DNA from: a virus
Virus record (IMG/VR): IMGVR_UViG_3300028592_000004
Coordinates: 62,001-126,000 of that record
Strand: one strand, 5' to 3'
DNA length: 64,000 bases
The notes under the pieces were generated by a model. The model saw only the letters and a program-made list of their open reading frames with translations. It was not told the DNA's origin and did not search any database. Made by a program: the position numbers and the translations under genes. This document shows, one piece after another, positions 1 through 64,000 of this stretch. Position 1 is the first letter of the stretch. Each line of letters starts with the position of its first letter.

Positions 1-348
1 CTTGCGGCCGAAGATCGCGAACTCCAGACGCGGATCAACAGCGATCAGTTCGCCATCGACTGGAATCGCTGCACCAGACTTCGGCGCGCCGTACAGAGAC
101 TTGACCATGCGAGCCAGGAAGATCGGCGTCATGCCGAAGTTGATCGCCGTTGCGATTGCATTCGCCGCGGCCTGAACCAGCTGCAGGTCAGCTTCATCGT
201 CATTTGGCCCGTAGGTGGCAACGACAGCTTCCCTGCCGACTTCACCCTTCTCGTTCGTGTGGACCAGAAGTAGCGTCCGGTAGCCTTCGGCCTCCGGTCG
301 AATCAGGCTCGACCACCCCACCAGGTGCAGATTGGGCTGCTGCCGCAT
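1..348 (-). CDS. Hypothetical protein, C-terminus cut by window edge
   Basis: The reading frame is open from an ATG at 348 to the window edge, giving 116 codons without the C-terminus. The start is set by AAGGAAG seven bases upstream, an excellent ribosome binding site. The protein begins MRQQPNLHLVGWSSL and later reads LLLVHTNEKGEV and ATAINFGMTPIFLARMVKSL. I recognise no domain. It overlaps the 3' end of the upstream gene by 107 bases in another frame. The hydrophobic-acidic alternation argues for real coding, but function is unknown. Confidence 0.6.
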   Translation of the reverse strand, partial: MRQQPNLHLVGWSSLIRPEAEGYRTLLLVHTNEKGEVGREAVVATYGPNDDEADLQLVQAAANAIATAINFGMTPIFLARMVKSLYGAPKSGAAIPVDGELIAVDPRLEFAIFGRK

Positions 349-646
349 CGATCGCTTCCTTAAAGGCCTGACGCATGTCTGCTGCGGTAGACTCAACGAG
401 TTCGATTGCCGCGTCGACATCCGCCAAGCATTTCTCTTGAATTCTCACGACGAGATCCTGAGTGGCCGCGTCACTCAGATTTGTAATGCGAATCGAAGTG
501 CCGCCAACGTCGATATCGGCGTACCGACCACTCGCCAGCTTCTTGAGCAAGTCCGGCAAGCGCATGCCGGTTGTGATCGCGACCTCCAGGCGCCGTGCGG
601 CAGAACACACGCTCTCCTGATGGACTTTGATGGATCGAATGTTCAT
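242..646 (-). CDS. Hypothetical protein, 134 aa
   Basis: Starts at an ATG that overlaps the TGA of the upstream gene (ATGA), which points to translational coupling. The middle part (residues 60-105) is Ala/Asp/Glu-rich and probably helical (SDAATQDLVVRIQEKCLADV). The last 25 residues are Gly/Pro/Arg-rich and lie wholly over the next gene, so the tail may not be under strong selection. No family recognised. Confidence 0.55.
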   Translation of the reverse strand: MNIRSIKVHQESVCSAARRLEVAITTGMRLPDLLKKLASGRYADIDVGGTSIRITNLSDAATQDLVVRIQEKCLADVDAAIELVESTAADMRQAFKEAIDAAAAQSAPGGVVEPDSTGGRRLPDATSGPHEREG

Positions 647-1023
647 TTCTTAAACGCGAACCCCAGGTAGAACCGGAAACGACCATCGCTGGTCTCTTCG
701 ATGTCTCCAGAAAGGAAGATGTGGATGTGGTTCGGCTGAACACCAGCCGCCGCAACTTCGAAGGCGAGCTGCAGCGCCAAGGAAGCCGCGTACGCGATCG
801 CGTGCGTCGGCTTGTTCACCGACAGGTACTCGAACATCTGTGCAACCGCCATCGCTTCCGTGCGACAGTGGGTGATCGACGTCTGGGCATCAGCTTTGAT
901 CGGCGAAGCGGCGATATACCACGTGTCACCGGGTTTCTTTCGAATGAACCCAGCAGGTGTCTCGCGACGACCAATGGTCGCCACAATGTCCTCAAGCGGA
1001 ATCTCAGAGTGTGTGACTCTCAT
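643..1023 (-). CDS. Hypothetical protein, 126 aa
   Basis: A longer frame extends upstream, but the start at 1023 (MRVTHSEIPLEDIV) is preferred because it overlaps the glycosyltransferase gene by only 20 bases and the extra N-terminus is basic and featureless. The protein contains an Ala-rich helix (HAIAYAASLALQLAFEVAAAG) followed by HIHIFLSGDIEE. No known domain was recognised. It sits in the leftward operon between the glycosyltransferase and two small unknown genes. Confidence 0.6.
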   Translation of the reverse strand: MRVTHSEIPLEDIVATIGRRETPAGFIRKKPGDTWYIAASPIKADAQTSITHCRTEAMAVAQMFEYLSVNKPTHAIAYAASLALQLAFEVAAAGVQPNHIHIFLSGDIEETSDGRFRFYLGFAFKK

Positions 1024-1798
1024 GGTCTCGGAACGGGATGATGGAAGTGACAGGCTGCGGATCGACATGATCCGGGTAAAGACCCAGCGGCCTCTGACTG
1101 GTGCCGCGGCGACTGGCCGAGCTCTCCTTCTCAGGAGCCTCCAATGATGCGTTAAAACCAACGAGGTCGCGATTGATGCCGATCACCGCCGCACAGAGCT
1201 CTCCAACGGCGATGGAAAAAGCAATGTCGCCACCGCAGTGATCCAACTCCTTCCAGGGAAAGCCGAGCCGACGAACGATGTCCATTCGAGCGGCCCAGAA
1301 GGCACCTGGCATGAATCGAATCTTCGGACGTGCCAGGTCTCGACCGTTGTACCACGGCTGGGCGCGAATCCACGCAATCTGCTCTGGACGCAGCTGACGA
1401 TACAGGTACTCCCGACCAAGCAAGCCCACGTGCTCCATCTTGAACAGCGAGTTCAGATGTCGGATCAGAGGTCCAGCCTGGCGAACGAACGAGTCGTCAT
1501 CTGCCCAGATTACGAAGGGTGTGTCGATCGGATGATCGCCGTCAAACATGTACCGCATCAGTGGGTACTTGTGAGCATTTCGTCCGGAGTCGTAGATCTC
1601 TTCCGGCGTGAGTTGCTCAGCTCGGATCAACCCAGACAGGTAAGATCGTGTCGCGCCGCACGCTTCGTTGAGCCCGATACGCAGCTGAGCCCCGAGGAGT
1701 CGCAGCTTCAACAAAGAAGAAACGCACCGTACTGCATAGAGGGTGTTGTCCCCGTACAGTACGGTGCATGCAGTGTAGGCCTGGGCGTTGGGCTCCAT
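1004..1798 (-). CDS. GT-A fold glycosyltransferase (GT2-like)
   Basis: A 264-residue protein with the metal and sugar-nucleotide binding acidic motif IWADDDSF near residue 98. An upstream segment (NAHKYPLMRYMF) and downstream segments (PWYNGRDLARPKIRFMPGAFWAARMDI, split here: PWYNGR, then FMPGAFWAAR) match the C-terminal half of the fusion glycosyltransferase at 52389-54224 block by block, so the two are paralogues. It should transfer a sugar from a nucleotide donor; donor and acceptor are unknown. No signal peptide or membrane segment is seen. Its ATG overlaps the TAA of the upstream gene by one base. Confidence 0.75.
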   Translation of the reverse strand: MEPNAQAYTACTVLYGDNTLYAVRCVSSLLKLRLLGAQLRIGLNEACGATRSYLSGLIRAEQLTPEEIYDSGRNAHKYPLMRYMFDGDHPIDTPFVIWADDDSFVRQAGPLIRHLNSLFKMEHVGLLGREYLYRQLRPEQIAWIRAQPWYNGRDLARPKIRFMPGAFWAARMDIVRRLGFPWKELDHCGGDIAFSIAVGELCAAVIGINRDLVGFNASLEAPEKESSASRRGTSQRPLGLYPDHVDPQPVTSIIPFRDHESHTL

Positions 1799-2802
1799 TA
1801 CCGACGCCGCGCCACTTCCCGACGACCGGCCTTGGTCGCCTTTGCCGGCGCTTCGGCCTTCTCGCCTTCTTCGGCTTCCGCGGCGGGAGCCTCCGCCGGC
1901 TGCTCTTCGGCCTTCTCGTCGACGATCTTGCGACCGGCGTTGATCGCGTCAACGACACGCTCGCGGTCCGCGTCGATCTGCTCGGCCATCTTGTCGAGGT
2001 TCGTCTTCAGCTCTTCGAGCTGAGGCAGGGCCGCTTCGACGACTTCCGCTTCGACTTCTCCTTCACCGATCGAGGCGAGCGTCGGGAACAAGCTCGCTTC
2101 CCATACGTTCTGCCGCGAGGTGAGCCACTTCCCGGAGATCGTCGCCATGTTGCCGATGGCGTTGGCGAGGATCTTCGGCGACCGGCCGGCGTTCTGCGTC
2201 CGGTTGCTCCGGTTCCCGAGCGACTTCTGGATCGCCTTGGTCAGCTCGCGCCAGCCCCAGTTCTGCTGGATCGCCCGAGCTTCCAGGTCCTTCCGCATCT
2301 TCTCGTCCGGCACACCGGCGAGGAGACGGAAGTGCGACCAGGTCAGACCACCCTTGATCGCCAGTTCGACGTCCTTCTTCGCGTACAGGGCGTGGAACGC
2401 GACCGCCTTGCGGCAGGTGTCGGCGTTGAGCGCGAGGGCGGTCGCCATATCGGCCAGTCCGTTCCGCTCGTACCGCTTGAACATCGTCGACAGCTTGGCG
2501 CCGAGCTCGTACATCGCGAGCAGCTGGCTGCCCTCCTGCTCGCGAGTGATGTCGATGATCTCCTTGTACAGCGAGAAGGCGTCGAAGTCCTCCGTCTTGT
2601 ACTTGGCGAGCAGGATCCGCGCCGATTCGTCCTGGGCCTGCCGAGACTTGCTCTGCTTTTCGACCGCGGACTTGATGTCGGCCACCTTGCCATTCGACGC
2701 GGCCTTGGCCGGCAGTTTCTTCCCGGCAGCCTTGGACGGCGCTGCCTTCCCGGAAGCGGCCTTCTTGGCGGAGGCCTTCTTGTTGGGAGCTTTCGTAACC
2801 AT
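1798..2802 (-). CDS. K/A-rich protein with YhcG/DUF1016 N-domain-like segment
   Basis: A 334-residue protein. Residues 1-45 are a histone-like Lys/Ala/Ser tail (KKASAKKAASGKAAPSKA) suited to binding nucleic acid. Around residues 150-190 the text LTWSHFRLLAGVPDE and NWGWRELTKAIQ resembles the helical N-terminal domain of YhcG/DUF1016 proteins. The C-terminal 60 residues are Ala/Glu/Lys-rich. It might be a nucleoid-associated or DNA-end-associated protein, but no nuclease domain is present. It directly precedes the glycosyltransferase gene (TAATG junction). Confidence 0.6.
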   Translation of the reverse strand: MVTKAPNKKASAKKAASGKAAPSKAAGKKLPAKAASNGKVADIKSAVEKQSKSRQAQDESARILLAKYKTEDFDAFSLYKEIIDITREQEGSQLLAMYELGAKLSTMFKRYERNGLADMATALALNADTCRKAVAFHALYAKKDVELAIKGGLTWSHFRLLAGVPDEKMRKDLEARAIQQNWGWRELTKAIQKSLGNRSNRTQNAGRSPKILANAIGNMATISGKWLTSRQNVWEASLFPTLASIGEGEVEAEVVEAALPQLEELKTNLDKMAEQIDADRERVVDAINAGRKIVDEKAEEQPAEAPAAEAEEGEKAEAPAKATKAGRREVARRR

Positions 2803-2807
2803 GAGAG

Positions 2808-3971
2808 TCAGCTTTCTACTACGAGGGAGGGTGGAACGAAGATGCGGCCGGTCAGAAGCCTGTAGGCGACCTGCTCAACATCCTCTCTTAGCTGGACGGG
2901 CAGCTCCACAGCAACGTGCATTGCTGCGGTGTATAGGTCAAACACAGTCCTGGATGCAACAGATCCCTTGCCAACATACGTCGGCAGCCGGGTCTGGTAG
3001 TTGTAGCTTCCGAAGTGCATGGCGGTCGCCACGATCTGATCACTGATCTCTTTCGTGATGCGACCAGTCTTGTAGAGCAGGCGAGAAATGGACTCCGCGC
3101 GCTCGGCCCTCTGATCGTCTTTTGCCGACAAGCCGAGGTTCTGCCCACGAAGGCGGTTGAGCCAGTCACCGGCCTTCGCCAGCCGCTCATAGTGCATGAA
3201 CGCTCGCTTGAACATGTTCGTCACGTTCCGGCGGAAGTCCTTCGACGTGTGCCGGACCTTTCCAGCGGAGCGGAGGGCTCCACAGGCTGAGGACGAATCG
3301 TAGAGACGATACAGCATGACACCGCCACGGACAGACTCACCAGCGCTGGAGCTATTCGAAAAGTAGAACCCGGGCTGGAAGACGTCAACGATCCGGGATG
3401 GCGCGGGGACTTCGCCAACAACCTCGTCGGCAACGTACTTGAGGGCCATACGGCGCCCAGCCAGCTCAGCCTCCAGAAGGCGAACAGGCGGACGAGCCGT
3501 CGAAAGGGAGCTACGAGCCCAGTCGAACAGGTCGCCGTTCTCGACGTAGACAGTCCGGGGTCCGAGGATTCCGTCAATGACCTTGGCTTTGACATCCCGG
3601 ATCGCAGAAAGCCGGTTGAGGACTCGGTTGCGAGCTCGAAGCCCGATCACCTCGTTGAACATCCGGATCGCGAGCGAGTACGAGAAGTCAGATATCGGCT
3701 GATCGGGCGTACGGAACACGCCGGAAAGATCCAGGAGCGTATTCTGCAGGCCGCGACAGGCAAAGGCACACAGCTGTCGAAACGCAAGCTGCGAGAAGCG
3801 GTAGCCGTGTGGCAGGAAGCCCTGGTTGTCGAGGGTGACCAGGGACAGGGAGTGGATCGGTTCGACCCGTGTCTTGGCCTTGGACTCTGCCAAGGCCTCG
3901 ATCAGTTCCTTCTCCTGTCCGGTCCCGAATCGTCGGAATTCCGGCTGCACGAACAGTGTCGGCTTGCCCAT
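2808..3971 (-). CDS. DUF932-like phage protein
   Basis: A 387-residue protein. Text such as DVFQPGFYFSNSSSAGE followed by GGVMLYRLYDSSSACGAL and a later Lys/Arg-rich helix resembles DUF932 (YfjQ-type) proteins of phages and plasmids, whose function is not established. The ATG at 3971 is chosen over a TTG one codon upstream. The leader carries a variant of the CGCGGGAATTG dyad found before several other genes in the window, with GGGA at ribosome-binding distance. Assignment is by pattern only. Confidence 0.5.
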   Translation of the reverse strand: MGKPTLFVQPEFRRFGTGQEKELIEALAESKAKTRVEPIHSLSLVTLDNQGFLPHGYRFSQLAFRQLCAFACRGLQNTLLDLSGVFRTPDQPISDFSYSLAIRMFNEVIGLRARNRVLNRLSAIRDVKAKVIDGILGPRTVYVENGDLFDWARSSLSTARPPVRLLEAELAGRRMALKYVADEVVGEVPAPSRIVDVFQPGFYFSNSSSAGESVRGGVMLYRLYDSSSACGALRSAGKVRHTSKDFRRNVTNMFKRAFMHYERLAKAGDWLNRLRGQNLGLSAKDDQRAERAESISRLLYKTGRITKEISDQIVATAMHFGSYNYQTRLPTYVGKGSVASRTVFDLYTAAMHVAVELPVQLREDVEQVAYRLLTGRIFVPPSLVVES

Positions 3972-3976
3972 CAATT

Positions 3977-3992
3977 CAATTCCCGCGTTTTG
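3977..3992 (-). promoter_or_regulatory. Leader dyad element, copy A (CAAAACGCGGGAATTG)
   Basis: This 16-mer lies just upstream of the DUF932-like gene start. The right half GGGAATTG is identical to the other copies at 27518, 30289 and 36839; the left half is divergent. It may be an operator, a promoter part or a conserved 5' leader. Confidence 0.4.
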
Positions 3993-3993
3993 A

Positions 3994-4578
3994 TTAGCAG
4001 TGTGCCTCCACGAAGGATTCTAGAGTCTCGATCGTGTAAATCGAGGTGAGATTGCCGACTTTGAGGGGCCGCACGAACATCGGCGCGCGGACCGAGAAGT
4101 CGACGTGCGAGTCGTGCAGGACGACAAACTTCGAAATCCGCGGCCAGTTGAAGACCATCGCCATCGACCCGTCCGGCTGCAGATTCCGCTGCAGTTCAGC
4201 ATAGGCCCTGAAGATCTTCGTCTTCGTAAACCGCTTGAAGAGGTCGCTCAGGTCGAGATCCGACAGGTGCCAGAGTTTGGCAATCCCCAGCGTCACCGGA
4301 AATTCGAAGTACTGGTGGAACCAAGCACAGGAGAGCTTCGGCTTCCGCTGCCCGGTCGCTTCCTGCAAAGCCTCAAACAGAGGCTTCAGATCACCCTGCC
4401 GGCCGAGCTTCGCGATGACCGATCTGACGACAGCATCTTCGTAGGTGTTCGACCGCTCGACGATCGTGTCCTGCCAGACGGTGTCTAAACGATCGAAGGC
4501 GTGCCGGGCGGGATCCGCTTTACGCGGTTCCATGTCCGGACGCCTTCGTTGGATGAGCCGACGTCGTGCGTCAGTCAC
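3994..4578 (-). CDS. Hypothetical protein, 194 aa
   Basis: Starts at an ATG overlapping the end of the recombinase gene by eight bases, so it is probably co-expressed with it. The N-terminus is very basic (RRRLIQRRRPDMEPRKAD). Later text includes WFHQYFEFPVTLGIAKLW and FNWPRISKFVVLHDSHVDF. I recognise no family. Its position directly after a UvsX-like gene suggests a DNA-metabolism or regulatory role, as inference only. Confidence 0.6.
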   Translation of the reverse strand: MTDARRRLIQRRRPDMEPRKADPARHAFDRLDTVWQDTIVERSNTYEDAVVRSVIAKLGRQGDLKPLFEALQEATGQRKPKLSCAWFHQYFEFPVTLGIAKLWHLSDLDLSDLFKRFTKTKIFRAYAELQRNLQPDGSMAMVFNWPRISKFVVLHDSHVDFSVRAPMFVRPLKVGNLTSIYTIETLESFVEAHC

Positions 4579-6097
4579 TGTAGTCCTTCAGTTCTGCTTC
4601 GGAGACTTGACGGTTCGGAACGGCGTCCATCGCAGCGTCAACGTCGCCCTCGAAGTTGTCCGCCACGCTAGAATTGCCGACCAGAGCGCGATCCGTCTCA
4701 GCCATGTAGTAAGGCTTGTTGCGACCCTTCTCCAATCGCTTCAGCATCTTGTCGAAGTCGACTCCGGGTTCGTACGGACAGTACCGCGAGATCATGAACA
4801 GAGGATAGAGCTGATCCAGAAGATCAGGCCGATTCTCCAGCATGTTTCCCGCCACCGAGTACTTCACCGGGTGCGTCTTCGGAATGCCCAGCGCCTTGGA
4901 CCAGATCGTCTTCTGATTCGCGGGGTGCAGGTCGACAACGTCCTGAATCTGTTTCCACAGCGTCTTGTTAAACGTCTGCGTATGGAGCAGGATATCGATC
5001 GTCGCCTGATCCCAGTCCCAGTACGTCTGCTGACGGAACACCCCAGGCGAGTACTCGTAGGACCGCCACTTCATCTCAGCCTCGATCGACCGCTTGGACG
5101 GCGCGAGGCTGTTTTTGATGATCTGGAACTTGATGCGAACACCGCCGAACTGGTTCGTGTCGACGTCTTTCACGCGGACCATCTTCACCCGCAGTGACGC
5201 CATAAACTTCATGGCCTTGCCGCCCGGAACATTGTCCTGCGGCCGGCCGGCCGCGTCTGTGCCAGGCTTGAGGTGGTTCGTTGCAATGAACGACCAGGGC
5301 TTCTGCCGCATCCGGTCAGGCAACGTCTTGCAGTACTTTGAAATCTTGTAGGCCTCGATCGCGAACCCGCGATCGGCGTTTCCAGTGCTGTTGATCTTGT
5401 CGATGGTTTCTTCGTCAGCGGTGGCGGTGAGGCTGTCCAGCCCGAGACAGTACGGAAACAGCTTTCCGTGCTTGGCTTGAACGTCGGTGATCTGGTTCGT
5501 CCAGAACGTAATCGCCTTCTGCCAGTCCTGCAGCGAGTTAGTCGGATGCGACTTGACCCGCTTCGCAAATCGCGGATTTGCCAGCAGCGACTTCATCAGG
5601 ATCGCTGCATCCTTGTTCTCATTCTCAACGAGCGTGATCAGGGCTTCCTGGGCAGCATGCCACCGCATGATCTCGAACAGGAAGCTCGACTTGCAGGAGC
5701 CTTCCTGACCGAACAGTTCGGTGATGCGGCCCAACACCCACACGGTCATGCCGAAGAGGTACGACAGAGCGAACGACGGGAACGGGATCCCGACGATCCG
5801 CTTATCCATGTCGTCAGCACTGACGATGTCATCGCTGCCGGTCTCCTGGGCAACCTTCGCAACGATGGCGTCGATCAGGGTGTCAGAGAGAAACGCCTTC
5901 GGATCACTTCCCTTTTTCGTCCGGGCCTTGCCCTTCGCCGGCTTGGCATCTGCGTCGTCATCAGAAGCGGACGGATTGATCGGCCGGCGCTGCCTTTTCG
6001 GCGGTTGCCGAACAGGTGCTGCAACGTCTTCTTCGTCTTCGTCATCATCCTCGATGGCTGCGACAATTCGGTTGCGGTTTGTGCTTCGTGCAGTCAT
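4571..6097 (-). CDS. uvsX: UvsX/RecA-like strand-exchange recombinase
   Basis: Predicted ATP-dependent recombinase that forms a filament on ssDNA and drives strand exchange for recombination-dependent replication and repair. Walker A is GQEGSCKS at residues 130-137; ITLVENENK follows; Walker B is YCLGLDSLTA around D221; ATNHLK and VPGGKAMKFMASLRVK correspond to the L2-proximal segment seen in RecA/UvsX (NxGGxAxKF). At 508 residues it is longer than UvsX (about 390) because of an acidic, then basic, low-complexity N-terminal tail of about 65 residues and a C-terminal extension. A GTG four codons upstream is an alternative start. A terminator lies between it and the upstream ssDNA-binding candidate. 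Confidence 0.85.
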   Translation of the reverse strand: MTARSTNRNRIVAAIEDDDEDEEDVAAPVRQPPKRQRRPINPSASDDDADAKPAKGKARTKKGSDPKAFLSDTLIDAIVAKVAQETGSDDIVSADDMDKRIVGIPFPSFALSYLFGMTVWVLGRITELFGQEGSCKSSFLFEIMRWHAAQEALITLVENENKDAAILMKSLLANPRFAKRVKSHPTNSLQDWQKAITFWTNQITDVQAKHGKLFPYCLGLDSLTATADEETIDKINSTGNADRGFAIEAYKISKYCKTLPDRMRQKPWSFIATNHLKPGTDAAGRPQDNVPGGKAMKFMASLRVKMVRVKDVDTNQFGGVRIKFQIIKNSLAPSKRSIEAEMKWRSYEYSPGVFRQQTYWDWDQATIDILLHTQTFNKTLWKQIQDVVDLHPANQKTIWSKALGIPKTHPVKYSVAGNMLENRPDLLDQLYPLFMISRYCPYEPGVDFDKMLKRLEKGRNKPYYMAETDRALVGNSSVADNFEGDVDAAMDAVPNRQVSEAELKDYSD

Positions 6098-6115
6098 GCG
6101 CGTGCTCACAGAAAA

Positions 6116-6144
6116 GAAGCCCGGACCACAAGGATCCGGGCTTC
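6116..6144 (-). terminator. Rho-independent terminator
   Basis: Perfect 10-bp stem GAAGCCCGGA / TCCGGGCTTC with a 9-base loop. On the minus strand it is followed by TTTTC. It lies 25 bases after the stop codon at 6169 and before the recombinase start, so it may end or attenuate transcription from the upstream gene. Confidence 0.8.
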
Positions 6145-6168
6145 GGGTTCAGAACAGTATCGGACCGG

Positions 6169-7758
6169 CTACTTCTTCTTCTTGCCGGCCGCGGAACGGA
6201 GACTGCGGAGCTTGTCGAGGGTCGACGACTTCTTCGGTTCGTCGTCCTCTTCATCGTCCGGAACGGTCAGGTCCTTGCGGTTGCGCGGACTCTTCGGATT
6301 GCGTGGCCCCTTGGGCTTCGCCGCTTCACCGTCCTCTTCCTCCTCATCATCCTCCTGGTCGTCTTCTTCGTCACGAGCCTTCGAGCGAGACGAATTGGAA
6401 GACTTGCGGCCCTTGGGAGCCTCGTCTTCCTCATCGTCTTCTTCGTCCTCCTCGTACTTCTCGACGCTCAGGTCCTTCTTGCTACGGCTGCGAGTCCGGT
6501 CGTCGTCTTCGTCGCCGTCCTCGTCCTCACGATCCTCCTGATCTTCGTCGTCCTCGTCATCCTTCTGACCTTTCCGCCAGCCAGAGGAGACGGCACCGCG
6601 ACCTTCCCGTGCGTCGTCCGAGTCGTGCTCAGGGATCCACTCGGGGTGGTCCCGCCAGCAGTACTCCATCAGATTGAACGGAATGCCGCGGCCTTGGAGC
6701 AGCTTGGCCTGCTCTTCCAGGGTCGGGAAGAGGAAGACCTGATCCCAGGGAACGACCTTCTTCTGCAGCTTCTCGCGGATCTCGCCCTTCGGGATCACCG
6801 CCGACATGTCGTTGAACTCGCGCTCAGCGAACAGGTCGAAGCCCTTCCGATCGTTCCCGCCCTTGTCGGCGCCGGCCTGTCGCGAACCACCGCTCATCGA
6901 GCGGGACCGCTGACGTTCACGGCCGCGTTCCGCCAGCACACGGGGATCGTGTCCGACCGGGAAGAACCGCAGGAACAACCCGCGAGCCCAGCTGATCGGG
7001 TCACGACCGATCTTGTGCCAGTTGATCGGATCGTCCGGGTCCAGCTTGTGCTTGACCATCTCCTCCTCGGTCCAACGCTCTTCGAACAGATTCATCATCT
7101 GCACGCCAGCGTCGGCACCCAGGTCGATCAGCGGAATCCGCTTGTCCTCGTCCGCGAGGCCCTTGGGGACCTCCATCGTCTTCGAGCCGTGCTCGAACAC
7201 GAGGGCCTGGATGAAGCTGATCTTCTTCGGCGGAATGATGATCGCACCGGACTGATCGCCACGTTCGAGGAGTCCGGCCCAGCCGCGCTTCTCCTTCTTG
7301 TTCTTGATGGCGTTCTTCAGTCCGGCGTACAACAGGCCACCGGGCGACTCGGCGTAGGCGAAGTCCTTGCCCTTGTTCTCGTTCCCGTCTTCGAGCGGAT
7401 CGAAGATCAGGTACGTGATTCCGTTCTTGCCACCAATCCCGCGCATCGCCCAGTACGAGCGAATGAAGTCACCGAAGTCTTCTTCGTCAGGGAGGAGGAA
7501 CGGATCCCACTTCGGGAGATCGCTGCCCTCTTCGTAGTCGACGTTGTAGTTCGGCAGAACGCGGAGCGTGGTGGTAGACGCTTCTCCTTCCTTGAAGGTG
7601 AACGAGAGCTTGCTCGGTTCAACGAGCTTCTCGTCACAGAAATGGTTGCCCCGATAGGATCCGTATCCTTCGGTTTGGCCGTGCTCACCGTGACGGTAGC
7701 GACGACCCTTCTTTTGTTGACCGGACTTGGGTTGAGACCGGCCAGAAAGCCTACTCAT
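6169..7758 (-). CDS. Candidate ssDNA-binding protein with long acidic tail
   Basis: A 529-residue protein. Residues about 45-75 read FTFKEGEASTTTLRVLPNY, which resembles the start of the core of gp32-type phage ssDNA-binding proteins (LRxLP). A mixed-charge core with WDQVFLFPTLEEQAKLL follows to about residue 385. Residues 390-500 are dominated by Asp/Glu runs broken by Arg/Ser/Lys, as in SSB tails that recruit partners, but here the protein ends in a short basic patch (AAGKKKK). The gene lies between polymerase/primase genes and the recombinase, where gp32 analogues are often found. The leader has AGAAGGACC. Function is inferred from tail, core motif and context. Confidence 0.55.
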   Translation of the reverse strand: MSRLSGRSQPKSGQQKKGRRYRHGEHGQTEGYGSYRGNHFCDEKLVEPSKLSFTFKEGEASTTTLRVLPNYNVDYEEGSDLPKWDPFLLPDEEDFGDFIRSYWAMRGIGGKNGITYLIFDPLEDGNENKGKDFAYAESPGGLLYAGLKNAIKNKKEKRGWAGLLERGDQSGAIIIPPKKISFIQALVFEHGSKTMEVPKGLADEDKRIPLIDLGADAGVQMMNLFEERWTEEEMVKHKLDPDDPINWHKIGRDPISWARGLFLRFFPVGHDPRVLAERGRERQRSRSMSGGSRQAGADKGGNDRKGFDLFAEREFNDMSAVIPKGEIREKLQKKVVPWDQVFLFPTLEEQAKLLQGRGIPFNLMEYCWRDHPEWIPEHDSDDAREGRGAVSSGWRKGQKDDEDDEDQEDREDEDGDEDDDRTRSRSKKDLSVEKYEEDEEDDEEDEAPKGRKSSNSSRSKARDEEDDQEDDEEEEDGEAAKPKGPRNPKSPRNRKDLTVPDDEEDDEPKKSSTLDKLRSLRSAAGKKKK

Positions 7759-7839
7759 TTAGAGGGTCCTTCTGAGTGGTGCCAGCAAAGAAATGCCAGC
7801 AGGAAAGGTACTGGATTGAGGGTATTTTCTCAACGCCAG

Positions 7840-8355
7840 TTAGAGGCCGTTCTGAGCCACAAACACACCCAAACGACGCTCAAAATCGTCGGTGGAGGTG
7901 TGGTTCAGAATGACGTCCAAGACGATCTCTTTCTGGCTCCGCGCAATCGCATAGGCGCAGAAGTTGAGATCGAACTTGAGGGTTGGATCGTTGGGAACAT
8001 CCCGCTCAATCCAGACGATCCGATCGACAAGGTGATTATCGCAAGCAGCGACAATCTCCTGAGCATCGCGCAGGCCGGCGACCAGATTTCCATTCGCCAA
8101 CGCTTCGCGGAGGAGGACTCCAGGGTCGTGAGCACGTAACTCATTACCCGTCTCGTACCAGAGCATCTTGTACTCGTGACGGACGCGATACGCCTCTTCG
8201 GTCGTAAGGCCCTGGCGCCTCGCTACGTGGGGACACAGATAGAGACTGGTTGTCCCTCCGTACTTCAGCCGCCCGGCAGTCAGCCGGGGCAGAATCTCAC
8301 CAGCGGTATCCTTACCGCACCGACTGGGTCCGACCAGCAGGATCTTCTGAGACAT
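7840..8355 (-). CDS. Deoxynucleoside monophosphate kinase-like P-loop protein
   Basis: A 171-residue protein beginning SQKILLVGPSRCGKDT, a P-loop of the form GxxxxGKDT that is typical of phage deoxynucleoside monophosphate kinases (T4 gp1-like) and related NMP kinases. IVWIERDVPNDP is the likely nucleotide-fold strand of the second half. It would phosphorylate dNMPs for replication. A GTG two codons upstream (8361) is an alternative start; the ATG at 8355 is used here. In phages this enzyme class can accept modified nucleotides, but specificity cannot be read from the sequence. Confidence 0.65.
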   Translation of the reverse strand: MSQKILLVGPSRCGKDTAGEILPRLTAGRLKYGGTTSLYLCPHVARRQGLTTEEAYRVRHEYKMLWYETGNELRAHDPGVLLREALANGNLVAGLRDAQEIVAACDNHLVDRIVWIERDVPNDPTLKFDLNFCAYAIARSQKEIVLDVILNHTSTDDFERRLGVFVAQNGL

Positions 8356-8357
8356 GA

Positions 8358-9056
8358 TCACTCCACGTCGAGGCTTCGAGCCCCGACAACGACTTCTTGA
8401 TTGAGTTGGTTTTCGAGATAGCGGACTTGGGCAGTTGTCGTCCTGAGTTCGTCCAGCAGGGCGCTGGAGAGACGACCCGGGTTCTCCTTGGTATAGGTCA
8501 TCCCGCCAGAGAAGAGCTCACGTTGGACGTAGAGCATAGCCTCTGCCGGATTTGGGAACTTCAACTGCCTCGTCTCAGGGCGAAAGTCATTCGAGTCGGC
8601 TGGTATGCACAGACCTACCCCAAAGGCTTTCGACCCGGGCTCTCCCTGGTAGTTCGGGATCGCCCAGACGATCACCCGCACACTGACCGGCTCCGAACCT
8701 TCAGCACTGAGGTAGCCAGTCAGCATCCGGTTACCCGACTTCGTCGGACCCCACCGAATGAGCCATCCCAGCTCTTCATCGGTGGGTCGACGATGCAGGA
8801 CCTCACCCCAGTACCGCCTGGGCGAACTCACTGGAGCACTGAGAACGCGCACCGTGAACTCGTCCATCTCATCATCAAAATTGCTCATCTCCTTTCGACG
8901 TGCGAGAGCAGCTGCGCTGTCATCGCGGGACAGAATGTCACTGAGACGGTATCGCTTCTTCTTCTTGCCATCCGGCTCAGGTTTCGGCCGACGCGACTCT
9001 TCTACGCGCCGTCTCAATTCGCGTAGTTCTTTCACTTTGTCACTTCGACTGGCCAT
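8358..9056 (-). CDS. Hypothetical protein, 232 aa
   Basis: The start at 9056 (MASRSDKVKELRELRRR) directly follows the stop of the polymerase gene; a longer frame would run into the polymerase. Residues 1-50 are a charged helix with a basic patch (GKKKKRYRL). The middle reads TDEELGWLIRWGPTKSGNRM. A C-terminal helix (LLDELRTTTAQVRYLENQLNQ) may be a coiled coil. No family is recognised. Its place right after the polymerase suggests a replication accessory role, as inference. Confidence 0.6.
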   Translation of the reverse strand: MASRSDKVKELRELRRRVEESRRPKPEPDGKKKKRYRLSDILSRDDSAAALARRKEMSNFDDEMDEFTVRVLSAPVSSPRRYWGEVLHRRPTDEELGWLIRWGPTKSGNRMLTGYLSAEGSEPVSVRVIVWAIPNYQGEPGSKAFGVGLCIPADSNDFRPETRQLKFPNPAEAMLYVQRELFSGGMTYTKENPGRLSSALLDELRTTTAQVRYLENQLNQEVVVGARSLDVE

Positions 9057-9057
9057 C

Positions 9058-12000
9058 TCACTTCGCTTTCGGACAGAACTTATCCGGAATGCCCAGAGAC
9101 CGGACCTGGTCCTGGGTGAGCTCCTCACCCCAGTGCGTCATAATCTCGGCATCAAAGCCGAAATGGTAGGGCTTGGCGATCTCAATGTCGTCTCCGTGCA
9201 GCGTCTTCGGCCACACGTCAACGCCATAGACCAAGCAGGCCGGCAGAACCTCCTCAATCAACCACGGCAACGCCTTCGGGCTCAACTCGAACATCAGGGC
9301 GTCGTGGATCTGCAGCACCAGATGGAACCACTTCTTCGGACGCGACCCGTACTTTTCCCGGTACGCCAGCAAGTTATGGATGCCGATCGAAATCGCGTCC
9401 GCCACCGTCGACTGAATCGGGAAGTTGCAAGCCTGACGCTCCTGCTCAGCCAACTTTGCGCGATCGTCTGTGATCGCGAACCGCCGGTGTCGCATGAACG
9501 GATTGCAGATCCATCCCGGCTCGCTCACGCTGAACTTGCATTCCTCCAGGTACGGATAGGTCTCGGGGTAGAGGGTGAAGTAACCGTCGATCAGGCCCTG
9601 GGCCTCCTCGACTGTCAGCTCCGTCCCTTCTTCCTTCGACTTCCGCGCAATGGCGTCCGGACCAGACTGGTACGGAACACCGAAGTTCACGGTCTTCGCC
9701 CCGGTTCGCAGGTGGAGCTTGTTGATGCTCTTCAGTCCGCTCTTGTTCGGTGGGCAGTTCAGTTTGAACGCGGCCACAGCCGTTTGGGAGTGAAGATCGA
9801 GGTAGTCCTTGTGGTCCTCTGGCAGCAAGTTCCGCGACACGTCCGAGATCATCCGCGGATCCTGCGAAAGCCATGCCATCACGCACAGCTCCGCCGACTT
9901 CAAGTCGACTTCGACCAGGATCTTTCCGGGCGACGCACAGAGCATGCTCCGAATCGGGAAGGTGTACTTCGGGCCGACGATACGGGCATAGTCGCCCTCT
10001 CGCCGTTTTGAATTCCCGCAGATTGAAATCTTCCCCTCGCGGCGAACCACCAAATACGACGTCGGCACCTCCACGCAGTACACCGGACCCGAAAACGATT
10101 CGACAGTCTTCCTGATCGTCGACGTGAGCGTTGTGTTGCTCTTCATCGCCCGAACCCGATCGCTGTCGGCGTTGACGACGGCCTGCAGATTGTTCAGCGC
10201 GAAGATCGTCTGGACCCAGACCACCTGATCCTCATCAGCGGTGGTAAAGTCCCAATGGCGTCCCTTCCGAAACCAACGCTGGATCAGCTTCGGCAGAGCT
10301 GCAAATACCTCAGCCCGAAGCTGGAACACCCAGGAGCCGAATTCCAAGCCGGTCTTCGCCGCAAGATCACAGAGCCCCGGACTGTCCTCAAACTCGAAGA
10401 TCACCTGACGGTTCTCGCGAGTGAAGCGGTGTCGGAAGCCACTGAGGAAGGACAGGGCGGTGACGAGAGGTGTGATCAGATTGGACGCACAGGGAAGCGA
10501 AATTTTTCCGTTTCCCTTGGCGTCAAACTCCCCATAGCGCAGGAACGCCAGGAGAACGGTCAGAGATTCCGGCGAAAGCTCGACAGCCTCGGCTGGATCG
10601 ACCCCCTTGTACTGACCGCTGTGGAGATGAAGAAACCGCCAGTCTGTAGGGAAGTCCTTTGCTTCCACCTCACGAACACCGCCCTCATCGGTCCGGACAA
10701 GGCACCGGTGATTCGGCGTCACCCGAAGCGAGGTCGATCGAGACTCCAGTCGAACCAGATCGCCACGGTGGCTGAACTTCAGCAGATTCGTCTTGGCGAA
10801 GGAGATCTCACCCGTCTCGGAATCGTACTGAGCCACATGGAACGGTTTGCTCTTCGGCAGGTCGCAGACACGGCGCCAGCCGTCAGGCGTCAGAAACTCC
10901 GTGAAGTCGTCATAGCAGAGGTTCTGTAGATTCGGCCGGCTGGACGACACCCGTCCCGTTTCCACGGGATAGAAGTGCGTTCGCACACGACCGTCTGAGG
11001 CCACCGCAGCGAGCAGACCACCGGGGAAGACTTCGAAGTCGTCTTCGACGATGACCTGGCCCATGTCGTCCGTCTTTGGCGGGCGGAGCACACCCTTGAG
11101 CACCTGCGACACGAATCGGACGTCACGGAGCAAGCCGACCGTACCAGAGGTGTCCTGGTACGAGAGGATCCCCAGAACTTCCTTGTCGGTGCTGGGTGCG
11201 TACTCATGGGTCTTCTTCTGCTTGACAATCTTCTCCCAAGGCTGGGGACGCTTCCCCGCGGCCTTGATCGGAGTGAACTTCAGCGATTTGACCGTGAGCG
11301 GCAGGAACCGTTTTGCACCCTGAGTGCCGTTGTACTCCTCACCAAACAGCAGCTCGCGACACTGTGGCGCCGAGTTCGCATTGAACTCGTCGTATCTCAC
11401 CTTGTTCCGAAGCTCCTGCAGTTTGATGTCCTTCGCCTCCATGAAGATCTTCGTCAGGTAGCTGCCTCGCTCGCGGTCGACGTTCAGCCCACGCATCTCC
11501 ATCTCCAGGTAACCCGGGGAGGACATCATCGTGTGCAGGAACGCCTGACGAGAGCTACGACCGTACCGATCCTTGTCGAGCATGCCGGGCTTCTTGCCGC
11601 GGCCGTTGTACGCGCTGAACAGCCGACGTGTCCCGTCAGCGTCGTACATGCCGTAGGGATGAAGAATCCAGTTCGGACACTCGCCATATCCCTCCATGTT
11701 CTTCGCGGTCAGGTTATGCTTCTTGCAGAACCACTCCTTCCACTTCTGCAGAGCGTGGTCATACCGCGGCGTACCGACGTGCCGGACACACAGCGTCTCC
11801 AGCTTGAACTCGGCCGTCTCGCAGTGCGCATGCGCTGCAGCTCCTGTGTCGAAACCGCCGGACCACTTCGTCTGCTCTCCGCGCTCTTCGTCCGTGGCAT
11901 CATCATCAATCAGGTCGACCGCGAACTCGTCGCGAATGTCGATCCCGATGCTGAGGAGCCACGGAATGTCGGCACGGAGGAAGTGGCCGATGATCCGGAC

Positions 12001-13146
12001 CTTCCGCTTCTTCGTCGATTTCAGCAGACGATTGAGGTGATAGACAGCACGCGACAGCCCAGGCCGAAACGCGGGAACGCCACCCTGACTATGCAGGACC
12101 ACACAGACCGCCGACTTCGGCTTGTGGGAGAACTGGATGGTACGCAGGTAGGCTCCGGCGTCCTGGGGTCTCTCTCCGTGCCACTCGGCGTCGATTGCGA
12201 TGTTGAGCGACTCAGGATCCGGGTCGTTGATGATCTCGTCGACGATTGCTTCCAGATGGCGCTCCTTGAAGCACACAACGTGGCGAATGTCGTCTTCGAC
12301 GCGACCAGCGTACTTGCCGTTGACCAGGCCCCAGAACTGAGCCAAACCGTCGCGATGGTTTTCGTACTGCTCCGGTTGATGGAACACCGCAGACGGATGC
12401 GTAACGACCATCACCTTGGCCGTGTGGTATTTCGGCTCTTCGCCTTCCTGGTGCAGCGGGATGTTGTAGTCGGCGGTCATGCCGAACATCGTCCCAACGG
12501 CACCCGTCTTCCCGAGGAGCAGCTTGCCGGCCTCCGAACCGAAGCACAGGATGAACTTCGGCAGGATCAGCCGCATCTCCATTTCCAGGAGAGGCCGACA
12601 GTTCTTGACCCAATCCGTGGCCAAACCATCCGACGCCGGGTCGAGCTTCATGTGGTGGCAGATGTTGGTGACGTACCAGTTCTGCCAGTCCTCCGGCGGG
12701 ATCTGCACTTCGTCCAGAGCCCGATAGAGGTCAGACGCAGCCTGCCCAACGAAGTTCCGAAACTTGTCCACCTCGTCGATGCCGGGATGCTTGCCGATCA
12801 CCATCACGTCCGCCGGCCGCGGGCCATCCGGGTTTTCTTGTCCCCAGATATGGCCCGCGACGAACGGGACGTCTTTCACTGTCCGGGTCTTCTTGACCAC
12901 GATGTCCAGACAGAACTCGGGGTCGTACAAAGCTCGCCGGTACAGGTACTCCAGCCACTTGCCGTTTTCAACGACACGCTTCTTGTCGGACTTCCCATCC
13001 ACCTTGAGGGGAGCATCCCCGAGCAACTCTGCCGCACGAACAAAGTCCGGACCAGGCAGAGGCATCCCAGGCGCCGTGAACGGCACAATGGGGAACTCCT
13101 CCTCATCCATGAAGGGGAGGTCATTCTTGTCTGCTTTGGCAATCAT
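9058..13146 (-). CDS. polA: Family A DNA polymerase with UDG-like N-domain and intein
   Basis: Replicative polymerase precursor of 1,362 residues. Residues 112-275 carry a uracil-DNA-glycosylase superfamily pattern: VIGKHPGIDE, NFVGQAASDL, VTNICHHMK and VVTHPSAVF. Next comes a DEDD 3'-5' exonuclease (D319/E321 in AIDAEW, GHFLRADIPWLL, YDADGTRRLF). The polymerase domain has motif A with D1081 (VDLKSAELCVMAWL), motif B (RTGAKTVNFGVPY; K1151, F1155, Y1159) and motif C as QIHDALMFEL with D1282; the usual Glu after the motif C Asp is Ala1283. Residues 744-1045 are an intein, so the mature protein is about 1,060 residues. The ATG overlaps the primase stop (ATGA). Confidence 0.92.
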   Translation of the reverse strand: MIAKADKNDLPFMDEEEFPIVPFTAPGMPLPGPDFVRAAELLGDAPLKVDGKSDKKRVVENGKWLEYLYRRALYDPEFCLDIVVKKTRTVKDVPFVAGHIWGQENPDGPRPADVMVIGKHPGIDEVDKFRNFVGQAASDLYRALDEVQIPPEDWQNWYVTNICHHMKLDPASDGLATDWVKNCRPLLEMEMRLILPKFILCFGSEAGKLLLGKTGAVGTMFGMTADYNIPLHQEGEEPKYHTAKVMVVTHPSAVFHQPEQYENHRDGLAQFWGLVNGKYAGRVEDDIRHVVCFKERHLEAIVDEIINDPDPESLNIAIDAEWHGERPQDAGAYLRTIQFSHKPKSAVCVVLHSQGGVPAFRPGLSRAVYHLNRLLKSTKKRKVRIIGHFLRADIPWLLSIGIDIRDEFAVDLIDDDATDEERGEQTKWSGGFDTGAAAHAHCETAEFKLETLCVRHVGTPRYDHALQKWKEWFCKKHNLTAKNMEGYGECPNWILHPYGMYDADGTRRLFSAYNGRGKKPGMLDKDRYGRSSRQAFLHTMMSSPGYLEMEMRGLNVDRERGSYLTKIFMEAKDIKLQELRNKVRYDEFNANSAPQCRELLFGEEYNGTQGAKRFLPLTVKSLKFTPIKAAGKRPQPWEKIVKQKKTHEYAPSTDKEVLGILSYQDTSGTVGLLRDVRFVSQVLKGVLRPPKTDDMGQVIVEDDFEVFPGGLLAAVASDGRVRTHFYPVETGRVSSSRPNLQNLCYDDFTEFLTPDGWRRVCDLPKSKPFHVAQYDSETGEISFAKTNLLKFSHRGDLVRLESRSTSLRVTPNHRCLVRTDEGGVREVEAKDFPTDWRFLHLHSGQYKGVDPAEAVELSPESLTVLLAFLRYGEFDAKGNGKISLPCASNLITPLVTALSFLSGFRHRFTRENRQVIFEFEDSPGLCDLAAKTGLEFGSWVFQLRAEVFAALPKLIQRWFRKGRHWDFTTADEDQVVWVQTIFALNNLQAVVNADSDRVRAMKSNTTLTSTIRKTVESFSGPVYCVEVPTSYLVVRREGKISICGNSKRREGDYARIVGPKYTFPIRSMLCASPGKILVEVDLKSAELCVMAWLSQDPRMISDVSRNLLPEDHKDYLDLHSQTAVAAFKLNCPPNKSGLKSINKLHLRTGAKTVNFGVPYQSGPDAIARKSKEEGTELTVEEAQGLIDGYFTLYPETYPYLEECKFSVSEPGWICNPFMRHRRFAITDDRAKLAEQERQACNFPIQSTVADAISIGIHNLLAYREKYGSRPKKWFHLVLQIHDALMFELSPKALPWLIEEVLPACLVYGVDVWPKTLHGDDIEIAKPYHFGFDAEIMTHWGEELTQDQVRSLGIPDKFCPKAK
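10012..10917 (-). mobile_element. Intein (302 aa) in DNA polymerase, endonuclease domain probably dead
   Basis: Starts at Cys744 after the extein text SSRPNLQNL and ends ICGN before Ser1046, which resumes the conserved polymerase segment SKRREGDYARI. Block A is CYDDFTEFLTPDGWRRV, block B is RVTPNHRCLV with its His, block F is VYCVEVPTSYLVV, and the end is GN/S; the penultimate residue is Gly instead of His. The central 130 residues have two weak LAGLIDADG-like helices (LTVLLAFLRYGEFD and LPKLIQRWFRKGRHWDF) that lack the expected catalytic acidic residues. The insertion splits the template-binding loop just before motif A, a common polymerase intein region. Confidence 0.9.
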
Positions 13147-14243
13147 GCAGCGCGATACCTTTCAAGGTCGAAGCCAGCCCGACTGGCGCTCGTTTCCGCC
13201 AACTCCCAGAAGAAGTCGCGGTCGATATCGCCAGGGTCGTGGTTGTCGGGAAGGGAGACATTGCAGATGCGATCATGCACGTGAGGACGCAGCTCCCGAA
13301 GCGTCCCCTCTACGTTGTCCTGAGCATCAGGGTCCAGAGCTACGACGATCGCACACTCGCCATCGAGTTGACCAGCCCACTGCCGGATGAGCGACAGGTG
13401 CTGAGCGGACAGCTTCTTGCCGAGGAGAGCAATCCCGTGCTCGGGACTAGCGTTCCACACGCCCGGCGCCCCTTCAACGATAACGAGCAGGGGCGTCCGA
13501 GAAGCGTGGTCCCAGTTGTAGAGCATCTTGCCCTTGGGCATACCCGGCATCCCGTAGTACTTCGGAATGACGGACCAGTTCTTCTCGCCCACGAACCGTC
13601 CCTGCCAGCCGACCCGCATCCCGTTCATATAGATGGGAATGATCAGCCGGCTGTCGCACGGAGCCCAACGATCGTCAGCCTCAGTGCAGAAACCGAGCAT
13701 GAACCGTCGCGAGACGTTCCACACATCGAATCCGCGGCTGGCCATGTACTTGAAGGCTTCGTGGTCTCGATCGAGTTTGTGGAGCGGGGTCACCGCACCA
13801 GGCAGGTCGACATAGGAGAGCTTCCGGCGATCCGTATCCGGCTTCTCCCCCTCTTCAACGCGGATCTTGCTTCGCACATTGCGGTTGACGTGCGCGAAGA
13901 CCGCCTCATTGAGCAGAGTCCGATTCTTCGTCTCCAGCATGCACTCTTCGTTGTAGCACCAGGCGACCCACCAGAGTGTCCGCCGCTCCCCGTTGTCCTG
14001 CCAGGGCTCCTCCAGTCCGTACCGATGGTTCACCCACAACCGCTTGCGGGTATCGTTACAGAATGGGCAGTTGACGCGGTAGTACTCGCCACTGGAGACG
14101 ATTTCCAACCGCATCTCATTCAACACTGGATCTCGCTTCCGAACGGCGACCATCGCCTGCCGTTCGTTTGCGACGATGATCTCCCCGAACCTGCGTTTCA
14201 GCCTTCCGTAGAGGAAGGAGTTCAGGGGCTTCGCAGTCTCCAT
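13143..14243 (-). CDS. DNA primase (zinc-binding plus TOPRIM)
   Basis: A 366-residue primase that would make RNA primers for lagging-strand synthesis. An N-terminal zinc-binding domain has CPFC near residue 63 and WCYNEEC about 35 residues later. A TOPRIM domain follows with LLVIVEGAPGVWNA (the conserved Glu) and IVVALDPDAQDNV (DxD). The ATG at 14243 shares its A with the TGA of the helicase gene (TGATG); a start five codons upstream is less likely. It sits between the helicase and polymerase genes, so the three form a replisome operon. Confidence 0.85.
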   Translation of the reverse strand: METAKPLNSFLYGRLKRRFGEIIVANERQAMVAVRKRDPVLNEMRLEIVSSGEYYRVNCPFCNDTRKRLWVNHRYGLEEPWQDNGERRTLWWVAWCYNEECMLETKNRTLLNEAVFAHVNRNVRSKIRVEEGEKPDTDRRKLSYVDLPGAVTPLHKLDRDHEAFKYMASRGFDVWNVSRRFMLGFCTEADDRWAPCDSRLIIPIYMNGMRVGWQGRFVGEKNWSVIPKYYGMPGMPKGKMLYNWDHASRTPLLVIVEGAPGVWNASPEHGIALLGKKLSAQHLSLIRQWAGQLDGECAIVVALDPDAQDNVEGTLRELRPHVHDRICNVSLPDNHDPGDIDRDFFWELAETSASRAGFDLERYRAA

Positions 14244-15982
14244 CAGATCCCACTCCACGGTGTGCTGTCGTCAGTCGAACTTTCGGTGCGGCGCCGCCGG
14301 GTTCGCCCAGCTCGCCGGTGCCGTTCGCTCGGCCCGGAGTCCTCGTCATCGTCGATCACGCCGTGGATCGACTCAAAGGAGGTCCGCGGCACAATCTGGT
14401 TCGCTTCGTGGTCCAGAACGTACGCGTTCCGAACATCAAGCACGCGAGCGAACGCCCCGTCGAGGAGCATAAGAGTCTCTTGGCCGTCCGTTCCGGCACG
14501 GCGCGCCTTCGTACACTGCACCCGAGCTACACGGGTCTGCGGGTCCTTTTGCCCGATGCAGATACAGAAGTCGCAGTTTTCGCCGAAGGCTTTCGCGCCG
14601 CCGGCATCAGTGTGGTGCATGTCCCGGGTGGGGCCACGCTTGTTAGCCTCCCCGGTGTACTGGTGCAGCAACCAGAGCGGGGAGTTGAAGCGACGAGCAA
14701 CAGCCTTGCACTGCAAGGGCAGGCGGTTGATCGCCGCGTACATGTCAGAGGTCGTGTGCTGCTTGTTGGAGGCTTCGAGATGCCGGCGGGCCAGGGTGCC
14801 TGCGTAGTCAACGATGATGATCCCTGGTTCGACGCCGAGTTGATGGATGTCGCGCTCAATGATGCCTGCGATCTCATCCACGCCGCCAAAGCCGCGGCCA
14901 TCTGCACCCATGTCCCGAATCTGACAATTCTGGTTCAGTTCAGTCATGGCCTGTTGAGCACGTTCGTACTCACCGAGCATCAGGCTTTCATCGGCGTCGT
15001 CGATTCCGGCGAGCGCCATCTGCCAGTATTCCTGCTCGTACGGCTCCAGCTCGCTGCCGGTCCGTGTCAGGGTCTCCCAATCCGTATCTGCCTCCAGCCG
15101 ATCACGAAGGATGTGAGCGGCATTGGACAGGAGCCGAACGCGATACGCGTCGAGTCCGTCCTCATATCCGAAGTAGTAGGCATGCTTCAGCGGAGCTCCC
15201 GTCTCAAGATGCTCCTGCAGAAACGCCCGCGCCGATGCCACAGCCAACGCCAAGGCAATCGTCGTCTTTCCACCACCGTACGGTCCCAGGAGTCCGAAGA
15301 CTTCGCCAGGAATCTGTCCTCCGTTCAGGAACGCGTCCAGGAACGTGAGGTAGGTTGGCAGCCCGATCAGTCGCTTGGGCGACCAGTTCTTCGGGAAGAG
15401 CTCCTTGTTACTGCCCCGTACATCCAGCGATTCCACCAGCTGAGCCGAGATCTGTGCGGTCGCCAGGAACTGGCTGAGGTTCCGCGGAGTACTCTCGTGC
15501 AGCTGATCGTCGGTCAAAACCCGCCGCAGCGGATCCATCACGGCGTGTTTGGTCATGAACCGCTTCAACAGTTGCGCACCGTAGTCGTACTGAACATCCT
15601 CAGCGGCAATCCGCTTGAAGGCGTGAAACAGCAGACCAGGCTTCTTCTTGTTGGACGAGCGAGGGTCGTCCAGCAGCTTCGCAATCAGACGGCTGTCGAT
15701 CGCCGAATCCGAGTCATTCAGCAGGGACTCCACTTCATCGCGAACTGCGAGGTAGCGGATCCCGGGCTCCCCATACTCCTCCATCAGATCGCCGAGAGCG
15801 GTCCACAGGACGGCATACTCCGGGTGACCGGCGTCGTCCCAGTGGTGCGACTCGACCGTTCCGAGTGCTTGCCGCAGAAGCGACGGCATTCGAACCAGAT
15901 GGATGATCAGGGTCTGGAGCTCGCGATCGGTGATGTTGCGAGTGAGCCGCAGTTCCCTCTTTGCGTCCTCAATTCCCGCCAT
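14243..15982 (-). CDS. DnaB-like replicative helicase
   Basis: A 579-residue hexameric-type 5'-3' helicase. The RecA fold has Walker A GPYGGGKTT, HAYYFGYEDG after it, Walker B GIIIVDYAGTLA, and LWLLHQYTGEANKRG as the sensor/motif 3 to 4 region. The N-terminal 170 residues include helices that probably serve as the primase-interaction domain. The C-terminal 40 residues are Asp/Glu then Arg-rich low complexity. It begins MAGIED with an ATG just inside the end of the upstream gene. It precedes the primase with a TGATG overlap. Confidence 0.88.
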   Translation of the reverse strand: MAGIEDAKRELRLTRNITDRELQTLIIHLVRMPSLLRQALGTVESHHWDDAGHPEYAVLWTALGDLMEEYGEPGIRYLAVRDEVESLLNDSDSAIDSRLIAKLLDDPRSSNKKKPGLLFHAFKRIAAEDVQYDYGAQLLKRFMTKHAVMDPLRRVLTDDQLHESTPRNLSQFLATAQISAQLVESLDVRGSNKELFPKNWSPKRLIGLPTYLTFLDAFLNGGQIPGEVFGLLGPYGGGKTTIALALAVASARAFLQEHLETGAPLKHAYYFGYEDGLDAYRVRLLSNAAHILRDRLEADTDWETLTRTGSELEPYEQEYWQMALAGIDDADESLMLGEYERAQQAMTELNQNCQIRDMGADGRGFGGVDEIAGIIERDIHQLGVEPGIIIVDYAGTLARRHLEASNKQHTTSDMYAAINRLPLQCKAVARRFNSPLWLLHQYTGEANKRGPTRDMHHTDAGGAKAFGENCDFCICIGQKDPQTRVARVQCTKARRAGTDGQETLMLLDGAFARVLDVRNAYVLDHEANQIVPRTSFESIHGVIDDDEDSGPSERHRRAGRTRRRRTESSTDDSTPWSGI

Positions 15983-16613
15983 AGCGCTTAGCTCCTTGCT
16001 GCAAGTTGCGTCGTGCAGCGTCGCGAAGGACCTTCGGAATCAAGTCGCCCCAGATCTGGTCGTACTGATCCCGCAGTGGTGTGTATTCGAGCAGAGCCGC
16101 GTTCTGAAACTGGGCCGCGATCTTGGCGTAGTTGCCAGCGTAGGCCATGCAGTATCGGAACAGCGGAGACAGCTCAATGCGGATGTCGAGCAGGGCGCGG
16201 ATCGCAGCCTGTTCTTCATCCATGTGATGATGCAGCGTGTTGAGCGAGAACCGCTGCCGAAGCAAGCGGTCGCACATCTCCAGCTTGCGCTGAAGCTCGT
16301 CCGGCACCCGACGCATCTCGTCTTCGTAGAGACCGAGCGCCTGAGCCGACATCAGATGGTTGACCTGAGGCGGCGTCGGTGAACGCCACTTCCGGAAAAT
16401 GCACTGCATGTATGGCAGCGGCTCGATCTGCCGATCCAGGAAAAAGTCCGCCAGCCGCAACATGGGCGACGGGACGTGGACCCTTCGATCAGAGATGTAG
16501 CCACCGTAGAGTTGAAGCTCCGTCCCCTTCTGGCCGTACGTGGATTCCTTGCCCGTCCGCGCGTAGTAAAACTCCCGGACCATCGAAGCGTACAGCCTCT
16601 GGAGCTGGACCAC
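15969..16613 (-). CDS. Hypothetical protein, about 214 aa, start uncertain
   Basis: The frame is open far upstream into the helicase gene, but that part is only a shadow. The first usable start after the helicase stop (16642) is a GTG at 16613 (FVVQLQRLYASMVREFYY); an ATG at 16583 is the alternative. The product is rich in Arg, Leu and Tyr, mainly helical, with text such as LRLADFFLDRQIEPLPYMQ and RALLDIRIELSPLFRY. No family recognised. Flanked by the two helicase genes, it could be a helicase loader or other replisome accessory; this is positional inference only. Confidence 0.5.
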   Translation of the reverse strand: MVQLQRLYASMVREFYYARTGKESTYGQKGTELQLYGGYISDRRVHVPSPMLRLADFFLDRQIEPLPYMQCIFRKWRSPTPPQVNHLMSAQALGLYEDEMRRVPDELQRKLEMCDRLLRQRFSLNTLHHHMDEEQAAIRALLDIRIELSPLFRYCMAYAGNYAKIAAQFQNAALLEYTPLRDQYDQIWGDLIPKVLRDAARRNLQQGAKRYGGN

Positions 16614-16641
16614 GAACGGATGCGACGTTCCGTCATCGTAT

Positions 16642-18189
16642 TCATCGGACGAAGAGGAGTTTTTGACGGCCCGTGAGGTTCGGCCACCGCTGCTCGTATC
16701 CCTTCTTCCGGTAGATCCTCTTCCGCGTTTCGCCGGCACGTTTGAACCCCTCATCCCAGAGATCGACAAAGTCGTCCAGTTCCCCAATCTGCTTTCCACT
16801 GTCCGGGTCGAGTCGATCGACACGGCCAGGCAACTGTTCGTCGTAGATCTCGCTTCCATTTCGAGCGTCAGCTCGACTGATCCTTGCCAGCTGCTCAAAG
16901 CTCACACCCTGAGACCAGCAGTTGGTCGAGATAACCTTCTTGAGCGTCCCGCGACGGAAGTCCTTGTACATCTCCTCGCGGTCGACTTCGGTCAGCTTGA
17001 CGTAGTCCTCCGGCAGGAGGCCCATCTTGTAGAACTTCTCCTGCTTCTTCCGATCGAGCGTGGAGTACATCAAGCTGTAGTGCGGCAGCATCTCGTGCAG
17101 GTGCAGGACATGCTCCAGAGCGTCGCACATGATGAGATGTTGCGACTTGGCCGGGATGCTTCGGGCGACGTTTGCAATCGCCTGATTGCGGAACTCATTC
17201 CGCCAGATCCCGAACCGTTTGGCCTCAATGCCCATCATCCGAGACCCGTCGCTGCCAACGATCGGGTTGTACCTCGAATGGACGTTGTGCCAGTTGACGA
17301 CAATCGGCAAGACGAGGCCCATGTCGCGGGCCTCAGCGTAGCGGATCGAGAAGATCTGCCGGCCGAATATCGCTTCGATGCGGATGTCCGTGCCGTCCTT
17401 ACGGCCCTCCGGAGTGGCCGTGAAGCCGAAGCATCGAGCCGAGCCTGTAATCTGAGCAAGGGACTCCGCGTGCTTGTCAGACACCAGAGCATGCACCTCG
17501 TCCACGATCAGGATGTCGATCTCCTCCTCATCCAGATGGTGCATCGAGTCTGCGCTGCAGACTGTGACGCGTCCCCGGCTCTTCTCGGTGCCGGTGATCA
17601 TCCCGACCGATGGCAGATACTCACACAGGTGGGAGTACGTCTTTCGAACGTTCGCCAGCCCGGGAATAACGATCGCGATCTTGGCCCAGCGGTACGCCAG
17701 GCAGAACGCCGCGAAACCATAGCTCTTACCGAAACCAGCCGCAGCGACAAGCACGCCGCACTCGTTGTCGATCATCGCCGCCAGCATCTCATCCTGGCGT
17801 TCCTTGAATTCGAAGTTCGCGACACAGTGCTCCAGATCCACCTCGAACGCACGCTTCCGCGGTGAGGGTGGAGTCGAGTCCTGGTAGTCGAGTTCGAAGC
17901 CGTGCCGCTCAATCTCTTCGAAGATGCGGAAGCGGAAGCCAGCAGGACAAAGGAGCCGATCGTTCCGCCCGAAGCGGTACATGTCGACCGCCTCAGTTCG
18001 AACCGGAACGTAGTCCCCTGCCTCTGTGTAGGCCTCTTTCCCATGCAGCGTCTGCACGTAGGTGTAGACGAGCTGGCGCCGCAGCGAAGCGTTCAGATCG
18101 GCCGGCAGGACGCCGCCGTTGTACGACACGTCGAGAGCGTTTTTGCGCCGGCGGACACAAATGGTCTTTGGCAAATTTCCGGTCTCCAT
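16642..18189 (-). CDS. uvsW: SF2 DNA helicase, UvsW-like
   Basis: A 515-residue superfamily 2 helicase like T4 UvsW, which remodels branched DNA and R-loops. Motif I is AAAGFGKS (residues 149-156), motif II DEVH (230-233), motif III GFTATP (255-260), motif V STNCWSQGVSF, and motif VI QLPGRVDRLDP. The N-terminal 120 residues are a small basic domain, again as in UvsW. The start codon lies in an 8-bp inverted repeat (18182-18199). The gene follows a terminator region, so it may begin its own transcription unit. Confidence 0.88.
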   Translation of the reverse strand: METGNLPKTICVRRRKNALDVSYNGGVLPADLNASLRRQLVYTYVQTLHGKEAYTEAGDYVPVRTEAVDMYRFGRNDRLLCPAGFRFRIFEEIERHGFELDYQDSTPPSPRKRAFEVDLEHCVANFEFKERQDEMLAAMIDNECGVLVAAAGFGKSYGFAAFCLAYRWAKIAIVIPGLANVRKTYSHLCEYLPSVGMITGTEKSRGRVTVCSADSMHHLDEEEIDILIVDEVHALVSDKHAESLAQITGSARCFGFTATPEGRKDGTDIRIEAIFGRQIFSIRYAEARDMGLVLPIVVNWHNVHSRYNPIVGSDGSRMMGIEAKRFGIWRNEFRNQAIANVARSIPAKSQHLIMCDALEHVLHLHEMLPHYSLMYSTLDRKKQEKFYKMGLLPEDYVKLTEVDREEMYKDFRRGTLKKVISTNCWSQGVSFEQLARISRADARNGSEIYDEQLPGRVDRLDPDSGKQIGELDDFVDLWDEGFKRAGETRKRIYRKKGYEQRWPNLTGRQKLLFVR

Positions 18190-18199
18190 AGATGGAGAC
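18182..18199 (-). promoter_or_regulatory. Inverted repeat enclosing the uvsW start codon
   Basis: On the minus strand GTCTCCAT-CT-ATGGAGAC forms a perfect 8-bp dyad whose right arm begins with the ATG. It could fold into a hairpin that hides the start, or act as an operator. No clear ribosome binding site lies upstream. Confidence 0.45.
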
Positions 18200-18268
18200 G
18201 CGCTTGCCTACGCCCGGTACAGAGTCTAAAGTACCCGCGCACACAGCACGTCCCCACGTCGCTGAAAC

Positions 18269-18299
18269 AGGCCCGGCAAGTTGGTCGCTTGCCGGGCCT
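18269..18299 (-). terminator. Rho-independent terminator, possibly bidirectional
   Basis: A 12-bp stem AGGCCCGGCAAG / CTTGCCGGGCCT with a 7-base loop lies just past the stop codon at 18303. On the minus strand it is followed by GTTTC; on the plus strand by TCTTTATT. It separates the 163-residue unknown gene from uvsW. Confidence 0.8.
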
Positions 18300-18302
18300 T
18301 CT

Positions 18303-18794
18303 TTATTGCTCTGCTTGTTCTTCAGCCACTGCTGACAGGTCTATCACCTCGAAGTTTCCGAACTGGCCAGGCTTGTAGGGGCTGATCCCCCTGTACTTGC
18401 CCGCCGTGTTGAGCAGGTCTCGGAGCTGAGCATCCGAGAGTTCCCGCGGTGCCATCAGCCCTATCTCGATCACTGCATCAATCGCGAAAGCCTCGTGGAT
18501 CGCGTACCGCTTCCTCCTCCCGGGTTCGGGGGCCTCTCGCAGGTAACGCCGTAGCTCGCTGACTGGCCCAGATACGACAGGGTCCCAGGACACGTTGCGA
18601 ACGACCGCCTGCGGCAGATTCAATCCTTTGGCTGCGAACAGTGTGATGGCACGCCACCAGGTAGGTGCGAAGAGCACCCGACCCTTGGAATCCCTGGGCA
18701 TACGGAAGACCACTTGCGTACCCTGTTCGGAGCGCACGTCTCCGTAACATGGCTGCAAAAATCGCAGTCTAGCCTTCAACTCCCGCATGACCAT
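18303..18794 (-). CDS. Hypothetical protein, 163 aa
   Basis: Begins MVMRELKARLRFLQPCYGDV; an ATG two codons in is also possible. The central part (FAPTWWRAITLFAAKGLNL, PQAVVRNVSWDPVVSG) is well ordered, and the C-terminus ends in SAVAEEQAEQ. No family recognised. A terminator follows directly, so this is the last gene of the SbcCD-containing operon. Confidence 0.6.
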   Translation of the reverse strand: MVMRELKARLRFLQPCYGDVRSEQGTQVVFRMPRDSKGRVLFAPTWWRAITLFAAKGLNLPQAVVRNVSWDPVVSGPVSELRRYLREAPEPGRRKRYAIHEAFAIDAVIEIGLMAPRELSDAQLRDLLNTAGKYRGISPYKPGQFGNFEVIDLSAVAEEQAEQ

Positions 18795-18878
18795 CCATCC
18801 GTGGATTCCGTCGAGGAGCCGATGTTAAGCGCCGGCTCGATTCTGGTCAAACACACCTTCACCAACCGTCGCAGCGGC

Positions 18879-19820
18879 CTATGAATGGTGGGTTTCCGGC
18901 TTCCAGGACTCAACATGCTGTGTGAACGCTTTACACACCAGCGGATCGTGGAAGAAGTAGTCCGGCACAAACAGCCGATCCCCCTTCCGTTCCACAACCG
19001 CGTCAGTCCACGTCCGGCACAGGAAGCTCATGAGGAGCTTGCAGACCCGCAGCTCGGCATGCGTCTTGTTCAGCCGGCACTGCCGCCAGAGGAAGTTCCG
19101 GGGATCCTCCAGCTGCGCGGCGGTCGGACCCGGCTGCCACTGCCAGGAGTTCAACACCAGCTTGGCTCGATCATTCGGCCCGTACGGTCGCTTCGCTCTC
19201 CCTAGCACCCACGCCATCGTCTGAGGGTTCATCCCCATGTACTGCATGACGCAGGACAGACTGTCAGGCTTGTCCCGCTTCACGTACCACCGGGGATCCC
19301 GGATCGCAGCCACGATACGAGCCAGAGCCGCTGTATCGTGATACCGGAAGAAGCTCCACATCTTCGCCGCCGGATGCGTCCAGAGCATGTTCCGGAGCTC
19401 ACTCTCCGGACGCTTCTGGGCGATCGCATCGGCGAGCGCGTAGGGGACATATTCGACAGCGGACATGACGTGCCACCCTCCCATCGAAGAGGGGAGGCCT
19501 TCGAGCTCACGAGCACGAAGAATAGCAATCCGCGGGTCGTCCATCTCAGCCGCGGTCAAAGACAGTCGTGGCGTGCACAGCTCAATAGGAGCCTGCGTCG
19601 CCACGAACAGTCTGGCAATCAGGACCGAGTTCGATGCAGAGGCAATCACCCGAAACCGCTTGCCACGGCTAATCGTGGGCGTCTCCATGAGAGCGTCCAC
19701 ATTCTCAGCGGCAAGGACCGGCGGGTGTTCGCCGTTCGCGCACCAAACTTGGCCCGTGGGGCACACATGCAGCTTCACGCTCGCGACGTCCGTCACTGCA
19801 CGGCTCGACTTAATCGACAT
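18879..19820 (-). CDS. Hypothetical protein, 313 aa
   Basis: The start at 19820 (MSIKSSRAVTDVASVKLHV) is chosen because AGAAGGAAAG precedes it; it overlaps the SbcC-like gene by 11 bases. Text includes VCPTGQVWCANGEHPP, GGWHVMSAVEYVPYALADA and WQWQPGPTAAQLEDPRNF. Paired Cys in the N-terminus and Cys residues near 265-290 might bind metal. No family recognised. It is translationally coupled to the recombination nuclease genes. Confidence 0.6.
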   Translation of the reverse strand: MSIKSSRAVTDVASVKLHVCPTGQVWCANGEHPPVLAAENVDALMETPTISRGKRFRVIASASNSVLIARLFVATQAPIELCTPRLSLTAAEMDDPRIAILRARELEGLPSSMGGWHVMSAVEYVPYALADAIAQKRPESELRNMLWTHPAAKMWSFFRYHDTAALARIVAAIRDPRWYVKRDKPDSLSCVMQYMGMNPQTMAWVLGRAKRPYGPNDRAKLVLNSWQWQPGPTAAQLEDPRNFLWRQCRLNKTHAELRVCKLLMSFLCRTWTDAVVERKGDRLFVPDYFFHDPLVCKAFTQHVESWKPETHHS

Positions 19821-22062
19821 CAACTTTCCTTCTCCGACGACGTTCTTCTTTGATTCGTGCGACGGGGTGCAGGTCAATCATGTGGTCGAACATAGCCGAA
19901 AGACGCGGTTCGTGCGTCACGATCAAGCACTGAAGGCCTGTGGAAGCGGAAAGCTCCCTCAGACGCTCCACTGTCGGTGCCAGAGCCAGCACGTTCTCCT
20001 CGTCGAGGAACTGCGTGGGCTCATCCAGCGTCAACAGACCCAGGTCCTGGGTGAACAACGTGATGCGGGCTACACGAACCAGAATTCCGAGCAGGACTTT
20101 CTGGCCACCTGAGATTCGATCTGCAACTTGCTCCCGGCCGTCAAGGAACCGAGCAGCAAAGGTGAGTCCATCCGCTTGCCCGATCCTGAAATTCGCATCG
20201 ATCCGATGCAGAAGGTCGTTCGTGTCCTCCGCAATCATCGACAAGTAATCGGCAGCCACGATCTTCGGCAGTTCGAGCATCACCTCCCTCACGGAAGAGA
20301 TGTCCCGCTTCAACCGGATCAGGGCATTGCCGTTCTCCGCCCGAACCTTTGCAGATTCCAGGCGGGCCGTCAGAGTCTTCCGCGTCTTGTCCAGGGACGT
20401 GATCTCCCCTTCCAGACCAGATCGCTCCAGCAGTCGCTTCTTCTTTTCTTCGATCTTCTCCCGAGCTTCAGTCAGCTTCTTGGGATCGACCGCCTTTGGC
20501 TGACCGGCCAGCAACTTGTGCCTCCGGTCCTTCAAGGACTTGAGCGTCGCCTTTGCAGCGGTCACGTCCTTGTCGTGAGTCTGAACGTCCTTCTCGGCCT
20601 CCTGAATTTCGAGGAACACGTCCGAGTGATCCTCCTTCTTCTGAGCGAGAGTCTCTGTCAGCTCTTCATAGGTTGAGACCAGCTCTTCGAGCGTCTCCTT
20701 GTCGCCCTTCGGCGCGGCGGGGACGACAGTCTCTTCCAGTTGATCCTTCGTTCGATGGAAGTCCCTCTGGAGCTCCGCCAGCGCACGGTGCCGCTCAGCG
20801 AAGGCCTGATCGTGCTTACGAGATTTGGCCAGGACCTGCTCCGCAGTGCCGAGCTTGAAAACGAGTTCCTCAACACGATCGTCAGCAGAGTCTGCAATCT
20901 CATAGATTTTCGCCAGCAGCCCAGTCGGATTCCGGACCCGGACATACTGATTGACCAGATCCGAAATATACCTCGTGCTGGCGTATTCCCTGTCGAGCGT
21001 TTCTGTGTAGCTGTCGCGCTCTTCCTCAGGAACATAGTTTTTCGGGCGTTCGGGATCGCCAGCCTCTCGCAGAGTCTTGAGCTGCGCCTGCAACTCCTTG
21101 AGGCGCTTGGCAACCTTCTCTTTGGCCTCAGCAGCACGCTGGTAGGCGGAGAAGTTCTTGAGCACAGCCCGGGCGTCATCAACGTCCGCCTGCGACTCAG
21201 CGAGACCCTGCTCAGTGGCCGTGATCTCGTTATCGATGGCACGGATCTTAGTCCGAAGCTGATCCACCTCATCGGCTGCAGAGGTGTCCTCTTCCAGCTC
21301 CTGGACCTTCTTCTCCTGGGCTGCAATGTCGCGTAGCAGCTGGTCGGCATCGGCCTGAATCCGATCGTACGACTCCTGCTGCTTGATCAACGTCTGAAGC
21401 GGGTCCGCTTCGACGTCGTACCCTTCGACATCCCGATACCGCTTGAGGCTTGAGCCGGCCTTACGAGCGGACGCCTCGTTCTCCGCGAGGGAGCCCTCAA
21501 TCGTTCGGATCTCCACATCGGGATCTCCGATCTCAATTGAGGGGAGCCAGTCAGCAATCGCTTTTGCGACGAGCTCAGCCGCCTTAGTGCCGAACATCGA
21601 CTGGAAGGACTGAAGCCGAACCGCGGGCGTCTGATCGATGAAGTCGTACAGCCGACCCTGCCCGATAAAGCAGTTGTCGGAGATGAGCCGCATGTCGGCT
21701 CCGAGAATACGACCGATCTCAGCCGAGACTTCCGTCTCGCCGAACAGGGGCTTGCCGCCGTTGACCGTCATCTGGGTCTTGCACTTCTGCAAGCCCCGGA
21801 CAATCTCCAGGCGGTCGCCGGCGTGGGTCATGTTCAGAACACCGTAGGACTTCGCACCCTCGGGCGCGAGCGTACAGATGTTCGACTCCTTGACACCGGC
21901 GTTGGTGGTGAAGTCGCCAGTGATCAGCCACTGGACGATCTTCAGGATGCTGCTCTTCCCTGAGCCGTTTGGGCCGACGATTCCATTGATCCCCGGCTTG
22001 AAGTCCACCGACAGCTTGCGGTGGTAGCAGACTTCGAAAGCATCCAGGTGCTCAAGATTCAT
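19810..22062 (-). CDS. SbcC/Rad50-like ATPase (gp46-type)
   Basis: A 750-residue SMC-type ATPase that would work with the adjacent SbcD-like nuclease to resect DNA ends for recombination. Walker A is GPNGSGKS (residues 30-37). Long coiled coils run from about 180 to 590. Signature RISGGQKVLLGI, Walker B LGLLTLDEPTQFL and the H-loop CLIVTHEPR lie in the C-terminal 120 residues. I find no CxxC zinc hook at the coiled-coil apex. The ATG at 22062 (MNLEHLDAF) is preceded by GGAGGAAGAGGAAG, which is also the acid-coding end of the nuclease gene; the overlap is 11 bases. Confidence 0.85.
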   Translation of the reverse strand: MNLEHLDAFEVCYHRKLSVDFKPGINGIVGPNGSGKSSILKIVQWLITGDFTTNAGVKESNICTLAPEGAKSYGVLNMTHAGDRLEIVRGLQKCKTQMTVNGGKPLFGETEVSAEIGRILGADMRLISDNCFIGQGRLYDFIDQTPAVRLQSFQSMFGTKAAELVAKAIADWLPSIEIGDPDVEIRTIEGSLAENEASARKAGSSLKRYRDVEGYDVEADPLQTLIKQQESYDRIQADADQLLRDIAAQEKKVQELEEDTSAADEVDQLRTKIRAIDNEITATEQGLAESQADVDDARAVLKNFSAYQRAAEAKEKVAKRLKELQAQLKTLREAGDPERPKNYVPEEERDSYTETLDREYASTRYISDLVNQYVRVRNPTGLLAKIYEIADSADDRVEELVFKLGTAEQVLAKSRKHDQAFAERHRALAELQRDFHRTKDQLEETVVPAAPKGDKETLEELVSTYEELTETLAQKKEDHSDVFLEIQEAEKDVQTHDKDVTAAKATLKSLKDRRHKLLAGQPKAVDPKKLTEAREKIEEKKKRLLERSGLEGEITSLDKTRKTLTARLESAKVRAENGNALIRLKRDISSVREVMLELPKIVAADYLSMIAEDTNDLLHRIDANFRIGQADGLTFAARFLDGREQVADRISGGQKVLLGILVRVARITLFTQDLGLLTLDEPTQFLDEENVLALAPTVERLRELSASTGLQCLIVTHEPRLSAMFDHMIDLHPVARIKEERRRRRKVDVD

Positions 22063-23206
22063 CGTCTTCCTCTTCCTCCTCATCGACCGTAGTGATCACC
22101 TCGGTCTGGATTTTCTTCAGCTCATCGAGCACGGCGTTCTTGCTTTCTGCAATCTCCAGCAAGCGCCGGCACAGCCTGTACTCATCGGATCCCTTCGGCG
22201 TCGCTCGCTCAAGGAACGAGAGCAGACTGGTGCGTTGACCGACGCGGTCCTTCGTCTTCTCGATCCGAACGACCTTTGAACCTGTCGGCCGCGGAGAGAG
22301 GAACACGTGGGCCTGATTGTCGAACGCCGTCATCAGGCGGTCGTACACGTCAGGCAGGTTATCGGGATAGTCCACGTGGATGATCGGCGTACGGACCACC
22401 TCCGGAATATCGTCGTCGTAGAAGTTGCCCTCCTTCGCGTCCTCGCACAGATCGTCCAGTCCACCGATGTCATCGAGGCTGAAGGTGTGGAAGGGGCGAG
22501 TGATGAGCTTCACCGACTTGTAGTCGACGAGCTTGTTCCTGTTGAACTCCAGCTCCCAGAAGGCCTTTTCGGGCGGCTCGTCGATCGACTGCATGCACGT
22601 CGATCCTGGAGAGAAGACACGCAACGTCGAGCCGTCCTCGCGCTTCAGCTTCACCGTCTTGTGCTGATGGAGATCCCCAGTCAGAACGACCGGAGCAGGG
22701 CAGTCTTCGAGTTGACCTTCGACGCCGGGCAGGGTGCCCATGAAGTCAGGTCCACCCCAAACCTGGTGACAGACGAACAGACCGATCTGGAGGTCAGCAG
22801 CCTCTTCAAGCTCGGTGAGAAGCTGGTGAGACGCCTGCCAGTCCAGGCCGTACATCTTCAGGCCACCGATAGTGACGAGCCTGCGATGAAAGTGACGCGG
22901 CCAGGGATGAGCATCGAACCGGGCGCGAACCGCGTTCCGCTCGTGCTGACCCTGAATGAAGTAGAACGGAATCCCAGCTTCCTGCAGCCTGTCGAACTGC
23001 TCGTGAGCCTGGACCTGAATGCTGGGAGTCGGATCCACCGTATCGATCAGGTCACCGGCGCCGATGACGGCGTCGACCTTCTCTTCAACGGCCCGATCCA
23101 CGATTTGCTTCAGAGAGAAAACTGCATCGCCAGCCAGATCCGGGTGACGACGCCAGGCACGCTCCTGAAGGTGCCAGTCTGAGGTGGACAGGAGACGAAT
23201 CGACAC
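22052..23206 (-). CDS. SbcD/Mre11-like nuclease (gp47-type)
   Basis: A 384-residue calcineurin-like phosphoesterase, partner of the SbcC-like ATPase. Metal-binding motifs are SDWHLQ (9-14), GAGDLIDT (about 49-56), GQHE in place of GNHD, FVCHQVWGG and LTGDLHQHK. The usual Asn of GNHD is Gln here. The C-terminus is an acidic tail (EEEEEDDES). It starts with a GTG that overlaps the TAG of the preceding gene. Confidence 0.85.
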   Translation of the reverse strand: MSIRLLSTSDWHLQERAWRRHPDLAGDAVFSLKQIVDRAVEEKVDAVIGAGDLIDTVDPTPSIQVQAHEQFDRLQEAGIPFYFIQGQHERNAVRARFDAHPWPRHFHRRLVTIGGLKMYGLDWQASHQLLTELEEAADLQIGLFVCHQVWGGPDFMGTLPGVEGQLEDCPAPVVLTGDLHQHKTVKLKREDGSTLRVFSPGSTCMQSIDEPPEKAFWELEFNRNKLVDYKSVKLITRPFHTFSLDDIGGLDDLCEDAKEGNFYDDDIPEVVRTPIIHVDYPDNLPDVYDRLMTAFDNQAHVFLSPRPTGSKVVRIEKTKDRVGQRTSLLSFLERATPKGSDEYRLCRRLLEIAESKNAVLDELKKIQTEVITTVDEEEEEDDES

Positions 23207-23460
23207 TAGCTCCCTTTCAGAGTGATGACGGGACCAATAAGACCAAGATCGCGCTCGGCAATCTTCTGACCGATCGAGTTCTCGAACTCAACCGAGGCCG
23301 CAGCCAAAGACCTGGCGAGCCGAACACTGGCAAGCCCGCCCATCTTTTCAAGATACGACCGAACGCAGTGAAAGCGATCGCAGATCGGTCGTTCCTTCTC
23401 AACAACAGTCGTGTAGACCGTCAGAAACCTGCGAATGTCGGACTGCCTGGTAGTGCTCAC
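23206..23460 (-). CDS. Hypothetical protein, 84 aa
   Basis: Several in-frame starts exist (23481 GTG, 23475 ATG, 23460 GTG). The GTG at 23460 has an AGGT motif about nine bases upstream and gives the shortest overlap with the glycosyltransferase gene. The product is basic and helical (VVEKERPICDRFHCVRSYLE, RLARSLAAASVEFENSIGQK). No family recognised. It links the sugar operon to the SbcDC genes. Confidence 0.5.
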   Translation of the reverse strand: MSTTRQSDIRRFLTVYTTVVEKERPICDRFHCVRSYLEKMGGLASVRLARSLAAASVEFENSIGQKIAERDLGLIGPVITLKGS

Positions 23461-24238
23461 GGATGGTGACCTCATCGACACCGGAACAACCGCGAATGGA
23501 GTGATAGATCTTGAAGTTCGGATGGAGGATCATCGGCGCGGGGGACCAACGCTGATGCTCCTTCGGATGATTCGCATAGACCGGAGCCTCGGGGTTCTCC
23601 ATCGATCCAGCGAACTGCGTCTGAAATCCAAGGGCCTGGCAAAGCCAGGAGATGTAGACATCAGGCCAGAGATCCCACGTCTCGTACTTCTCCGGCGCCA
23701 GGAAGCGTCGCTCAACAAGGCGGTCTACGAACTTCCGCGACATCCAGTGAGATGCGAAGAAGATCGTTTCTGCGGTCGGAGCAAAGTCCGCGGGCAGCTC
23801 GGTACAGAGGTCGCGAACGAACGCACCTCGGGACGGCCACCACATCTGATAGTTGACGCGATCCCGGACCCCGAGCAGATCGACATCGCACTTCTCCATC
23901 TCCAGGCGAGCCCAGATATCAAGATGCAGACCGATGGGCAGAGCATCATCGTCGAGGACGAGAACGCGATCGAAGGTGATGCCCTGATCGATCGCCCACT
24001 GGATGCCCTGGTAGGTGATGAAGCCAGACAGGTTCAGCTTCGGCATCAGCTTGTTGGGAATGACAGCGTACTCACGCGGGCCGGGCTCCGGCCCGAATGG
24101 CGAGTCGATGGCGCCGCCGCCGTCGACGATCACCATCAGGAATGACTCGCTGTGAGACCACTCGATCGCCTCGAACTGGTCTGTGGCGATGAACTGGCCC
24201 CGGTTCGTCGCCATCACGACCAAGGTTTTGACGTGCAT
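23399..24238 (-). CDS. Predicted GT-A glycosyltransferase
   Basis: A 279-residue protein beginning MHVKTLVVMATNRGQF, with a DxD-type motif RVLVLDDDALPI near residue 95 and WDLWPDVYISWLCQALGFQT further on, a layout seen in GT-A enzymes. The ATG overlaps the TAA of the upstream gene (TAATG); an upstream start at 24265 is less likely. It ends the HldE operon together with two other glycosyltransferases. Donor and acceptor are unknown. Confidence 0.65.
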   Translation of the reverse strand: MHVKTLVVMATNRGQFIATDQFEAIEWSHSESFLMVIVDGGGAIDSPFGPEPGPREYAVIPNKLMPKLNLSGFITYQGIQWAIDQGITFDRVLVLDDDALPIGLHLDIWARLEMEKCDVDLLGVRDRVNYQMWWPSRGAFVRDLCTELPADFAPTAETIFFASHWMSRKFVDRLVERRFLAPEKYETWDLWPDVYISWLCQALGFQTQFAGSMENPEAPVYANHPKEHQRWSPAPMILHPNFKIYHSIRGCSGVDEVTIREHYQAVRHSQVSDGLHDCC

Positions 24239-25296
24239 TATCGGCTTTCGATCAGCCGGACCCACTGTTGAAGGTAAAGGCCCAGCTTAGGAACGTAGTT
24301 GCGGGTGTCTTCGTAGACAGAGTCGGCGGGTACGTCCTTGACCGCCACGGGATTCATGAGGAACTCACCGAGCTCCATCGCGCACGAAGAGAACGTGTTC
24401 GACGTCAGCTTCGCGTTGTCGATGATATCGACCAGGAACTCGTTGGCCAGGACACCCGGCGCCTCGCGGACCAGGTTGATCATGGGCTTGCTGGCGCGGG
24501 AGTGGTGGATGACCGGGTTACCCACGGCAATCGACCATCCAAGCTGGCGACAGATCCGTTGCAGAATCCAGCCGCCCCAGATGTCGTCGAATCGGAAGAA
24601 GGGCGTCCCGTTCCCCATCTTGGGGAAGTACGAGGCCGGCGCCGCTTCGGTGTTGATGGCAAAGTTCATCCCGCAGAGCGGAGTGAGCTGCCGCGGATTG
24701 AGCAGCTGGGTCATGACACGCGGGCAGCGATAGCCACCCGGCGTCTCCATACCGGACCGTTCTTTCGTCGGAGCCAGGGAGTGGATGGCGTCAAAGTCCG
24801 GGATCCCATCCCACAGGCCCACACTGGCTGCGACCTGATTCAAGTCTTTCTGCCGCTCATAAGGCAGGCCACGAACATGCAGGTGGCCAAGCGGAGACGA
24901 GAAGCGGGGGAAACCGCTGAGCTGGGCCAGGTGAGCCCGCGCCACGAAATCCGGATTCCGTTCGTCGACCGGGAAACAGTCGTCGTCCAGAATCAGGACC
25001 CGCTTCTCGTTGCTCCGCACAGCCTTCAGCAGGGCTGCCATTTTGATGCCGGGATCGCCGATCGAGATACACTCGGCGTCCGGTCCCCAGCTCTGAATCT
25101 CGTCGACCGTGATGATCTCGCAGTCGATGAAGGAGTAACGTTCGACCAACTCCCTCGCCTTGGGCAGCGTGGCGGTGTCCGCGTACACCAGATAGAAGGT
25201 GCCGAAAGGCCAACTTCGTTCTGAGCTGTCGCACCACTTCTCCAGAAACCACTCCAGATGCTTGATGCGGTTCGAGGCCATCGCCAGAGCAATCAT
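24238..25296 (-). CDS. GT75-like / reversibly glycosylated polypeptide family protein
   Basis: A 352-residue protein. VLILDDDCFPVD (DDD motif), LTPLCGMNFAINTEAAPASYF and FFRFDDIWGGWI match the pattern of the RGP/GT75 family, whose plant members interconvert UDP-arabinopyranose and UDP-arabinofuranose. Some prokaryotic relatives are glycosyltransferases. Here it could be a sugar-nucleotide mutase or a transferase. It is the third gene of the HldE operon. The family call rests on these three motifs. Confidence 0.65.
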   Translation of the reverse strand: MIALAMASNRIKHLEWFLEKWCDSSERSWPFGTFYLVYADTATLPKARELVERYSFIDCEIITVDEIQSWGPDAECISIGDPGIKMAALLKAVRSNEKRVLILDDDCFPVDERNPDFVARAHLAQLSGFPRFSSPLGHLHVRGLPYERQKDLNQVAASVGLWDGIPDFDAIHSLAPTKERSGMETPGGYRCPRVMTQLLNPRQLTPLCGMNFAINTEAAPASYFPKMGNGTPFFRFDDIWGGWILQRICRQLGWSIAVGNPVIHHSRASKPMINLVREAPGVLANEFLVDIIDNAKLTSNTFSSCAMELGEFLMNPVAVKDVPADSVYEDTRNYVPKLGLYLQQWVRLIESR

Positions 25297-25305
25297 TGCT
25301 TCGCC

Positions 25306-26094
25306 TTACAGTACATCCCGTACTGACTGTGGGATCGGTTCGAGGGGCTGCATTGCCCCGATGTTGTCCACGTTTGTCCGGAACCACTTCTCGAACTCTT
25401 CGTCCGAACAGCGGTTCTGGAAGCCGGCACCTGCGGCAATGTCTGCCTTGCTCCACTTCCGATTCCGGAAGCGTTCCAGGCGACGACGGGCGACAGCATA
25501 ATCCAGCTTGTGCAGGTGGACAAGAAGGAGGTTCGGGTCGACCGAAATCGTCTTGTGCGGGACGAGGATCGACTCGTGGAAACCCTTGCACCACATCATC
25601 GGTACACGGCTCAAAAGCGGCTTGCTGTACTGCGTGGTCGGATACCACCAACCGCGGTGTTCCAGCATCCGACTCTGGATCAGAGCCTGATCCTCTTCAC
25701 CGATCTGATGCACAACCTCAAAGCCAGTGCATCGCACGACAGGCTGAACCATGTCGGCCGCGTACTCGACCAGATTCGTGTAGTGCGAGGCCGGATCAGT
25801 CAGGACGAACTCGTCGACCTCGACGAAGAGGACCGCCTCATAGCTGTTCAGCAGGAAGTGCTGGAAGTCCTGAACCGTCTTCAGCATCCAGTCGTGATCG
25901 ACCTCGTCGTTGAAGACCGACACGACACGGATATCGCGTGCAACCGCATCCTCCAGCGCCAGGTTGTCGTCCGAGTGGTTGTCCAGAATGAACAGGTCCG
26001 AACCATACCCATGATTGATGTAGTGGTCGCACCAGACCGGCAGAAACTCCGGCTCATCCTTGACGATCGTGAAGATGGCTAGGGGTTTTCGCAT
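25306..26094 (-). CDS. Glycosyltransferase (GT2/GT92-like)
   Basis: A 262-residue protein. FTIVKDEPEFLPVWCDHYI is the typical start of Glyco_tranf_2_4/GT92-like enzymes that act at a named acceptor; LFILDNHSDDNL follows; LFVEVDEFVL gives the DxD-like motif; LVHLHKLDYAVARRR is the late His motif of the family. It overlaps the 3' end of hldE by 16 bases, so the two are coupled. Sugar specificity unknown. Confidence 0.75.
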   Translation of the reverse strand: MRKPLAIFTIVKDEPEFLPVWCDHYINHGYGSDLFILDNHSDDNLALEDAVARDIRVVSVFNDEVDHDWMLKTVQDFQHFLLNSYEAVLFVEVDEFVLTDPASHYTNLVEYAADMVQPVVRCTGFEVVHQIGEEDQALIQSRMLEHRGWWYPTTQYSKPLLSRVPMMWCKGFHESILVPHKTISVDPNLLLVHLHKLDYAVARRRLERFRNRKWSKADIAAGAGFQNRCSDEEFEKWFRTNVDNIGAMQPLEPIPQSVRDVL

Positions 26095-27515
26095 CCAAGG
26101 GCTTTCAGAATCTGCGTCGTGCTGTACTCTGGCAGACGCGGGACGTAGTAGGTCTCCTTGACCAGGTCACTGCCCACGGCTCCGCCGGGCAGGTCGATGT
26201 CATCCGCGACGCGGACAAGCACGTCAGGACGGATCAAGCGAATCAGCTCGCTCGGCGTCTGCTCGTTGAAGACGACGACGAGATCGACGCAGCCCAAGGC
26301 AGCGACCATCTCAGCGCGATCGCCCTGCTTTGTCTTCGGACGATTCGGCCCCTTGCTGGCCGACACGCTGCTGTCGGTGTTCACCGCGCCGATCAAACGG
26401 GTGCCGCGGCGGCGGGCCTCCACGAGAACGTGGACGTGCCCGGGATGCAGCATGTCAAAGCACCCGTTGCTGAAGACGACCTTCTCGCCGGCAGCCTGCC
26501 ACTGAGCACAGGCCAGGGCCGCAACCTCTGCACTGACGATCTTGAAGTACGGATGAATCGCGGCAGCCTTCGCCAGCCGCAGTTCGAGGGGATCGACGAC
26601 AGACGTCCCGGGCTTCGTCACAACCGTACCTGCCGCCAGGTTCGCAATCTGAATCGCCAGCGGAAGGTTGTCGTGAGAGATAAGCTCGACCGCCAGTGTT
26701 GCCGTAAACGTGTCGCCGGCACCGCAGACGTCATAGACATGCGAAACCCGCGTCGGAAATCGACTGACGCCAGCTTGATCGAACAGAATCGCTCCGTTCC
26801 GGCCGTTGGTGCAGACAACGTTGCTGACGATTCCGTCGAGCCCAAGGTCGACCAGGCTCTCGGAACCATTCTCAATCTCATCAACCTCCAGACCGGAAAT
26901 CTGAGCCAACTCAGTTTCATTCGGAGTGATGACGAACGCGCCACGGAGGTACGAAAAATGGACCGGCCGCGGATCGACGATGACCTTGGCGCCGGCAGCG
27001 TTCGCGTACTTGATCACTTCGGAGAGCAGGCTGTGCCTCGTACCGAGGGCACCTTTCGCGTAGTCGGAGATCAGGACGATCTTGTACGAATTCGCGTTCA
27101 GGACTGCCTTCAAGCGAGTCAGGTAGTCCGCGGCGCTGGCCGGTGCGTGCGGCTGATCGTTGTCCTCCCGGGTCAGCAGACGGGTGCCACTCCAGATCCG
27201 ACGCTTAACGGTCGGGCCAGCGAAGCGACGCTCGCTGCCCACCGAGTAGATGTCGATGGCGTGATGGCCGCACAGTGCGACGAGGTCCGAACGATGCGTC
27301 TCGTCGGACATCACAGTGAACAGGTCGCAACGGCCATGCAGGGCGGCGACATTGGCAGCGACGTTTGCAGCTCCGCCGAGGGAGCGAGTCACTGACTGGC
27401 GCTGGTAGACCGGAATCGGGGCCTCGGCCGCGATCCGAGTGGGCTCGACGAAGACTGCCTCGTCGATCATGACATCGCCGATCACGAGAATCTGCGATGG
27501 ATCCTGCTGGGGCAT
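26079..27515 (-). CDS. hldE: Bifunctional heptose-7-P kinase / heptose-1-P adenylyltransferase HldE
   Basis: A 478-residue fusion like bacterial HldE, which phosphorylates heptose 7-phosphate at C1 and, after dephosphorylation, adenylates heptose 1-phosphate on the way to ADP-heptose. Residues 1-320 are a PfkB/ribokinase fold: GGAANVAANVAAL (48-59), the catalytic GAGDTF at 265-270. Residues 335-478 are a nucleotidyltransferase: FSNGCFDMLHPGHV (348-361), QGDRAEMVAAL, and STTQILKALG at the end. Length matches the family. It heads an operon of three glycosyltransferases. The start follows a GGGAATTGAA leader dyad without a strong Shine-Dalgarno site. Confidence 0.9.
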   Translation of the reverse strand: MPQQDPSQILVIGDVMIDEAVFVEPTRIAAEAPIPVYQRQSVTRSLGGAANVAANVAALHGRCDLFTVMSDETHRSDLVALCGHHAIDIYSVGSERRFAGPTVKRRIWSGTRLLTREDNDQPHAPASAADYLTRLKAVLNANSYKIVLISDYAKGALGTRHSLLSEVIKYANAAGAKVIVDPRPVHFSYLRGAFVITPNETELAQISGLEVDEIENGSESLVDLGLDGIVSNVVCTNGRNGAILFDQAGVSRFPTRVSHVYDVCGAGDTFTATLAVELISHDNLPLAIQIANLAAGTVVTKPGTSVVDPLELRLAKAAAIHPYFKIVSAEVAALACAQWQAAGEKVVFSNGCFDMLHPGHVHVLVEARRRGTRLIGAVNTDSSVSASKGPNRPKTKQGDRAEMVAALGCVDLVVVFNEQTPSELIRLIRPDVLVRVADDIDLPGGAVGSDLVKETYYVPRLPEYSTTQILKALGCENP

Positions 27516-27517
27516 TT

Positions 27518-27533
27518 CAATTCCCGGGGATTA
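27518..27533 (-). promoter_or_regulatory. Leader dyad element, copy B (TAATCCCCGGGAATTG)
   Basis: Lies two to three bases before the hldE start codon. It shares GGGAATTGAA with copies before the DUF932-like and Rep-like genes. Possible operator or conserved leader. Confidence 0.45.
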
Positions 27534-27737
27534 ATTTCCATCGAAACCGCGAGAGGTATGCGGTGGAGCAATTTCGCCTGTGAGACCTCGGCCTCGATCG
27601 CGAACGCTGACGTCGCGATTGCTCTGGTTGCAAGGCGGGCAGATGAAGTTGAACCGGCCGATCTTTGGGAACGGCTTTCGACATTTCAAACACAGCCGGG
27701 TCTCACGACCCGGCTGCGATTCATTCTCTTTGGACAT
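27531..27737 (-). CDS. Small zinc-ribbon protein, 68 aa
   Basis: Two Cys pairs, CLKCRKPFPKIGRFNFICPPC (split: CLKC and CPPC, 15 residues apart), form a zinc ribbon. The C-terminus is basic and Gly-rich. Such short proteins are frequent in phages and may bind nucleic acid or regulate transcription, but no specific role is known. It lies directly upstream of hldE on the same strand. Confidence 0.65.
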   Translation of the reverse strand: MSKENESQPGRETRLCLKCRKPFPKIGRFNFICPPCNQSNRDVSVRDRGRGLTGEIAPPHTSRGFDGN

Positions 27738-27768
27738 CCTTGTCTAACCTGCGACCATCCGGGTCGGC

Positions 27769-28995
27769 TTATTCGGCGGCTTTCGTCAGCTCCACAACGA
27801 ACGTCGCCTTCTTGTATTCGATCAGGTGTTTCCCGATCAACTTCGTGGGCATTTCCTTGCCCTCGGCGACGACCTTGCCCTTCTCGTTCACGACGTAGAC
27901 GTCGATGTAGGGCGCTTCGTTGCCGTCTTCGGACGCGCCACCATTGGTGATGGCGACGACGACCTTGTCGGTCGTATCCGGGATCGTCTTCTGGATCGTC
28001 AGCAGCGCTTCACCGTCGCCGACGTCCTTGACCTTCTTCTTCATCGTGAGGAACTTCTGAGCCTGCGCGAGCTTCTCGGCCTTGACCTTGATGGTCATGT
28101 TGGCCTCGACGTCCTTCTCGGGCTCTTCTTCGTACTCCGCGTCCTGCTCCGGCGTCGTCCGGGACTTCTTGCCCTTGGACTTCGCCTTCGCCGGCTTCGG
28201 ATCTTCCTCTTCTTCGTCCTCGTCCTTGGACGCCTTCGAGGACTTGCTGGACTTCGACGACTTGTTGGACTTGGAGCTCTTGCCCTTGGGGGCTTCCTCC
28301 TCTTCATCCTCTTCGTCTTCCTGCTCCTCCTCGTCCTCCTCTTCTTCGGCAGGCTTCTTGGACGACTTGGAGCTCTTCGAGGACTTACCCTTTGCCGGCT
28401 TCGGATCCTCTTCTTCCTCTTCGTCGTCCTCTTCTTCGTCCTCGTCCTCTTCCTCATCCTCCTCTTCTTCGGCAGGCTTCTTGGACGACTTGGAGGACTT
28501 GCCCTTGGCGGGCTTCGGATCCTCTTCCTCTTCGTCTTCGGACTCGTCGTCCTCCTGCTCATCCTCTTCTTCGTCCTCTTCCTCCTTCGAGGCCTTAGAC
28601 GACTTGGAGGACTTGCCGGCCTTGGCTTTGCCCTTCGCTTCGGCCTCTTCGACCGCGGCGAGACGGAGCTCGACGAACTCACTGAACTTGAGGTCCGGCT
28701 TCTCCAGCAGGAAGTCGAGGTACTCGATGTACGCCGCGGCCTGGCCTTCGGCGTCGAGCCCTTCCTCTTCCGCGAGGTTGCCCATCAGGTACGAGGGCAG
28801 ATCGATCGTCGGCTCTCCGTCGACAACGGAGTCCTTGAAGAACTGCTCGAACGTCAGGTCTTCGTTGTACTGCGAGGCGATCACGAACGCCTCACAGAGC
28901 GCGATGTCGCCGCCGGCCTGGACAAGCTCCGCCGGGAGCGATTCGAGAAGCTCCTTCGGAGTGAGGACCTTCGTCGACTTCTTCTTCGGTGCCAT
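27769..28995 (-). CDS. Acidic / Lys-Ser repeat protein, 408 aa
   Basis: Three parts are visible. Residues 1-120 are an ordered acidic domain (TPKELLESLPAELVQAGGD). Residues 125-300 are low complexity, with at least four degenerate repeats of the form EEDPKPAKGKSSKSSK followed by long Glu/Asp runs. Residues 310-408 are an ordered C-terminal domain (VKVKAEKLAQAQKFL-like start, then YIDVYVVNEKGKVVAEGKEM). The DNA repeats make the region prone to length change. Function is unknown; the acidic stretches could mimic nucleic acid or buffer basic partners. Confidence 0.7.
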   Translation of the reverse strand: MAPKKKSTKVLTPKELLESLPAELVQAGGDIALCEAFVIASQYNEDLTFEQFFKDSVVDGEPTIDLPSYLMGNLAEEEGLDAEGQAAAYIEYLDFLLEKPDLKFSEFVELRLAAVEEAEAKGKAKAGKSSKSSKASKEEEDEEEDEQEDDESEDEEEEDPKPAKGKSSKSSKKPAEEEEDEEEDEDEEEDDEEEEEDPKPAKGKSSKSSKSSKKPAEEEEDEEEQEDEEDEEEEAPKGKSSKSNKSSKSSKSSKASKDEDEEEEDPKPAKAKSKGKKSRTTPEQDAEYEEEPEKDVEANMTIKVKAEKLAQAQKFLTMKKKVKDVGDGEALLTIQKTIPDTTDKVVVAITNGGASEDGNEAPYIDVYVVNEKGKVVAEGKEMPTKLIGKHLIEYKKATFVVELTKAAE

Positions 28996-29036
28996 GCTTC
29001 ATTCTTCCTTCGAGTGGGTGCTCAGAGCAGAGCGAA

Positions 29037-29228
29037 CTAGGACTGGATCTCGGCCGCGGGGCCGGCAATTTTCGGCTGAAGTTCATCACGCCAGATACGG
29101 CAGTTGCTCGGCGCGTTGACGCCGATCCGTGCCTTATCCTGGCGGCTGTCGCAGAGGACGATCTCAATCAGACCATCACTGGTCTCGATGACGATCTTTT
29201 CGTTTTTCTTACGGGACAGGACGAGCAT
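29037..29228 (-). CDS. csrA: CsrA homologue (RNA-binding regulator), 63 aa
   Basis: Begins MLVLSRKKNEKIVI, the hallmark of CsrA, with DKARIGVNAPSNCRIWRDEL matching the family segment xVGVxAPxxVxVxREE, including the key Arg that contacts RNA. CsrA dimers bind GGA motifs in mRNA leaders and usually block translation. The start at 29228 is fixed by homology and by AGAAGGATT upstream. A longer frame reaching 29357 is a shadow. The C-terminal ten residues are a tail (KIAGPAAEIQS). It could control phage genes, host genes, or both. Confidence 0.9.
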   Translation of the reverse strand: MLVLSRKKNEKIVIETSDGLIEIVLCDSRQDKARIGVNAPSNCRIWRDELQPKIAGPAAEIQS

Positions 29229-29257
29229 TTTCGAATCCTTCTTTTGACGTGGTGATA

Positions 29258-29269
29258 GCCCTCCTGGGC
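29258..29269 (-). promoter_or_regulatory. Candidate CsrA-binding hairpin in the csrA leader
   Basis: Minus-strand GCCC-AGGA-GGGC: a 4-bp stem presents GGA in a tetraloop, the classic CsrA target form. A second GGA lies in the Shine-Dalgarno site 26 bases downstream. This would fit autoregulation by a bridging dimer. Confidence 0.45.
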
Positions 29270-29311
29270 GTAGGGTAACTGGTCCGGGAAACCGACTACA
29301 AGGGCCGGAAT

Positions 29312-30277
29312 CTACCGAAGAAATTCGCCAAACGCCGCGACGTTGCGTCGGCGGCACATGGCGTTGTAGAGGTCGACGACCTGATTCAGATCTCTCGATC
29401 GAAGAAGATACGTCGGGTAGCGCTGGACGCTGGCCAGGGCCTTGACTGCGTCCATCGGCGTGGGCTGCTCAATGCGCCGCACTTGGATTCGACCCAGACC
29501 GGACCGACTCGGATCACCGTAGACGGCTTCAGGAATCTGGGCACCAGCCGGATACAGCAACAACTGTCGGAACCGCATTGTCGGATGGGTTCCCTGTTTG
29601 TCGCCAGACAGGCTCATCACCTCAATCGCGCCGCTAGCCTCGAACTGGCGCATCATCTTCCGGGCTCGCCAGCGGTCGATCCGCGTGTCGATGAACTGTG
29701 TGAACGACATCTTCAGGCCGGCACGACGAATCGAGTAGAACTGCGGATCGTGCAGAACATGCTCATACACGGCATGTGAGTACGTTTCCGATCGAACAAC
29801 GAGGTCGTACTTCGTACAAGGCTGGGCAAGTCTCTGCCGGAACATCGACCAACCGTCGTCCTCTGGGTAGAGGTACGTGTCAGCCAGCTGCGGAAAGAGA
29901 ACTCGTTCGATCTGTTGCCAGCTGTTGCCAACGCGACGGGACCAACACCAGGGGCAGATGTTGGCGAGATTGCAATGTCGAAGGTTAAACGACTTGCCAC
30001 CCTCTTTGAGTCCGATGTCGCAACAGACGGGCATGCAGTTCAGAACATACGAGAGGTGATCTTCCCGATTGCCAGTGGTCTCCTCCCACCCGTTCTTCGT
30101 CAGCAACCCGACCCGAGCCCTCCAAATCGAAAGCACGGACGCCAGAGCCTCCTTAGTCGCCTGCTTGCCGGAAACAGGGTGACCGACGATCGTCGAAATG
30201 ACGGCGTAGATCTGAGAGAGGCTGAACGGACTCGCAATTTTCGGGTAGAGGATCTTGAGCGGCAGAATTTTCGGCAC
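29312..30277 (-). CDS. Rep-like protein with Cys-rich zinc motif
   Basis: A 321-residue protein with a GTG start preceded by AAAGGAAG. At about residue 102-118, NLANICPWCWSRRVGN with an upstream RHC and CCDIGL gives a CxxxxxCPxC-type motif like that in plasmid replication initiators. The rest is basic and rich in Arg/Trp. The gene follows a 294-base intergenic region with repeats and palindromes, which would suit an initiator and its binding region, but no catalytic Rep motif was found. Function remains open. Confidence 0.5.
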   Translation of the reverse strand: MPKILPLKILYPKIASPFSLSQIYAVISTIVGHPVSGKQATKEALASVLSIWRARVGLLTKNGWEETTGNREDHLSYVLNCMPVCCDIGLKEGGKSFNLRHCNLANICPWCWSRRVGNSWQQIERVLFPQLADTYLYPEDDGWSMFRQRLAQPCTKYDLVVRSETYSHAVYEHVLHDPQFYSIRRAGLKMSFTQFIDTRIDRWRARKMMRQFEASGAIEVMSLSGDKQGTHPTMRFRQLLLYPAGAQIPEAVYGDPSRSGLGRIQVRRIEQPTPMDAVKALASVQRYPTYLLRSRDLNQVVDLYNAMCRRRNVAAFGEFLR

Positions 30278-30288
30278 GGTCTTCCTTT

Positions 30289-30304
30289 CAATTCCCGCGG
30301 ATTG
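30289..30304 (-). promoter_or_regulatory. Leader dyad element, copy C (CAATCCGCGGGAATTG)
   Basis: Reference copy of the 16-mer, immediately before AAAGGAAGACC and the GTG start of the Rep-like gene. It has partial twofold symmetry (CAAT..ATTG arms around CCGCGG). The copy at 36839 on the other strand is identical over 19 bases. Confidence 0.5.
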
Positions 30305-30338
30305 AACCGGACGCAGAATAGCCAGTCGGAGGAGCCTG

Positions 30339-30387
30339 CACTACGTTATGTCGTCGAAAAACCCCCACTACGTTATGTCGACATAAC
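30339..30387. repeat. Two 15-bp direct repeats plus 16-bp palindrome
   Basis: CACTACGTTATGTCG occurs twice with 27-base spacing; the second copy runs into a perfect palindrome GTTATGTCGACATAAC. The arrangement looks like binding sites for a DNA-binding protein. Confidence 0.65.
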
Positions 30388-30571
30388 CCAGTTACCTATT
30401 ACAAGGTAATAGTGCGCCTCCACGGACGGCCGCTCCGCTCGAAGAGCGGCGGAGCGTATGCCGTCGTGTCGGCGGAATGGGATCAAAATCACGCCACGAA
30501 TGAATAGTGGCCCGGTGTCACGATCCTTCGATCAACCGGGCCACGCTCCGCCACCGGGCGATTCGATTCCG

Positions 30572-30856
30572 TCATCCACGACGTCGACACGATGCCAGCG
30601 CAGGTCTGAGTGTCTCCTCATCCGCGATCACCAGTCGTGCTCTGTCAGCTTCGAGCCAGACCGTGGCCCCGCACTTCAGGGGATCATCCGGCTGATACTT
30701 CAGCGTAGCGATCACCTTTCCCTGATCATCCACGATCTGGATCTTCTGCGCCTTCTCAATGCTCCGGTAGGTGCGAAGAGAGAGCGGCGGGTTACGACTG
30801 CCGGTCTTGCGATTACCGCGAAGGATGTGCTGATCGACGTGAATGATCGCCTTCAC
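30572..30856 (-). CDS. Hypothetical protein, 94 aa
   Basis: Begins MKAIIHVDQHILRGNRKTG and continues as a small beta-rich domain (IQIVDDQGKVIATLKYQPDD, LKCGATVWLEADRARLVI). The start overlaps the mazG-like gene's stop (ATGA type). The last ten residues are Arg-rich. No family is firmly recognised. It is co-transcribed with the nucleotide-pool genes. Confidence 0.6.
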   Translation of the reverse strand: MKAIIHVDQHILRGNRKTGSRNPPLSLRTYRSIEKAQKIQIVDDQGKVIATLKYQPDDPLKCGATVWLEADRARLVIADEETLRPALASCRRRG

Positions 30857-31470
30857 GACTTCCCTTTCCGAAGTTTCGGGAGCACGAAGTTGCTCCCCTT
30901 CTTCTTCGAGACACGGTTGAACTTCTCAACGATCGACTGCGCAAGGTTGATGCCGCCGGCACTAGCAACCAAGACGGCGTAGATCACCGTATCGGCGAGT
31001 TCTTCGCCCAGACGCTCGAACGTGCCGCCCTTCGACTCCGTGACGATCTTCTTGGCGACATTCGAGGCTTCGCCGGACTCACCACAGAGCGCGCCAGTCC
31101 ATTCGAGCAGGCTCCATTCGGCGCTCTTGCTGAACGATTCCATGCTGCGGGCCGTGCAAATCGACTGGAGGGTGTCCAGATCGAGTACAGTAGGCGCCTG
31201 CTCTGCGAGCCGATCCAGCACCTTCTCCGCGACGGCCGTCATGAGCATGCCGTTTGACGAATTGGGGTTGAACTTGCGGGTGTCCTTCCGCGTCTCGTAC
31301 CCGAAGCTCGGGGCGAGCTTCTCGTACGTCTTGTGGAAGAACTCCGCCAGTCCGCGGCAGGCGAGTTCCTTCTCAGTCAGCGCGCTTGCCGAGCTTTCGC
31401 TGGAGTCTTTCGAGCTCGGCTTCGTCTTTGGCTCTTTGGACTTTTTCGGCTGCTTTCTTTCTTTTGGCAT
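30853..31470 (-). CDS. mazG: MazG-like nucleotide pyrophosphohydrolase
   Basis: A 205-residue protein with a C-terminal all-alpha MazG domain: EWTGALCGESGEASNVAKK, ERLGEELADTVIYAVLVA and INLAQSIVEKFNRVSKKKG carry the ExxE and ExxD metal sites. Before it lies a segment LAPSFGYETRKDTR often seen in phage proteins. The first 35 residues are a Lys/Ser-rich tail overlapping the upstream gene by 98 bases. MazG proteins hydrolyse (d)NTPs or alarmone-like nucleotides to monophosphates; the substrate here is unknown. Confidence 0.85.
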   Translation of the reverse strand: MPKERKQPKKSKEPKTKPSSKDSSESSASALTEKELACRGLAEFFHKTYEKLAPSFGYETRKDTRKFNPNSSNGMLMTAVAEKVLDRLAEQAPTVLDLDTLQSICTARSMESFSKSAEWSLLEWTGALCGESGEASNVAKKIVTESKGGTFERLGEELADTVIYAVLVASAGGINLAQSIVEKFNRVSKKKGSNFVLPKLRKGKS

Positions 31471-32122
31471 CTCGCTTTTCTTTCAGGGAAGTGAGGTTGA
31501 GGGACTTCCGTTGTGCGACTTCCAAGACCACGGCGTCTTCGATCCGACTCGTGCCAAATGCGAAGACTGTCTTGATGGCCGCATGCTGTGCGGAGTCCCA
31601 GTCTTTTGCTTTCAACGGGATAATTCGCTGGTTGCAGCCGATCGTGTGGTCGCAACCGTGGCCGCAGCCGAACAGCAGCAGCACGAATTTGGAGTTTCTC
31701 GCCGGATCCTGCGCCCGGCGGCGTTTGGCTGCCTTCGCATATTCCTTCTCCTGGGCCAGGTGCTGCTGTCGACGTTGCTCCGTGACCCAGGTCTTGAACT
31801 CGTCCCTGTATCCGGTCGGGGACAGGCCCTCGATCGGATAGTAGGCGACGATCGTCCAACCGGCGCCGCGCAGGACGACGTGGTTGGTTCCGAAAGTGAA
31901 CTTGACGCTTTTGTCGTCAGGTGCTTTCAGTCGGAAGATCGTCTCGTCGTCATCGCGGACGAAGGTCGGAATGCCGAAACCGTCGATCCCTGAGAACTCC
32001 GACACGAACTGCTTGGCATCGTTGTTCGGCAGCTCTCGCTGAAACCACTCGAAACAGATCAGGCGATCAAACTGCCCAGACCGCAGACACTCTGTGAGCT
32101 GGGCCTCTGTCTTTGGTTTCAC
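31373..32122 (-). CDS. Hypothetical protein, 249 aa
   Basis: Two regions: an ordered N-terminal 170 residues (ICFEWFQRELPNNDAKQF, TNHVVLRGAGWTIVAYYP, LLLFGCGHGCDHTIGCNQ with a cluster of Cys and His) and a highly charged C-terminal helix (KEKRDAKRKKAAEKVQRAKD). The CGHGC segment might bind metal. No family recognised. The C-terminus overlaps the MazG gene by 98 bases. Confidence 0.55.
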   Translation of the reverse strand: MKPKTEAQLTECLRSGQFDRLICFEWFQRELPNNDAKQFVSEFSGIDGFGIPTFVRDDDETIFRLKAPDDKSVKFTFGTNHVVLRGAGWTIVAYYPIEGLSPTGYRDEFKTWVTEQRRQQHLAQEKEYAKAAKRRRAQDPARNSKFVLLLFGCGHGCDHTIGCNQRIIPLKAKDWDSAQHAAIKTVFAFGTSRIEDAVVLEVAQRKSLNLTSLKEKRDAKRKKAAEKVQRAKDEAELERLQRKLGKRAD

Positions 32123-32135
32123 AGAGACCTCCTAG

Positions 32136-32531
32136 CTAGGGTTCGATATTCGCGGCGATGTTGGCAAATGCCGTAAGGATCTCAGTGAACGCTTCTCGCG
32201 TCTGCCGCAGATTGTGGACCAGCGTCGACGTTGACGCCGGATCCCCTGAGGCGGCGTTAAGACTGCCGCCTGCAGTCTTCTCGGCCTGAGGCGGTCGCTG
32301 ATATCGGGCTGTCGCCGTATTCAGCATCTCGACGATCTTCCATCCGTCGGAGATCAGTGATGCGGCCATACTGAACTCGACATCGACAGGTCTATCTGGT
32401 GGTGGAGCACCGCCGATACCGGCTGGAGGGGCCGCTCCCGGCGCGTCGGACTTGTCGGCGTATCCGCCAAGCCTCCCGCCCTCAGAAGGGCCGGTGGGAA
32501 TTCCGTGAAGTGAACGAAACACAGCGGACAT
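32136..32531 (-). CDS. Hypothetical protein, 131 aa
   Basis: The N-terminal third is Gly/Pro/Ala-rich (APPAGIGGAPPPDRP), the rest helical (SMAASLISDGWKIVEMLNTA, LVHNLRQTREAFTEILTAFA). No family recognised. It follows thyX by three bases and so is probably co-translated with it. Confidence 0.55.
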   Translation of the reverse strand: MSAVFRSLHGIPTGPSEGGRLGGYADKSDAPGAAPPAGIGGAPPPDRPVDVEFSMAASLISDGWKIVEMLNTATARYQRPPQAEKTAGGSLNAASGDPASTSTLVHNLRQTREAFTEILTAFANIAANIEP

Positions 32532-32534
32532 GGT

Positions 32535-33656
32535 TCAAACTGCCTGTGTGGTGGAACGGGGACGGGTCTTGAGGTAGCGGGTCAGCTCTTCGTCGCTCAT
32601 CTCGTCGAGCGCCATCTGAGCCGACAGCTCGTACGGCTGCATCCGCATGCCGTACACCTCGGGGATGCCTTCGATCATGCGCGTCTTCGCGCCGTAGAAG
32701 GCCAGGGGATACTTCGCCTTGACCATCTCGAAGATCTTGGCGAAGACAAAGCGGATCTCCCACTCCGCGAACTTGGCGGTCCGCATCAGCACGGTGTGCC
32801 GAAGCGTCCGCAAGTTGCACGAGAACGCGATCTCATTCGACTGACCGTTGGGAGCGATCCGCCGAATGGCGCTGGTCATCTTCTTCCGGATGTCGAAGTT
32901 GAAGGAGTTGTCCGGCTCCCACTTCAGGTGATGGGCCAGCTCAGCGACAACTTCACCACTCCAGTCTCCCGCGGCATCCTTTGGCGTACTGAGCAGCGCC
33001 TTGATGACGTCGGGTACGTGATCCCGGTAAGACTTCTCGATCAGGAGACCGGCATTCCGCACGGCGTTGTAGTTGCCGAAGGTGAGGTCTTCGGCGAACA
33101 GGTGCTTCGACAGACCGCCAGGCGGCTTCCGAAGACCGAGCCGGCACTCAGCCAGGTAGACCGTCTTCTCGATCTGGGCGGCGCACGTCTCGAACAGGTC
33201 CCGCACCGGATTCAGGATCGGGTCCCACACGAGCTGCATGTTCTCGATCCGACAGTAACGGCCGGACGTCTGACTGAACGCCGTGCCGATCCGATGTCGA
33301 ACGAGCTCATGGGTGAAGACCCGACTGCAGTCCCGAATCAGGAAGTTGAACTGGACGTGCTCGAAGATCGACCCGTGGGCCGTATCGAAGCATCCGACCA
33401 GGTTGTCCCAGATATCCCGGGTCCGCGACACGTTCGAGTTCTTCCCAAGCGTGAGGCTCTTGTAGCAGAGCTTCGCGAACATCGAGCAGAGGATCTCCGC
33501 CCACGACAGACCCTGCTTGAGGGCCAGGTCCACTGACTCCAGGAACTGCTGATTCCCGGTGTCGATCAGGTAGCGGCTGACCTCGTTCTCGTCGACCTGG
33601 GTGAAGCCAACGAAGTAGACGCTGGGCTGCACGAAACGTTCAAACTCATCATCCAT
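32535..33656 (-). CDS. thyX: Flavin-dependent thymidylate synthase ThyX
   Basis: A 373-residue ThyX, which makes dTMP from dUMP using FAD and methylene-tetrahydrofolate. HGSIFEHVQFNFLIRDCSR is the usual pre-motif strand; ELVRHRIGTAFSQTSGRY is the ThyX motif, with eight residues between RHR and the Ser instead of seven; NLRTLRHTVLMRTAKFAEW is the C-terminal substrate segment. It is longer than typical bacterial ThyX (about 220-250) and includes an extra middle region around residues 195-260. The leader has the GCGGGTTTTGAAAGGACC element. Confidence 0.88.
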   Translation of the reverse strand: MDDEFERFVQPSVYFVGFTQVDENEVSRYLIDTGNQQFLESVDLALKQGLSWAEILCSMFAKLCYKSLTLGKNSNVSRTRDIWDNLVGCFDTAHGSIFEHVQFNFLIRDCSRVFTHELVRHRIGTAFSQTSGRYCRIENMQLVWDPILNPVRDLFETCAAQIEKTVYLAECRLGLRKPPGGLSKHLFAEDLTFGNYNAVRNAGLLIEKSYRDHVPDVIKALLSTPKDAAGDWSGEVVAELAHHLKWEPDNSFNFDIRKKMTSAIRRIAPNGQSNEIAFSCNLRTLRHTVLMRTAKFAEWEIRFVFAKIFEMVKAKYPLAFYGAKTRMIEGIPEVYGMRMQPYELSAQMALDEMSDEELTRYLKTRPRSTTQAV

Positions 33657-33670
33657 TGTGAGGGTCCTTT

Positions 33671-33686
33671 CAAAACCCGCGGATTG
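33671..33686 (-). promoter_or_regulatory. Leader dyad element, copy D (CAATCCGCGGGTTTTG)
   Basis: Upstream of thyX and followed by AAAGGACC. Left half identical to copy C; two bases differ in the right half. Confidence 0.45.
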
Positions 33687-33688
33687 GA

Positions 33689-34819
33689 TTACGCCTCTTC
33701 CCGGAAGCGGAGCGCGATCGGCATCCGCAGGGAGGGAGGTGTGGAAGTCGTCCGGCCGAAGTGCTTGACTGTCAGCAGGCGACCCTTGTACTGGTCACCC
33801 TCAATGAGGAACTTCCGTTTCTCGTTGTGGGTGCCAGGCGCCAGGATGTCGAACTCGCGTCCGCCGTCCGGCATCTTGCAGATGAAGACGCACATTCCCT
33901 TGTGCGTGCCACGGCCTTCCTTGAAGCCGGTAACGAGGAACTCCTCGTCCTTCCATGTCTTGACCTTCAGCAGCTCGCGGGACCGCTTGCCGGGCAGGTA
34001 CAGACCTGATCCAGCGCGGTACATCGCACCTTCGAAGCCCTGCTCGACCCACTCGCTTTGGACTTTCAGCAACTGGTCCTCATTAGAGACCGGCACGGTC
34101 TCGACGAGTTTGAAGAAGTCCGGAGACTTCCGCAGCAACTTCGCGAGCTTTTCGCTTCGCTCACGGAAGGGGGTATCTGGCATCGCAAGATCGTAGGCGT
34201 GGAAGTGGATCTTCTCGCTGTTGTCTTGCTTCCGCTTGATCGCGGAGGTGATCGCCTGGAACGAGAGCTCGTGGCTGTACAGCTCACCGTCGACGACCAG
34301 CTCTTCGCTCATGAAGCTGTGAGCCGAACTCTCGATGTGGGCCATCGTGAGGATGGCCTTTCCTTCGCGGCTCGTCAGGGTGATCTGGCCGTCAACCAGG
34401 CGCAGGTTGCAGCGGTGTCCGTCGAACTTCGGCTGAGCGAGCGCGTCGTCCCAGTCGATCTTCGCCTTGTGGTCTTCGTACTTCTCGGCCAGCATCGGAC
34501 CGGCCATGCGCTTCGCCGCGGACTCGTTGGCGTCCGGGTCGAGCCCGTAATGCTTGCGGTCCTTCTTCACGTTCCACTTCGACTGGGCCTCGTTGTAGGC
34601 CTGCTGCAGCGGAGTGGTGGCGTTCTTCCTGCCCTCGTTCTTGCCTTCCTTGATGACCTCCTCTTCGGTCCGCATCTTCCCGTTCACGAGGCCGTACTGA
34701 ACGATGATCCTGCCGTACCCTTCCTTTGTCTGCTCGACAGAGATCTTCCAGACCTGGACCTCCTGACTGGAAGTCCGCTTGAAGAGGGGAGGGAACTGGG
34801 GGAGAGAGTCTTTACCCAC
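33689..34819 (-). CDS. ATP-dependent DNA ligase
   Basis: A 376-residue ligase that seals nicks. N-terminal residues 18-90 resemble the WGR-like domain of phage and algal-virus ligases (VWKISVEQTKEGYGR, EGKNEGRKNATTPLQQA). Nucleotidyltransferase motif I is QPKFDGHR with the adenylated Lys, motif III LVVDGELYSH, IIIa HFHAYDL, IV GFEGAMYR, V LLKVKTWKDEEF. The GTG at 34819 is chosen because AGAAGGACCCTCCC lies before it; the longer frame adds an unlikely tail overlapping the GIY-YIG gene. Confidence 0.9.
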   Translation of the reverse strand: MGKDSLPQFPPLFKRTSSQEVQVWKISVEQTKEGYGRIIVQYGLVNGKMRTEEEVIKEGKNEGRKNATTPLQQAYNEAQSKWNVKKDRKHYGLDPDANESAAKRMAGPMLAEKYEDHKAKIDWDDALAQPKFDGHRCNLRLVDGQITLTSREGKAILTMAHIESSAHSFMSEELVVDGELYSHELSFQAITSAIKRKQDNSEKIHFHAYDLAMPDTPFRERSEKLAKLLRKSPDFFKLVETVPVSNEDQLLKVQSEWVEQGFEGAMYRAGSGLYLPGKRSRELLKVKTWKDEEFLVTGFKEGRGTHKGMCVFICKMPDGGREFDILAPGTHNEKRKFLIEGDQYKGRLLTVKHFGRTTSTPPSLRMPIALRFREEA

Positions 34820-35153
34820 GGGAGGGTCCTTCTGGTTTGGGAGGGGAAAAATTTTCAGAAATCTTTCCCTGTTTGGATTCAAGAGCATTCGCTCTCACGA
34901 TGAGCCGCAGTTTGTCGGTGCTGGAGAGTCGTTTCACTGCGATCTCCAGCTGAGCCGCCTCCCGGTGCGGCATGCCAGGAGAACAGCAGACCAACCGGAG
35001 CGGTCGACCCCAGCCGCGAACACACTTAGCGCCCTTACCACTTTGGTGCTGGGCCAGCCGACGTGGGACGTTGGTGGAGATGCCGGTGTACCGCAGAACG
35101 CCCAGCGAGTCGGTCAGGATGTAGACGTGCCACGTCTTTCGCTCTGGAGGCAC
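34812..35153 (-). CDS. GIY-YIG nuclease domain protein, 113 aa
   Basis: A stand-alone GIY-YIG domain: WHVYILTDSLGVLRYTGIST (the YIL and YTG strands), NVPRRLAQHQSGKGAK with the Arg and His, and EIAVKRLSSTDKLRL with the catalytic Glu. This is the UvrC/YhbQ-like small family and not a clear homing enzyme. The GTG at 35153 follows GGAGGG by eight bases. It could process DNA repair intermediates or host DNA. The 3' end overlaps the ligase gene by eight bases. Confidence 0.75.
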   Translation of the reverse strand: MPPERKTWHVYILTDSLGVLRYTGISTNVPRRLAQHQSGKGAKCVRGWGRPLRLVCCSPGMPHREAAQLEIAVKRLSSTDKLRLIVRANALESKQGKISENFSPPKPEGPSRG

Positions 35154-35185
35154 CGGAACGGCCCTCCAGAGCCCCAGGACAGCGT

Positions 35186-35713
35186 CTAACGCAGAAAGTC
35201 CCGCCACAGGCCTGACTCCTTGGGCCGGGCTCCCTGGTTGGCGTACTTGCCCGCGTAGGGCTGACGCTCTCCCAGGAGAGTCGTATAAGCGATCTGACAT
35301 ATTTCGATCCCTGCATAGATCTTGATCGGTTTGACCGTGAAGATCTCCAGGGTCCAGTGCCCGGCGAATCCGTCGTCGCCGAAGCCGGCTGTGGCGTGCA
35401 CAGACAGGCCCAAACGCCCGACCGAGGACCTCCCCTCAAGGAAAGGGGCAAAGCCTTCAGTCCGCGTGTATTCGATTGTGGCGCCCAGGTAGAAATCTCC
35501 GGGATAAATCCAGAATCCCTCCTCAGGAATCTTGATTTCCTTCACCGGGTTCGACGTCGCCATGTCGAGGTGGGTCTGCTCATATCGGATCAGCGTGTCC
35601 GACAGGCAGAGGTTGTACGAGTTCGGGTTGAGGCGTTTCTCCTCAAAAGGGGCAATCTGAATCGTCCCCTTCCGAATCTCTTCGCGAATCTGGGGTCCTG
35701 TCAGGACGGACAT
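35186..35713 (-). CDS. dcd: dCTP deaminase
   Basis: A 175-residue homologue of Dcd, which deaminates dCTP to dUTP for dTTP synthesis. MSVLTGPQIREEIRKG, RLNPNSYNLCLSD, EGRSSVGRLGLSVHATAG (with the catalytic Glu/Arg/Ser region) and GHWTLEIFTVKPIKIYAG match the family. No dUTPase motif was seen here or nearby. The start codon is fixed by homology; it overlaps the RNase H gene's 3' end by 71 bases. Confidence 0.88.
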   Translation of the reverse strand: MSVLTGPQIREEIRKGTIQIAPFEEKRLNPNSYNLCLSDTLIRYEQTHLDMATSNPVKEIKIPEEGFWIYPGDFYLGATIEYTRTEGFAPFLEGRSSVGRLGLSVHATAGFGDDGFAGHWTLEIFTVKPIKIYAGIEICQIAYTTLLGERQPYAGKYANQGARPKESGLWRDFLR

Positions 35714-36419
35714 GGGCCTGGGCTTTCTTTCTGGCCCCGCGGAGCTGGCGCCTTTCGCGAACGCCGCGCGGGTGGGGGTTAAGGTCAAAGACCGAGAGAG
35801 GTTCGTTGGTCGTCGGGTCGGAGGGAACCTGTACCTCCTGAATCCCAAGCCGCGATTGCCGAGACAGATGGTCGCAGTAGACGTTGAGGGCCAGGCTCTC
35901 CCGAGGGATCCAGTGCCACTCGATTCCGAACCCGCGACGGTCCAGTTCCATGACGCCGGCCCACAGTGCAGCGTTCTTCACGTCGCTGAGGGCGGTATGA
36001 CCCGAACGGAGCGCGGTGCCTGTGTCGGCAACGTACTCTGAGTCGGTGAGGACGTGGATCCGAAGAGGACGGCCGTACTGCTTGCGCAGTGCCCGGCCGT
36101 CGTTTTCCGAAAACCAAAGAAGGGCATGGATCGTCGGAATCAGCTCCCCGATTCCGATCGTGCCCGTGTTGAAAGCGCCGCTGAAGATCTTCCGGGTCCG
36201 GTTGTGGCGGTCGATCAGAACCGCGGCCCAACCGCACCCGAGCGTCCAGCCTGTCCCACTGCCGTCACTGACAATGATCACGTCCCAATTCGCAATGTTG
36301 AGACGAAGAGCGACGGCGTTGATGTCGCTCTCGTCAGTGACGACCTTGGGCTTCTTCGGCTTGACGGCCTTATCCGGGGTTTGACACCGGCGGCTGTTCT
36401 TTGGGTGGAAGTTTGTCAC
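35643..36419 (-). CDS. rnhA: RNase H-like protein
   Basis: A 258-residue protein. IIVSDGSGTGWTLGCGWAAVL, ELIPTIHALLWF, HVLTDSEYVADTG and YCDHLSRQSR supply the Asp-Glu-Asp-Asp catalytic carboxylates of type 1 RNase H, which removes RNA from RNA/DNA hybrids such as primers. The GTG at 36419 follows AAAGGACATTC. The last 35 residues are basic, lie over the dcd gene, and may be partly non-essential. It overlaps the upstream gene by 50 bases. Confidence 0.75.
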   Translation of the reverse strand: MTNFHPKNSRRCQTPDKAVKPKKPKVVTDESDINAVALRLNIANWDVIIVSDGSGTGWTLGCGWAAVLIDRHNRTRKIFSGAFNTGTIGIGELIPTIHALLWFSENDGRALRKQYGRPLRIHVLTDSEYVADTGTALRSGHTALSDVKNAALWAGVMELDRRGFGIEWHWIPRESLALNVYCDHLSRQSRLGIQEVQVPSDPTTNEPLSVFDLNPHPRGVRERRQLRGARKKAQAHVRPDRTPDSRRDSEGDDSDCPF

Positions 36420-36720
36420 GAATGTCCTTTGCGAGGGACTCGAAAACGGACTCCATCTCGTCCATGCTGTTTCGGAGCATGCCGAGCTGGAATTCGAGAA
36501 GCGCGACCGTTTCACGTGCGAGTCGCAGGAGACGAGCCGGTTGAGTGATCGGGGTGCCGTTTCCGATCATGAGACTGGCGACAGGCCCGCCGGGGTTGGG
36601 GAACTTCCACGAGAGGACGAAGGCGACTCCGTCAATCTCGGGTATCTTCTCCATCACTGCTTTTGCTGCGGCTTGCAGCTCGCCGACCGCCTGCTGATCG
36701 ACTGGTAGTCTTTCCTCCAT
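36370..36720 (-). CDS. Hypothetical protein, 116 aa
   Basis: The start at 36720 (MEERLPVDQQAVGELQAAAK) leaves an 89-base overlap with the membrane-protein gene upstream. The protein is mostly helical, with a central FVLSWKFPNPGGP. The C-terminal half (LARETVALLEFQLGMLRNSM) may form a coiled coil. No family recognised. Confidence 0.5.
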   Translation of the reverse strand: MEERLPVDQQAVGELQAAAKAVMEKIPEIDGVAFVLSWKFPNPGGPVASLMIGNGTPITQPARLLRLARETVALLEFQLGMLRNSMDEMESVFESLAKDIRDKLPPKEQPPVSNPG

Positions 36721-37282
36721 CGTCGTTTTCTTTCTCGTGCTGGTTCTGCAGCTCTTCGGTGAACTCCTGCTCTGTCCGTCGCTGTTGAACTTCAAGTTCG
36801 TAGTCGTGGCCAATGCTGTCCAGACCGGAGAAGCCTTTCAATCCGCGGGAATTGACCAGGTCGTCGATAGCCAGGCACGTTCTCGCGGCTGCGAAAGCGC
36901 ATGTCAATGGCCAGAAGAACGAGCCAAAGAGGAACATCACCAGTCCCGGCAGGTAGAGGATCGTCATCACGAGCCAGACAGCAGCAGTCTGAGCTTGATA
37001 CGTCATGAGATTCCAGCCGGCGTGGTAGAACCAGCTGTCGACGACGATTCCGAGTCCGAGCAGAACGGGGACTGAGAAGGTCAGGCAGAACTTGCAGAGC
37101 AGTCCCTCGCCCAGAAGTGCGAGGGCACTTTCGCGGACCCGGGCAAACCCCTTGTCGGAGTCTTCCGGTCCTTGCCACGTTTCGACCCTCGCCCGCCAGG
37201 GAGCGAAGAGGGAGCCTTTGAGCCAAACAGTGATCAAGCCTGAGCTGGCCAGGACAACGATCAGGAATTCGAAAACCGTCAT
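36632..37282 (-). CDS. Membrane protein with three predicted TM segments (DUF1360-like)
   Basis: A 216-residue protein. TM1 lies about residues 4-22 (FEFLIVVLASSGLITVWL), TM2 about 62-82 beginning CKFCLTFSVPVLLGLG, and TM3 about 100-128 (WLVMTILYLPGLVMFLFG). The CxxC before TM2 resembles DUF1360 proteins. The C-terminal 60 residues are charged and low complexity. It overlaps the next small membrane protein gene by an ATGA. Function unknown. Confidence 0.65.
   Translation of the reverse strand: MTVFEFLIVVLASSGLITVWLKGSLFAPWRARVETWQGPEDSDKGFARVRESALALLGEGLLCKFCLTFSVPVLLGLGIVVDSWFYHAGWNLMTYQAQTAAVWLVMTILYLPGLVMFLFGSFFWPLTCAFAAARTCLAIDDLVNSRGLKGFSGLDSIGHDYELEVQQRRTEQEFTEELQNQHEKENDDGGKTTSRSAGGRRAASRSKSSDGEDTRD
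36839..36854 (+). promoter_or_regulatory. Leader dyad element, copy E, opposite strand
   Basis: TTCAATCCGCGGGAATTGA (19 bases, 36837-36855) is identical to copy C but sits on the plus strand inside the membrane-protein gene. No plus-strand gene follows, which favours a protein-binding role over a simple translation leader. Confidence 0.4.
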
Positions 37283-37473
37283 TGCTTTCGCTTTCGATTT
37301 GCCGGCGGTGTGTGGCCGGTCAGGTTGTTGATGAAGACGATGCAGAGGTACGTTCCGTAACCCACAACGAGCAGCAAGCCGAGCACAGGATAGCCCAGTC
37401 CCGGCAGAATTGAGAGCAACAGGAACGCAACCAGCATCAGGCCAACGGCGAAATTCAGTTGGCTTTTACCCAT
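37279..37473 (-). CDS. Small membrane protein, 64 aa
   Basis: Two hydrophobic helices, residues about 7-27 (FAVGLMLVAFLLLSILPGLG) and 29-48, followed by a basic C-terminus (NRKRKQ). Size and topology would also fit a class II holin, but no lysis gene is adjacent and the call is only structural. Its stop overlaps the ATG of the next gene. Confidence 0.6.
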   Translation of the reverse strand: MGKSQLNFAVGLMLVAFLLLSILPGLGYPVLGLLLVVGYGTYLCIVFINNLTGHTPPANRKRKQ

Positions 37474-37738
37474 GCGGCCACACCTCCGATTGCACGCGGT
37501 CAGGCGGCGGATTGCCGTTCGTGTCCTGCAGCAAGTACGGCAGGGGATACGGCGCCGTGAGAGACAAAAAGTGGGCCGGGTGGAGAGTAATGGAGAGTTT
37601 CGGGATTGGACCGCGACGCGTCGGCGTAATGCCTGCTCGCTCCAAGAAGTAAGAAGAGGCTTTGGAGATGATCATCCTATCGTCCCGAGAGAAGGCGTGC
37701 GGGCTCTGACCGCACGCGAATTCATTGACACGACTCAT
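37466..37738 (-). CDS. Hypothetical protein, 90 aa
   Basis: The ATG at 37738 overlaps the upstream TGA (ATGA), which decides the start. The protein reads MSRVNEFACGQSPHAFSRDD and later SITLHPAHFLSLTAPYPLPY. No family recognised. It overlaps the small membrane protein gene by eight bases. Confidence 0.5.
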   Translation of the reverse strand: MSRVNEFACGQSPHAFSRDDRMIISKASSYFLERAGITPTRRGPIPKLSITLHPAHFLSLTAPYPLPYLLQDTNGNPPPDRVQSEVWPHG

Positions 37739-37923
37739 TCTGTCCGACATCCTTGTTCATCGCGACTGTCTTTGAAGACGGCTTTGACGATCAGAGCGCA
37801 AGCACTGAAAAACAACCCGCCGGCCACCTCGAAGGCGAACTGCAGGAAGCCCAACTCAGTGCCGTGTGTCGGCGGACACGCTCGCAAACGAATGACTCGC
37901 TCGCGACGGAATTGATTACGCAT
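37735..37923 (-). CDS. Small hypothetical membrane protein, 62 aa
   Basis: Reads MRNQFRRERVIRLRACPP, then a hydrophobic segment LGFLQFAFEVAGGLFFSACA. Its ATG at 37923 shares CATG with the ATG of the terminase on the opposite strand, so no space remains between the two starts. The ATGA junction with the next gene supports it as first gene of the long leftward run. Confidence 0.45.
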   Translation of the reverse strand: MRNQFRRERVIRLRACPPTHGTELGFLQFAFEVAGGLFFSACALIVKAVFKDSRDEQGCRTE

Positions 37924-39856
37924 GGAAGCGTTGACCCTTTCGGAACGTGCTGCACGTGCTCCCGCACGAGAGTGCAACCGCTATGACCGGCTGAAAGCCG
38001 ATTTGGATCGCCTGTTCGCCGACAGCCGGCGGGACAAGCGTGAAGTTGTCCGGATCGTCCGGGAGTACGTCGAGGAAGAGGAGCTTCCAACTCTTGAGCC
38101 CATTCTCCCTCTCCTACTGAATCTCAAGGGCAAGCCGTTCACGCTGTTTGAACACTTGCCCTTCTCACCGCTGTTCTTTACTCACTGCGCGCGGTCAGTG
38201 ATTTTCAAAACAGGGCGTCAGTGCGGTAAGTCAACCTCCATTTCTGCGTCGGGGATCCTGCAGGCGAACACGATCCCGAACTTCACAAATCTGTTCGTCA
38301 CGCCTCTGTACGAGCAGGCGCGTCGTCTGTCGAACAACTCGGTGCGGCCGTTCATCGACGAATCGCCGATGCGGCACCTGATGACGGGTGTGGGGATCGA
38401 GCAGAGCGTTCTGCAGCGATCGTTCCTGAACAAGTCGAAGCTCATGTTCTCGTTCGCGCTGATGGACGCGGACCGGACCCGCGGTATCTCCGCGGACCGG
38501 CTGTCCATCGACGAACTGCAGGACATGGATGCGGCGCATATCCCGATCATGATTGAAACCATGTCCCACTCCGATTGGGGCTGGCTGCAAATGACGGGTA
38601 CGCCGAAGACATTGGACAACACGCTTGAAGAAAAGTGGATCCGATCGTCCCAGGCAGAGTGGTTCATTCCCTGCACGCATTGCACGACCGGCGGGCAGCC
38701 GACGCTGAATATCCCGGCCCGTGAGCACCACCTGCTCGACATGATCGGGCCGTACCACGACTTCATCTCGGAACAGAATCCGGCGATCATTTGCCACAAG
38801 TGCCGCAAACCGATCAACGCACTGTACGGCCGGTGGGTACACCGCTATCCGGAGCGTCGCTGGACCAGTGCTGGATACCACATCCCGCAGCTGATCCTTC
38901 CGCTGCACTACGCCCGTCCGGACAAATGGCAGGTCTTCCTGTCGAAGATGCAGGGCGGAACCACCAGCCCCGCCACGTTCTTCAACGAAGTGCTCGGGGA
39001 ATCGTACGACAAGGGCACCAAGCTCATCAGCTTGACTGAGCTGCAGTCTGCGGCCTGCCTCGACTACGAGAACAGTGGTCGAATGCCGAGTGCCAAGGTG
39101 ATCGAAGCAGCCAACGACAGCCGGTACGTCTGCCGTGTTCTAGCAATCGACTGGGGTGGTGGCGGTGAGGACGAAATCAGCTTCACGACGATGGCCTTCC
39201 TGGGCATGCGGCACAACGGCCAGATCGAGGTGATCTGGGGTCGCCGTCTGCTCACGCCGAACGATCACCTTCGGGAAGCCGAGCAGGTCTTCGCGGTCTG
39301 GCAGATGCTCCGGCCGGACGTTGTCGCGCACGACTTCACCGGTGCCGGCGCCTTCCGAGAAGACTTCATGGTCTCCGCCGGGGTGCCGCTGGAGACCATC
39401 ATGCCCGTCGCATATGTGCGGGCTGCCAGCTCCCGGATCATCCAGCACGTCCCAGCCACCATCCACCTGCCGCGGGACCACTACCGCGTCGACAAGACGC
39501 ACACGCTGCTGTTGACCAGCCAGTGCATCCGTCGCCAGATGGTCCGCTTCTTCAAGTGGGACAACAAGGGCGAAGAGGATCGCGGTCTGCTGTTCGACTT
39601 CATGTCCCTCATCGAAGAGAAGATCCACGGTCGGACGGCCGGCGACGTCTACCTCATCAAGCGCGGAACCGGCCCGGACGACTTCGCCCAGGCCGTCAAC
39701 ATCGGTTGTTTGGCGATCTGGCACACCCAGGACGCCTGGCCGAACTTCGTCAGCGGCGCTAAGTGGCACGTCAAGAAGGAGCAGGAGTGGGCCACGGGCA
39801 GCCGCGACCACGGCTGGGAGAACGACCGAGGCGACAGCTACTTCCAGACGCCCTAG
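37922..39856 (+). CDS. terL: Terminase large subunit
   Basis: A 644-residue DNA-packaging motor of the GpA-like type. Walker A-like GRQCGKST lies at 98-105, Walker B RLSIDELQDMD with D196/E197, and a zinc-binding insertion with CTHC and CHKC about 40 residues apart. The nuclease domain starts with VLAIDWGGGGEDE. It is one of only two plus-strand genes in the window. Only a weak ribosome-binding site is present (GGAATTGATTACGC before the ATG), and no small terminase gene is adjacent. Confidence 0.9.
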   Translation: MEALTLSERAARAPARECNRYDRLKADLDRLFADSRRDKREVVRIVREYVEEEELPTLEPILPLLLNLKGKPFTLFEHLPFSPLFFTHCARSVIFKTGRQCGKSTSISASGILQANTIPNFTNLFVTPLYEQARRLSNNSVRPFIDESPMRHLMTGVGIEQSVLQRSFLNKSKLMFSFALMDADRTRGISADRLSIDELQDMDAAHIPIMIETMSHSDWGWLQMTGTPKTLDNTLEEKWIRSSQAEWFIPCTHCTTGGQPTLNIPAREHHLLDMIGPYHDFISEQNPAIICHKCRKPINALYGRWVHRYPERRWTSAGYHIPQLILPLHYARPDKWQVFLSKMQGGTTSPATFFNEVLGESYDKGTKLISLTELQSAACLDYENSGRMPSAKVIEAANDSRYVCRVLAIDWGGGGEDEISFTTMAFLGMRHNGQIEVIWGRRLLTPNDHLREAEQVFAVWQMLRPDVVAHDFTGAGAFREDFMVSAGVPLETIMPVAYVRAASSRIIQHVPATIHLPRDHYRVDKTHTLLLTSQCIRRQMVRFFKWDNKGEEDRGLLFDFMSLIEEKIHGRTAGDVYLIKRGTGPDDFAQAVNIGCLAIWHTQDAWPNFVSGAKWHVKKEQEWATGSRDHGWENDRGDSYFQTP

Positions 39857-40242
39857 TCGCCTTTGGCGATTCGAATCGAGTCATCGTCCATGTGGTGGGT
39901 CGAGATCTCGATCAGCTCGTTGTAGAAGTCCATACCCCGGAAGCGGTGGCGGAGCCCGGTTGGGATCCGCACGCACTCTCCGGGGCTGAGGACTCGCGTC
40001 ACCAGGTCTGGGGAGCTCAGATCGAGCCCGCCGTCCGGACCCAGGCAGTCTTTCGGCGACGTGAACAACAGAACGTGACCCGCGCGGACGAAGAAGCACT
40101 CGTCCTTGAGCCGGTGGTAGTGGAAGCTGCATTGCTTCCCCTGTTCAATCACCAGGCTCTTGCCGCAATAGCCGGGCTGGTTGCACATGATCAGCTCATG
40201 GCCCCAGCCCTTCTCCACACGTTCCGTTTCGATGGCTTCCAT
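39853..40242 (-). CDS. Cupin-fold sugar isomerase-like protein
   Basis: A 129-residue single cupin. KGWGHELIMCNQPGYCGKSL and GKQCSFHYHRLKDECFFVRAG give the two His and Glu of cupin motif 1, and VRIPTGLRHRFRG is motif 2. The pattern is close to type II mannose-6-phosphate isomerase C-domains and other sugar-phosphate cupins. It may supply a sugar precursor for the glycosyltransferases encoded elsewhere. The gene converges on the terminase gene with a 4-base overlap. Confidence 0.7.
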   Translation of the reverse strand: MEAIETERVEKGWGHELIMCNQPGYCGKSLVIEQGKQCSFHYHRLKDECFFVRAGHVLLFTSPKDCLGPDGGLDLSSPDLVTRVLSPGECVRIPTGLRHRFRGMDFYNELIEISTHHMDDDSIRIAKGD

Positions 40243-40261
40243 GCCGCACCGTCCTTAGGGC

Positions 40262-40552
40262 CTAATCGTCCTCGTCGTCGAGGAACTCCTCGTTCTCGTC
40301 GTCCTCGTCGTCGAAATCTTCGTCGTCGAGCTCTTCGTCATCGAACTCTTCGTCGTCGAGTTCCTCATCATCGAACTCTTCGTCGTCCTCTTCGTCGTCG
40401 AACTCTTCGTCCTCAAATTCCTCTTCGTCGTCGAACTCTTCGTCGTCGAGCTCTCCTTCGAAGTCATCCGCCAGCGCGGCAGGAGAAGGGATCCCAAGCC
40501 GAGCGTAGAGATCTTCCTCACGGTCAAACGCGACTCCGGTTGTATGAAGCAC
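40262..40552 (-). CDS. Asp/Glu repeat protein, 96 aa
   Basis: The GTG at 40552 is chosen because AAAAGGAT precedes it. The first 35 residues are ordered (EEDLYARLGIPSPAALADDF), and the last 60 are almost only Asp, Glu and Phe/Leu in tandem DDEEF/DDEEL units. At DNA level this is a run of short repeats. Such a strongly negative protein might mimic DNA or bind basic proteins. Confidence 0.55.
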   Translation of the reverse strand: MLHTTGVAFDREEDLYARLGIPSPAALADDFEGELDDEEFDDEEEFEDEEFDDEEDDEEFDDEELDDEEFDDEELDDEDFDDEDDENEEFLDDEDD

Positions 40553-43172
40553 TGGTCCGATCCTTTTGGCTTTGTTCGGGCTCAAGTTGATATTTGCGTC
40601 GCTGGGATACCCACCACTCGGCTGACACGGCCCAGTGTGGCGAATCACCATCTTCGTTGATAGAGGCGAACGACGACTGCAGAAGCTCTGCGATCGTCTT
40701 CGAAGGGATGGAGACTCCGCATCGCTGCATGAGGCTCCGGTTGAGGGCCGTCTTCGAAATGAAGGTCGAGCCCTCGACGCTCTTCCGACCTCGCGTCTGA
40801 GGGATGATGGCCTCTCCGTCCCGGTGCAGACACACCAGGAGTTGAGCCAGTCGGTCTTCGGGCCGAATCGAATCTGGCGAAGTCAGCCGTGCAGCGCCCT
40901 CATCGAACGCAACAGGGCTGCCGCCCAACCTTGTCCACCAGCGACGGATGTCGAGCGACACCCGCTCCTGAACCGATCCTTCCCCGATCAGCATAAAACG
41001 TCGGCGACAGACGTCCTGCAGGTAGCCGGCGAGAACGGCCGGAATGTGATCAATCAGGGCGGAGCAGTCAACGGTGGATGGAAGCCGAGCGATCGACCAG
41101 GGCGACAGGATCGCCAACGCCCTGGCCTGAAGAAGCTGAACCGACGCTGCCAGCGTTGCCTTCGGCTGCTGCAGGAGTTGGCCTTGGTCTTTCAACATGC
41201 CATCTAGCTGCAGGTGAACCGGCCAGGTGTTGCCGTCCGCGTATTCCTTCAGGTCGCGGCTCTTGAGAGAAGCCACGCCCATGAGCTTCAGGAGGCCAGC
41301 TCCCATCGTACCGGCGCCGCGGCCGACCATCGCCAGACTGGACCGTGTCGAACCTGTCGCAGTCAGGACGGCGTCTGACAACACGTACGTCGCGAGACTC
41401 CAGAACGCGCGGACGTCTTCACGCTCGCACGAGAGCTCACGGAGGCACGCGTCTGTCATGACGCTGTACGGAAGGTCGCTGGCTTGAAACTCGGCTGGAA
41501 TCGCCCGATGGACGAACTCCACCTCACCAGCACTGCTGATGATGAACCTCGGGAAGGCAAAGGCAGCCTTCTTGGGATGCCACCCGACACCAGCTACGCC
41601 AGTTTCGAATGCAGGCTCGTGGAACTGTTTGGCGAGCGCCATGAGGGACGGCTTGGGGATCCCGTTTAGGATCAGCGGCCCGTGTCCGGCTTCTGCCATC
41701 AGCTCCCGCATCCATTCGAAGGTGTTGCGGGTGTCCGCTTCCGGTACTTGAAATGGAATCTGCTTTCCGCGGAATCCAATGAAGCCGGCATAGACGTAGG
41801 ACTTCCGCTGTGGATCGAAGATCTCCCGCTCGATGACCAGTCGCGCGGTCAGAACCGGCGACGAGGTCTCTTCGTGGATCCACATATCGTCACGCTCGAT
41901 CAGCGTCTTGCCGGCGTTGATCCGGATACGCGGACAGAGCGGGGTTTTGCCAAAGCACCCATCCAGGATCTCCATGACTGTCCCTCCGGCAGCAGTGGCC
42001 ATAGCGGACAGATCAGCTTCCGGGAGAGCGGAGGAGTACATGGCTGTTTCAGCCTGACTTCGACTGAGCCCACTCAAGTACTCGGTCAGGCAGACTTGCC
42101 ACGGACGAGCAGACCGGCCGACTCCGGCCAGTGCTACCCGAGCAGGCAAACCACGATCGGGACGTCCGGTGCAGACGAAGCCCTGGGCCTTGAACCCACG
42201 GGCGATCGCCAGCATGTCGAGACGGTCGCTGATCACGGTGAATTCGCGAGCTTCGTCCAGGCGATGCACGTCGAGCGACTGCATCGTGGACGTGTTGTAC
42301 GCCATCAGGATCGGCAGCATGTTCGGATTGCTGGCGATGTGGCGGATCTGCAGGTCCAGCGCTAGCAACGGATCGCTGACGATGAACATGCGGTTGTCGG
42401 CGGCGTCATCGAACGACGACACCATGCCGAAGCCGGCTTCGCTAAACAGCATTGACCGGCCGCGGCGATCGACGGTGGAGAGGAGGGCAAAGGTCGGCGT
42501 CTCGTCTCGCTCCAACGTGATGCAAAGGAACGAGCGGATCCGGCCCGGGACATCCTCGAATGGAAGGACGAGATGGTGGTTCCAGATGGCTCTTGCGAGC
42601 TCAGGAATGAGCGGTTTGCTGCTGGTCGCAAAGCACGGCTCGACGGCGAGCGAGGTCTCCCGGCCAGTGGACAGACCAACGAACCGGCCGAAGCGATTCT
42701 GCCAGTTCACCAGTTGTCGCGGGAAGCCGCATTTCGTGAGGAGCTTCTCCCAGGGGATCCTGTCGTCCACGGACGGCAGTTGCCGAACCTTGTTCCAGAA
42801 CGCATTCGTACGAGCGCGATCGGCGACCGGCCCTTGTACGAACTTCTGGATGGCATCAGCACTGGTTTCCTCACCTTTTGGCAAGGCCTCCAGCGCCAGC
42901 AACTTACGGACCGCCGTGAAAACGTCCGTCTTCCAGGTAGTTGCCGCAAGTGTTATCGTGTCCTCAGCGACACGGCACCGGCGACAGTAGAACCAGAACC
43001 CAGCGGGACGGTCCCGGTACACCGACAACGCCTTCTGCGTCAGGCATACCGGACACTGAACTCGCGCTGGAAACTGCTGATTCGGATCCGTTTCAACTGA
43101 CACCCCAAGTGCCCGAAGAACAGTTGCCCAATCGGCGACGTGGTTGGGCGCTTCCAAGCTGAGAATTGACAC
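40524..43172 (-). CDS. Large zinc-ribbon protein with degenerate P-loop, 882 aa
   Basis: The GTG at 43172 with AAGGATG upstream is preferred; it is head-to-head with the plus-strand gene at 43173. The N-terminus has a zinc ribbon CPVCLTQK ... FYCRRC as in primases. The middle contains EFTVISDRLDMLAIARGF, reminiscent of a TOPRIM strand, and the C-terminal third has SSLAMVGRGAGTMGAGLLK, which looks like a P-loop that lost its GK[ST]. It may be an inactivated primase-helicase or a DUF927-like derivative. Function not known. Confidence 0.6.
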   Translation of the reverse strand: MSILSLEAPNHVADWATVLRALGVSVETDPNQQFPARVQCPVCLTQKALSVYRDRPAGFWFYCRRCRVAEDTITLAATTWKTDVFTAVRKLLALEALPKGEETSADAIQKFVQGPVADRARTNAFWNKVRQLPSVDDRIPWEKLLTKCGFPRQLVNWQNRFGRFVGLSTGRETSLAVEPCFATSSKPLIPELARAIWNHHLVLPFEDVPGRIRSFLCITLERDETPTFALLSTVDRRGRSMLFSEAGFGMVSSFDDAADNRMFIVSDPLLALDLQIRHIASNPNMLPILMAYNTSTMQSLDVHRLDEAREFTVISDRLDMLAIARGFKAQGFVCTGRPDRGLPARVALAGVGRSARPWQVCLTEYLSGLSRSQAETAMYSSALPEADLSAMATAAGGTVMEILDGCFGKTPLCPRIRINAGKTLIERDDMWIHEETSSPVLTARLVIEREIFDPQRKSYVYAGFIGFRGKQIPFQVPEADTRNTFEWMRELMAEAGHGPLILNGIPKPSLMALAKQFHEPAFETGVAGVGWHPKKAAFAFPRFIISSAGEVEFVHRAIPAEFQASDLPYSVMTDACLRELSCEREDVRAFWSLATYVLSDAVLTATGSTRSSLAMVGRGAGTMGAGLLKLMGVASLKSRDLKEYADGNTWPVHLQLDGMLKDQGQLLQQPKATLAASVQLLQARALAILSPWSIARLPSTVDCSALIDHIPAVLAGYLQDVCRRRFMLIGEGSVQERVSLDIRRWWTRLGGSPVAFDEGAARLTSPDSIRPEDRLAQLLVCLHRDGEAIIPQTRGRKSVEGSTFISKTALNRSLMQRCGVSIPSKTIAELLQSSFASINEDGDSPHWAVSAEWWVSQRRKYQLEPEQSQKDRTSASYNRSRV

Positions 43173-44345
43173 ATGACCATCCTTGATCAGACCTCGGATC
43201 TCTCCGGCATCGAGACTGCGCGTGTGATGCAGGCCTACAGGGCTCCGGGTTACGTGAAGCAGGCATCTGTCTCCACGGCTCCCGAGAACGCTGCAGACTC
43301 GCGCCTCTACGCCGACTCCGTGCAGCGGAAGTTTCCGGTGCACACCAAGGCAGCGACGTGGCTGTCGAACGCATTCTGGTGCGAGAAGCGGGCGAATGTC
43401 CAGCCCGCCGATCGGCAACGCATCCAGACCGCTCTTCTCAAGGCCGCAGACTTCTACGGCATCCGTGCCGAAGTCGACTCGCTATACAAGCAGGCCGAAG
43501 TCGACAACGATGAGAACAAGCTGCCGGATGACGCCTTCGCCTTCCTTGGGGAAGACGCCAGTGGTAATCGTACGCGGCACATGCCGATGCGTACGGCCCT
43601 GGAAACGAAAACCGCTGCAGCTTTCTTCGTCGAGCACCGTGACCGTTTCACCTTTCCACAGCAGCAGAAGGTCGCAGTCCGGATCCTCGACAAGGCCGCA
43701 TCCCAGGGAGCAGGCCTGACGAACGAGGTCGATCAGATCCTTTCCCGGTGTGCAGGCTTCGGGATGTGCGCTGCCTCCCGAACGGCGGAATTCGTAGAGA
43801 AGCGGGCCGCGATGATCAAGTACTCGGATGGGAAGCTCTCGCAGCAGCTCATCGACACCGCGCAGGCCATCCGGAATAACCCGGAGCACGCCCGCCAGCC
43901 GGCCATCCTGGTCAAGCTCGCTGAGCAGCTCGACGTTCTCGATCGCCGCTTCCAGTTCAACAAGCGGTATCACCAGGACATTGAGCGTCCGGCGGATGTG
44001 CTGTTCGAGGTCAACGAGTTTTCGGTCAAGCAGGCCGCGGCCGATCACATCCAGATGACGAGCGGCTCGGTCTACCGGATCTCCGACCTGAACCACGTCA
44101 AGCTGGCGGACGTTCGCGACTACCTCGGCACCGACCTGGCTGACGCCCTCACGGACGACGGCATGACTGTCAGCCTGGAGAAGGCTGCCACGATCCTCCC
44201 GACGTTGCCCCGCGGTGACGCGGAGACGTTCGATCGGGTGGTCGAGTCGGTCATCCGGCCGGTGACGAAGATGGCAGCTGCCCGTGCCGGTCTCAGCCGG
44301 ACGGAGATGTGGGACCTGGCGATGCAGGCGTCTGGCAACCGCTAG
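43173..44345 (+). CDS. Hypothetical protein, 390 aa, plus strand
   Basis: Reads MTILDQTSDLSGIETARVMQ and stays hydrophilic and helical throughout (FPVHTKAATWLSNAFWCEK, FTFPQQQKVAVRILDKAA). No domain recognised. Being on the same strand as the terminase, it could be expressed late and be a virion or assembly protein. It starts directly against the minus-strand gene with GAATTGACAC as its leader. Confidence 0.7.
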   Translation: MTILDQTSDLSGIETARVMQAYRAPGYVKQASVSTAPENAADSRLYADSVQRKFPVHTKAATWLSNAFWCEKRANVQPADRQRIQTALLKAADFYGIRAEVDSLYKQAEVDNDENKLPDDAFAFLGEDASGNRTRHMPMRTALETKTAAAFFVEHRDRFTFPQQQKVAVRILDKAASQGAGLTNEVDQILSRCAGFGMCAASRTAEFVEKRAAMIKYSDGKLSQQLIDTAQAIRNNPEHARQPAILVKLAEQLDVLDRRFQFNKRYHQDIERPADVLFEVNEFSVKQAAADHIQMTSGSVYRISDLNHVKLADVRDYLGTDLADALTDDGMTVSLEKAATILPTLPRGDAETFDRVVESVIRPVTKMAAARAGLSRTEMWDLAMQASGNR

Positions 44346-45038
44346 TCACTTACGCCAGCAGATGCCGCAACGGGCGCAGGTCATCTTGGTCTTGAAGTTG
44401 ATCCCAGCTTCGACCGGACAGACCTGCACCCCGTTCATCTTCTTCAGGACCGACTTCGGCGAATCGCGGAAGACCAGGTCCACGTCAGATGGGGCCACCA
44501 GCTCATCCAGCGGGTCGATGCACATGTAAGCGCGTCGCGTGCTGGGGCTCTTTGGCGCCGGACCTGTCTCTCGGTCCTCGCTGAGCCACATGCGCCAGTT
44601 CGGCAAGAGGGCCAGCTTTTCGATTTCTGTCAGGATCTCAGGATCTCGCCAGGACCGTGTGTAGCTAAAGAACCGCACATTGCGTAGCCGTGTGGCGATC
44701 TGGCCCCAGGCGGCGGTATAGGAAGCGCTAAAGAAGTCTCCAGAGACATGGACCCGAAGGACCGATATCCCTTTGAGACGAATGGCCTGAACCATCAATT
44801 CGGCAAACCTGGGATCCTGTACGGCCTCCCAGTTCTTCATGTAGCGCTCTTGGATGCTCGGCATGTGGAACAGGCCGGAGCGGGCATAACAGTGACGACG
44901 GCAGTGAGCCGTCGACCCGGGGCAGGTGTCAACCGCTGGCAGGCTGAAGGAGAAGATGGCTTCCCCCAGCTTCGTGTTTCCCACGCACAGCGATCGAAGA
45001 AGATCCTCCCCGACATTTCGATTCTCAAGGACAACCAC
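44346..45038 (-). CDS. GP88-like Fe-S / radical-SAM-like phage protein
   Basis: A 230-residue protein. FSLPAVDTCPGSTAHCRRHC followed by YARSGLFH gives the Cys cluster of the phage GP88 family, thought to hold an iron-sulfur cluster; VLRVHVSGDFFSASY and FFSYTRSWRDPEIL are typical later segments. The C-terminus has a second set (CPVEAG, CARCGICWRK). The GTG at 45038 follows GGAAGGAG. No biochemical role is established for the family. Confidence 0.65.
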   Translation of the reverse strand: MVVLENRNVGEDLLRSLCVGNTKLGEAIFSFSLPAVDTCPGSTAHCRRHCYARSGLFHMPSIQERYMKNWEAVQDPRFAELMVQAIRLKGISVLRVHVSGDFFSASYTAAWGQIATRLRNVRFFSYTRSWRDPEILTEIEKLALLPNWRMWLSEDRETGPAPKSPSTRRAYMCIDPLDELVAPSDVDLVFRDSPKSVLKKMNGVQVCPVEAGINFKTKMTCARCGICWRK

Positions 45039-45073
45039 GTCTGCTCCTTCCAGGAGTGGGTGTCCGCAGTGGC

Positions 45074-45496
45074 TCAATCGATGTCGAGCTTCCTCGCGTG
45101 ATCCTGCGGCTTCGGCGCCGCCGGCAGCGAGTTCGAGCCGGTCTGCGGCTGATTGATGAGTGAGTCCTGACTCATCGTCAGGACCTTTCTGGAGTGCTTG
45201 CACTCCTTGCGATTCGACCATCCCGGACAGTTACAGCTCGCTGTATTGTCCGGCCACTTGATGGCGGTGTAGATCGTCGTGCCATTGGAGCTGTACTCCT
45301 GCAGCGTGACGGAGGCCGATGCAGGTCGGCCGTTGATGAGCTTGCGGCCGTTCTGGAACGACCAGGAGGCAGTTGGCACGTGCATTATCTCCGGCTGGCG
45401 TAAAAATGGACCCGTCCGCTGCGGCTTTACCCACCACAGGACGTTGAGCAGCACCAGGACGGTCCACCCTATGACGATGACGAGACTGTAGTCCAT
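45074..45496 (-). CDS. Membrane-anchored SWIM zinc-finger protein, 140 aa
   Basis: One N-terminal TM segment (residues 4-23, SLVIVIGWTVLVLLNVLWWV) is followed by a SWIM-type zinc finger, ASCNCPGWSNRKECKHSRK (CxC...CxH), around residue 88-105. The C-terminus is polar. SWIM domains mediate DNA or protein contacts. A membrane-tethered SWIM protein is unusual in a phage. The start overlaps the stop of the upstream gene. Confidence 0.65.
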   Translation of the reverse strand: MDYSLVIVIGWTVLVLLNVLWWVKPQRTGPFLRQPEIMHVPTASWSFQNGRKLINGRPASASVTLQEYSSNGTTIYTAIKWPDNTASCNCPGWSNRKECKHSRKVLTMSQDSLINQPQTGSNSLPAAPKPQDHARKLDID

Positions 45497-46551
45497 CAGT
45501 CGAGATCCAGGCTGCGAGCCTCCAGACCCATACTGTCACGGACGACTTGCATCGCCGCTGTGTCGAGACAGTGGTCCTTCAGAGCGTTGGCCACGGTCGC
45601 CAGCTGCTTGGCGTACGGCGCGATCGAAGCCGAGAACCCGACACCTCGGTCCTGTCCGGCTCGACCCGTCTCCACGACGTGCTCGACTTCCGTGCGGAGC
45701 TTGGCTGCCTTCTGCAGGAGCTCCTTATCGCCGATGTCAGCGAACGCTTCGACGCGACGGATCGCATCGCGGACTTCGTTGAAGGTGGCGTCCTTCACGA
45801 ACTTGGCGTCCGTCAGCTTCTTGACCATGTTGTCGAGCGAAGCCGCCAGCAGTCGCCGCGGCTCCTCCAGCATCGACGCCATCGCCGTGTTGATCTCGGT
45901 CCGGGCCGATGCACGGGCCGCTTCGATCTCCGCCCGCATCGTGGAGTCGGTCACGGAGCCGATTGACGCTTCGCCGATCTTGAAGATCCCCCACGACACG
46001 CGAAAGCGGTTCGTGATGTTCTTCTTCTCCGGCAGCCGGCCGAGGATCTTGATCTTGCAGTCCTGCTCGCCGAGCAGGGGCTCCCAGATGTCCTTGTTGT
46101 ACTGGACGACGTCGTACTCCCAGGCCGCGTAGAGTTCCGCGGCCAGCCGATTGACGGCGCCCTGGATCTGTCGCAGTTCCTTGAACACGTCGGTCGAGGC
46201 TCGCACCGGCAGCACCCGCATGTTGAGGATGCTGGGACCTGCCTGGAGCGGATCAGCTTCGTCTTCGGTTTGCTCCGTCATGCGAAGCGCAGCCGTATAG
46301 ACGTCCAGGATCTTGGCGACCTTGCCGAACTCTGCCTGGAACTTGTCGTGCCACTTGTCCGGGATGAGGTTCACCCGACCCTTGCTCACGGCCTGTTTCG
46401 GGACGTTCTGTCCGTCGACCGTGATCTGCAGGTTGGGCAGCGTGTGAATGCCGCGGTACTGGCTCCGCCGGACCGACAGCATGTAGAACTTCTTGTCGAG
46501 ATCACTACTCGGCGCCGGCGGGAGTTCCACCTTCGGCTTGGTCTTGGTCAT
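45496..46551 (-). CDS. Hypothetical protein, possibly DUF3150-like, 351 aa
   Basis: The start at 46551 (MTKTKPKVELPPAPSSDLD) lies nine bases after GGAAAG. Residues 60-110 and 220-290 are long helices (RAEIEAARASARTEINTAMA). Layout and position close to an AAA+ ATPase resemble DUF3150 proteins, which accompany MoxR-type ATPases; this link is weak. It may be a partner of the Ycf46-like ATPase encoded two kilobases upstream. Confidence 0.55.
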   Translation of the reverse strand: MTKTKPKVELPPAPSSDLDKKFYMLSVRRSQYRGIHTLPNLQITVDGQNVPKQAVSKGRVNLIPDKWHDKFQAEFGKVAKILDVYTAALRMTEQTEDEADPLQAGPSILNMRVLPVRASTDVFKELRQIQGAVNRLAAELYAAWEYDVVQYNKDIWEPLLGEQDCKIKILGRLPEKKNITNRFRVSWGIFKIGEASIGSVTDSTMRAEIEAARASARTEINTAMASMLEEPRRLLAASLDNMVKKLTDAKFVKDATFNEVRDAIRRVEAFADIGDKELLQKAAKLRTEVEHVVETGRAGQDRGVGFSASIAPYAKQLATVANALKDHCLDTAAMQVVRDSMGLEARSLDLD

Positions 46552-46915
46552 TGTGGGCATCTTTCCGCTCGCAGAACACGTTGTCATGCAACCACCGCAG
46601 TTCAGCTTCGATGGCTTGCTGATGGAGATCGAACGGACCGAGAACCGGTCCAGCGCTAGGAGTCATGTCGGCCCACCAGGCGGCGGGAAAGTGAAAGAGG
46701 AGAAACGCAAGACCCAGGTCGAGACCGGTCTCGGGCATGACCTTCTGCGTCATGAGGCTGTGTATCGCCTCATCCGACAGCTCCTCGGTTGGCTCGACGC
46801 GGCTGGCTCGGGACCGCGTCATAGAACCCATCTTGTTGAAAAACGGCACGAGCGAATCAGCGTGAACCGACTCGATCGTACCGTCCGGACGAATCACAAG
46901 GTCGACAGTCTTCAC
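46505..46915 (-). CDS. Hypothetical protein, 136 aa
   Basis: Starts with a GTG that overlaps the TGA of the DUF2997 gene (GTGA). Reads MKTVDLVIRPDGTIESVHAD, then a helical region with LDLGLAFLLFHFPAAWWAD. The Gly/Glu-rich tail overlaps the next gene by 47 bases. No family recognised; it belongs to the AAA+ module by position. Confidence 0.55.
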   Translation of the reverse strand: MKTVDLVIRPDGTIESVHADSLVPFFNKMGSMTRSRASRVEPTEELSDEAIHSLMTQKVMPETGLDLGLAFLLFHFPAAWWADMTPSAGPVLGPFDLHQQAIEAELRWLHDNVFCERKDAHNDQDQAEGGTPAGAE

Positions 46916-47091
46916 TGCGACACACGCTCCCGTTCCGTCTCCGTGGGCGTCTTGTCTTCCCGGTTCTCGACCAGGCCCAGCTTCTCTTCGAGAGGCCGGG
47001 TGGCGATCTTACAGGCATCGCCGCTGAAGCCCACAGCGTTGATGTTGGTCTTCCCCTGCGGGCTGATCGTGATCTCGATGTACTTTTCCAT
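46912..47091 (-). CDS. DUF2997 protein, 59 aa
   Basis: Too short for most ORF cut-offs. Reads MEKYIEITISPQGKTNINAV, then GFSGDACKIATRPLEEKLG, the pattern of DUF2997 (xIxVTISPxGxxxxxAxGFxGxxC). Members are commonly encoded next to a DUF1257 protein and a Ycf46-like AAA+ ATPase, exactly as here. The role is not established. The C-terminus is charged. Confidence 0.75.
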   Translation of the reverse strand: MEKYIEITISPQGKTNINAVGFSGDACKIATRPLEEKLGLVENREDKTPTETERERVSQ

Positions 47092-47127
47092 CCGAGTTCG
47101 CGCTTTCTGTTGAGGGTGAGGAATGGA

Positions 47128-47490
47128 TCAGAGGACGGGTACACGCATCCGGATTGAGCCGTCCGTGAGGACTTCTCGCTCCGAAATGAAGTAGCCCTGC
47201 TCCTGGACGTAGGCGAGGGCGCCTTCTTCCGCGTACCGGCAGACGACCTCATCAAAGGCCTTCTGCCCAGCACGCCGGGCGTCTGCGTCCGTCGACACCT
47301 GACCGGTGGTCAGATCGACGACGCACGGATAGTGCCAGCCGCGAGGCCAGAATCCCAGACCGTCGACGGTCTGGCTACCCCACAGCTTGTGCTTGCCCTG
47401 AACCGGGGCCTTGAGACCGAGAGCCGCACAAGCCTTCTCCAAAAGGACGCGGTCCTTGAACTCGGTCTGGACGTTCACACGATGCGACAT
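47128..47490 (-). CDS. DUF1257 (Ycf35-like) protein, 120 aa
   Basis: The start at 47490 (MSHRVNVQTEFKDRVLLEKA) is preceded by GAAAGG and matches the DUF1257 N-terminus MSHxxxxxTxxxD. WHYPCVVDLTTGQVSTD and RYAEEGALAYVQEQGYFISE complete the pattern. DUF1257 is the Ycf35 family of chloroplast and cyanobacterial genomes, function unknown. It lies between the Ycf46-like ATPase and DUF2997 genes. Confidence 0.75.
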   Translation of the reverse strand: MSHRVNVQTEFKDRVLLEKACAALGLKAPVQGKHKLWGSQTVDGLGFWPRGWHYPCVVDLTTGQVSTDADARRAGQKAFDEVVCRYAEEGALAYVQEQGYFISEREVLTDGSIRMRVPVL

Positions 47491-47500
47491 GACGAACCTT

Positions 47501-49189
47501 TCAGTTGGTGTCGAGGTTACGAGCCCGGCTGGGCCGTCTCGTGCTCCTCGACTCTTTGGTGGCGGGACGGGCGAACGAGCTGCAGAACTTGCGGATTTCA
47601 TCCAGCATGTCCTTCTGGCTCTTGAAGATCGTACTCTCGCCGCGCTTGGCGGCGGCTTCTTCGATCATCTCCAGGGTGGGCACGTGACGGCCATGCTCGA
47701 AGGCCGTCAGCCGCGAGTTGATGACGACGTCCTCCAGTTCCGATCCGACGAAGTTTTCCGTCATATCGAGAACAGAGCGCCACTTGTCGCTGCCGAGCTC
47801 TTTTTCGAGCCGCTCGATGCTGACTCCGCGCTTGGCGAAGTGAACTTCCAGGATCTCCCTGCGAACGTTGGGCGAGGGGACATCCGTGAAGTACGTCTCA
47901 TCGAACCGCCGGAAGAACTCTGGCGCCACGCCGGCGACGGAGTTCATCGTGACGACGATGAACGTGTCGTTCCGCTCCTCCTGCATCCAGTTCAGGAGCC
48001 GGCCGCGGACGCGGTTGGCGACTTCGTGTCCGCCGTCCGCGCTCTGCCCCATCGTCTTTTCGAACTCGTCGAAAACGGCGACGCAGCCGCGGTGCGCAGA
48101 CAGCTTGGTCAGCACGTTCTCCAGCCGATTCTCTGACTGACCGACGTACTGTCCGAAGATCTCACCGACGTTCACCCAGTAGCTGGGGAACGCCTGGCCG
48201 CAGACCTCCTGGAAGATGCCTGCGATGATCTTCGCGAACTGCGACTTCCCGGAGCCCGGGACGCCGATCAGCGCGATGCCGCGAGGCGTGTCGAGCTTCG
48301 CTTCCTTGCCGCCGTCCGTGTAGGCGAGGGCTCGACGACGAATATCCGGGATGCAGTTGTCGAAGCCGCACACCTCGTCGAGGTTCGGGATTTGATTCGG
48401 CGAGATGTACTTGAGCACACCGCCGGAACCGACCAGCCGCGCCTTCTGATCCCGGATCGTGAGCATCATCTCGGGGCAGAACCCCTTCTGCTCGATGATG
48501 GCCAGCGACAGGGCGTCGGATGCCTGCTGTCGGGAGAGGCCCCGCAGCGACGCGGAGATGCTGTTCCGCATCCCCGGTTCGAGTTCCTTCGTCTTATCGC
48601 CCCGACCGTGCTGGAACGACGCATGGACGTAGTCCACGATCGATCCGAGCTCTTCCTGATTCGGATGCGGAAGCGGCAAGGGCTGCAGCAGGTGCTGCAG
48701 CTCCGGATGGAGCGTCGGCACCGACTGGATGAAGAAGATCGGCCGCGAGAACGTCGCGTTCGACAGTTGCTGCTCGACGATCAGGTTCTGGAGCAGCTGT
48801 CTGGCTGTGACCGACTGGTCCAGCACGGCATGCAGGTTGTGCATGACGACGATCGCCGACTGGATCATCGACGGGAGCGCTGTCAGGACGCTCAGTGCCT
48901 GGATTGGATCCCGGTACTTCGCTTCGCCCAGAAGATCCTTCTGCTGAGTCGCGGCGGCGCCCTTTACGATGAAGCCGCGGTGGACGTCCCACTGAATGAA
49001 GCTGTAGGTCGCCAGGTCCTTCTTCGTTTGCCGGCGAGCGTCCATCTCAGTGGCGACGCTCTCAAGAATCATGGCCGCGTTTCGCGGCTCTTCGGTCTGC
49101 ACGACGACGGCCTGAAAGCCGGCACGAACCAGATTCGTGGCCTGTCGCGTGAACTCAGTTTGATGCTGCTTGATCTTCAGATCGGCCAT
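47501..49189 (-). CDS. Ycf46-like AAA+ ATPase, 562 aa
   Basis: The N-terminal half (residues 1-270) resembles the degenerate ATPase-like domain of Ycf46. The C-terminal AAA+ core has Walker A GVPGSGKSQF (about 305-312), Walker B CVAVFDEFEKTM (about 370), sensor FIVVTMNSVAG, and the arginine-finger region EFFRRFDETYF. It probably remodels a protein target, with the DUF1257 and DUF2997 proteins as partners. The C-terminal 25 residues are basic. The gene overlaps the upstream gene by 35 bases. Confidence 0.82.
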   Translation of the reverse strand: MADLKIKQHQTEFTRQATNLVRAGFQAVVVQTEEPRNAAMILESVATEMDARRQTKKDLATYSFIQWDVHRGFIVKGAAATQQKDLLGEAKYRDPIQALSVLTALPSMIQSAIVVMHNLHAVLDQSVTARQLLQNLIVEQQLSNATFSRPIFFIQSVPTLHPELQHLLQPLPLPHPNQEELGSIVDYVHASFQHGRGDKTKELEPGMRNSISASLRGLSRQQASDALSLAIIEQKGFCPEMMLTIRDQKARLVGSGGVLKYISPNQIPNLDEVCGFDNCIPDIRRRALAYTDGGKEAKLDTPRGIALIGVPGSGKSQFAKIIAGIFQEVCGQAFPSYWVNVGEIFGQYVGQSENRLENVLTKLSAHRGCVAVFDEFEKTMGQSADGGHEVANRVRGRLLNWMQEERNDTFIVVTMNSVAGVAPEFFRRFDETYFTDVPSPNVRREILEVHFAKRGVSIERLEKELGSDKWRSVLDMTENFVGSELEDVVINSRLTAFEHGRHVPTLEMIEEAAAKRGESTIFKSQKDMLDEIRKFCSSFARPATKESRSTRRPSRARNLDTN

Positions 49190-49859
49190 TCGAACTTCCG
49201 TTGGCAGTGATGGATTGAATCAGCTGCTCGGTGGTTCCGTTCTCCAGAACCAGCGAGCTCAGTTGTCGGAGCAGGGCCTGAACCCCCTCACGGATGATGG
49301 CGTTGATCTCGTCGGTTTTCGACCGCTCCATGTCGAAAATTGCGTTGAACATGACGGGATCGTCGGCGAAGTCGCCTTGCACGTTGGCAGCCTCTGGCCG
49401 CACGGCAATCTTGAGCACATCCGGAGGGACCATGATGCCCTCCTGATCGAGCACGACCCCGATGTACCGGCAGATCTCCGGCGAGAAGGGGTCGTCTTCT
49501 TCCGGCGGATTGAGGAGCATGGCCTCGCTGATTCCCCAGGCACACTCCTCGGCATCCGCCGGGTCGAATGTGGTTGGGTCGAACGTGCTGCCGGAAAGCA
49601 CGTTGCACAGCATGATGAAGTCGGGGGTCAGCTTGAAGAAGCGGTCCGACGTCAGAATGGCGATCCCTGCCATCAGACGGTCGAGGATCCCGCGAGCTAG
49701 CTGGAGATTGAAATCCGACTGCAGCTCCATCCGGATCGTCTCAGCGTCCCACTGAAGACTCTCAGGACCGTACGTGTCCATCAGGATCACGACGAGCGGC
49801 GTCGCGTACGTGTCACGACTCTGGAGGAGTTTGCGCTTGCTGTCCTTGCTGCGACTCAT
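49155..49859 (-). CDS. Hypothetical protein, 234 aa
   Basis: Reads MSRSKDSKRKLLQSRDTYAT, with an acidic middle part (PEEDDPFSPEICRYIGVVLD) and a Ser/Asn/Gly-rich tail. The helical region VLKIAVRPEAANVQ follows. No family recognised. It overlaps both neighbours (35 and 47 bases), which indicates one transcript with the AAA+ gene. Confidence 0.6.
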   Translation of the reverse strand: MSRSKDSKRKLLQSRDTYATPLVVILMDTYGPESLQWDAETIRMELQSDFNLQLARGILDRLMAGIAILTSDRFFKLTPDFIMLCNVLSGSTFDPTTFDPADAEECAWGISEAMLLNPPEEDDPFSPEICRYIGVVLDQEGIMVPPDVLKIAVRPEAANVQGDFADDPVMFNAIFDMERSKTDEINAIIREGVQALLRQLSSLVLENGTTEQLIQSITANGSSNGRSEDQAASN

Positions 49860-50331
49860 TGACCGTTGCCCCTTGTTGGACGCGCCGGCACTCAGCCAGA
49901 CGTCGGATGAACAGGACGGTCACATTGTAGGCGATCGTTTCCAGCGGTTCATGCGGCAGCTCGTCTACAGTCGTCAGTGTCGTGTAGTCGAAGTACGCCT
50001 TGCTTCGGGTGCTTCGGACGAACCGACGATCCGCGAACCCGAGGTGCATCGCCTCGGTAGCTTTGCCTTCTCGGCTGGCCGCAAACAGCGTCAGCGCGTG
50101 CGTAACCAGCTCGCGGTGAAAGCGCTTCAGGATCATCAGACGCGCTTCGGGTGTGGACATGTTCAGCCGGGACAGCAGATCCGCTGTCCAGAGCATCATC
50201 CACTCCCCGGGCATCAACTCCTGGGTGTCCGGCGGCACGTGCTCGTAGCGGAGCACGAGAGTGAAGACCGACGCTATCTGACTGGGAGACAGCGCCGGGC
50301 AGGTTGGTCGAATCGATTCGAGAGTGACCAT
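49813..50331 (-). CDS. Hypothetical protein, 172 aa
   Basis: The ATG at 50331 shares its A with the TGA of the upstream gene (TGATG). The protein is helical, with LSPSQIASVFTLVLRYEHVP and ARLMILKRFHRELVTHALTL, and ends in a Gln/Ser-rich tail. No family recognised. Confidence 0.6.
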   Translation of the reverse strand: MVTLESIRPTCPALSPSQIASVFTLVLRYEHVPPDTQELMPGEWMMLWTADLLSRLNMSTPEARLMILKRFHRELVTHALTLFAASREGKATEAMHLGFADRRFVRSTRSKAYFDYTTLTTVDELPHEPLETIAYNVTVLFIRRLAECRRVQQGATVNESQQGQQAQTPPES

Positions 50332-50606
50332 CACTTGCAGTTGACGACGAAGTCCTGACGGTAAGCGGCCGGCGTCACTTCGCGGGACTGGAACTTTTCG
50401 AAGTCGATTTCCTTCCCCGCGGCGTCGACCGGGTACGAGCCCGACTGGTTGGTCGGGTCGAGGCTGATCTGGCCGGGCAGCTTGCTGTTCTTCATCGCGA
50501 AGTTGCGAGCGTCGGTCGTGGTGACTTCGGTGGGGTTGTCTCCCTCCACGCTGACGAGGGCGGAGTTCGGTCCGCGCTCTTCGATCTTTCCAATTCGCAG
50601 TGCCAT
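50331..50606 (-). CDS. Hypothetical protein, 91 aa
   Basis: The start at 50606 (MALRIGKIEERGPNSALVSV) follows CGGAGACC. A small beta-rich domain (GDNPTEVTTTDARNFAMKN) is likely. No family recognised. A large inverted repeat lies 70-155 bases upstream of the start and could control it. Confidence 0.55.
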   Translation of the reverse strand: MALRIGKIEERGPNSALVSVEGDNPTEVTTTDARNFAMKNSKLPGQISLDPTNQSGSYPVDAAGKEIDFEKFQSREVTPAAYRQDFVVNCK

Positions 50607-50673
50607 CTTGGGTCTCCGGGATTCAGCCAATAGCTAAAAGAAAGGCTGATGGTTAAGGGGCAGGGCATAGTAG

Positions 50674-50762
50674 GCACCTCACGCAGAATGCTCAATTCGG
50701 AATTCGCGGCCCGCCGGAACGGGCCTATTCGAAATTCGATATTGAGCACCCTGCGGAGGTGC
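50674..50762 (-). other. Nested 89-base inverted repeat between genes
   Basis: Three co-axial arms pair in order: GCACCTC with GAGGTGC, CGCAG with CTGCG, and GCTCAAT with ATTGAGC, enclosing an inner hairpin with CGGCCCG and CGGGCC. The element lies between the genes ending at 50776 and starting at 50606. No T-run follows, so it is not a standard terminator. It may be a structured RNA leader, a processing site or a cruciform binding site. Confidence 0.65.
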
Positions 50763-50775
50763 GCGAGGACGTGCC

Positions 50776-50991
50776 TCAGACAGTGACCAGCAGACGCTGA
50801 TCGACCGTGTACGTGGGGTTCTCGGGGAACCGGAGTTCGGCTCGCTCAGCAGCAGCCGAATAGATTTCATGGGCCGCGGCGGTCAAAGGCACTTCAGCGA
50901 TCCGATCGCTGAGGCCGCGAAGGTGAAGGAGATTCAGTCCAGTTGATGCCAGCATGGCGTCAACGACGGGGTGCCAGGTGTGGGTGGCCAT
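50776..50991 (-). CDS. Hypothetical protein, 71 aa
   Basis: Starts MATHTWHPVVDAMLASTGLN with TTGAGGAC before it. Otherwise helical (AAHEIYSAAAERAELRF). No family recognised. It is the first gene after a strong terminator, so a promoter probably lies in 50992-51060. Confidence 0.55.
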   Translation of the reverse strand: MATHTWHPVVDAMLASTGLNLLHLRGLSDRIAEVPLTAAAHEIYSAAAERAELRFPENPTYTVDQRLLVTV

Positions 50992-51061
50992 TGCAGAAGT
51001 CCTCAAGTTGCCGGCTTCTCCGAGGTGCCGACGAGCCTCATTTCAATGCACGGGTATTAAA

Positions 51062-51096
51062 CAAAAAAAAACCCGGTCAGGGGGTGCCTGACCGGG
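51062..51096 (-). terminator. Strong Rho-independent terminator
   Basis: On the minus strand, a perfect 10-bp stem CCCGGTCAGG / CCTGACCGGG with a 5-base loop is followed by nine T. It ends transcription coming from the virion/glycosylation block (51316-63967). Confidence 0.92.
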
Positions 51097-51117
51097 CTCG
51101 CGCTCATGTGATTGGGA

Positions 51118-51207
51118 TTACTTCATTGGAGCACCTGTACGAGTGGTTGTGTCGGATGGGTGAGGGAAAGTCTCAATCTTGTCGACCACTAACTGGTGGC
51201 CAACCAC
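51118..51207 (-). CDS. Possible micro-protein, 29 aa
   Basis: A GTG-started frame of 29 codons, VVGHQLVVDKIETFPHPSD then TTTRTGAPMK, lies between the 51316 gene and the terminator. GGAG precedes it at short spacing. The composition looks protein-like, but length and start make it uncertain. Confidence 0.25.
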   Translation of the reverse strand: MVGHQLVVDKIETFPHPSDTTTRTGAPMK

Positions 51208-51315
51208 GGTCTCCGTCAGTCAGTGGTCAGTGCTAGAGCATGATACACCTCATTGTTCCTGGTCTTTCGCCAACGGCTAAGCTGACATCGAGCAAGTATA
51301 ATGACACAAAACCGC

Positions 51316-51630
51316 TCAAGATTTAGCGCGGCGGATTGTGATTTCCTTACGACGACTTCCGCGACGAACAACGACCCGGATCTGCCTCGCGTTCAGGGCC
51401 TCGAACACCGCCTCTTTTGCAGTCCCCGAAAGCGAGACGAGGCATTCCTTGGCATTCGAGTAGAGGTTGTCGAGCTGAGCTCTGACGGCACCACGCTTGC
51501 AGGGTCTGCAGCCAGACATCGAGGGCCGATTCTTGTGAGCCTGAAGTAGACATGGGACCGCCTCCCTGACAGTCGTGTTGGCGATGAGCGCGTCGATCGT
51601 CGCATCTTCGATGTAGACCAGGTTCTTCAT
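51316..51630 (-). CDS. Hypothetical protein, 104 aa
   Basis: The ATG overlaps the TGA of the upstream gene (ATGA). Reads MKNLVYIEDATIDALIANTT, then a CRPCKRGAVR motif that might bind metal together with two other Cys, and a basic C-terminus (VVVRRGSRRKEITIRR) suited to nucleic acid contact. No family recognised. Confidence 0.55.
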   Translation of the reverse strand: MKNLVYIEDATIDALIANTTVREAVPCLLQAHKNRPSMSGCRPCKRGAVRAQLDNLYSNAKECLVSLSGTAKEAVFEALNARQIRVVVRRGSRRKEITIRRAKS

Positions 51631-52058
51631 GCCGCATCTCCGATTCGAACTTCATCCTCCTCGCTGAGGTCTTCCATCAGCTTGATCGTGTCTCGCAGCG
51701 CAGACACTTCATCGACCAGAGTGCGGTAGGCCTCCTCCAGCTCGTGACGCGATCGGAAGACGAGGTCGACGTAGGCCAGACGGAACCAAGGCGGATCAGC
51801 CGTTGTGTACGGTTCGTTGATCGGAAATTCTTCCAGGTCGGCCGGCGAGCAGACGCCGTCGAAGACACCCCACTGCTCGCTCTCGACTTCCTCTTCTTCG
51901 TCATTGAGGGAGTTTGGCTGCAGAGGGATCGCCCGATATCGAAAGACCTCGTTGGGCATGTTGAGCCCATCCGAGGCTGTCACACGCATGCGGAACCCGT
52001 CAATGTTGCCGGCCTGGTAGGTCTGGAACTCTGGGGTCAGCGTGATGCCGTAGTTCAT
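51627..52058 (-). CDS. Hypothetical protein, 143 aa
   Basis: Reads MNYGITLTPEFQTYQAGNID, has an acidic run (LNDEEEEVESEQW) near the middle, and ends in a helical segment with ALRDTIKLMEDLSEEDEV. No family recognised. It lies at the end of the glycosyltransferase/virion operon. Confidence 0.6.
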   Translation of the reverse strand: MNYGITLTPEFQTYQAGNIDGFRMRVTASDGLNMPNEVFRYRAIPLQPNSLNDEEEEVESEQWGVFDGVCSPADLEEFPINEPYTTADPPWFRLAYVDLVFRSRHELEEAYRTLVDEVSALRDTIKLMEDLSEEDEVRIGDAA

Positions 52059-52068
52059 CCATGAACTC

Positions 52069-52446
52069 CTAGAAGGTCACTTTGAGGTGCTTTCCATTCT
52101 TGCGGTAGAGGATGGCACAACCATCTACAGGGTATCCGATCTTGCCCTGGATGAAGAGACGCACTCGCTCTCGTACTTCAGGGCTCGCGTTGCTGATGAC
52201 TTCCACGAAGGAGTTCCGATAGCCGTCGATCGTCTTGCTGCCCGGCCCGCAGCACTGATTCGTGCTCAGCTCCGAGAGCATGACCTGATACGCCGGCACG
52301 GTGTAGACGCCGAACCCGCGGAACTCCGGGCAGGCCGCGAAAAAGGTGGGATCACCGAGTAGTTGCCGGAGCAGCTCCTTGGTGACGATCAGGAAGTTAG
52401 GCCCGGATGCTTCTCGCTCAGTCCGCGGCGGGGAACTGCCGACCAT
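52069..52446 (-). CDS. Hypothetical protein, 125 aa
   Basis: Start at the ATG 52446 (MVGSSPPRTEREASG) with GAAGGAC nine bases upstream; it overlaps the glycosyltransferase gene by 58 bases because no start codon occurs in the ordered part after that gene's stop. Text: FFAACPEFRGFGVYTVPAYQ, NASPEVRERVRLFIQGKIG. No family recognised. Confidence 0.5.
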   Translation of the reverse strand: MVGSSPPRTEREASGPNFLIVTKELLRQLLGDPTFFAACPEFRGFGVYTVPAYQVMLSELSTNQCCGPGSKTIDGYRNSFVEVISNASPEVRERVRLFIQGKIGYPVDGCAILYRKNGKHLKVTF

Positions 52447-54224
52447 TCGATGACGTCCTTCCGCAGGGAGAACTGCTGAATCTTGAGGCCTTGCTGATAC
52501 ACCGCGGCGCCATTCATGACGTCTCCGCCGTTGTGACCGAGACGCAGGTCTGGGATGTTTGCTTGCCGCATTGCCGATGTCCGGATCGCCCAGAAGGCAC
52601 CAACAGGAAAGTGGACACGGTCGCCGCTCGCCTGGGTTCGTCCAAAGCTGTCCTGCCAGGGCCGGCCCGTGTACCACGAACCACCCGCGGCCCACGCTTT
52701 CTGCCCTGGCGTCAGCCGATAGTGCTTCACTGGACCGAGCATGTCCGCGTTAGTAGCGACGATCTTCTGCGCCAGGATCTGCATCCAGCGGGCATCCCGA
52801 TCGCAGAACGTGTCGTCGTCCATCCAGATCAGGTAAGGCGTCTCGATCGGCAGCTCCGGGTCGTAGAACATCTCCCGCATCACCGGGTACTTCTTGGCGT
52901 TCTCGACGTGCTGGTAGTGCTTGCGGATCAGGTTCTGGCTGACGAGTTCTTCCACCAGCTTCAACGACTCGGGTCCGAGTTCGTTGCTGCCGATCCGCAG
53001 ATCCATCCGATCGCGAGGCACGGTGCTGGTGATGGCGTGTAGGAACCGCCGGTGCATTTCGGGGTAGTCGCCATACAGCAGGCCGAAGATCGTAAAGCGT
53101 CCACCAATCTTGGGGTGATCGAAGATGGAGTGATCCACAGGCTGTCCGATGACTCTCAGCTGGAACTGGCTTGCCGGCGCCGGCTTCTTTGTCAGGCTGC
53201 GGCGGACCGTTCCATCGTTCTTGTGATCCAGGCTGGTCCGGTCAATCTGGAAGAGCGGCTCGGCCTTGTCGATCGCCTGAAGCGTGCCATCCGTGTAGTA
53301 CGACATGACAGCGTCTACGACCATCTCCGGCGAGATCATGTCGAGGCACTTCGGCACGGTCTCTTCGCCTTGCCGAATCGGATAGACGCAGTTCTGGCTC
53401 GGGTCGTCGCCGACGACTTTGCTTCGCCAGCAGCCGTGATGCTCGCAGCAGTCGAGCTGGCCGATCGTGTGCAGGAATCGGTGTGGGACCTGGATCTTCT
53501 CGGGACAGACCAGGCCGGAGTTCTCTCGGATGTAAGCCTCCCACCACCACGCCTCACGTCCGCCGGCCAGACAGACGCACGGCTTCTGCAGAGCTGCGGC
53601 GGCGTGCATCAGCATCGTCACACCGCAGATGGCGCCATCAGCGCCGTGGAGCAATCGCAGGACATCTCGAAGGGTCGTCTTGTTGACGAGGTTGATGACT
53701 CCCCTGAGTTCCGGGTGCCAGTTGTTCTTCGCGTCGGTTCCGATATGGACGACGTTGATGCCACGCTCCGCCAGCATGTCGACAACACGCTGAAAGCGAT
53801 CGATCCGCCACACCTTCGCAGGCATGTCGGCCTTCCCGCCCGAGATCATGATCCAGTACCGACCGCTGAAGATGCGCGTCTTTTCATACGCGCTCAGGTG
53901 GAGATCCGGATAGGGCTGTGTCACCGGAGCGACGAGGCCCGTCCGCTTCTGCAGGTCTCGGTGAAACCACGGCATGAAGTGGACGACTTCGTTCCGCTGG
54001 GCCTTGATCCCCTCGCCGTACTCCAGCTGGACAACTCGGCTCTCTTTCGGAAAGCCCGATCCCGTGTTGTGGAGGCGGATATGCGGGTTGTTCTCCCACA
54101 AGGCACTGTAGGTCGTCATCACGCCGATCTCGACATCCGGTCGAGCCAGGGCAAGATCCCGGACCACACCCGTCATGGCGATGATATCGCCGGGCGCCCG
54201 CCTATGCTTCAGCACCAGCTTCAC
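52389..54224 (-). CDS. Fusion glycosyltransferase: GT9 (heptosyltransferase-like) plus GT2-like
   Basis: A 611-residue two-domain enzyme. Residues 1-350 look like GT9/ADP-heptose-type glycosyltransferases: MKLVLKHRRAPGDIIAMTGV (the DxIxxT loop), WIMISGGKADMPAKVW and ICGVTMLMHAAAALQKPCVC. Residues 370-611 are a GT-A domain (FGLLYGDYPEMHRRFL, LIWMDDDTFCD, VHFPVGAFWAIRTSAM) that is paralogous to the 1004-1798 protein. With HldE in the same genome, ADP-heptose is a natural donor candidate for the first domain. It follows the GT-B gene with 12 bases between. Confidence 0.75.
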   Translation of the reverse strand: MKLVLKHRRAPGDIIAMTGVVRDLALARPDVEIGVMTTYSALWENNPHIRLHNTGSGFPKESRVVQLEYGEGIKAQRNEVVHFMPWFHRDLQKRTGLVAPVTQPYPDLHLSAYEKTRIFSGRYWIMISGGKADMPAKVWRIDRFQRVVDMLAERGINVVHIGTDAKNNWHPELRGVINLVNKTTLRDVLRLLHGADGAICGVTMLMHAAAALQKPCVCLAGGREAWWWEAYIRENSGLVCPEKIQVPHRFLHTIGQLDCCEHHGCWRSKVVGDDPSQNCVYPIRQGEETVPKCLDMISPEMVVDAVMSYYTDGTLQAIDKAEPLFQIDRTSLDHKNDGTVRRSLTKKPAPASQFQLRVIGQPVDHSIFDHPKIGGRFTIFGLLYGDYPEMHRRFLHAITSTVPRDRMDLRIGSNELGPESLKLVEELVSQNLIRKHYQHVENAKKYPVMREMFYDPELPIETPYLIWMDDDTFCDRDARWMQILAQKIVATNADMLGPVKHYRLTPGQKAWAAGGSWYTGRPWQDSFGRTQASGDRVHFPVGAFWAIRTSAMRQANIPDLRLGHNGGDVMNGAAVYQQGLKIQQFSLRKDVIEWSAVPRRGLSEKHPGLTS

Positions 54225-54236
54225 GATGAATCCTTT

Positions 54237-55154
54237 CTACTCGGCCAGCATGGTCTGGACCGTCTTGTCCGCCCACTCGTTCAAGGCCTCGGCGCCGTAC
54301 GCGAGATCGAACCAGGCTTTGCCCGTTTCAGCGACGTACTGGTAGGCCCCTGCCGAAAGCAGCGTCACAATCTGGTCGAAGGCTTCCTGGGGCGTCTCTG
54401 TCCACTCGACTCCGATCGGGCTCGCCCAGTCGAGGACCTTCTGCATGGGCTGTGCAATGCAGCAGCAGCCGGAGGCCAGCCCCTCGAACAGCCGAAAGCT
54501 GTAGTCGGCACATCCGCGGAGGCACAGCAGGATCTTCGACTGCTGGAGGAGGTTGGCGAATCCACCCTGCTGCCCGAGATGCTTCTCGTTCCGGAGGAAG
54601 CTGAACGGTTGGCCCGCCGCCTTCCAGATGGACTCAAACTCGTCGAGCCACGTCACCCGATAGACCATCGAGCTGCCCATGAACACGTTCTCGTTCCCGG
54701 ACCACACGACGTCATACGTGCGATCCTGGGACAGGGCCTCACGGATCTGCTGCAGCGGAATGGCCGGCACCCCGTACGGCATCTGCACGTCAACGATCCG
54801 CTCGTTTCGAAAGTGATCCATCGAGTAGTGCGGCTTCCAGAGACAGTTCTGGATCGAGCGGCAGGAATAGATCGCCGGGCAGTCGTCCTGTCGATAGGCC
54901 CATGCCTTCTTTGCCTGGAGCGGCACGTCGAAGGTGGGTGCCTGGTAGACCTGGCACAGCAGATGAAGGTCGAAGGGCAGATCGCGACCCGCTTCCGTCA
55001 GCAGTGCGGAGAGCTCGGCTTTGCCCCGGAGAGTGGCCTTCAGGAGAGCGAAGTCCACCGTGTGTCCGAGACGCTCGAAAGCCGCCTGCAGGAGCTTGTA
55101 GTGCTCGAAGTCGACGAGATGATTGTCGCGAACCGCGGTGATGCCGATGTGCAT
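54237..55154 (-). CDS. GT-B glycosyltransferase (CgeB/group 1-like)
   Basis: A 305-residue protein. The N-terminal Rossmann part starts MHIGITAVRDNHLVDFEHYK; the C-terminal part has LLQQSKILLCLRGCADYSFR, then LFEGLASGCCCIAQPMQKVL, the nucleotide-sugar binding segment of group 1/CgeB-like enzymes. The ATG at 55154 follows GGAAG by five bases. It sits directly after the Cys-rich virion-type genes. Donor and acceptor unknown. Confidence 0.75.
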   Translation of the reverse strand: MHIGITAVRDNHLVDFEHYKLLQAAFERLGHTVDFALLKATLRGKAELSALLTEAGRDLPFDLHLLCQVYQAPTFDVPLQAKKAWAYRQDDCPAIYSCRSIQNCLWKPHYSMDHFRNERIVDVQMPYGVPAIPLQQIREALSQDRTYDVVWSGNENVFMGSSMVYRVTWLDEFESIWKAAGQPFSFLRNEKHLGQQGGFANLLQQSKILLCLRGCADYSFRLFEGLASGCCCIAQPMQKVLDWASPIGVEWTETPQEAFDQIVTLLSAGAYQYVAETGKAWFDLAYGAEALNEWADKTVQTMLAE

Positions 55155-55156
55155 GG

Positions 55157-55534
55157 TCACTTCCATTTCGGCCCGTCAGGGTGCGGGCAAATCTCGGTCT
55201 TGAGGTAGATCTTGTTCAGAAAGGTCTGCTTTGAGTTGCAGTTGCAGCCGCAGGCCGTACACACGCCTGTGTTCAGCAGCTCGCAGCCCTCGCAGATCTG
55301 CAAGATGGCGTCGATCTCCTCCTGAGTTCGGTGCTCACCGCCACCCCAGCCCCATCGCAATAGCGCTCTCGTGAAGTTGTACCCTCGGACGAAGAGGTTG
55401 GGGATGGGGTGGTCGGGTTCGCCGTCGACGTTGTAGCCGTACTTCCGGAGAATTTCCACTTCTCGTTCAGAGAGCTTGCCGGCCCGTAGCTTGGCCTCTG
55501 CCAGTGGCGGTAGCTTCTTCTTGTGCTGAGGCAT
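55157..55534 (-). CDS. Cys-rich small phage protein (DUF6171-like), 125 aa
   Basis: Residues 80-125 contain CEGCELLNTGVCTACGCNCN and a CPHPDGPKWK end, a Cys pattern seen in DUF6171-type phage proteins. The N-terminus is basic and helical (MPQHKKKLPPLAEAKLRAGK). A metal-binding domain is likely. It overlaps the upstream gene by one base and is coupled to the GT-B gene. Confidence 0.6.
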   Translation of the reverse strand: MPQHKKKLPPLAEAKLRAGKLSEREVEILRKYGYNVDGEPDHPIPNLFVRGYNFTRALLRWGWGGGEHRTQEEIDAILQICEGCELLNTGVCTACGCNCNSKQTFLNKIYLKTEICPHPDGPKWK

Positions 55535-55980
55535 CAGAAAGTTACTTTCCAGGTTGCACTAGCCGGACAGCAGGGACACGGCGTGGGTGTCACGAAGTTC
55601 GAATCCCACAGGCCGACGCCGGCCTGCCATAGGAATCCGTCAGGATGGTCACAGTTCTGGAGGATCGTTCCAGCGTAAGGACCGCCTGCGGCATAACAGG
55701 CGCCACCCTCCAACACAATGTTGCCAACGAATGCACTCAACGTTCCACAGAAGAATGAAACGGTAATCTTGCCACAGTCTGAGTCGTACTCTCCTTCCCA
55801 GCCGCCGAGATCGGGATCCCAGATCAGGGCGCAGCCACCGACAAGGCAGTCGTTCGTCTCCGGCAGGCTAATTGAGAACTCAGCATTCAGAACGAATGGG
55901 AGTTCGCAGTCCTCGTAACCCGGGCAGCGAACACCGTCCGGGCAGCAAGGGCAATCAGCAAAGAACGTTGTCGTGGGCAT
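55534..55980 (-). CDS. Cys-rich secreted/virion-type protein, 148 aa
   Basis: Start at 55980 (MPTTTFFADCPCCPDGVRCP), three bases after the collagen-like gene's stop. Fourteen or so Cys in 148 residues (CPCCPD, CPGYEDC, CDHPDG, CPCCPAS) with Gly/Trp-rich beta text (WDPDLGGWEGEYDSDCGK). This looks like a disulfide- or metal-stabilised extracellular module, perhaps a fibre tip. No family recognised. Confidence 0.6.
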   Translation of the reverse strand: MPTTTFFADCPCCPDGVRCPGYEDCELPFVLNAEFSISLPETNDCLVGGCALIWDPDLGGWEGEYDSDCGKITVSFFCGTLSAFVGNIVLEGGACYAAGGPYAGTILQNCDHPDGFLWQAGVGLWDSNFVTPTPCPCCPASATWKVTF

Positions 55981-55982
55981 CG

Positions 55983-56660
55983 CTACGGGACTGTGGCCAT
56001 GATGGTAGTTTTCGTGACCTGCAGGCCTTGAGGACCGCAAGACACGTCGGTGACGACTTCGAGTTCTTCCCCACCACCGCCACCCTGACTGCCCTCACCG
56101 GGAGGTCCTTGCGGTCCTTGCGGGCCGGCAGGACCTTGCGTGCCTTCGCCTTGAGGGCCAGGAGGTCCCTGCGGGCCGTCCCCGCCCTGGGGACCCGGAG
56201 GCCCCTGCGGTCCACCGTAAGGCCCCTGCGGGCCGGCCGGACCGGGCGGACCTTGGGCGCCATCACCGCCGGCAGGACCGATCGGTCCCTGTGCACCGGT
56301 GAAGCCGATCGGACCGATCGGTCCGGGCTGCCCGGGTACGCCGATTGGCCCCTGGACGCCTTGCGGTCCTTGAGGACCCTGCGGTCCTTGTGGTCCTTGA
56401 GGCCCCTGCGGTCCTTGTGGTCCCTGAGGTCCCTGTGGACCTTGTGGTCCTTGAGGACCTTGAAGTCCCTGCGGACCTTGAGGGCCGTCGATCCCCTGCG
56501 GACCCTGCAGACCGGCTGCGCCGGAGGGCGGGATCTCCAGAGGCGGCGTAGTGCATCCGCGGATCGGATCCGGAATGTCAGGCTGTTCGCACGTGTCGAA
56601 CAGGTTGAAGTCCGTGACGCGTGCGAGATCGCATCCGGTACAGGGCTGGTCGGTGGACAC
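55983..56660 (-). CDS. Collagen-like protein, 225 aa
   Basis: A Cys-containing head (residues 1-45, [15 protein letters not shown]) is followed by about 140 residues of Gly-X-Y triplets, mostly GPQ, and then a Gly-rich linker and a C-terminal 30 residues. Such repeats form a trimeric triple helix and are typical of phage tail or capsid fibres. It starts with a GTG that overlaps the upstream stop. The DNA is a run of near-identical 9-base units. Confidence 0.85.
56350..56500 (-). repeat. Tandem 9-base repeats coding for Gly-Pro-Gln
   Basis: Within the collagen-like gene, about seventeen consecutive GPQ-type triplets are coded by near-identical GGNCCNCAN units. Prone to slippage. Confidence 0.7.
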
Positions 56661-57580
56661 TATTCACCTCCCAGCGAGAACTGTTCAACCTCTTGGCAGT
56701 AGTCGAGGTCACTGAGTCCGAAGTCGATAATCAGCTTCGACGGGTTGTCTTCGGCAACTGAGATCGAGACACCGCGGGCCGACAACAGCTGTATGTACCG
56801 GGCTGTGACGCCATTGAGCGAGGTAATCCGGTCATTGCACGCCGGACCGCCGGTCAGAAGGCTCGACAGGGACTCTTCATCATCGGAGATCGGGATCTCT
56901 TCGCAAGGGGCGCCGGCGCCGGCGCCGACACTCGCCGAGAACAGGAGGGAGTTCTCTGTCGTGTTCGTGCGGATCGCGCAGTTGTAGCCCTCCATGAAAC
57001 GGAGGCTTCCAGACAAGCATTGGCTGTCGACGAAGATCGGCGGTGAGTCGTCCAGGGAGAGGGACTCCTCAACACAGTCATCCGGCAGCGTTGCGCGGAC
57101 GCGGTCCTCGTTGCCGAGGCTGACCGATCGCAGAAAGGTGCCGTGCAGCGTCTGGATCCGGGAAGGCTCGATACGCACGCCCGTTTCGAACGTGAGGGCC
57201 TCGCTGATCTCCAGGTTGAGCTTCGACAGCCGGCCGACCTGCAGGTAGCCCTCCCAGAGAGGCGGCTCGTCGCAGGCGTTCTCCCCAGCAGCCGACTCAG
57301 CACTGTAGATGGTGAACTCGCCCGCGGCGACCGGTACTTCGAACGTCAGCCGCTCCGACAGGACCGAGCAGCCAAATTCGAACTCGAACGTGTCTGCGTC
57401 GACACGCCGGATCTCAACTAGCCAGACGTAATCATCGGCAGTGAAATCGACCTCGGGACCGAGCAGGCACCCGAAGTCAACGATGACAGCTTCCGGCGGG
57501 AACTCAATGCCGAGATCCTCCCGGTCAACGAGAGGATAGCTGCGGAACTCATTGTCATTGAGCCATCCTGGCTGCGACAT
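56660..57580 (-). CDS. Virion-type protein, 306 aa, family with R-S-Y-P-L motif
   Basis: Start at 57580 ([20 protein letters not shown]), five bases after the preceding gene's end. The N-terminal [20 protein letters not shown] matches the start of the proteins at 57585 and 58349, so they are paralogues. The rest is beta-rich and acidic with several Cys. The family probably attaches to the virion, perhaps as a baseplate or fibre connector. Confidence 0.65.
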
Positions 57581-57584
57581 CCTG

Positions 57585-58352
57585 TCAGGCTCCTGAGAGC
57601 GGCCGTCCAACAGCCGCGATGGTCAAACTGGATTCCCCGGACGGAGTGATTCGCAGAATCGTGTCGCCCTTCTGGGCGTCCACGACCAGCAGATTGAGAA
57701 TGCCGTACTCGTCCGGACCGATCCCGTTGATTGTCTGCAAAAACCGAGGCGCCTGGAAGAGCTCCAGGGGTCGACACAGCCGGCGCTTGAACAGCGGGTC
57801 ACCTACCACGTCGACGCGGATAACGCCGTCATCAACTTGGCGGAGCACGACACCGTCCGCCCCGACGAGCCAGACGTCTCCCGTGTGAAGCACGCCATCG
57901 TCAGTCAGAAACCCGCGGATCCCGACTTCGGGCGTCGGAATGATGCAGCTCGCGACGAAAGCTGCAGCGCCAAAGGCGAAGGCGTGATCACCAGTGGCCC
58001 AGGTCTGCAACTCCAGCGCTCGACTCGTATCCAGCACCAGCACACCGCCGGCCCGGCCGCGTGAGTCGGTCAGGTTGAGTACTTCCGGCGGATCCGCTGT
58101 GTCGATGGTGGCCGTCAGGACCGCTAGCGCGTTCGCCTGTCCGATGCTGATCGTGGCCGACTGCGGAGTGATTGCAATCTTCGTGATCTGGAGGTTGTCG
58201 TAGGACCCGATTGGGAACAACGAGGCGTCGAGGATCAGATCGTCCGGGATGGCGACTCCGCCGCTATCCAGCAGAGAGGCGTCATCTCGGAAGGGATACC
58301 GCCCGGGTCGGAGCTCTTCGCGATAGTCGGAGGTGCGGATTCGATTGCTCAT
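57585..58352 (-). CDS. Virion-type protein, 255 aa, same paralogous family
   Basis: Starts MSNRIRTSDYREELRPGRYP then FRDDASLLDSGGVAIPDDLI, equivalent to the N-terminus of its neighbours. Middle text is beta-rich (SATISIGQANALAVLTATID). It overlaps the upstream gene by four bases (ATGA). Function inferred only from gene neighbourhood. Confidence 0.65.
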   Translation of the reverse strand: MSNRIRTSDYREELRPGRYPFRDDASLLDSGGVAIPDDLILDASLFPIGSYDNLQITKIAITPQSATISIGQANALAVLTATIDTADPPEVLNLTDSRGRAGGVLVLDTSRALELQTWATGDHAFAFGAAAFVASCIIPTPEVGIRGFLTDDGVLHTGDVWLVGADGVVLRQVDDGVIRVDVVGDPLFKRRLCRPLELFQAPRFLQTINGIGPDEYGILNLLVVDAQKGDTILRITPSGESSLTIAAVGRPLSGA

Positions 58353-60157
58353 ACGTCCTCCTCAAGGTGGAAGTAGCTGAACCGGGCTTCGGCCTTGATC
58401 GAGCCGATGCCGAACTTGCCGTTGGCGGGAAGATAACTGGCAGTGGTCAGCGTCACTTCCGCGGAGGGCAGTGATGGATTTGTGACCGATTCCAGCGTAG
58501 CGAAGATATCGACACTGCCAGAGACGTTCGAGAGGGTCGTCTGAACCGTAAGCCGATAGCAGTGGCCCACGATAACGCCCAGCGGCCCGGCCTGAACCAG
58601 CGGAGCACTCATGATCGTTCCGTTGAAGAACCGGATCTCCAATGCGTCGCTGTTCTTGTTCAGGCTGACGTAGTAGTACTGCTCGATCTGGCTCGTGCCC
58701 ACCAGGTGCCAGTTGACGATGATCCCGCCGTTCCGCTCGATTCCCTCGACAAGCTGGAAGACCGTCTCGCACCGCTTGTCGAGCGAGGACGTGTAAGCGC
58801 AGTTGTTCCAGATTGCGACGTTGCGGCGGCTGAGGTTGACGGCCGAGTAGGAGCGATTGATCGGGACCGGGAAGAGTCCGGACGCTGCCTCGTCGATTCC
58901 GTCGACACAGACCAGGAAGCGCCGGGTCAGCGCAAACAGCTCAAAGTGGGTCTCCCAGACAAGGATCGGCGGATCCTCTTCGTCGACCCCAGGCAGGGAG
59001 CTGACCAGCGACGAGACAAGACTGCTGACGCTGTCGATCGAGCTGTCGCTGTAGCAGGACTCCGAGGTGAAGACGGACGAGACGGAGTCGTACCCCGCGC
59101 CGAGCTCCTGCGGGCAGTCTGTGTTCCGGATCGCGAACGTACCAAACTTGACTTCCCAGTCCGGGTCCACCGCGTGATCGAAAGAGTCGGTGAACGGCAA
59201 GTTCCCGCAATCTTCCGCGCTGCTGGATTCGCTCGGATCTGGATCAGGCCCAGGTCCGCCGCCGTCCGAGGAGTCCTCAGAGATGGAGAAGGAATTCAGA
59301 CTGTCGCAAAGGTCATTGAAGTCGCCGTCGACCTGCGGCCTGCCGGCACAGACCTCCTCGATCCCGATCGGTAGGTTGAGCCCGATCCCGCCAACGTCAC
59401 CTTCGATCGGCAGCACTTCGATTCCGGTGAACTCGATCTCAATGTTGCCGTCGCAGTCCGGGATTGCCGGCCCGAGACGTTCAATCCCGGGACGCAGGCA
59501 AGTCTTTGACTCTGGCCGGTCACCGCACGGACCGCGGTAAAGGTCGAAGACGTTCCGGTTCAGCTGGTTTCGGAGGCGGAAGACAATCGCGTCGACTTCG
59601 TTGCCTTCGACTTCCAGCGTCTCGCTGACGATCTGCAGGTCCTGCCCGCCGCGGAGTCGCACAATCCCGGTCATGGCGGGATCGACATTCAGCTTGCCGA
59701 CTTCCGTTACGGGAATCGGGTTGTACGGGCGGGCACACCGCGGCAGCAGCATCGACTGGTTGGGCGACGAAAAGCGGCCGGAGTAGAGCGTGTGGAGAGC
59801 CTCTCCGAAGACAAGCCAGCCACCCACTCCGGGCACCTGACCCGTGATCGCATACGGTTTGCCAGCTACGAATGCAGACTTCAGAATCGTGACAGCCCCG
59901 AGTGGGGCGAGCGTTGGCGTGGATCCACCGGCCGGCTGGTCCGAGGCCACCAGGGCGACGGTCAGAAGCCGCTCGGTGGACGCGATGCCGCTGATGCAGA
60001 CGTACCGGCCAAGAGTCAGCGGAAATCGCAGCGCGCAGTCGACAATCAGACGACTCGGCAGGATCTGGCCGGCGTCGTCTCGACAGGTGGCATTGTCGTC
60101 AAGCGGGTAGGCGCGATTCGCATTCCGATTGAAGAACTGGTGTCCGCTCGTTCCCAT
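58349..60157 (-). CDS. Large virion-type protein, 602 aa, same paralogous family
   Basis: Start at the ATG 60157 (TGATG junction); a start two codons upstream is also possible. The N-terminus HQFFNRNANRAYPLDDNATC gives the family motif, followed by LPSRLIVDCALRF. A Ser/Asp/Gly/Pro linker lies at about residues 295-320. The C-terminal 270 residues look like a lectin or concanavalin-like jelly roll (FDHAVDPDWEVKFGTFAIRN at its start). This could be a receptor-binding or glycan-binding fibre protein. Confidence 0.65.
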   Translation of the reverse strand: MGTSGHQFFNRNANRAYPLDDNATCRDDAGQILPSRLIVDCALRFPLTLGRYVCISGIASTERLLTVALVASDQPAGGSTPTLAPLGAVTILKSAFVAGKPYAITGQVPGVGGWLVFGEALHTLYSGRFSSPNQSMLLPRCARPYNPIPVTEVGKLNVDPAMTGIVRLRGGQDLQIVSETLEVEGNEVDAIVFRLRNQLNRNVFDLYRGPCGDRPESKTCLRPGIERLGPAIPDCDGNIEIEFTGIEVLPIEGDVGGIGLNLPIGIEEVCAGRPQVDGDFNDLCDSLNSFSISEDSSDGGGPGPDPDPSESSSAEDCGNLPFTDSFDHAVDPDWEVKFGTFAIRNTDCPQELGAGYDSVSSVFTSESCYSDSSIDSVSSLVSSLVSSLPGVDEEDPPILVWETHFELFALTRRFLVCVDGIDEAASGLFPVPINRSYSAVNLSRRNVAIWNNCAYTSSLDKRCETVFQLVEGIERNGGIIVNWHLVGTSQIEQYYYVSLNKNSDALEIRFFNGTIMSAPLVQAGPLGVIVGHCYRLTVQTTLSNVSGSVDIFATLESVTNPSLPSAEVTLTTASYLPANGKFGIGSIKAEARFSYFHLEEDV

Positions 60158-61629
60158 CAGCATCCACTACCAACGGCCACAGTGATCGTCCTGACCTGTG
60201 GGGCTTCTGCGGACGGCTGTGGCACGCCGTTGACATAAGCCGTGGCGGTGATTGTCAGGCTTGTGCTCTCCTGAGTGCAAGGCACGATAGCCCGGAATCG
60301 GACCGTCGCCGGACGTCCCGGACTAAGATAGTCCCAGAACACCGAGTAGCCGCCGGTGGGGTTACCGTCGTCGTCCAGGATCGGTGCGACGTTCCCCAGG
60401 GTGCTGCCGCCCGTATCCGAGGACAAGACGACTGAGCAACTCGGGAAGGAAACCTCCTCATCGCAACCCTCTGCCGGGTTGTTGATGGTGAAGCCGAAGC
60501 GGATCTCGACGTTGCGATTGCAGCCGCTCTGCATGTTGCAGAAGGACGCCAGCACCTCAACATTGAAGCCGCCGCTCGCCCGAGCGACGAGATCGAGCAC
60601 ATCCAGTCGACGGCAATCCGCGACGGTCGTGAACCGCTGGATCTGATCCACAAGGCTGTCACGTGTCGACATGTAGTTGCTGCCGACGCCGACCCAACGG
60701 TTGTAGACCTGGCGGAAGTTCTCGTAGGTCGCAATGAAGTCTTCCTTCTTACAGCACGGCGAGCAGTCGTTTCCGATCTTGAGGGTCGCTGCGGTCGGTC
60801 GCACCTTGCCGTCGACGATTTCAGTCGGTTGCCGGACGTAGTGGCAGAGATCTGTCTCCAGCTTGAACTCCCCGTACGCATTCGGGCTCACACCGTTGAT
60901 ACGGCGGACAAGGATGTCCGGCTCCTGGCACGCCTCGAACCGGCCCAGCCCGCCGCCTGGCGCTGACGTGACCGTAATTCGCGTGATGTTGCGAAGCCCC
61001 TCTGTGCGCTGCGCAACGTCGAGCACTGTGTTGAAGCCGGCCTCCAGCACGATGTCGTTCGTTGCCGTGACCAATCCGGTGCGAACGGATGTGACCCGCT
61101 TCGGCCGCTTGTCCGCACAGCGGGCGTCAATGACAGCCGACTCCGGCTCAATGTAGAGCTCGTACTCGGTCGCGTCGTCGACGTTCATGACGGCCGTCCA
61201 CTGGACGACCCTCAATACCATCTCACCCAGGGACCACTCGTGAACCCGCAGCCGATCGCCGAAGTCCGCGGCGCTGTAGTAGGTCGCCTCCGTTGTGTCG
61301 AAGACCGTAACACCGTTGGCGTCCACGATTTTGATGTCGCAGTCGTGGGTTGGAGTAATCGGGAGATCCTCCGGTTCCTCGACCAGTGACTCTTCTTCAG
61401 CGATGTATTTTGCGAAGCCGTAAACCCACTCCACCCGGAGCGGCTCAGCAGCCGGATCCGGGTGGTTCAGGTACATGTCCGAGAGGAGACCCTTGATGTC
61501 CGAACTCGGTCGAATGAGCGGATAGTCCCGACCTTCGATGTTGACCGTGTACGACAGTCCGGACCGCTGGGCGGCGCCGTCAGGCGTGTCGAACTCGAAG
61601 TTGAACTCTTCGTTGAATTCGCCGGGCAT
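60157..61629 (-). CDS. Virion-type protein, 490 aa
   Basis: Reads MPGEFNEEFNFEFDTPDGAA, then YPLIRPSSDIKGLLSDMYLN. Beta-rich, with Cys clusters (CSPCCKKEDF, CNMQSGCNRN) and a C-terminal Ig/BACON-like segment (RPATVRFRAIVPCTQESTSL). It lies between the small 61632 gene and the RxYPL family. No known domain is certain. Confidence 0.6.
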   Translation of the reverse strand: MPGEFNEEFNFEFDTPDGAAQRSGLSYTVNIEGRDYPLIRPSSDIKGLLSDMYLNHPDPAAEPLRVEWVYGFAKYIAEEESLVEEPEDLPITPTHDCDIKIVDANGVTVFDTTEATYYSAADFGDRLRVHEWSLGEMVLRVVQWTAVMNVDDATEYELYIEPESAVIDARCADKRPKRVTSVRTGLVTATNDIVLEAGFNTVLDVAQRTEGLRNITRITVTSAPGGGLGRFEACQEPDILVRRINGVSPNAYGEFKLETDLCHYVRQPTEIVDGKVRPTAATLKIGNDCSPCCKKEDFIATYENFRQVYNRWVGVGSNYMSTRDSLVDQIQRFTTVADCRRLDVLDLVARASGGFNVEVLASFCNMQSGCNRNVEIRFGFTINNPAEGCDEEVSFPSCSVVLSSDTGGSTLGNVAPILDDDGNPTGGYSVFWDYLSPGRPATVRFRAIVPCTQESTSLTITATAYVNGVPQPSAEAPQVRTITVAVGSGC

Positions 61630-61631
61630 CG

Positions 61632-62102
61632 TTAGACCGGGTTGGAGGTGGACAGAGTGAGGGCTTCGCGGAACAGGTCGTCTACGTCGTTCTCGTCCTT
61701 CCCGAGGAACTGCTTGAACAGAAGCACCGAGGGATGATCGCGACGGACGTACGGGGCGTACTGTACGTCGTCCATGAGGTCCTCGTTGCCTGGAGCCAGA
61801 ATGTACTGATCAATCAGGTCTAGAGCAGTGACAATCTCCGGATCATCGTAAATGACCAGCCGCCGCAGAGCTTTCCGGAGGCCGTGCATGGCGACGGTGT
61901 CCGGCACAGGCGATGCGTTCCAGTCCCAGCCTGCAAGAACAGCGTTGGCGGCGGTCTGCTGTTCCTCCGTCGCTTCCGGAAGGAATGAGATCGATGACTG
62001 TGACACGCCTTCGATGGGAAGTCCCAGATCCAGGAGGTGCCGGTGAAGGTCCTGAAGGCGTCCACCCAGTTTTTCCAACTCAGCTGAGATGCTCACACCC
62101 AC
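61632..62102 (-). CDS. Hypothetical protein, 156 aa
   Basis: The GTG at 62102 has AAAGGA five bases upstream and overlaps the fibre gene by ten bases; a second GTG at 62096 is possible. Helical, acidic protein ([36 protein letters not shown]). Perhaps a fibre assembly or connector protein, by position only. Confidence 0.55.
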
Positions 62103-63967
62103 ACCAGTCCTTTGACATCGTAGTAGTAGAAGGTCGAGTTATTCGTTCCGGTCGCAGACTCGCTGACGTAGTAGATTACATAACCCGTGCTGGGTGCGAG
62201 TGGCAGCGCAAAGCCGTCTCCAACAGCGGCGGCAGCGCTATGGTCAATGACCAGGGCCGGCGTAGTCGACGTCGAGGTTCCGAGACCCAGACGAGCGCCC
62301 TGAGTACCAGCACCGGACGGCAACATCGCGCCGACGAGCGACAACATTGGAGCTCGGGACGGGAAAGTGGATACCCACTCCAAAGTCGCTCCGCTGCCGT
62401 TATTCCATCCGCGAATGGTCGTGGAGCTGTATGTGTGACTGTTCACATAGTCCGATCGAGCCAGCAACTTCGGCACAGGATTCAGCGCGTTCGACACGAA
62501 CCGCTTTGTCACAGAGTCTTCGGTCGTGGTCGTGCTGGTCGTACGAATCGTACCGAGCAGGATGGCTTGATTCGCACTAACGACGTTTCCGCTGATCACG
62601 CCGGTGATCTGGGACGCGTTGGTCTGTATACCGTGGAGCCATTCGATTGAAATGGCCCGGTCGGTATCGTTGGTCCACGCAACGTAGTCCAGGGTGAAGC
62701 TACCGCTGTTCACGTAGCCGTAGACGTCGTAGTTCTTGCCGCTCGTCAGGCCGGTCAGCGTTCGGCCGATCTGCGAAAAGACGTATGGCACCCACATGGT
62801 GCCGTTCCAGATGGTGACAAGGTTGCCGTTGTAGGGCGTGAAGAAGACGCTCGATGAGCCGGTGACGTCGCTCGTTGTGACGGGCACGCCGGTGGTCAGC
62901 GTCAGCCGTCCGGACATCGGAACGTTGGCCGCGTATCCCGCCACGGTCGAGTTGTTGGCGAACAGCCAGCCGGTGAGATTCGTCGTTGTCGATGACGTCA
63001 CCTGGTTCGGACCAACGGCGCCCTGAGCACCCTGGTTTCCCTGGGTGCCTTGCGGACCTTGAGTTCCTTGCGGACCGGCAGCGCCTTGGGCTCCCTGGTT
63101 TCCCTGGGGACCCTGTGCTCCGGCTGCTCCCTGGTTGCCTTGCGGACCTTGTGCTCCAGCCGCACCCTGATTCCCCTGGGGACCCTGCGCCCCAGCGGCA
63201 CCCTGATTGCCCTGATTGCCTTGGGTGCCCTGATTCCCCTGCGGTCCCTGCGGGCCAGCGGGTCCCTGGGGACCGGTCGCACCTACGGCCCCGGGTTCAC
63301 CCTGTGGGCCAATATCGCCCTGGGGTCCGACATCACCCTGCGGGCCGGTGTTGCCGGTCGCACCGGTAGCACCTTGCGGTCCCTGCGGGCCGGCAGGTCC
63401 CTGTGGACCAACCATCGACACAACGACGGCGTCGTTCCAGTTGTAGTCGACCAGCTTGGGGCCGAACATTACGTTGAGGTCGGTCCGGATGTAGAAGTCG
63501 CCGGTCTTGCCGTACAACGCGTCGGGATCGCCTACGCCACTGAGAACCGTGTTGCCGTCAGCGCCGGCTGCCCCGTTGGATCCTGCAGCCCCCTGGGGTC
63601 CGGTCGCACCCTGCGGACCCTGAGCGCCCGTTCCGCCGGCCGCGCCGGCAGCTCCCTGAGGTCCCTGCGGACCCGTGGCCCCTTGCGGACCCGTGTCCCC
63701 ATCATCCCCGTCGTTGCCGGCCGGACCTTCCGGACCTTGTGCACCAGTGGCGCCCTGAGGACCCGCCCCGCCAGTAGCACCGGCGGCACCCTGGGCGCCT
63801 TGGGCTCCCTGCGCTCCCTGTGGCCCGGAGAGGCCTTCTGCGATCTTGGCTTCGATCGTGACCACCAGGTCACGCATCGACTGCGCCTTGATCCACTTTC
63901 GGGTGCCATCCTTGAAGATCCCGTCCGGACCCAGGAAGTCATCCCATTCGCGAATTGTGTCAGGCAT
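62093..63967 (-). CDS. Collagen-like tail fibre protein, 624 aa
   Basis: Residues 1-45 form a short N-terminal attachment part ([18 protein letters not shown]). Residues about 46-325 are Gly-X-Y repeats broken by a non-collagen insert (near residues 155-190, [18 protein letters not shown]). The C-terminal 300 residues start [20 protein letters not shown], then [15 protein letters not shown], a domain found at the tip of many phage tail proteins. Predicted trimeric fibre. The start has GGCAAGG upstream. Confidence 0.85.
63010..63270 (-). repeat. Tandem 36-base repeats in the collagen-like fibre gene
   Basis: A 12-residue unit [12 protein letters not shown] occurs three times in a row, with flanking partial units ([10 protein letters not shown]), within the collagen-like part. 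Confidence 0.6.
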
Positions 63968-63976
63968 CCTTGCCTC

Positions 63977-64000
63977 TCAACAGGAAACGCACCCCCGATC
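63977..64000 (-). CDS. Possible 3' end of a gene cut by window edge
   Basis: On the minus strand the frame DRGCVSC ends with a TGA at 63977-63979, just before the fibre gene's ribosome binding site. Only seven codons are visible, so this is a guess based on spacing. Confidence 0.3.
   Translation of the reverse strand, partial: DRGCVSC

Follow-up and report, generated by a model that had tools for sequence, protein, structure and literature searches.

A phage hldE-glycosyltransferase cluster keeps its place beside sbcDC and may serve glycosylation of virion proteins

The window analyzed here is a 64,000-nucleotide stretch that spans positions 62001-126000 in a virus record of 229,210 bases. 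The record is that of a phage by content (it encodes a GpA-type terminase); end repeats are absent, and it may be incomplete. Genes were called stretch by stretch with a purpose-written finder based on codon scores, so short genes may have been missed. Coordinates are those of the window unless marked as record.

Four open frames, all on the minus strand, follow one another in the order hldE, 25306-26094, 24238-25296, and 23399-24265. Their junctions are −16, +9, and −28 bp, and by this layout hldE and the three downstream genes form one transcription unit, as originally predicted. The hldE gene (26079-27515; 478 aa) encodes a PfkB-type kinase (PF00294, E=1.9e-31) and a nucleotidyltransferase (PF01467, E=2.3e-13) in a single chain, the expected architecture of a fused heptose 7-phosphate kinase and heptose 1-phosphate adenylyltransferase. 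Its best matches among curated models are NF008454 (HldE; E=8e-97), TIGR02198 (E=2e-68), and TIGR02199 (E=1e-38), all below the models' cut-offs; the best PDB matches are 4e84 and 5x9q. Four motifs are kept: GGAANVA; GAGDT (GxGD); HPGH (HxGH); and a terminal STT. One departure is RVADD, where E. coli HldE has KGxDY. Judged by its sequence, 26079-27515 is a full-length HldE with both active-site motifs present, which bears out the earlier reading of a complete enzyme.

The three downstream genes had been labeled glycosyltransferases of the GT92/GT2, GT75, and GT-A types, and these labels fare unequally. The GT75-like label stands: the 352-aa product of 24238-25296, which carries a DDDCF motif, scores 84.4 bits against a gathering score of 23.8 for PF03214 (E=1e-23) and thus belongs to the GT75/RGP family. 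It also matches the UDP-arabinopyranose mutase 8cid (E=1e-9), and resembles these enzymes in profile and motif, though distantly. By contrast, the first of the three, GT-a (25306-26094; 262 aa), is GT2/GT92-like just below threshold (26.2 versus 27.5 bits for PF13704, a GT2 family), so that its assignment to GT92/GT2 is borderline. The last, GT-c (23399-24265; 288 aa), has a DDDA motif and is probably a GT-A glycosyltransferase; it matched no family in profile searches. AlphaFold models were tried for classification of both and set aside. The GT-a model (mean pLDDT 53.5) is too weak, with no fold match at E≤0.001; the best fold matches of the GT-c model (mean pLDDT 50.8) are GT-A enzymes, again none at E≤0.001.

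Downstream of GT-c lie genes for an sbcD-like nuclease subunit (22052-23206, minus strand; PF00149, phrog_100) and then an sbcC-like ATPase subunit (19810-22083, minus strand; PF13476, phrog_77), the latter placed also by synteny. A defense role was considered and rejected: PADLOC matches of the SbcC-like ATPase fall in numerous ATPase families that are unrelated to one another, and they appear generic. A gene for a CsrA-like regulator (29037-29357, minus strand; PF02599) immediately precedes the hldE operon, and a CsrA-like frame (L071:8762-8998) also adjoins hldE in one relative, G012.

A candidate for a further heptose-pathway gene lies outside the window, 111 kb from hldE: an HldD-like epimerase at record 200434-201327. 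Its best family is TIGR02197 (E=1e-51), at 175.8 bits against a cut-off of 274.6; its best solved relative is E. coli HldD (1eq2), and YxxxK and HKG are kept. Neither GmhA nor GmhB was detected across the 229 kb of this possibly incomplete record, which extends to the whole record the absence first noted in the window. Provided that nothing is missing from the record, both heptose 7-phosphate and the phosphatase would have to come from the host, and the predicted dependence on host heptose 7-phosphate looks likely.

About 25 kb from hldE is a gene (52389-54224, minus strand; 611 aa) whose product joins a GT9 (heptosyltransferase family) domain to a GT2-like domain. The GT9 domain scores 53 bits against a gathering score of 22 for PF01075, placing it in that family. 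Nearby are a GT1-like glycosyltransferase gene (54237-55166, minus strand; 309 aa; PF13524 E=0.003, below cut-off) and genes for two collagen-like proteins: one of 225 aa (55983-56660, minus strand) with 35 unbroken GXY triplets, and a tail-region protein of 624 aa (62093-63967, minus strand; PF01391 E=8e-34) with two GXY tracts, 32 and 45 triplets long. This fusion, the sbcDC linkage, and the epimerase all go beyond the original prediction.

Does the GT9 domain transfer heptose? WaaC depends chiefly on D13, K192, E222, D261, and H266 for catalysis and for contacting ADP-heptose (PMC3559599). The published heptosyltransferase signature is D(T/S)(A/G)XXH, and its D261 contacts heptose (PMC3559599); the D261A change lowers WaaC activity about 2000-fold (PMC5713226). 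Thirteen phage GT9 domains were aligned, the window's and those of 12 relatives. All keep D13, K192, and H266, as in the WaaC/WaaF heptosyltransferases of LPS synthesis, but D261 is replaced in all 13 by V, I, or N (V in the window protein), so that none of the aligned sequences has the D261-containing WaaC/WaaF-type signature. The phage protein differs further in its carboxyl-terminal GT2-like fusion. Judged by this signature, it does not qualify as a heptosyltransferase of the WaaC/WaaF type, and ADP-heptose is only its putative donor. Heptose transfer may nonetheless occur, because the WahF group of proven heptosyltransferases carries S at position 261 (PMC3559599).

The GT9-GT2 gene also served as an independent probe for relatives; by itself it identified 13 further viral contigs at 35-51% identity. 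Among the probes tried on viral contigs it was the productive one; HldE as a lone probe gave one distant match. Bifunctional HldE is encoded in six of the 13 relatives; a seventh, G013, has the kinase and the adenylyltransferase as separate genes, bringing hldE to 7/13. Eight relatives have sbcD, and in seven of these hldE lies beside it (in G013, the adenylyltransferase half alone). The exception, G014, lacks hldE and has the most distant sbcD (24% identity). The other five relatives without hldE also lack sbcD, so the hldE region probably lies outside these fragments.

In several relatives hldE and sbcD are separated by a single gene or by a few, either short or encoding glycosyltransferases. 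Homologues of both GT-a (36-38% identity) and GT-c lie there in G002, G004, and G008, and a homologue of GT-c in G005, the four GT-c homologues showing 28-31% identity. The GT75-like gene, in contrast, had no match in the viral contigs or the relatives' stretches, and is seen only in this phage. HldD is above cut-off in G002, G004, and G008, and G005 has a GmhB-like gene; GmhA was found in none of the records searched.

HldE identity across this set is about 26-33% (relatives' proteins against the window protein or E. coli HldE). Since homologues occupy the same place in other phages, chance is excluded for the gene cluster. The strongest result of the analysis is that the hldE-sbcD linkage persists at such low identity, so that the module is an old, maintained part of the lineage and not a recent passenger. 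A tree of bacterial and phage HldE sequences is unresolved, its long branches meeting and its phage sequences not united; consequently neither a single nor a multiple origin of phage HldE is claimed.

Phage-borne hldE has already been published, from cyanophages and pelagimyophages. HldE matches occur in 41 of 50,697 phage records, mostly cyanophages, although some of the 41 are bacterial contigs. Cyanophages of Prochlorococcus (P-SSM2, P-SSM5) and Synechococcus (Sf-FS3) likewise carry heptose kinase and adenylyltransferase functions, and P-SSM5 has an annotated ADP-heptose 6-epimerase. There, however, two separate genes lie beside carbamoyltransferase and structural genes; here a fused hldE lies beside sbcDC, with GT-a and GT-c. 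Pelagimyophages are reported to carry rfaE (PMC7029224), and marine viral contigs waaF, rfaF, rfaE, gmhC, and gmhD (PMC10653327). These viral genomes similarly combine rfaE/hldE with glycosyltransferases (PMC7029224, PMC10653327), but as variable cargo or a host-recognition cassette, whereas the position described here is fixed through deep divergence. Within the literature searched, what appears to be new is the fixed hldE-glycosyltransferase-sbcDC arrangement, recurring together with a fusion of GT9 and GT2 whose gene is close to collagen-like ones. Sugar-nucleotide genes of phages are usually regarded as variable cargo. Here, by contrast, hldE has stayed in one genomic position while the phages diverged deeply, and it recurs in genomes with a transferase of GT9 type; the phage therefore probably has an important use for it.

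The sequences establish the genes, their families and motifs, and how the cluster is laid out and conserved; the mechanism that we infer from them, in its enzyme activities, donor, and acceptor, divides the work between host and phage. Host GmhA would provide D-glycero-D-manno-heptose 7-phosphate; phage HldE would add the 1-phosphate; host GmhB would remove the 7-phosphate; phage HldE would then adenylylate the product to ADP-heptose; and the phage HldD-like protein would epimerize it. GT-a, GT-c, the GT75-like protein, and the GT9-GT2 fusion would use ADP-heptose along with other sugars. The most likely acceptor would be a protein of the virion, with the collagen-like proteins encoded near GT9-GT2 as the foremost candidates. 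That the phage makes an ADP-heptose-type sugar is probable. The fuller proposal, a phage nucleotide-sugar and glycosyltransferase module acting on a virion protein, is the best explanation as a whole, and is put forward tentatively, at somewhat less than even odds. Counting against it are the replacement of D261 in every GT9 domain examined, the sub-cut-off scores of HldE and HldD, the lack of GmhA in the records searched, the scarcity of Thr in this phage's collagen tracts, and the distances that separate hldE from the GT9 gene and the epimerase.

The choice of acceptor draws on the collagen-like genes. GXY tracts occur upstream of the GT9-GT2 gene in this phage and in seven relatives, and collagen-like tracts are found nowhere else in the 229-kb record. 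Threonine is the O-glycan carrier in some bacterial collagen-like proteins, and in three relatives it fills 63-89% of the Y positions in the collagen tracts. Bacillus BclA is glycosylated (PMC8968730). BclA and the mimivirus collagen resemble the phage proteins as GXY-repeat proteins with glycosyltransferase genes nearby; this phage's own tracts have scarce Thr and no Lys, and are candidate acceptors. The collagen evidence thus favors virion fibers over the host envelope only slightly. We rank the phage's own fibers as the most likely acceptor, and the host envelope as nearly as likely.

The best-surviving alternative, then, is that ADP-heptose feeds phage transferases that remodel the host envelope, altering the LPS core or a surface polysaccharide so as to exclude superinfection or keep progeny off debris. 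This has perhaps one chance in three, and it is the usual interpretation of phage rfaE with glycosyltransferases (PMC7029224); ADP-heptose is, moreover, a classical LPS precursor. A host hint bears on it as well. A DUF1559 pilin-like protein (L012:16964-18205, record 216964-218205, minus strand; PF07596 E=9e-46) belongs to a family that seems to occur in Planctomycetes alone, a group equipped with LPS genes (PMC10632474). From this single gene, found in none of the relatives, the host is perhaps a planctomycete, and, if that is right, a diderm with LPS genes (PMC10632474). Against envelope remodeling, the genes examined included none recognizable as an LPS ligase, a flippase, or an acceptor-side gene; the heptosyltransferase signature is lacking; and the relatives' GT9 gene sits among structural genes, away from hldE.

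The sugar itself may be other than heptose. Were HldE and HldD to use a different sugar phosphate, the product would be another ADP- or NDP-sugar, which would fit the sub-cut-off scores of both proteins, the RVADD replacement in HldE, the loss of D261 from GT9, and the lack of GmhA in the records searched. The HldE and HldD models are far ahead as best matches, however, and HldD is above cut-off in three relatives; a non-heptose product is improbable, if well short of negligible.

Two other fates for the sugar had been raised originally. Draining of a signaling nucleotide sugar gained no support, and decoration of phage DNA against restriction now looks very unlikely. DNA glycosylation is known in phages, and this genome has several GT-A-type transferases, but no ThyA-like base hydroxymethylase was found, the thymidylate synthase present being ThyX (32535-33656, minus strand; PF02511 E=2e-30), and there was no Tet/JBP match in a search run without a positive control. 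That the genes are passengers with no role in infection is scarcely credible: the failure of phage HldE sequences to unite in the tree would permit repeated acquisition, but the frames are intact and hold a fixed place beside sbcD in relatives at 28-33% HldE identity.

Returning to virion glycosylation, the preferred reading, its most specific form is that large phages of one lineage, among them one that probably infects Planctomycetes, produce activated heptose themselves and heptosylate their collagen-like tail fibers through a divergent GT9-GT2 protein able to work without the D261 found in classical heptosyltransferases. This form is speculative and, taken whole, unlikely. More broadly, the module offers a testable route to the role of phage heptose genes, be it fiber glycosylation or a change in the host surface.

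Elsewhere in the record are other genes of possible bearing on glycans. A second glycosyltransferase cluster (L004:3117-9441, record 43117-49441, minus strand) comprises a TOD1/GT8-like gene, a PhyH-type dioxygenase, a GT1-like gene, and one more that is GT-like; a protein acceptor could be hydroxylated by this dioxygenase. A sulfotransferase-like gene (L011:15391-15996, record 195391-195996, minus strand; PF17784 E=2e-38) possibly encodes another surface or glycan modifier. The record also encodes a nicotinamide/nicotinate phosphoribosyltransferase-like protein (L003:18282-19685, record 38282-39685, minus strand; NF006629 above cut-off), possibly for NAD salvage; a caspase-domain protein (L011:4802-5605, record 184802-185605, minus strand; PF00656 E=1e-24); and a Ro60/TROVE RNA-binding protein with a vWA domain (L012:2115-3740, record 202115-203740, minus strand; PF05731, PF25045).
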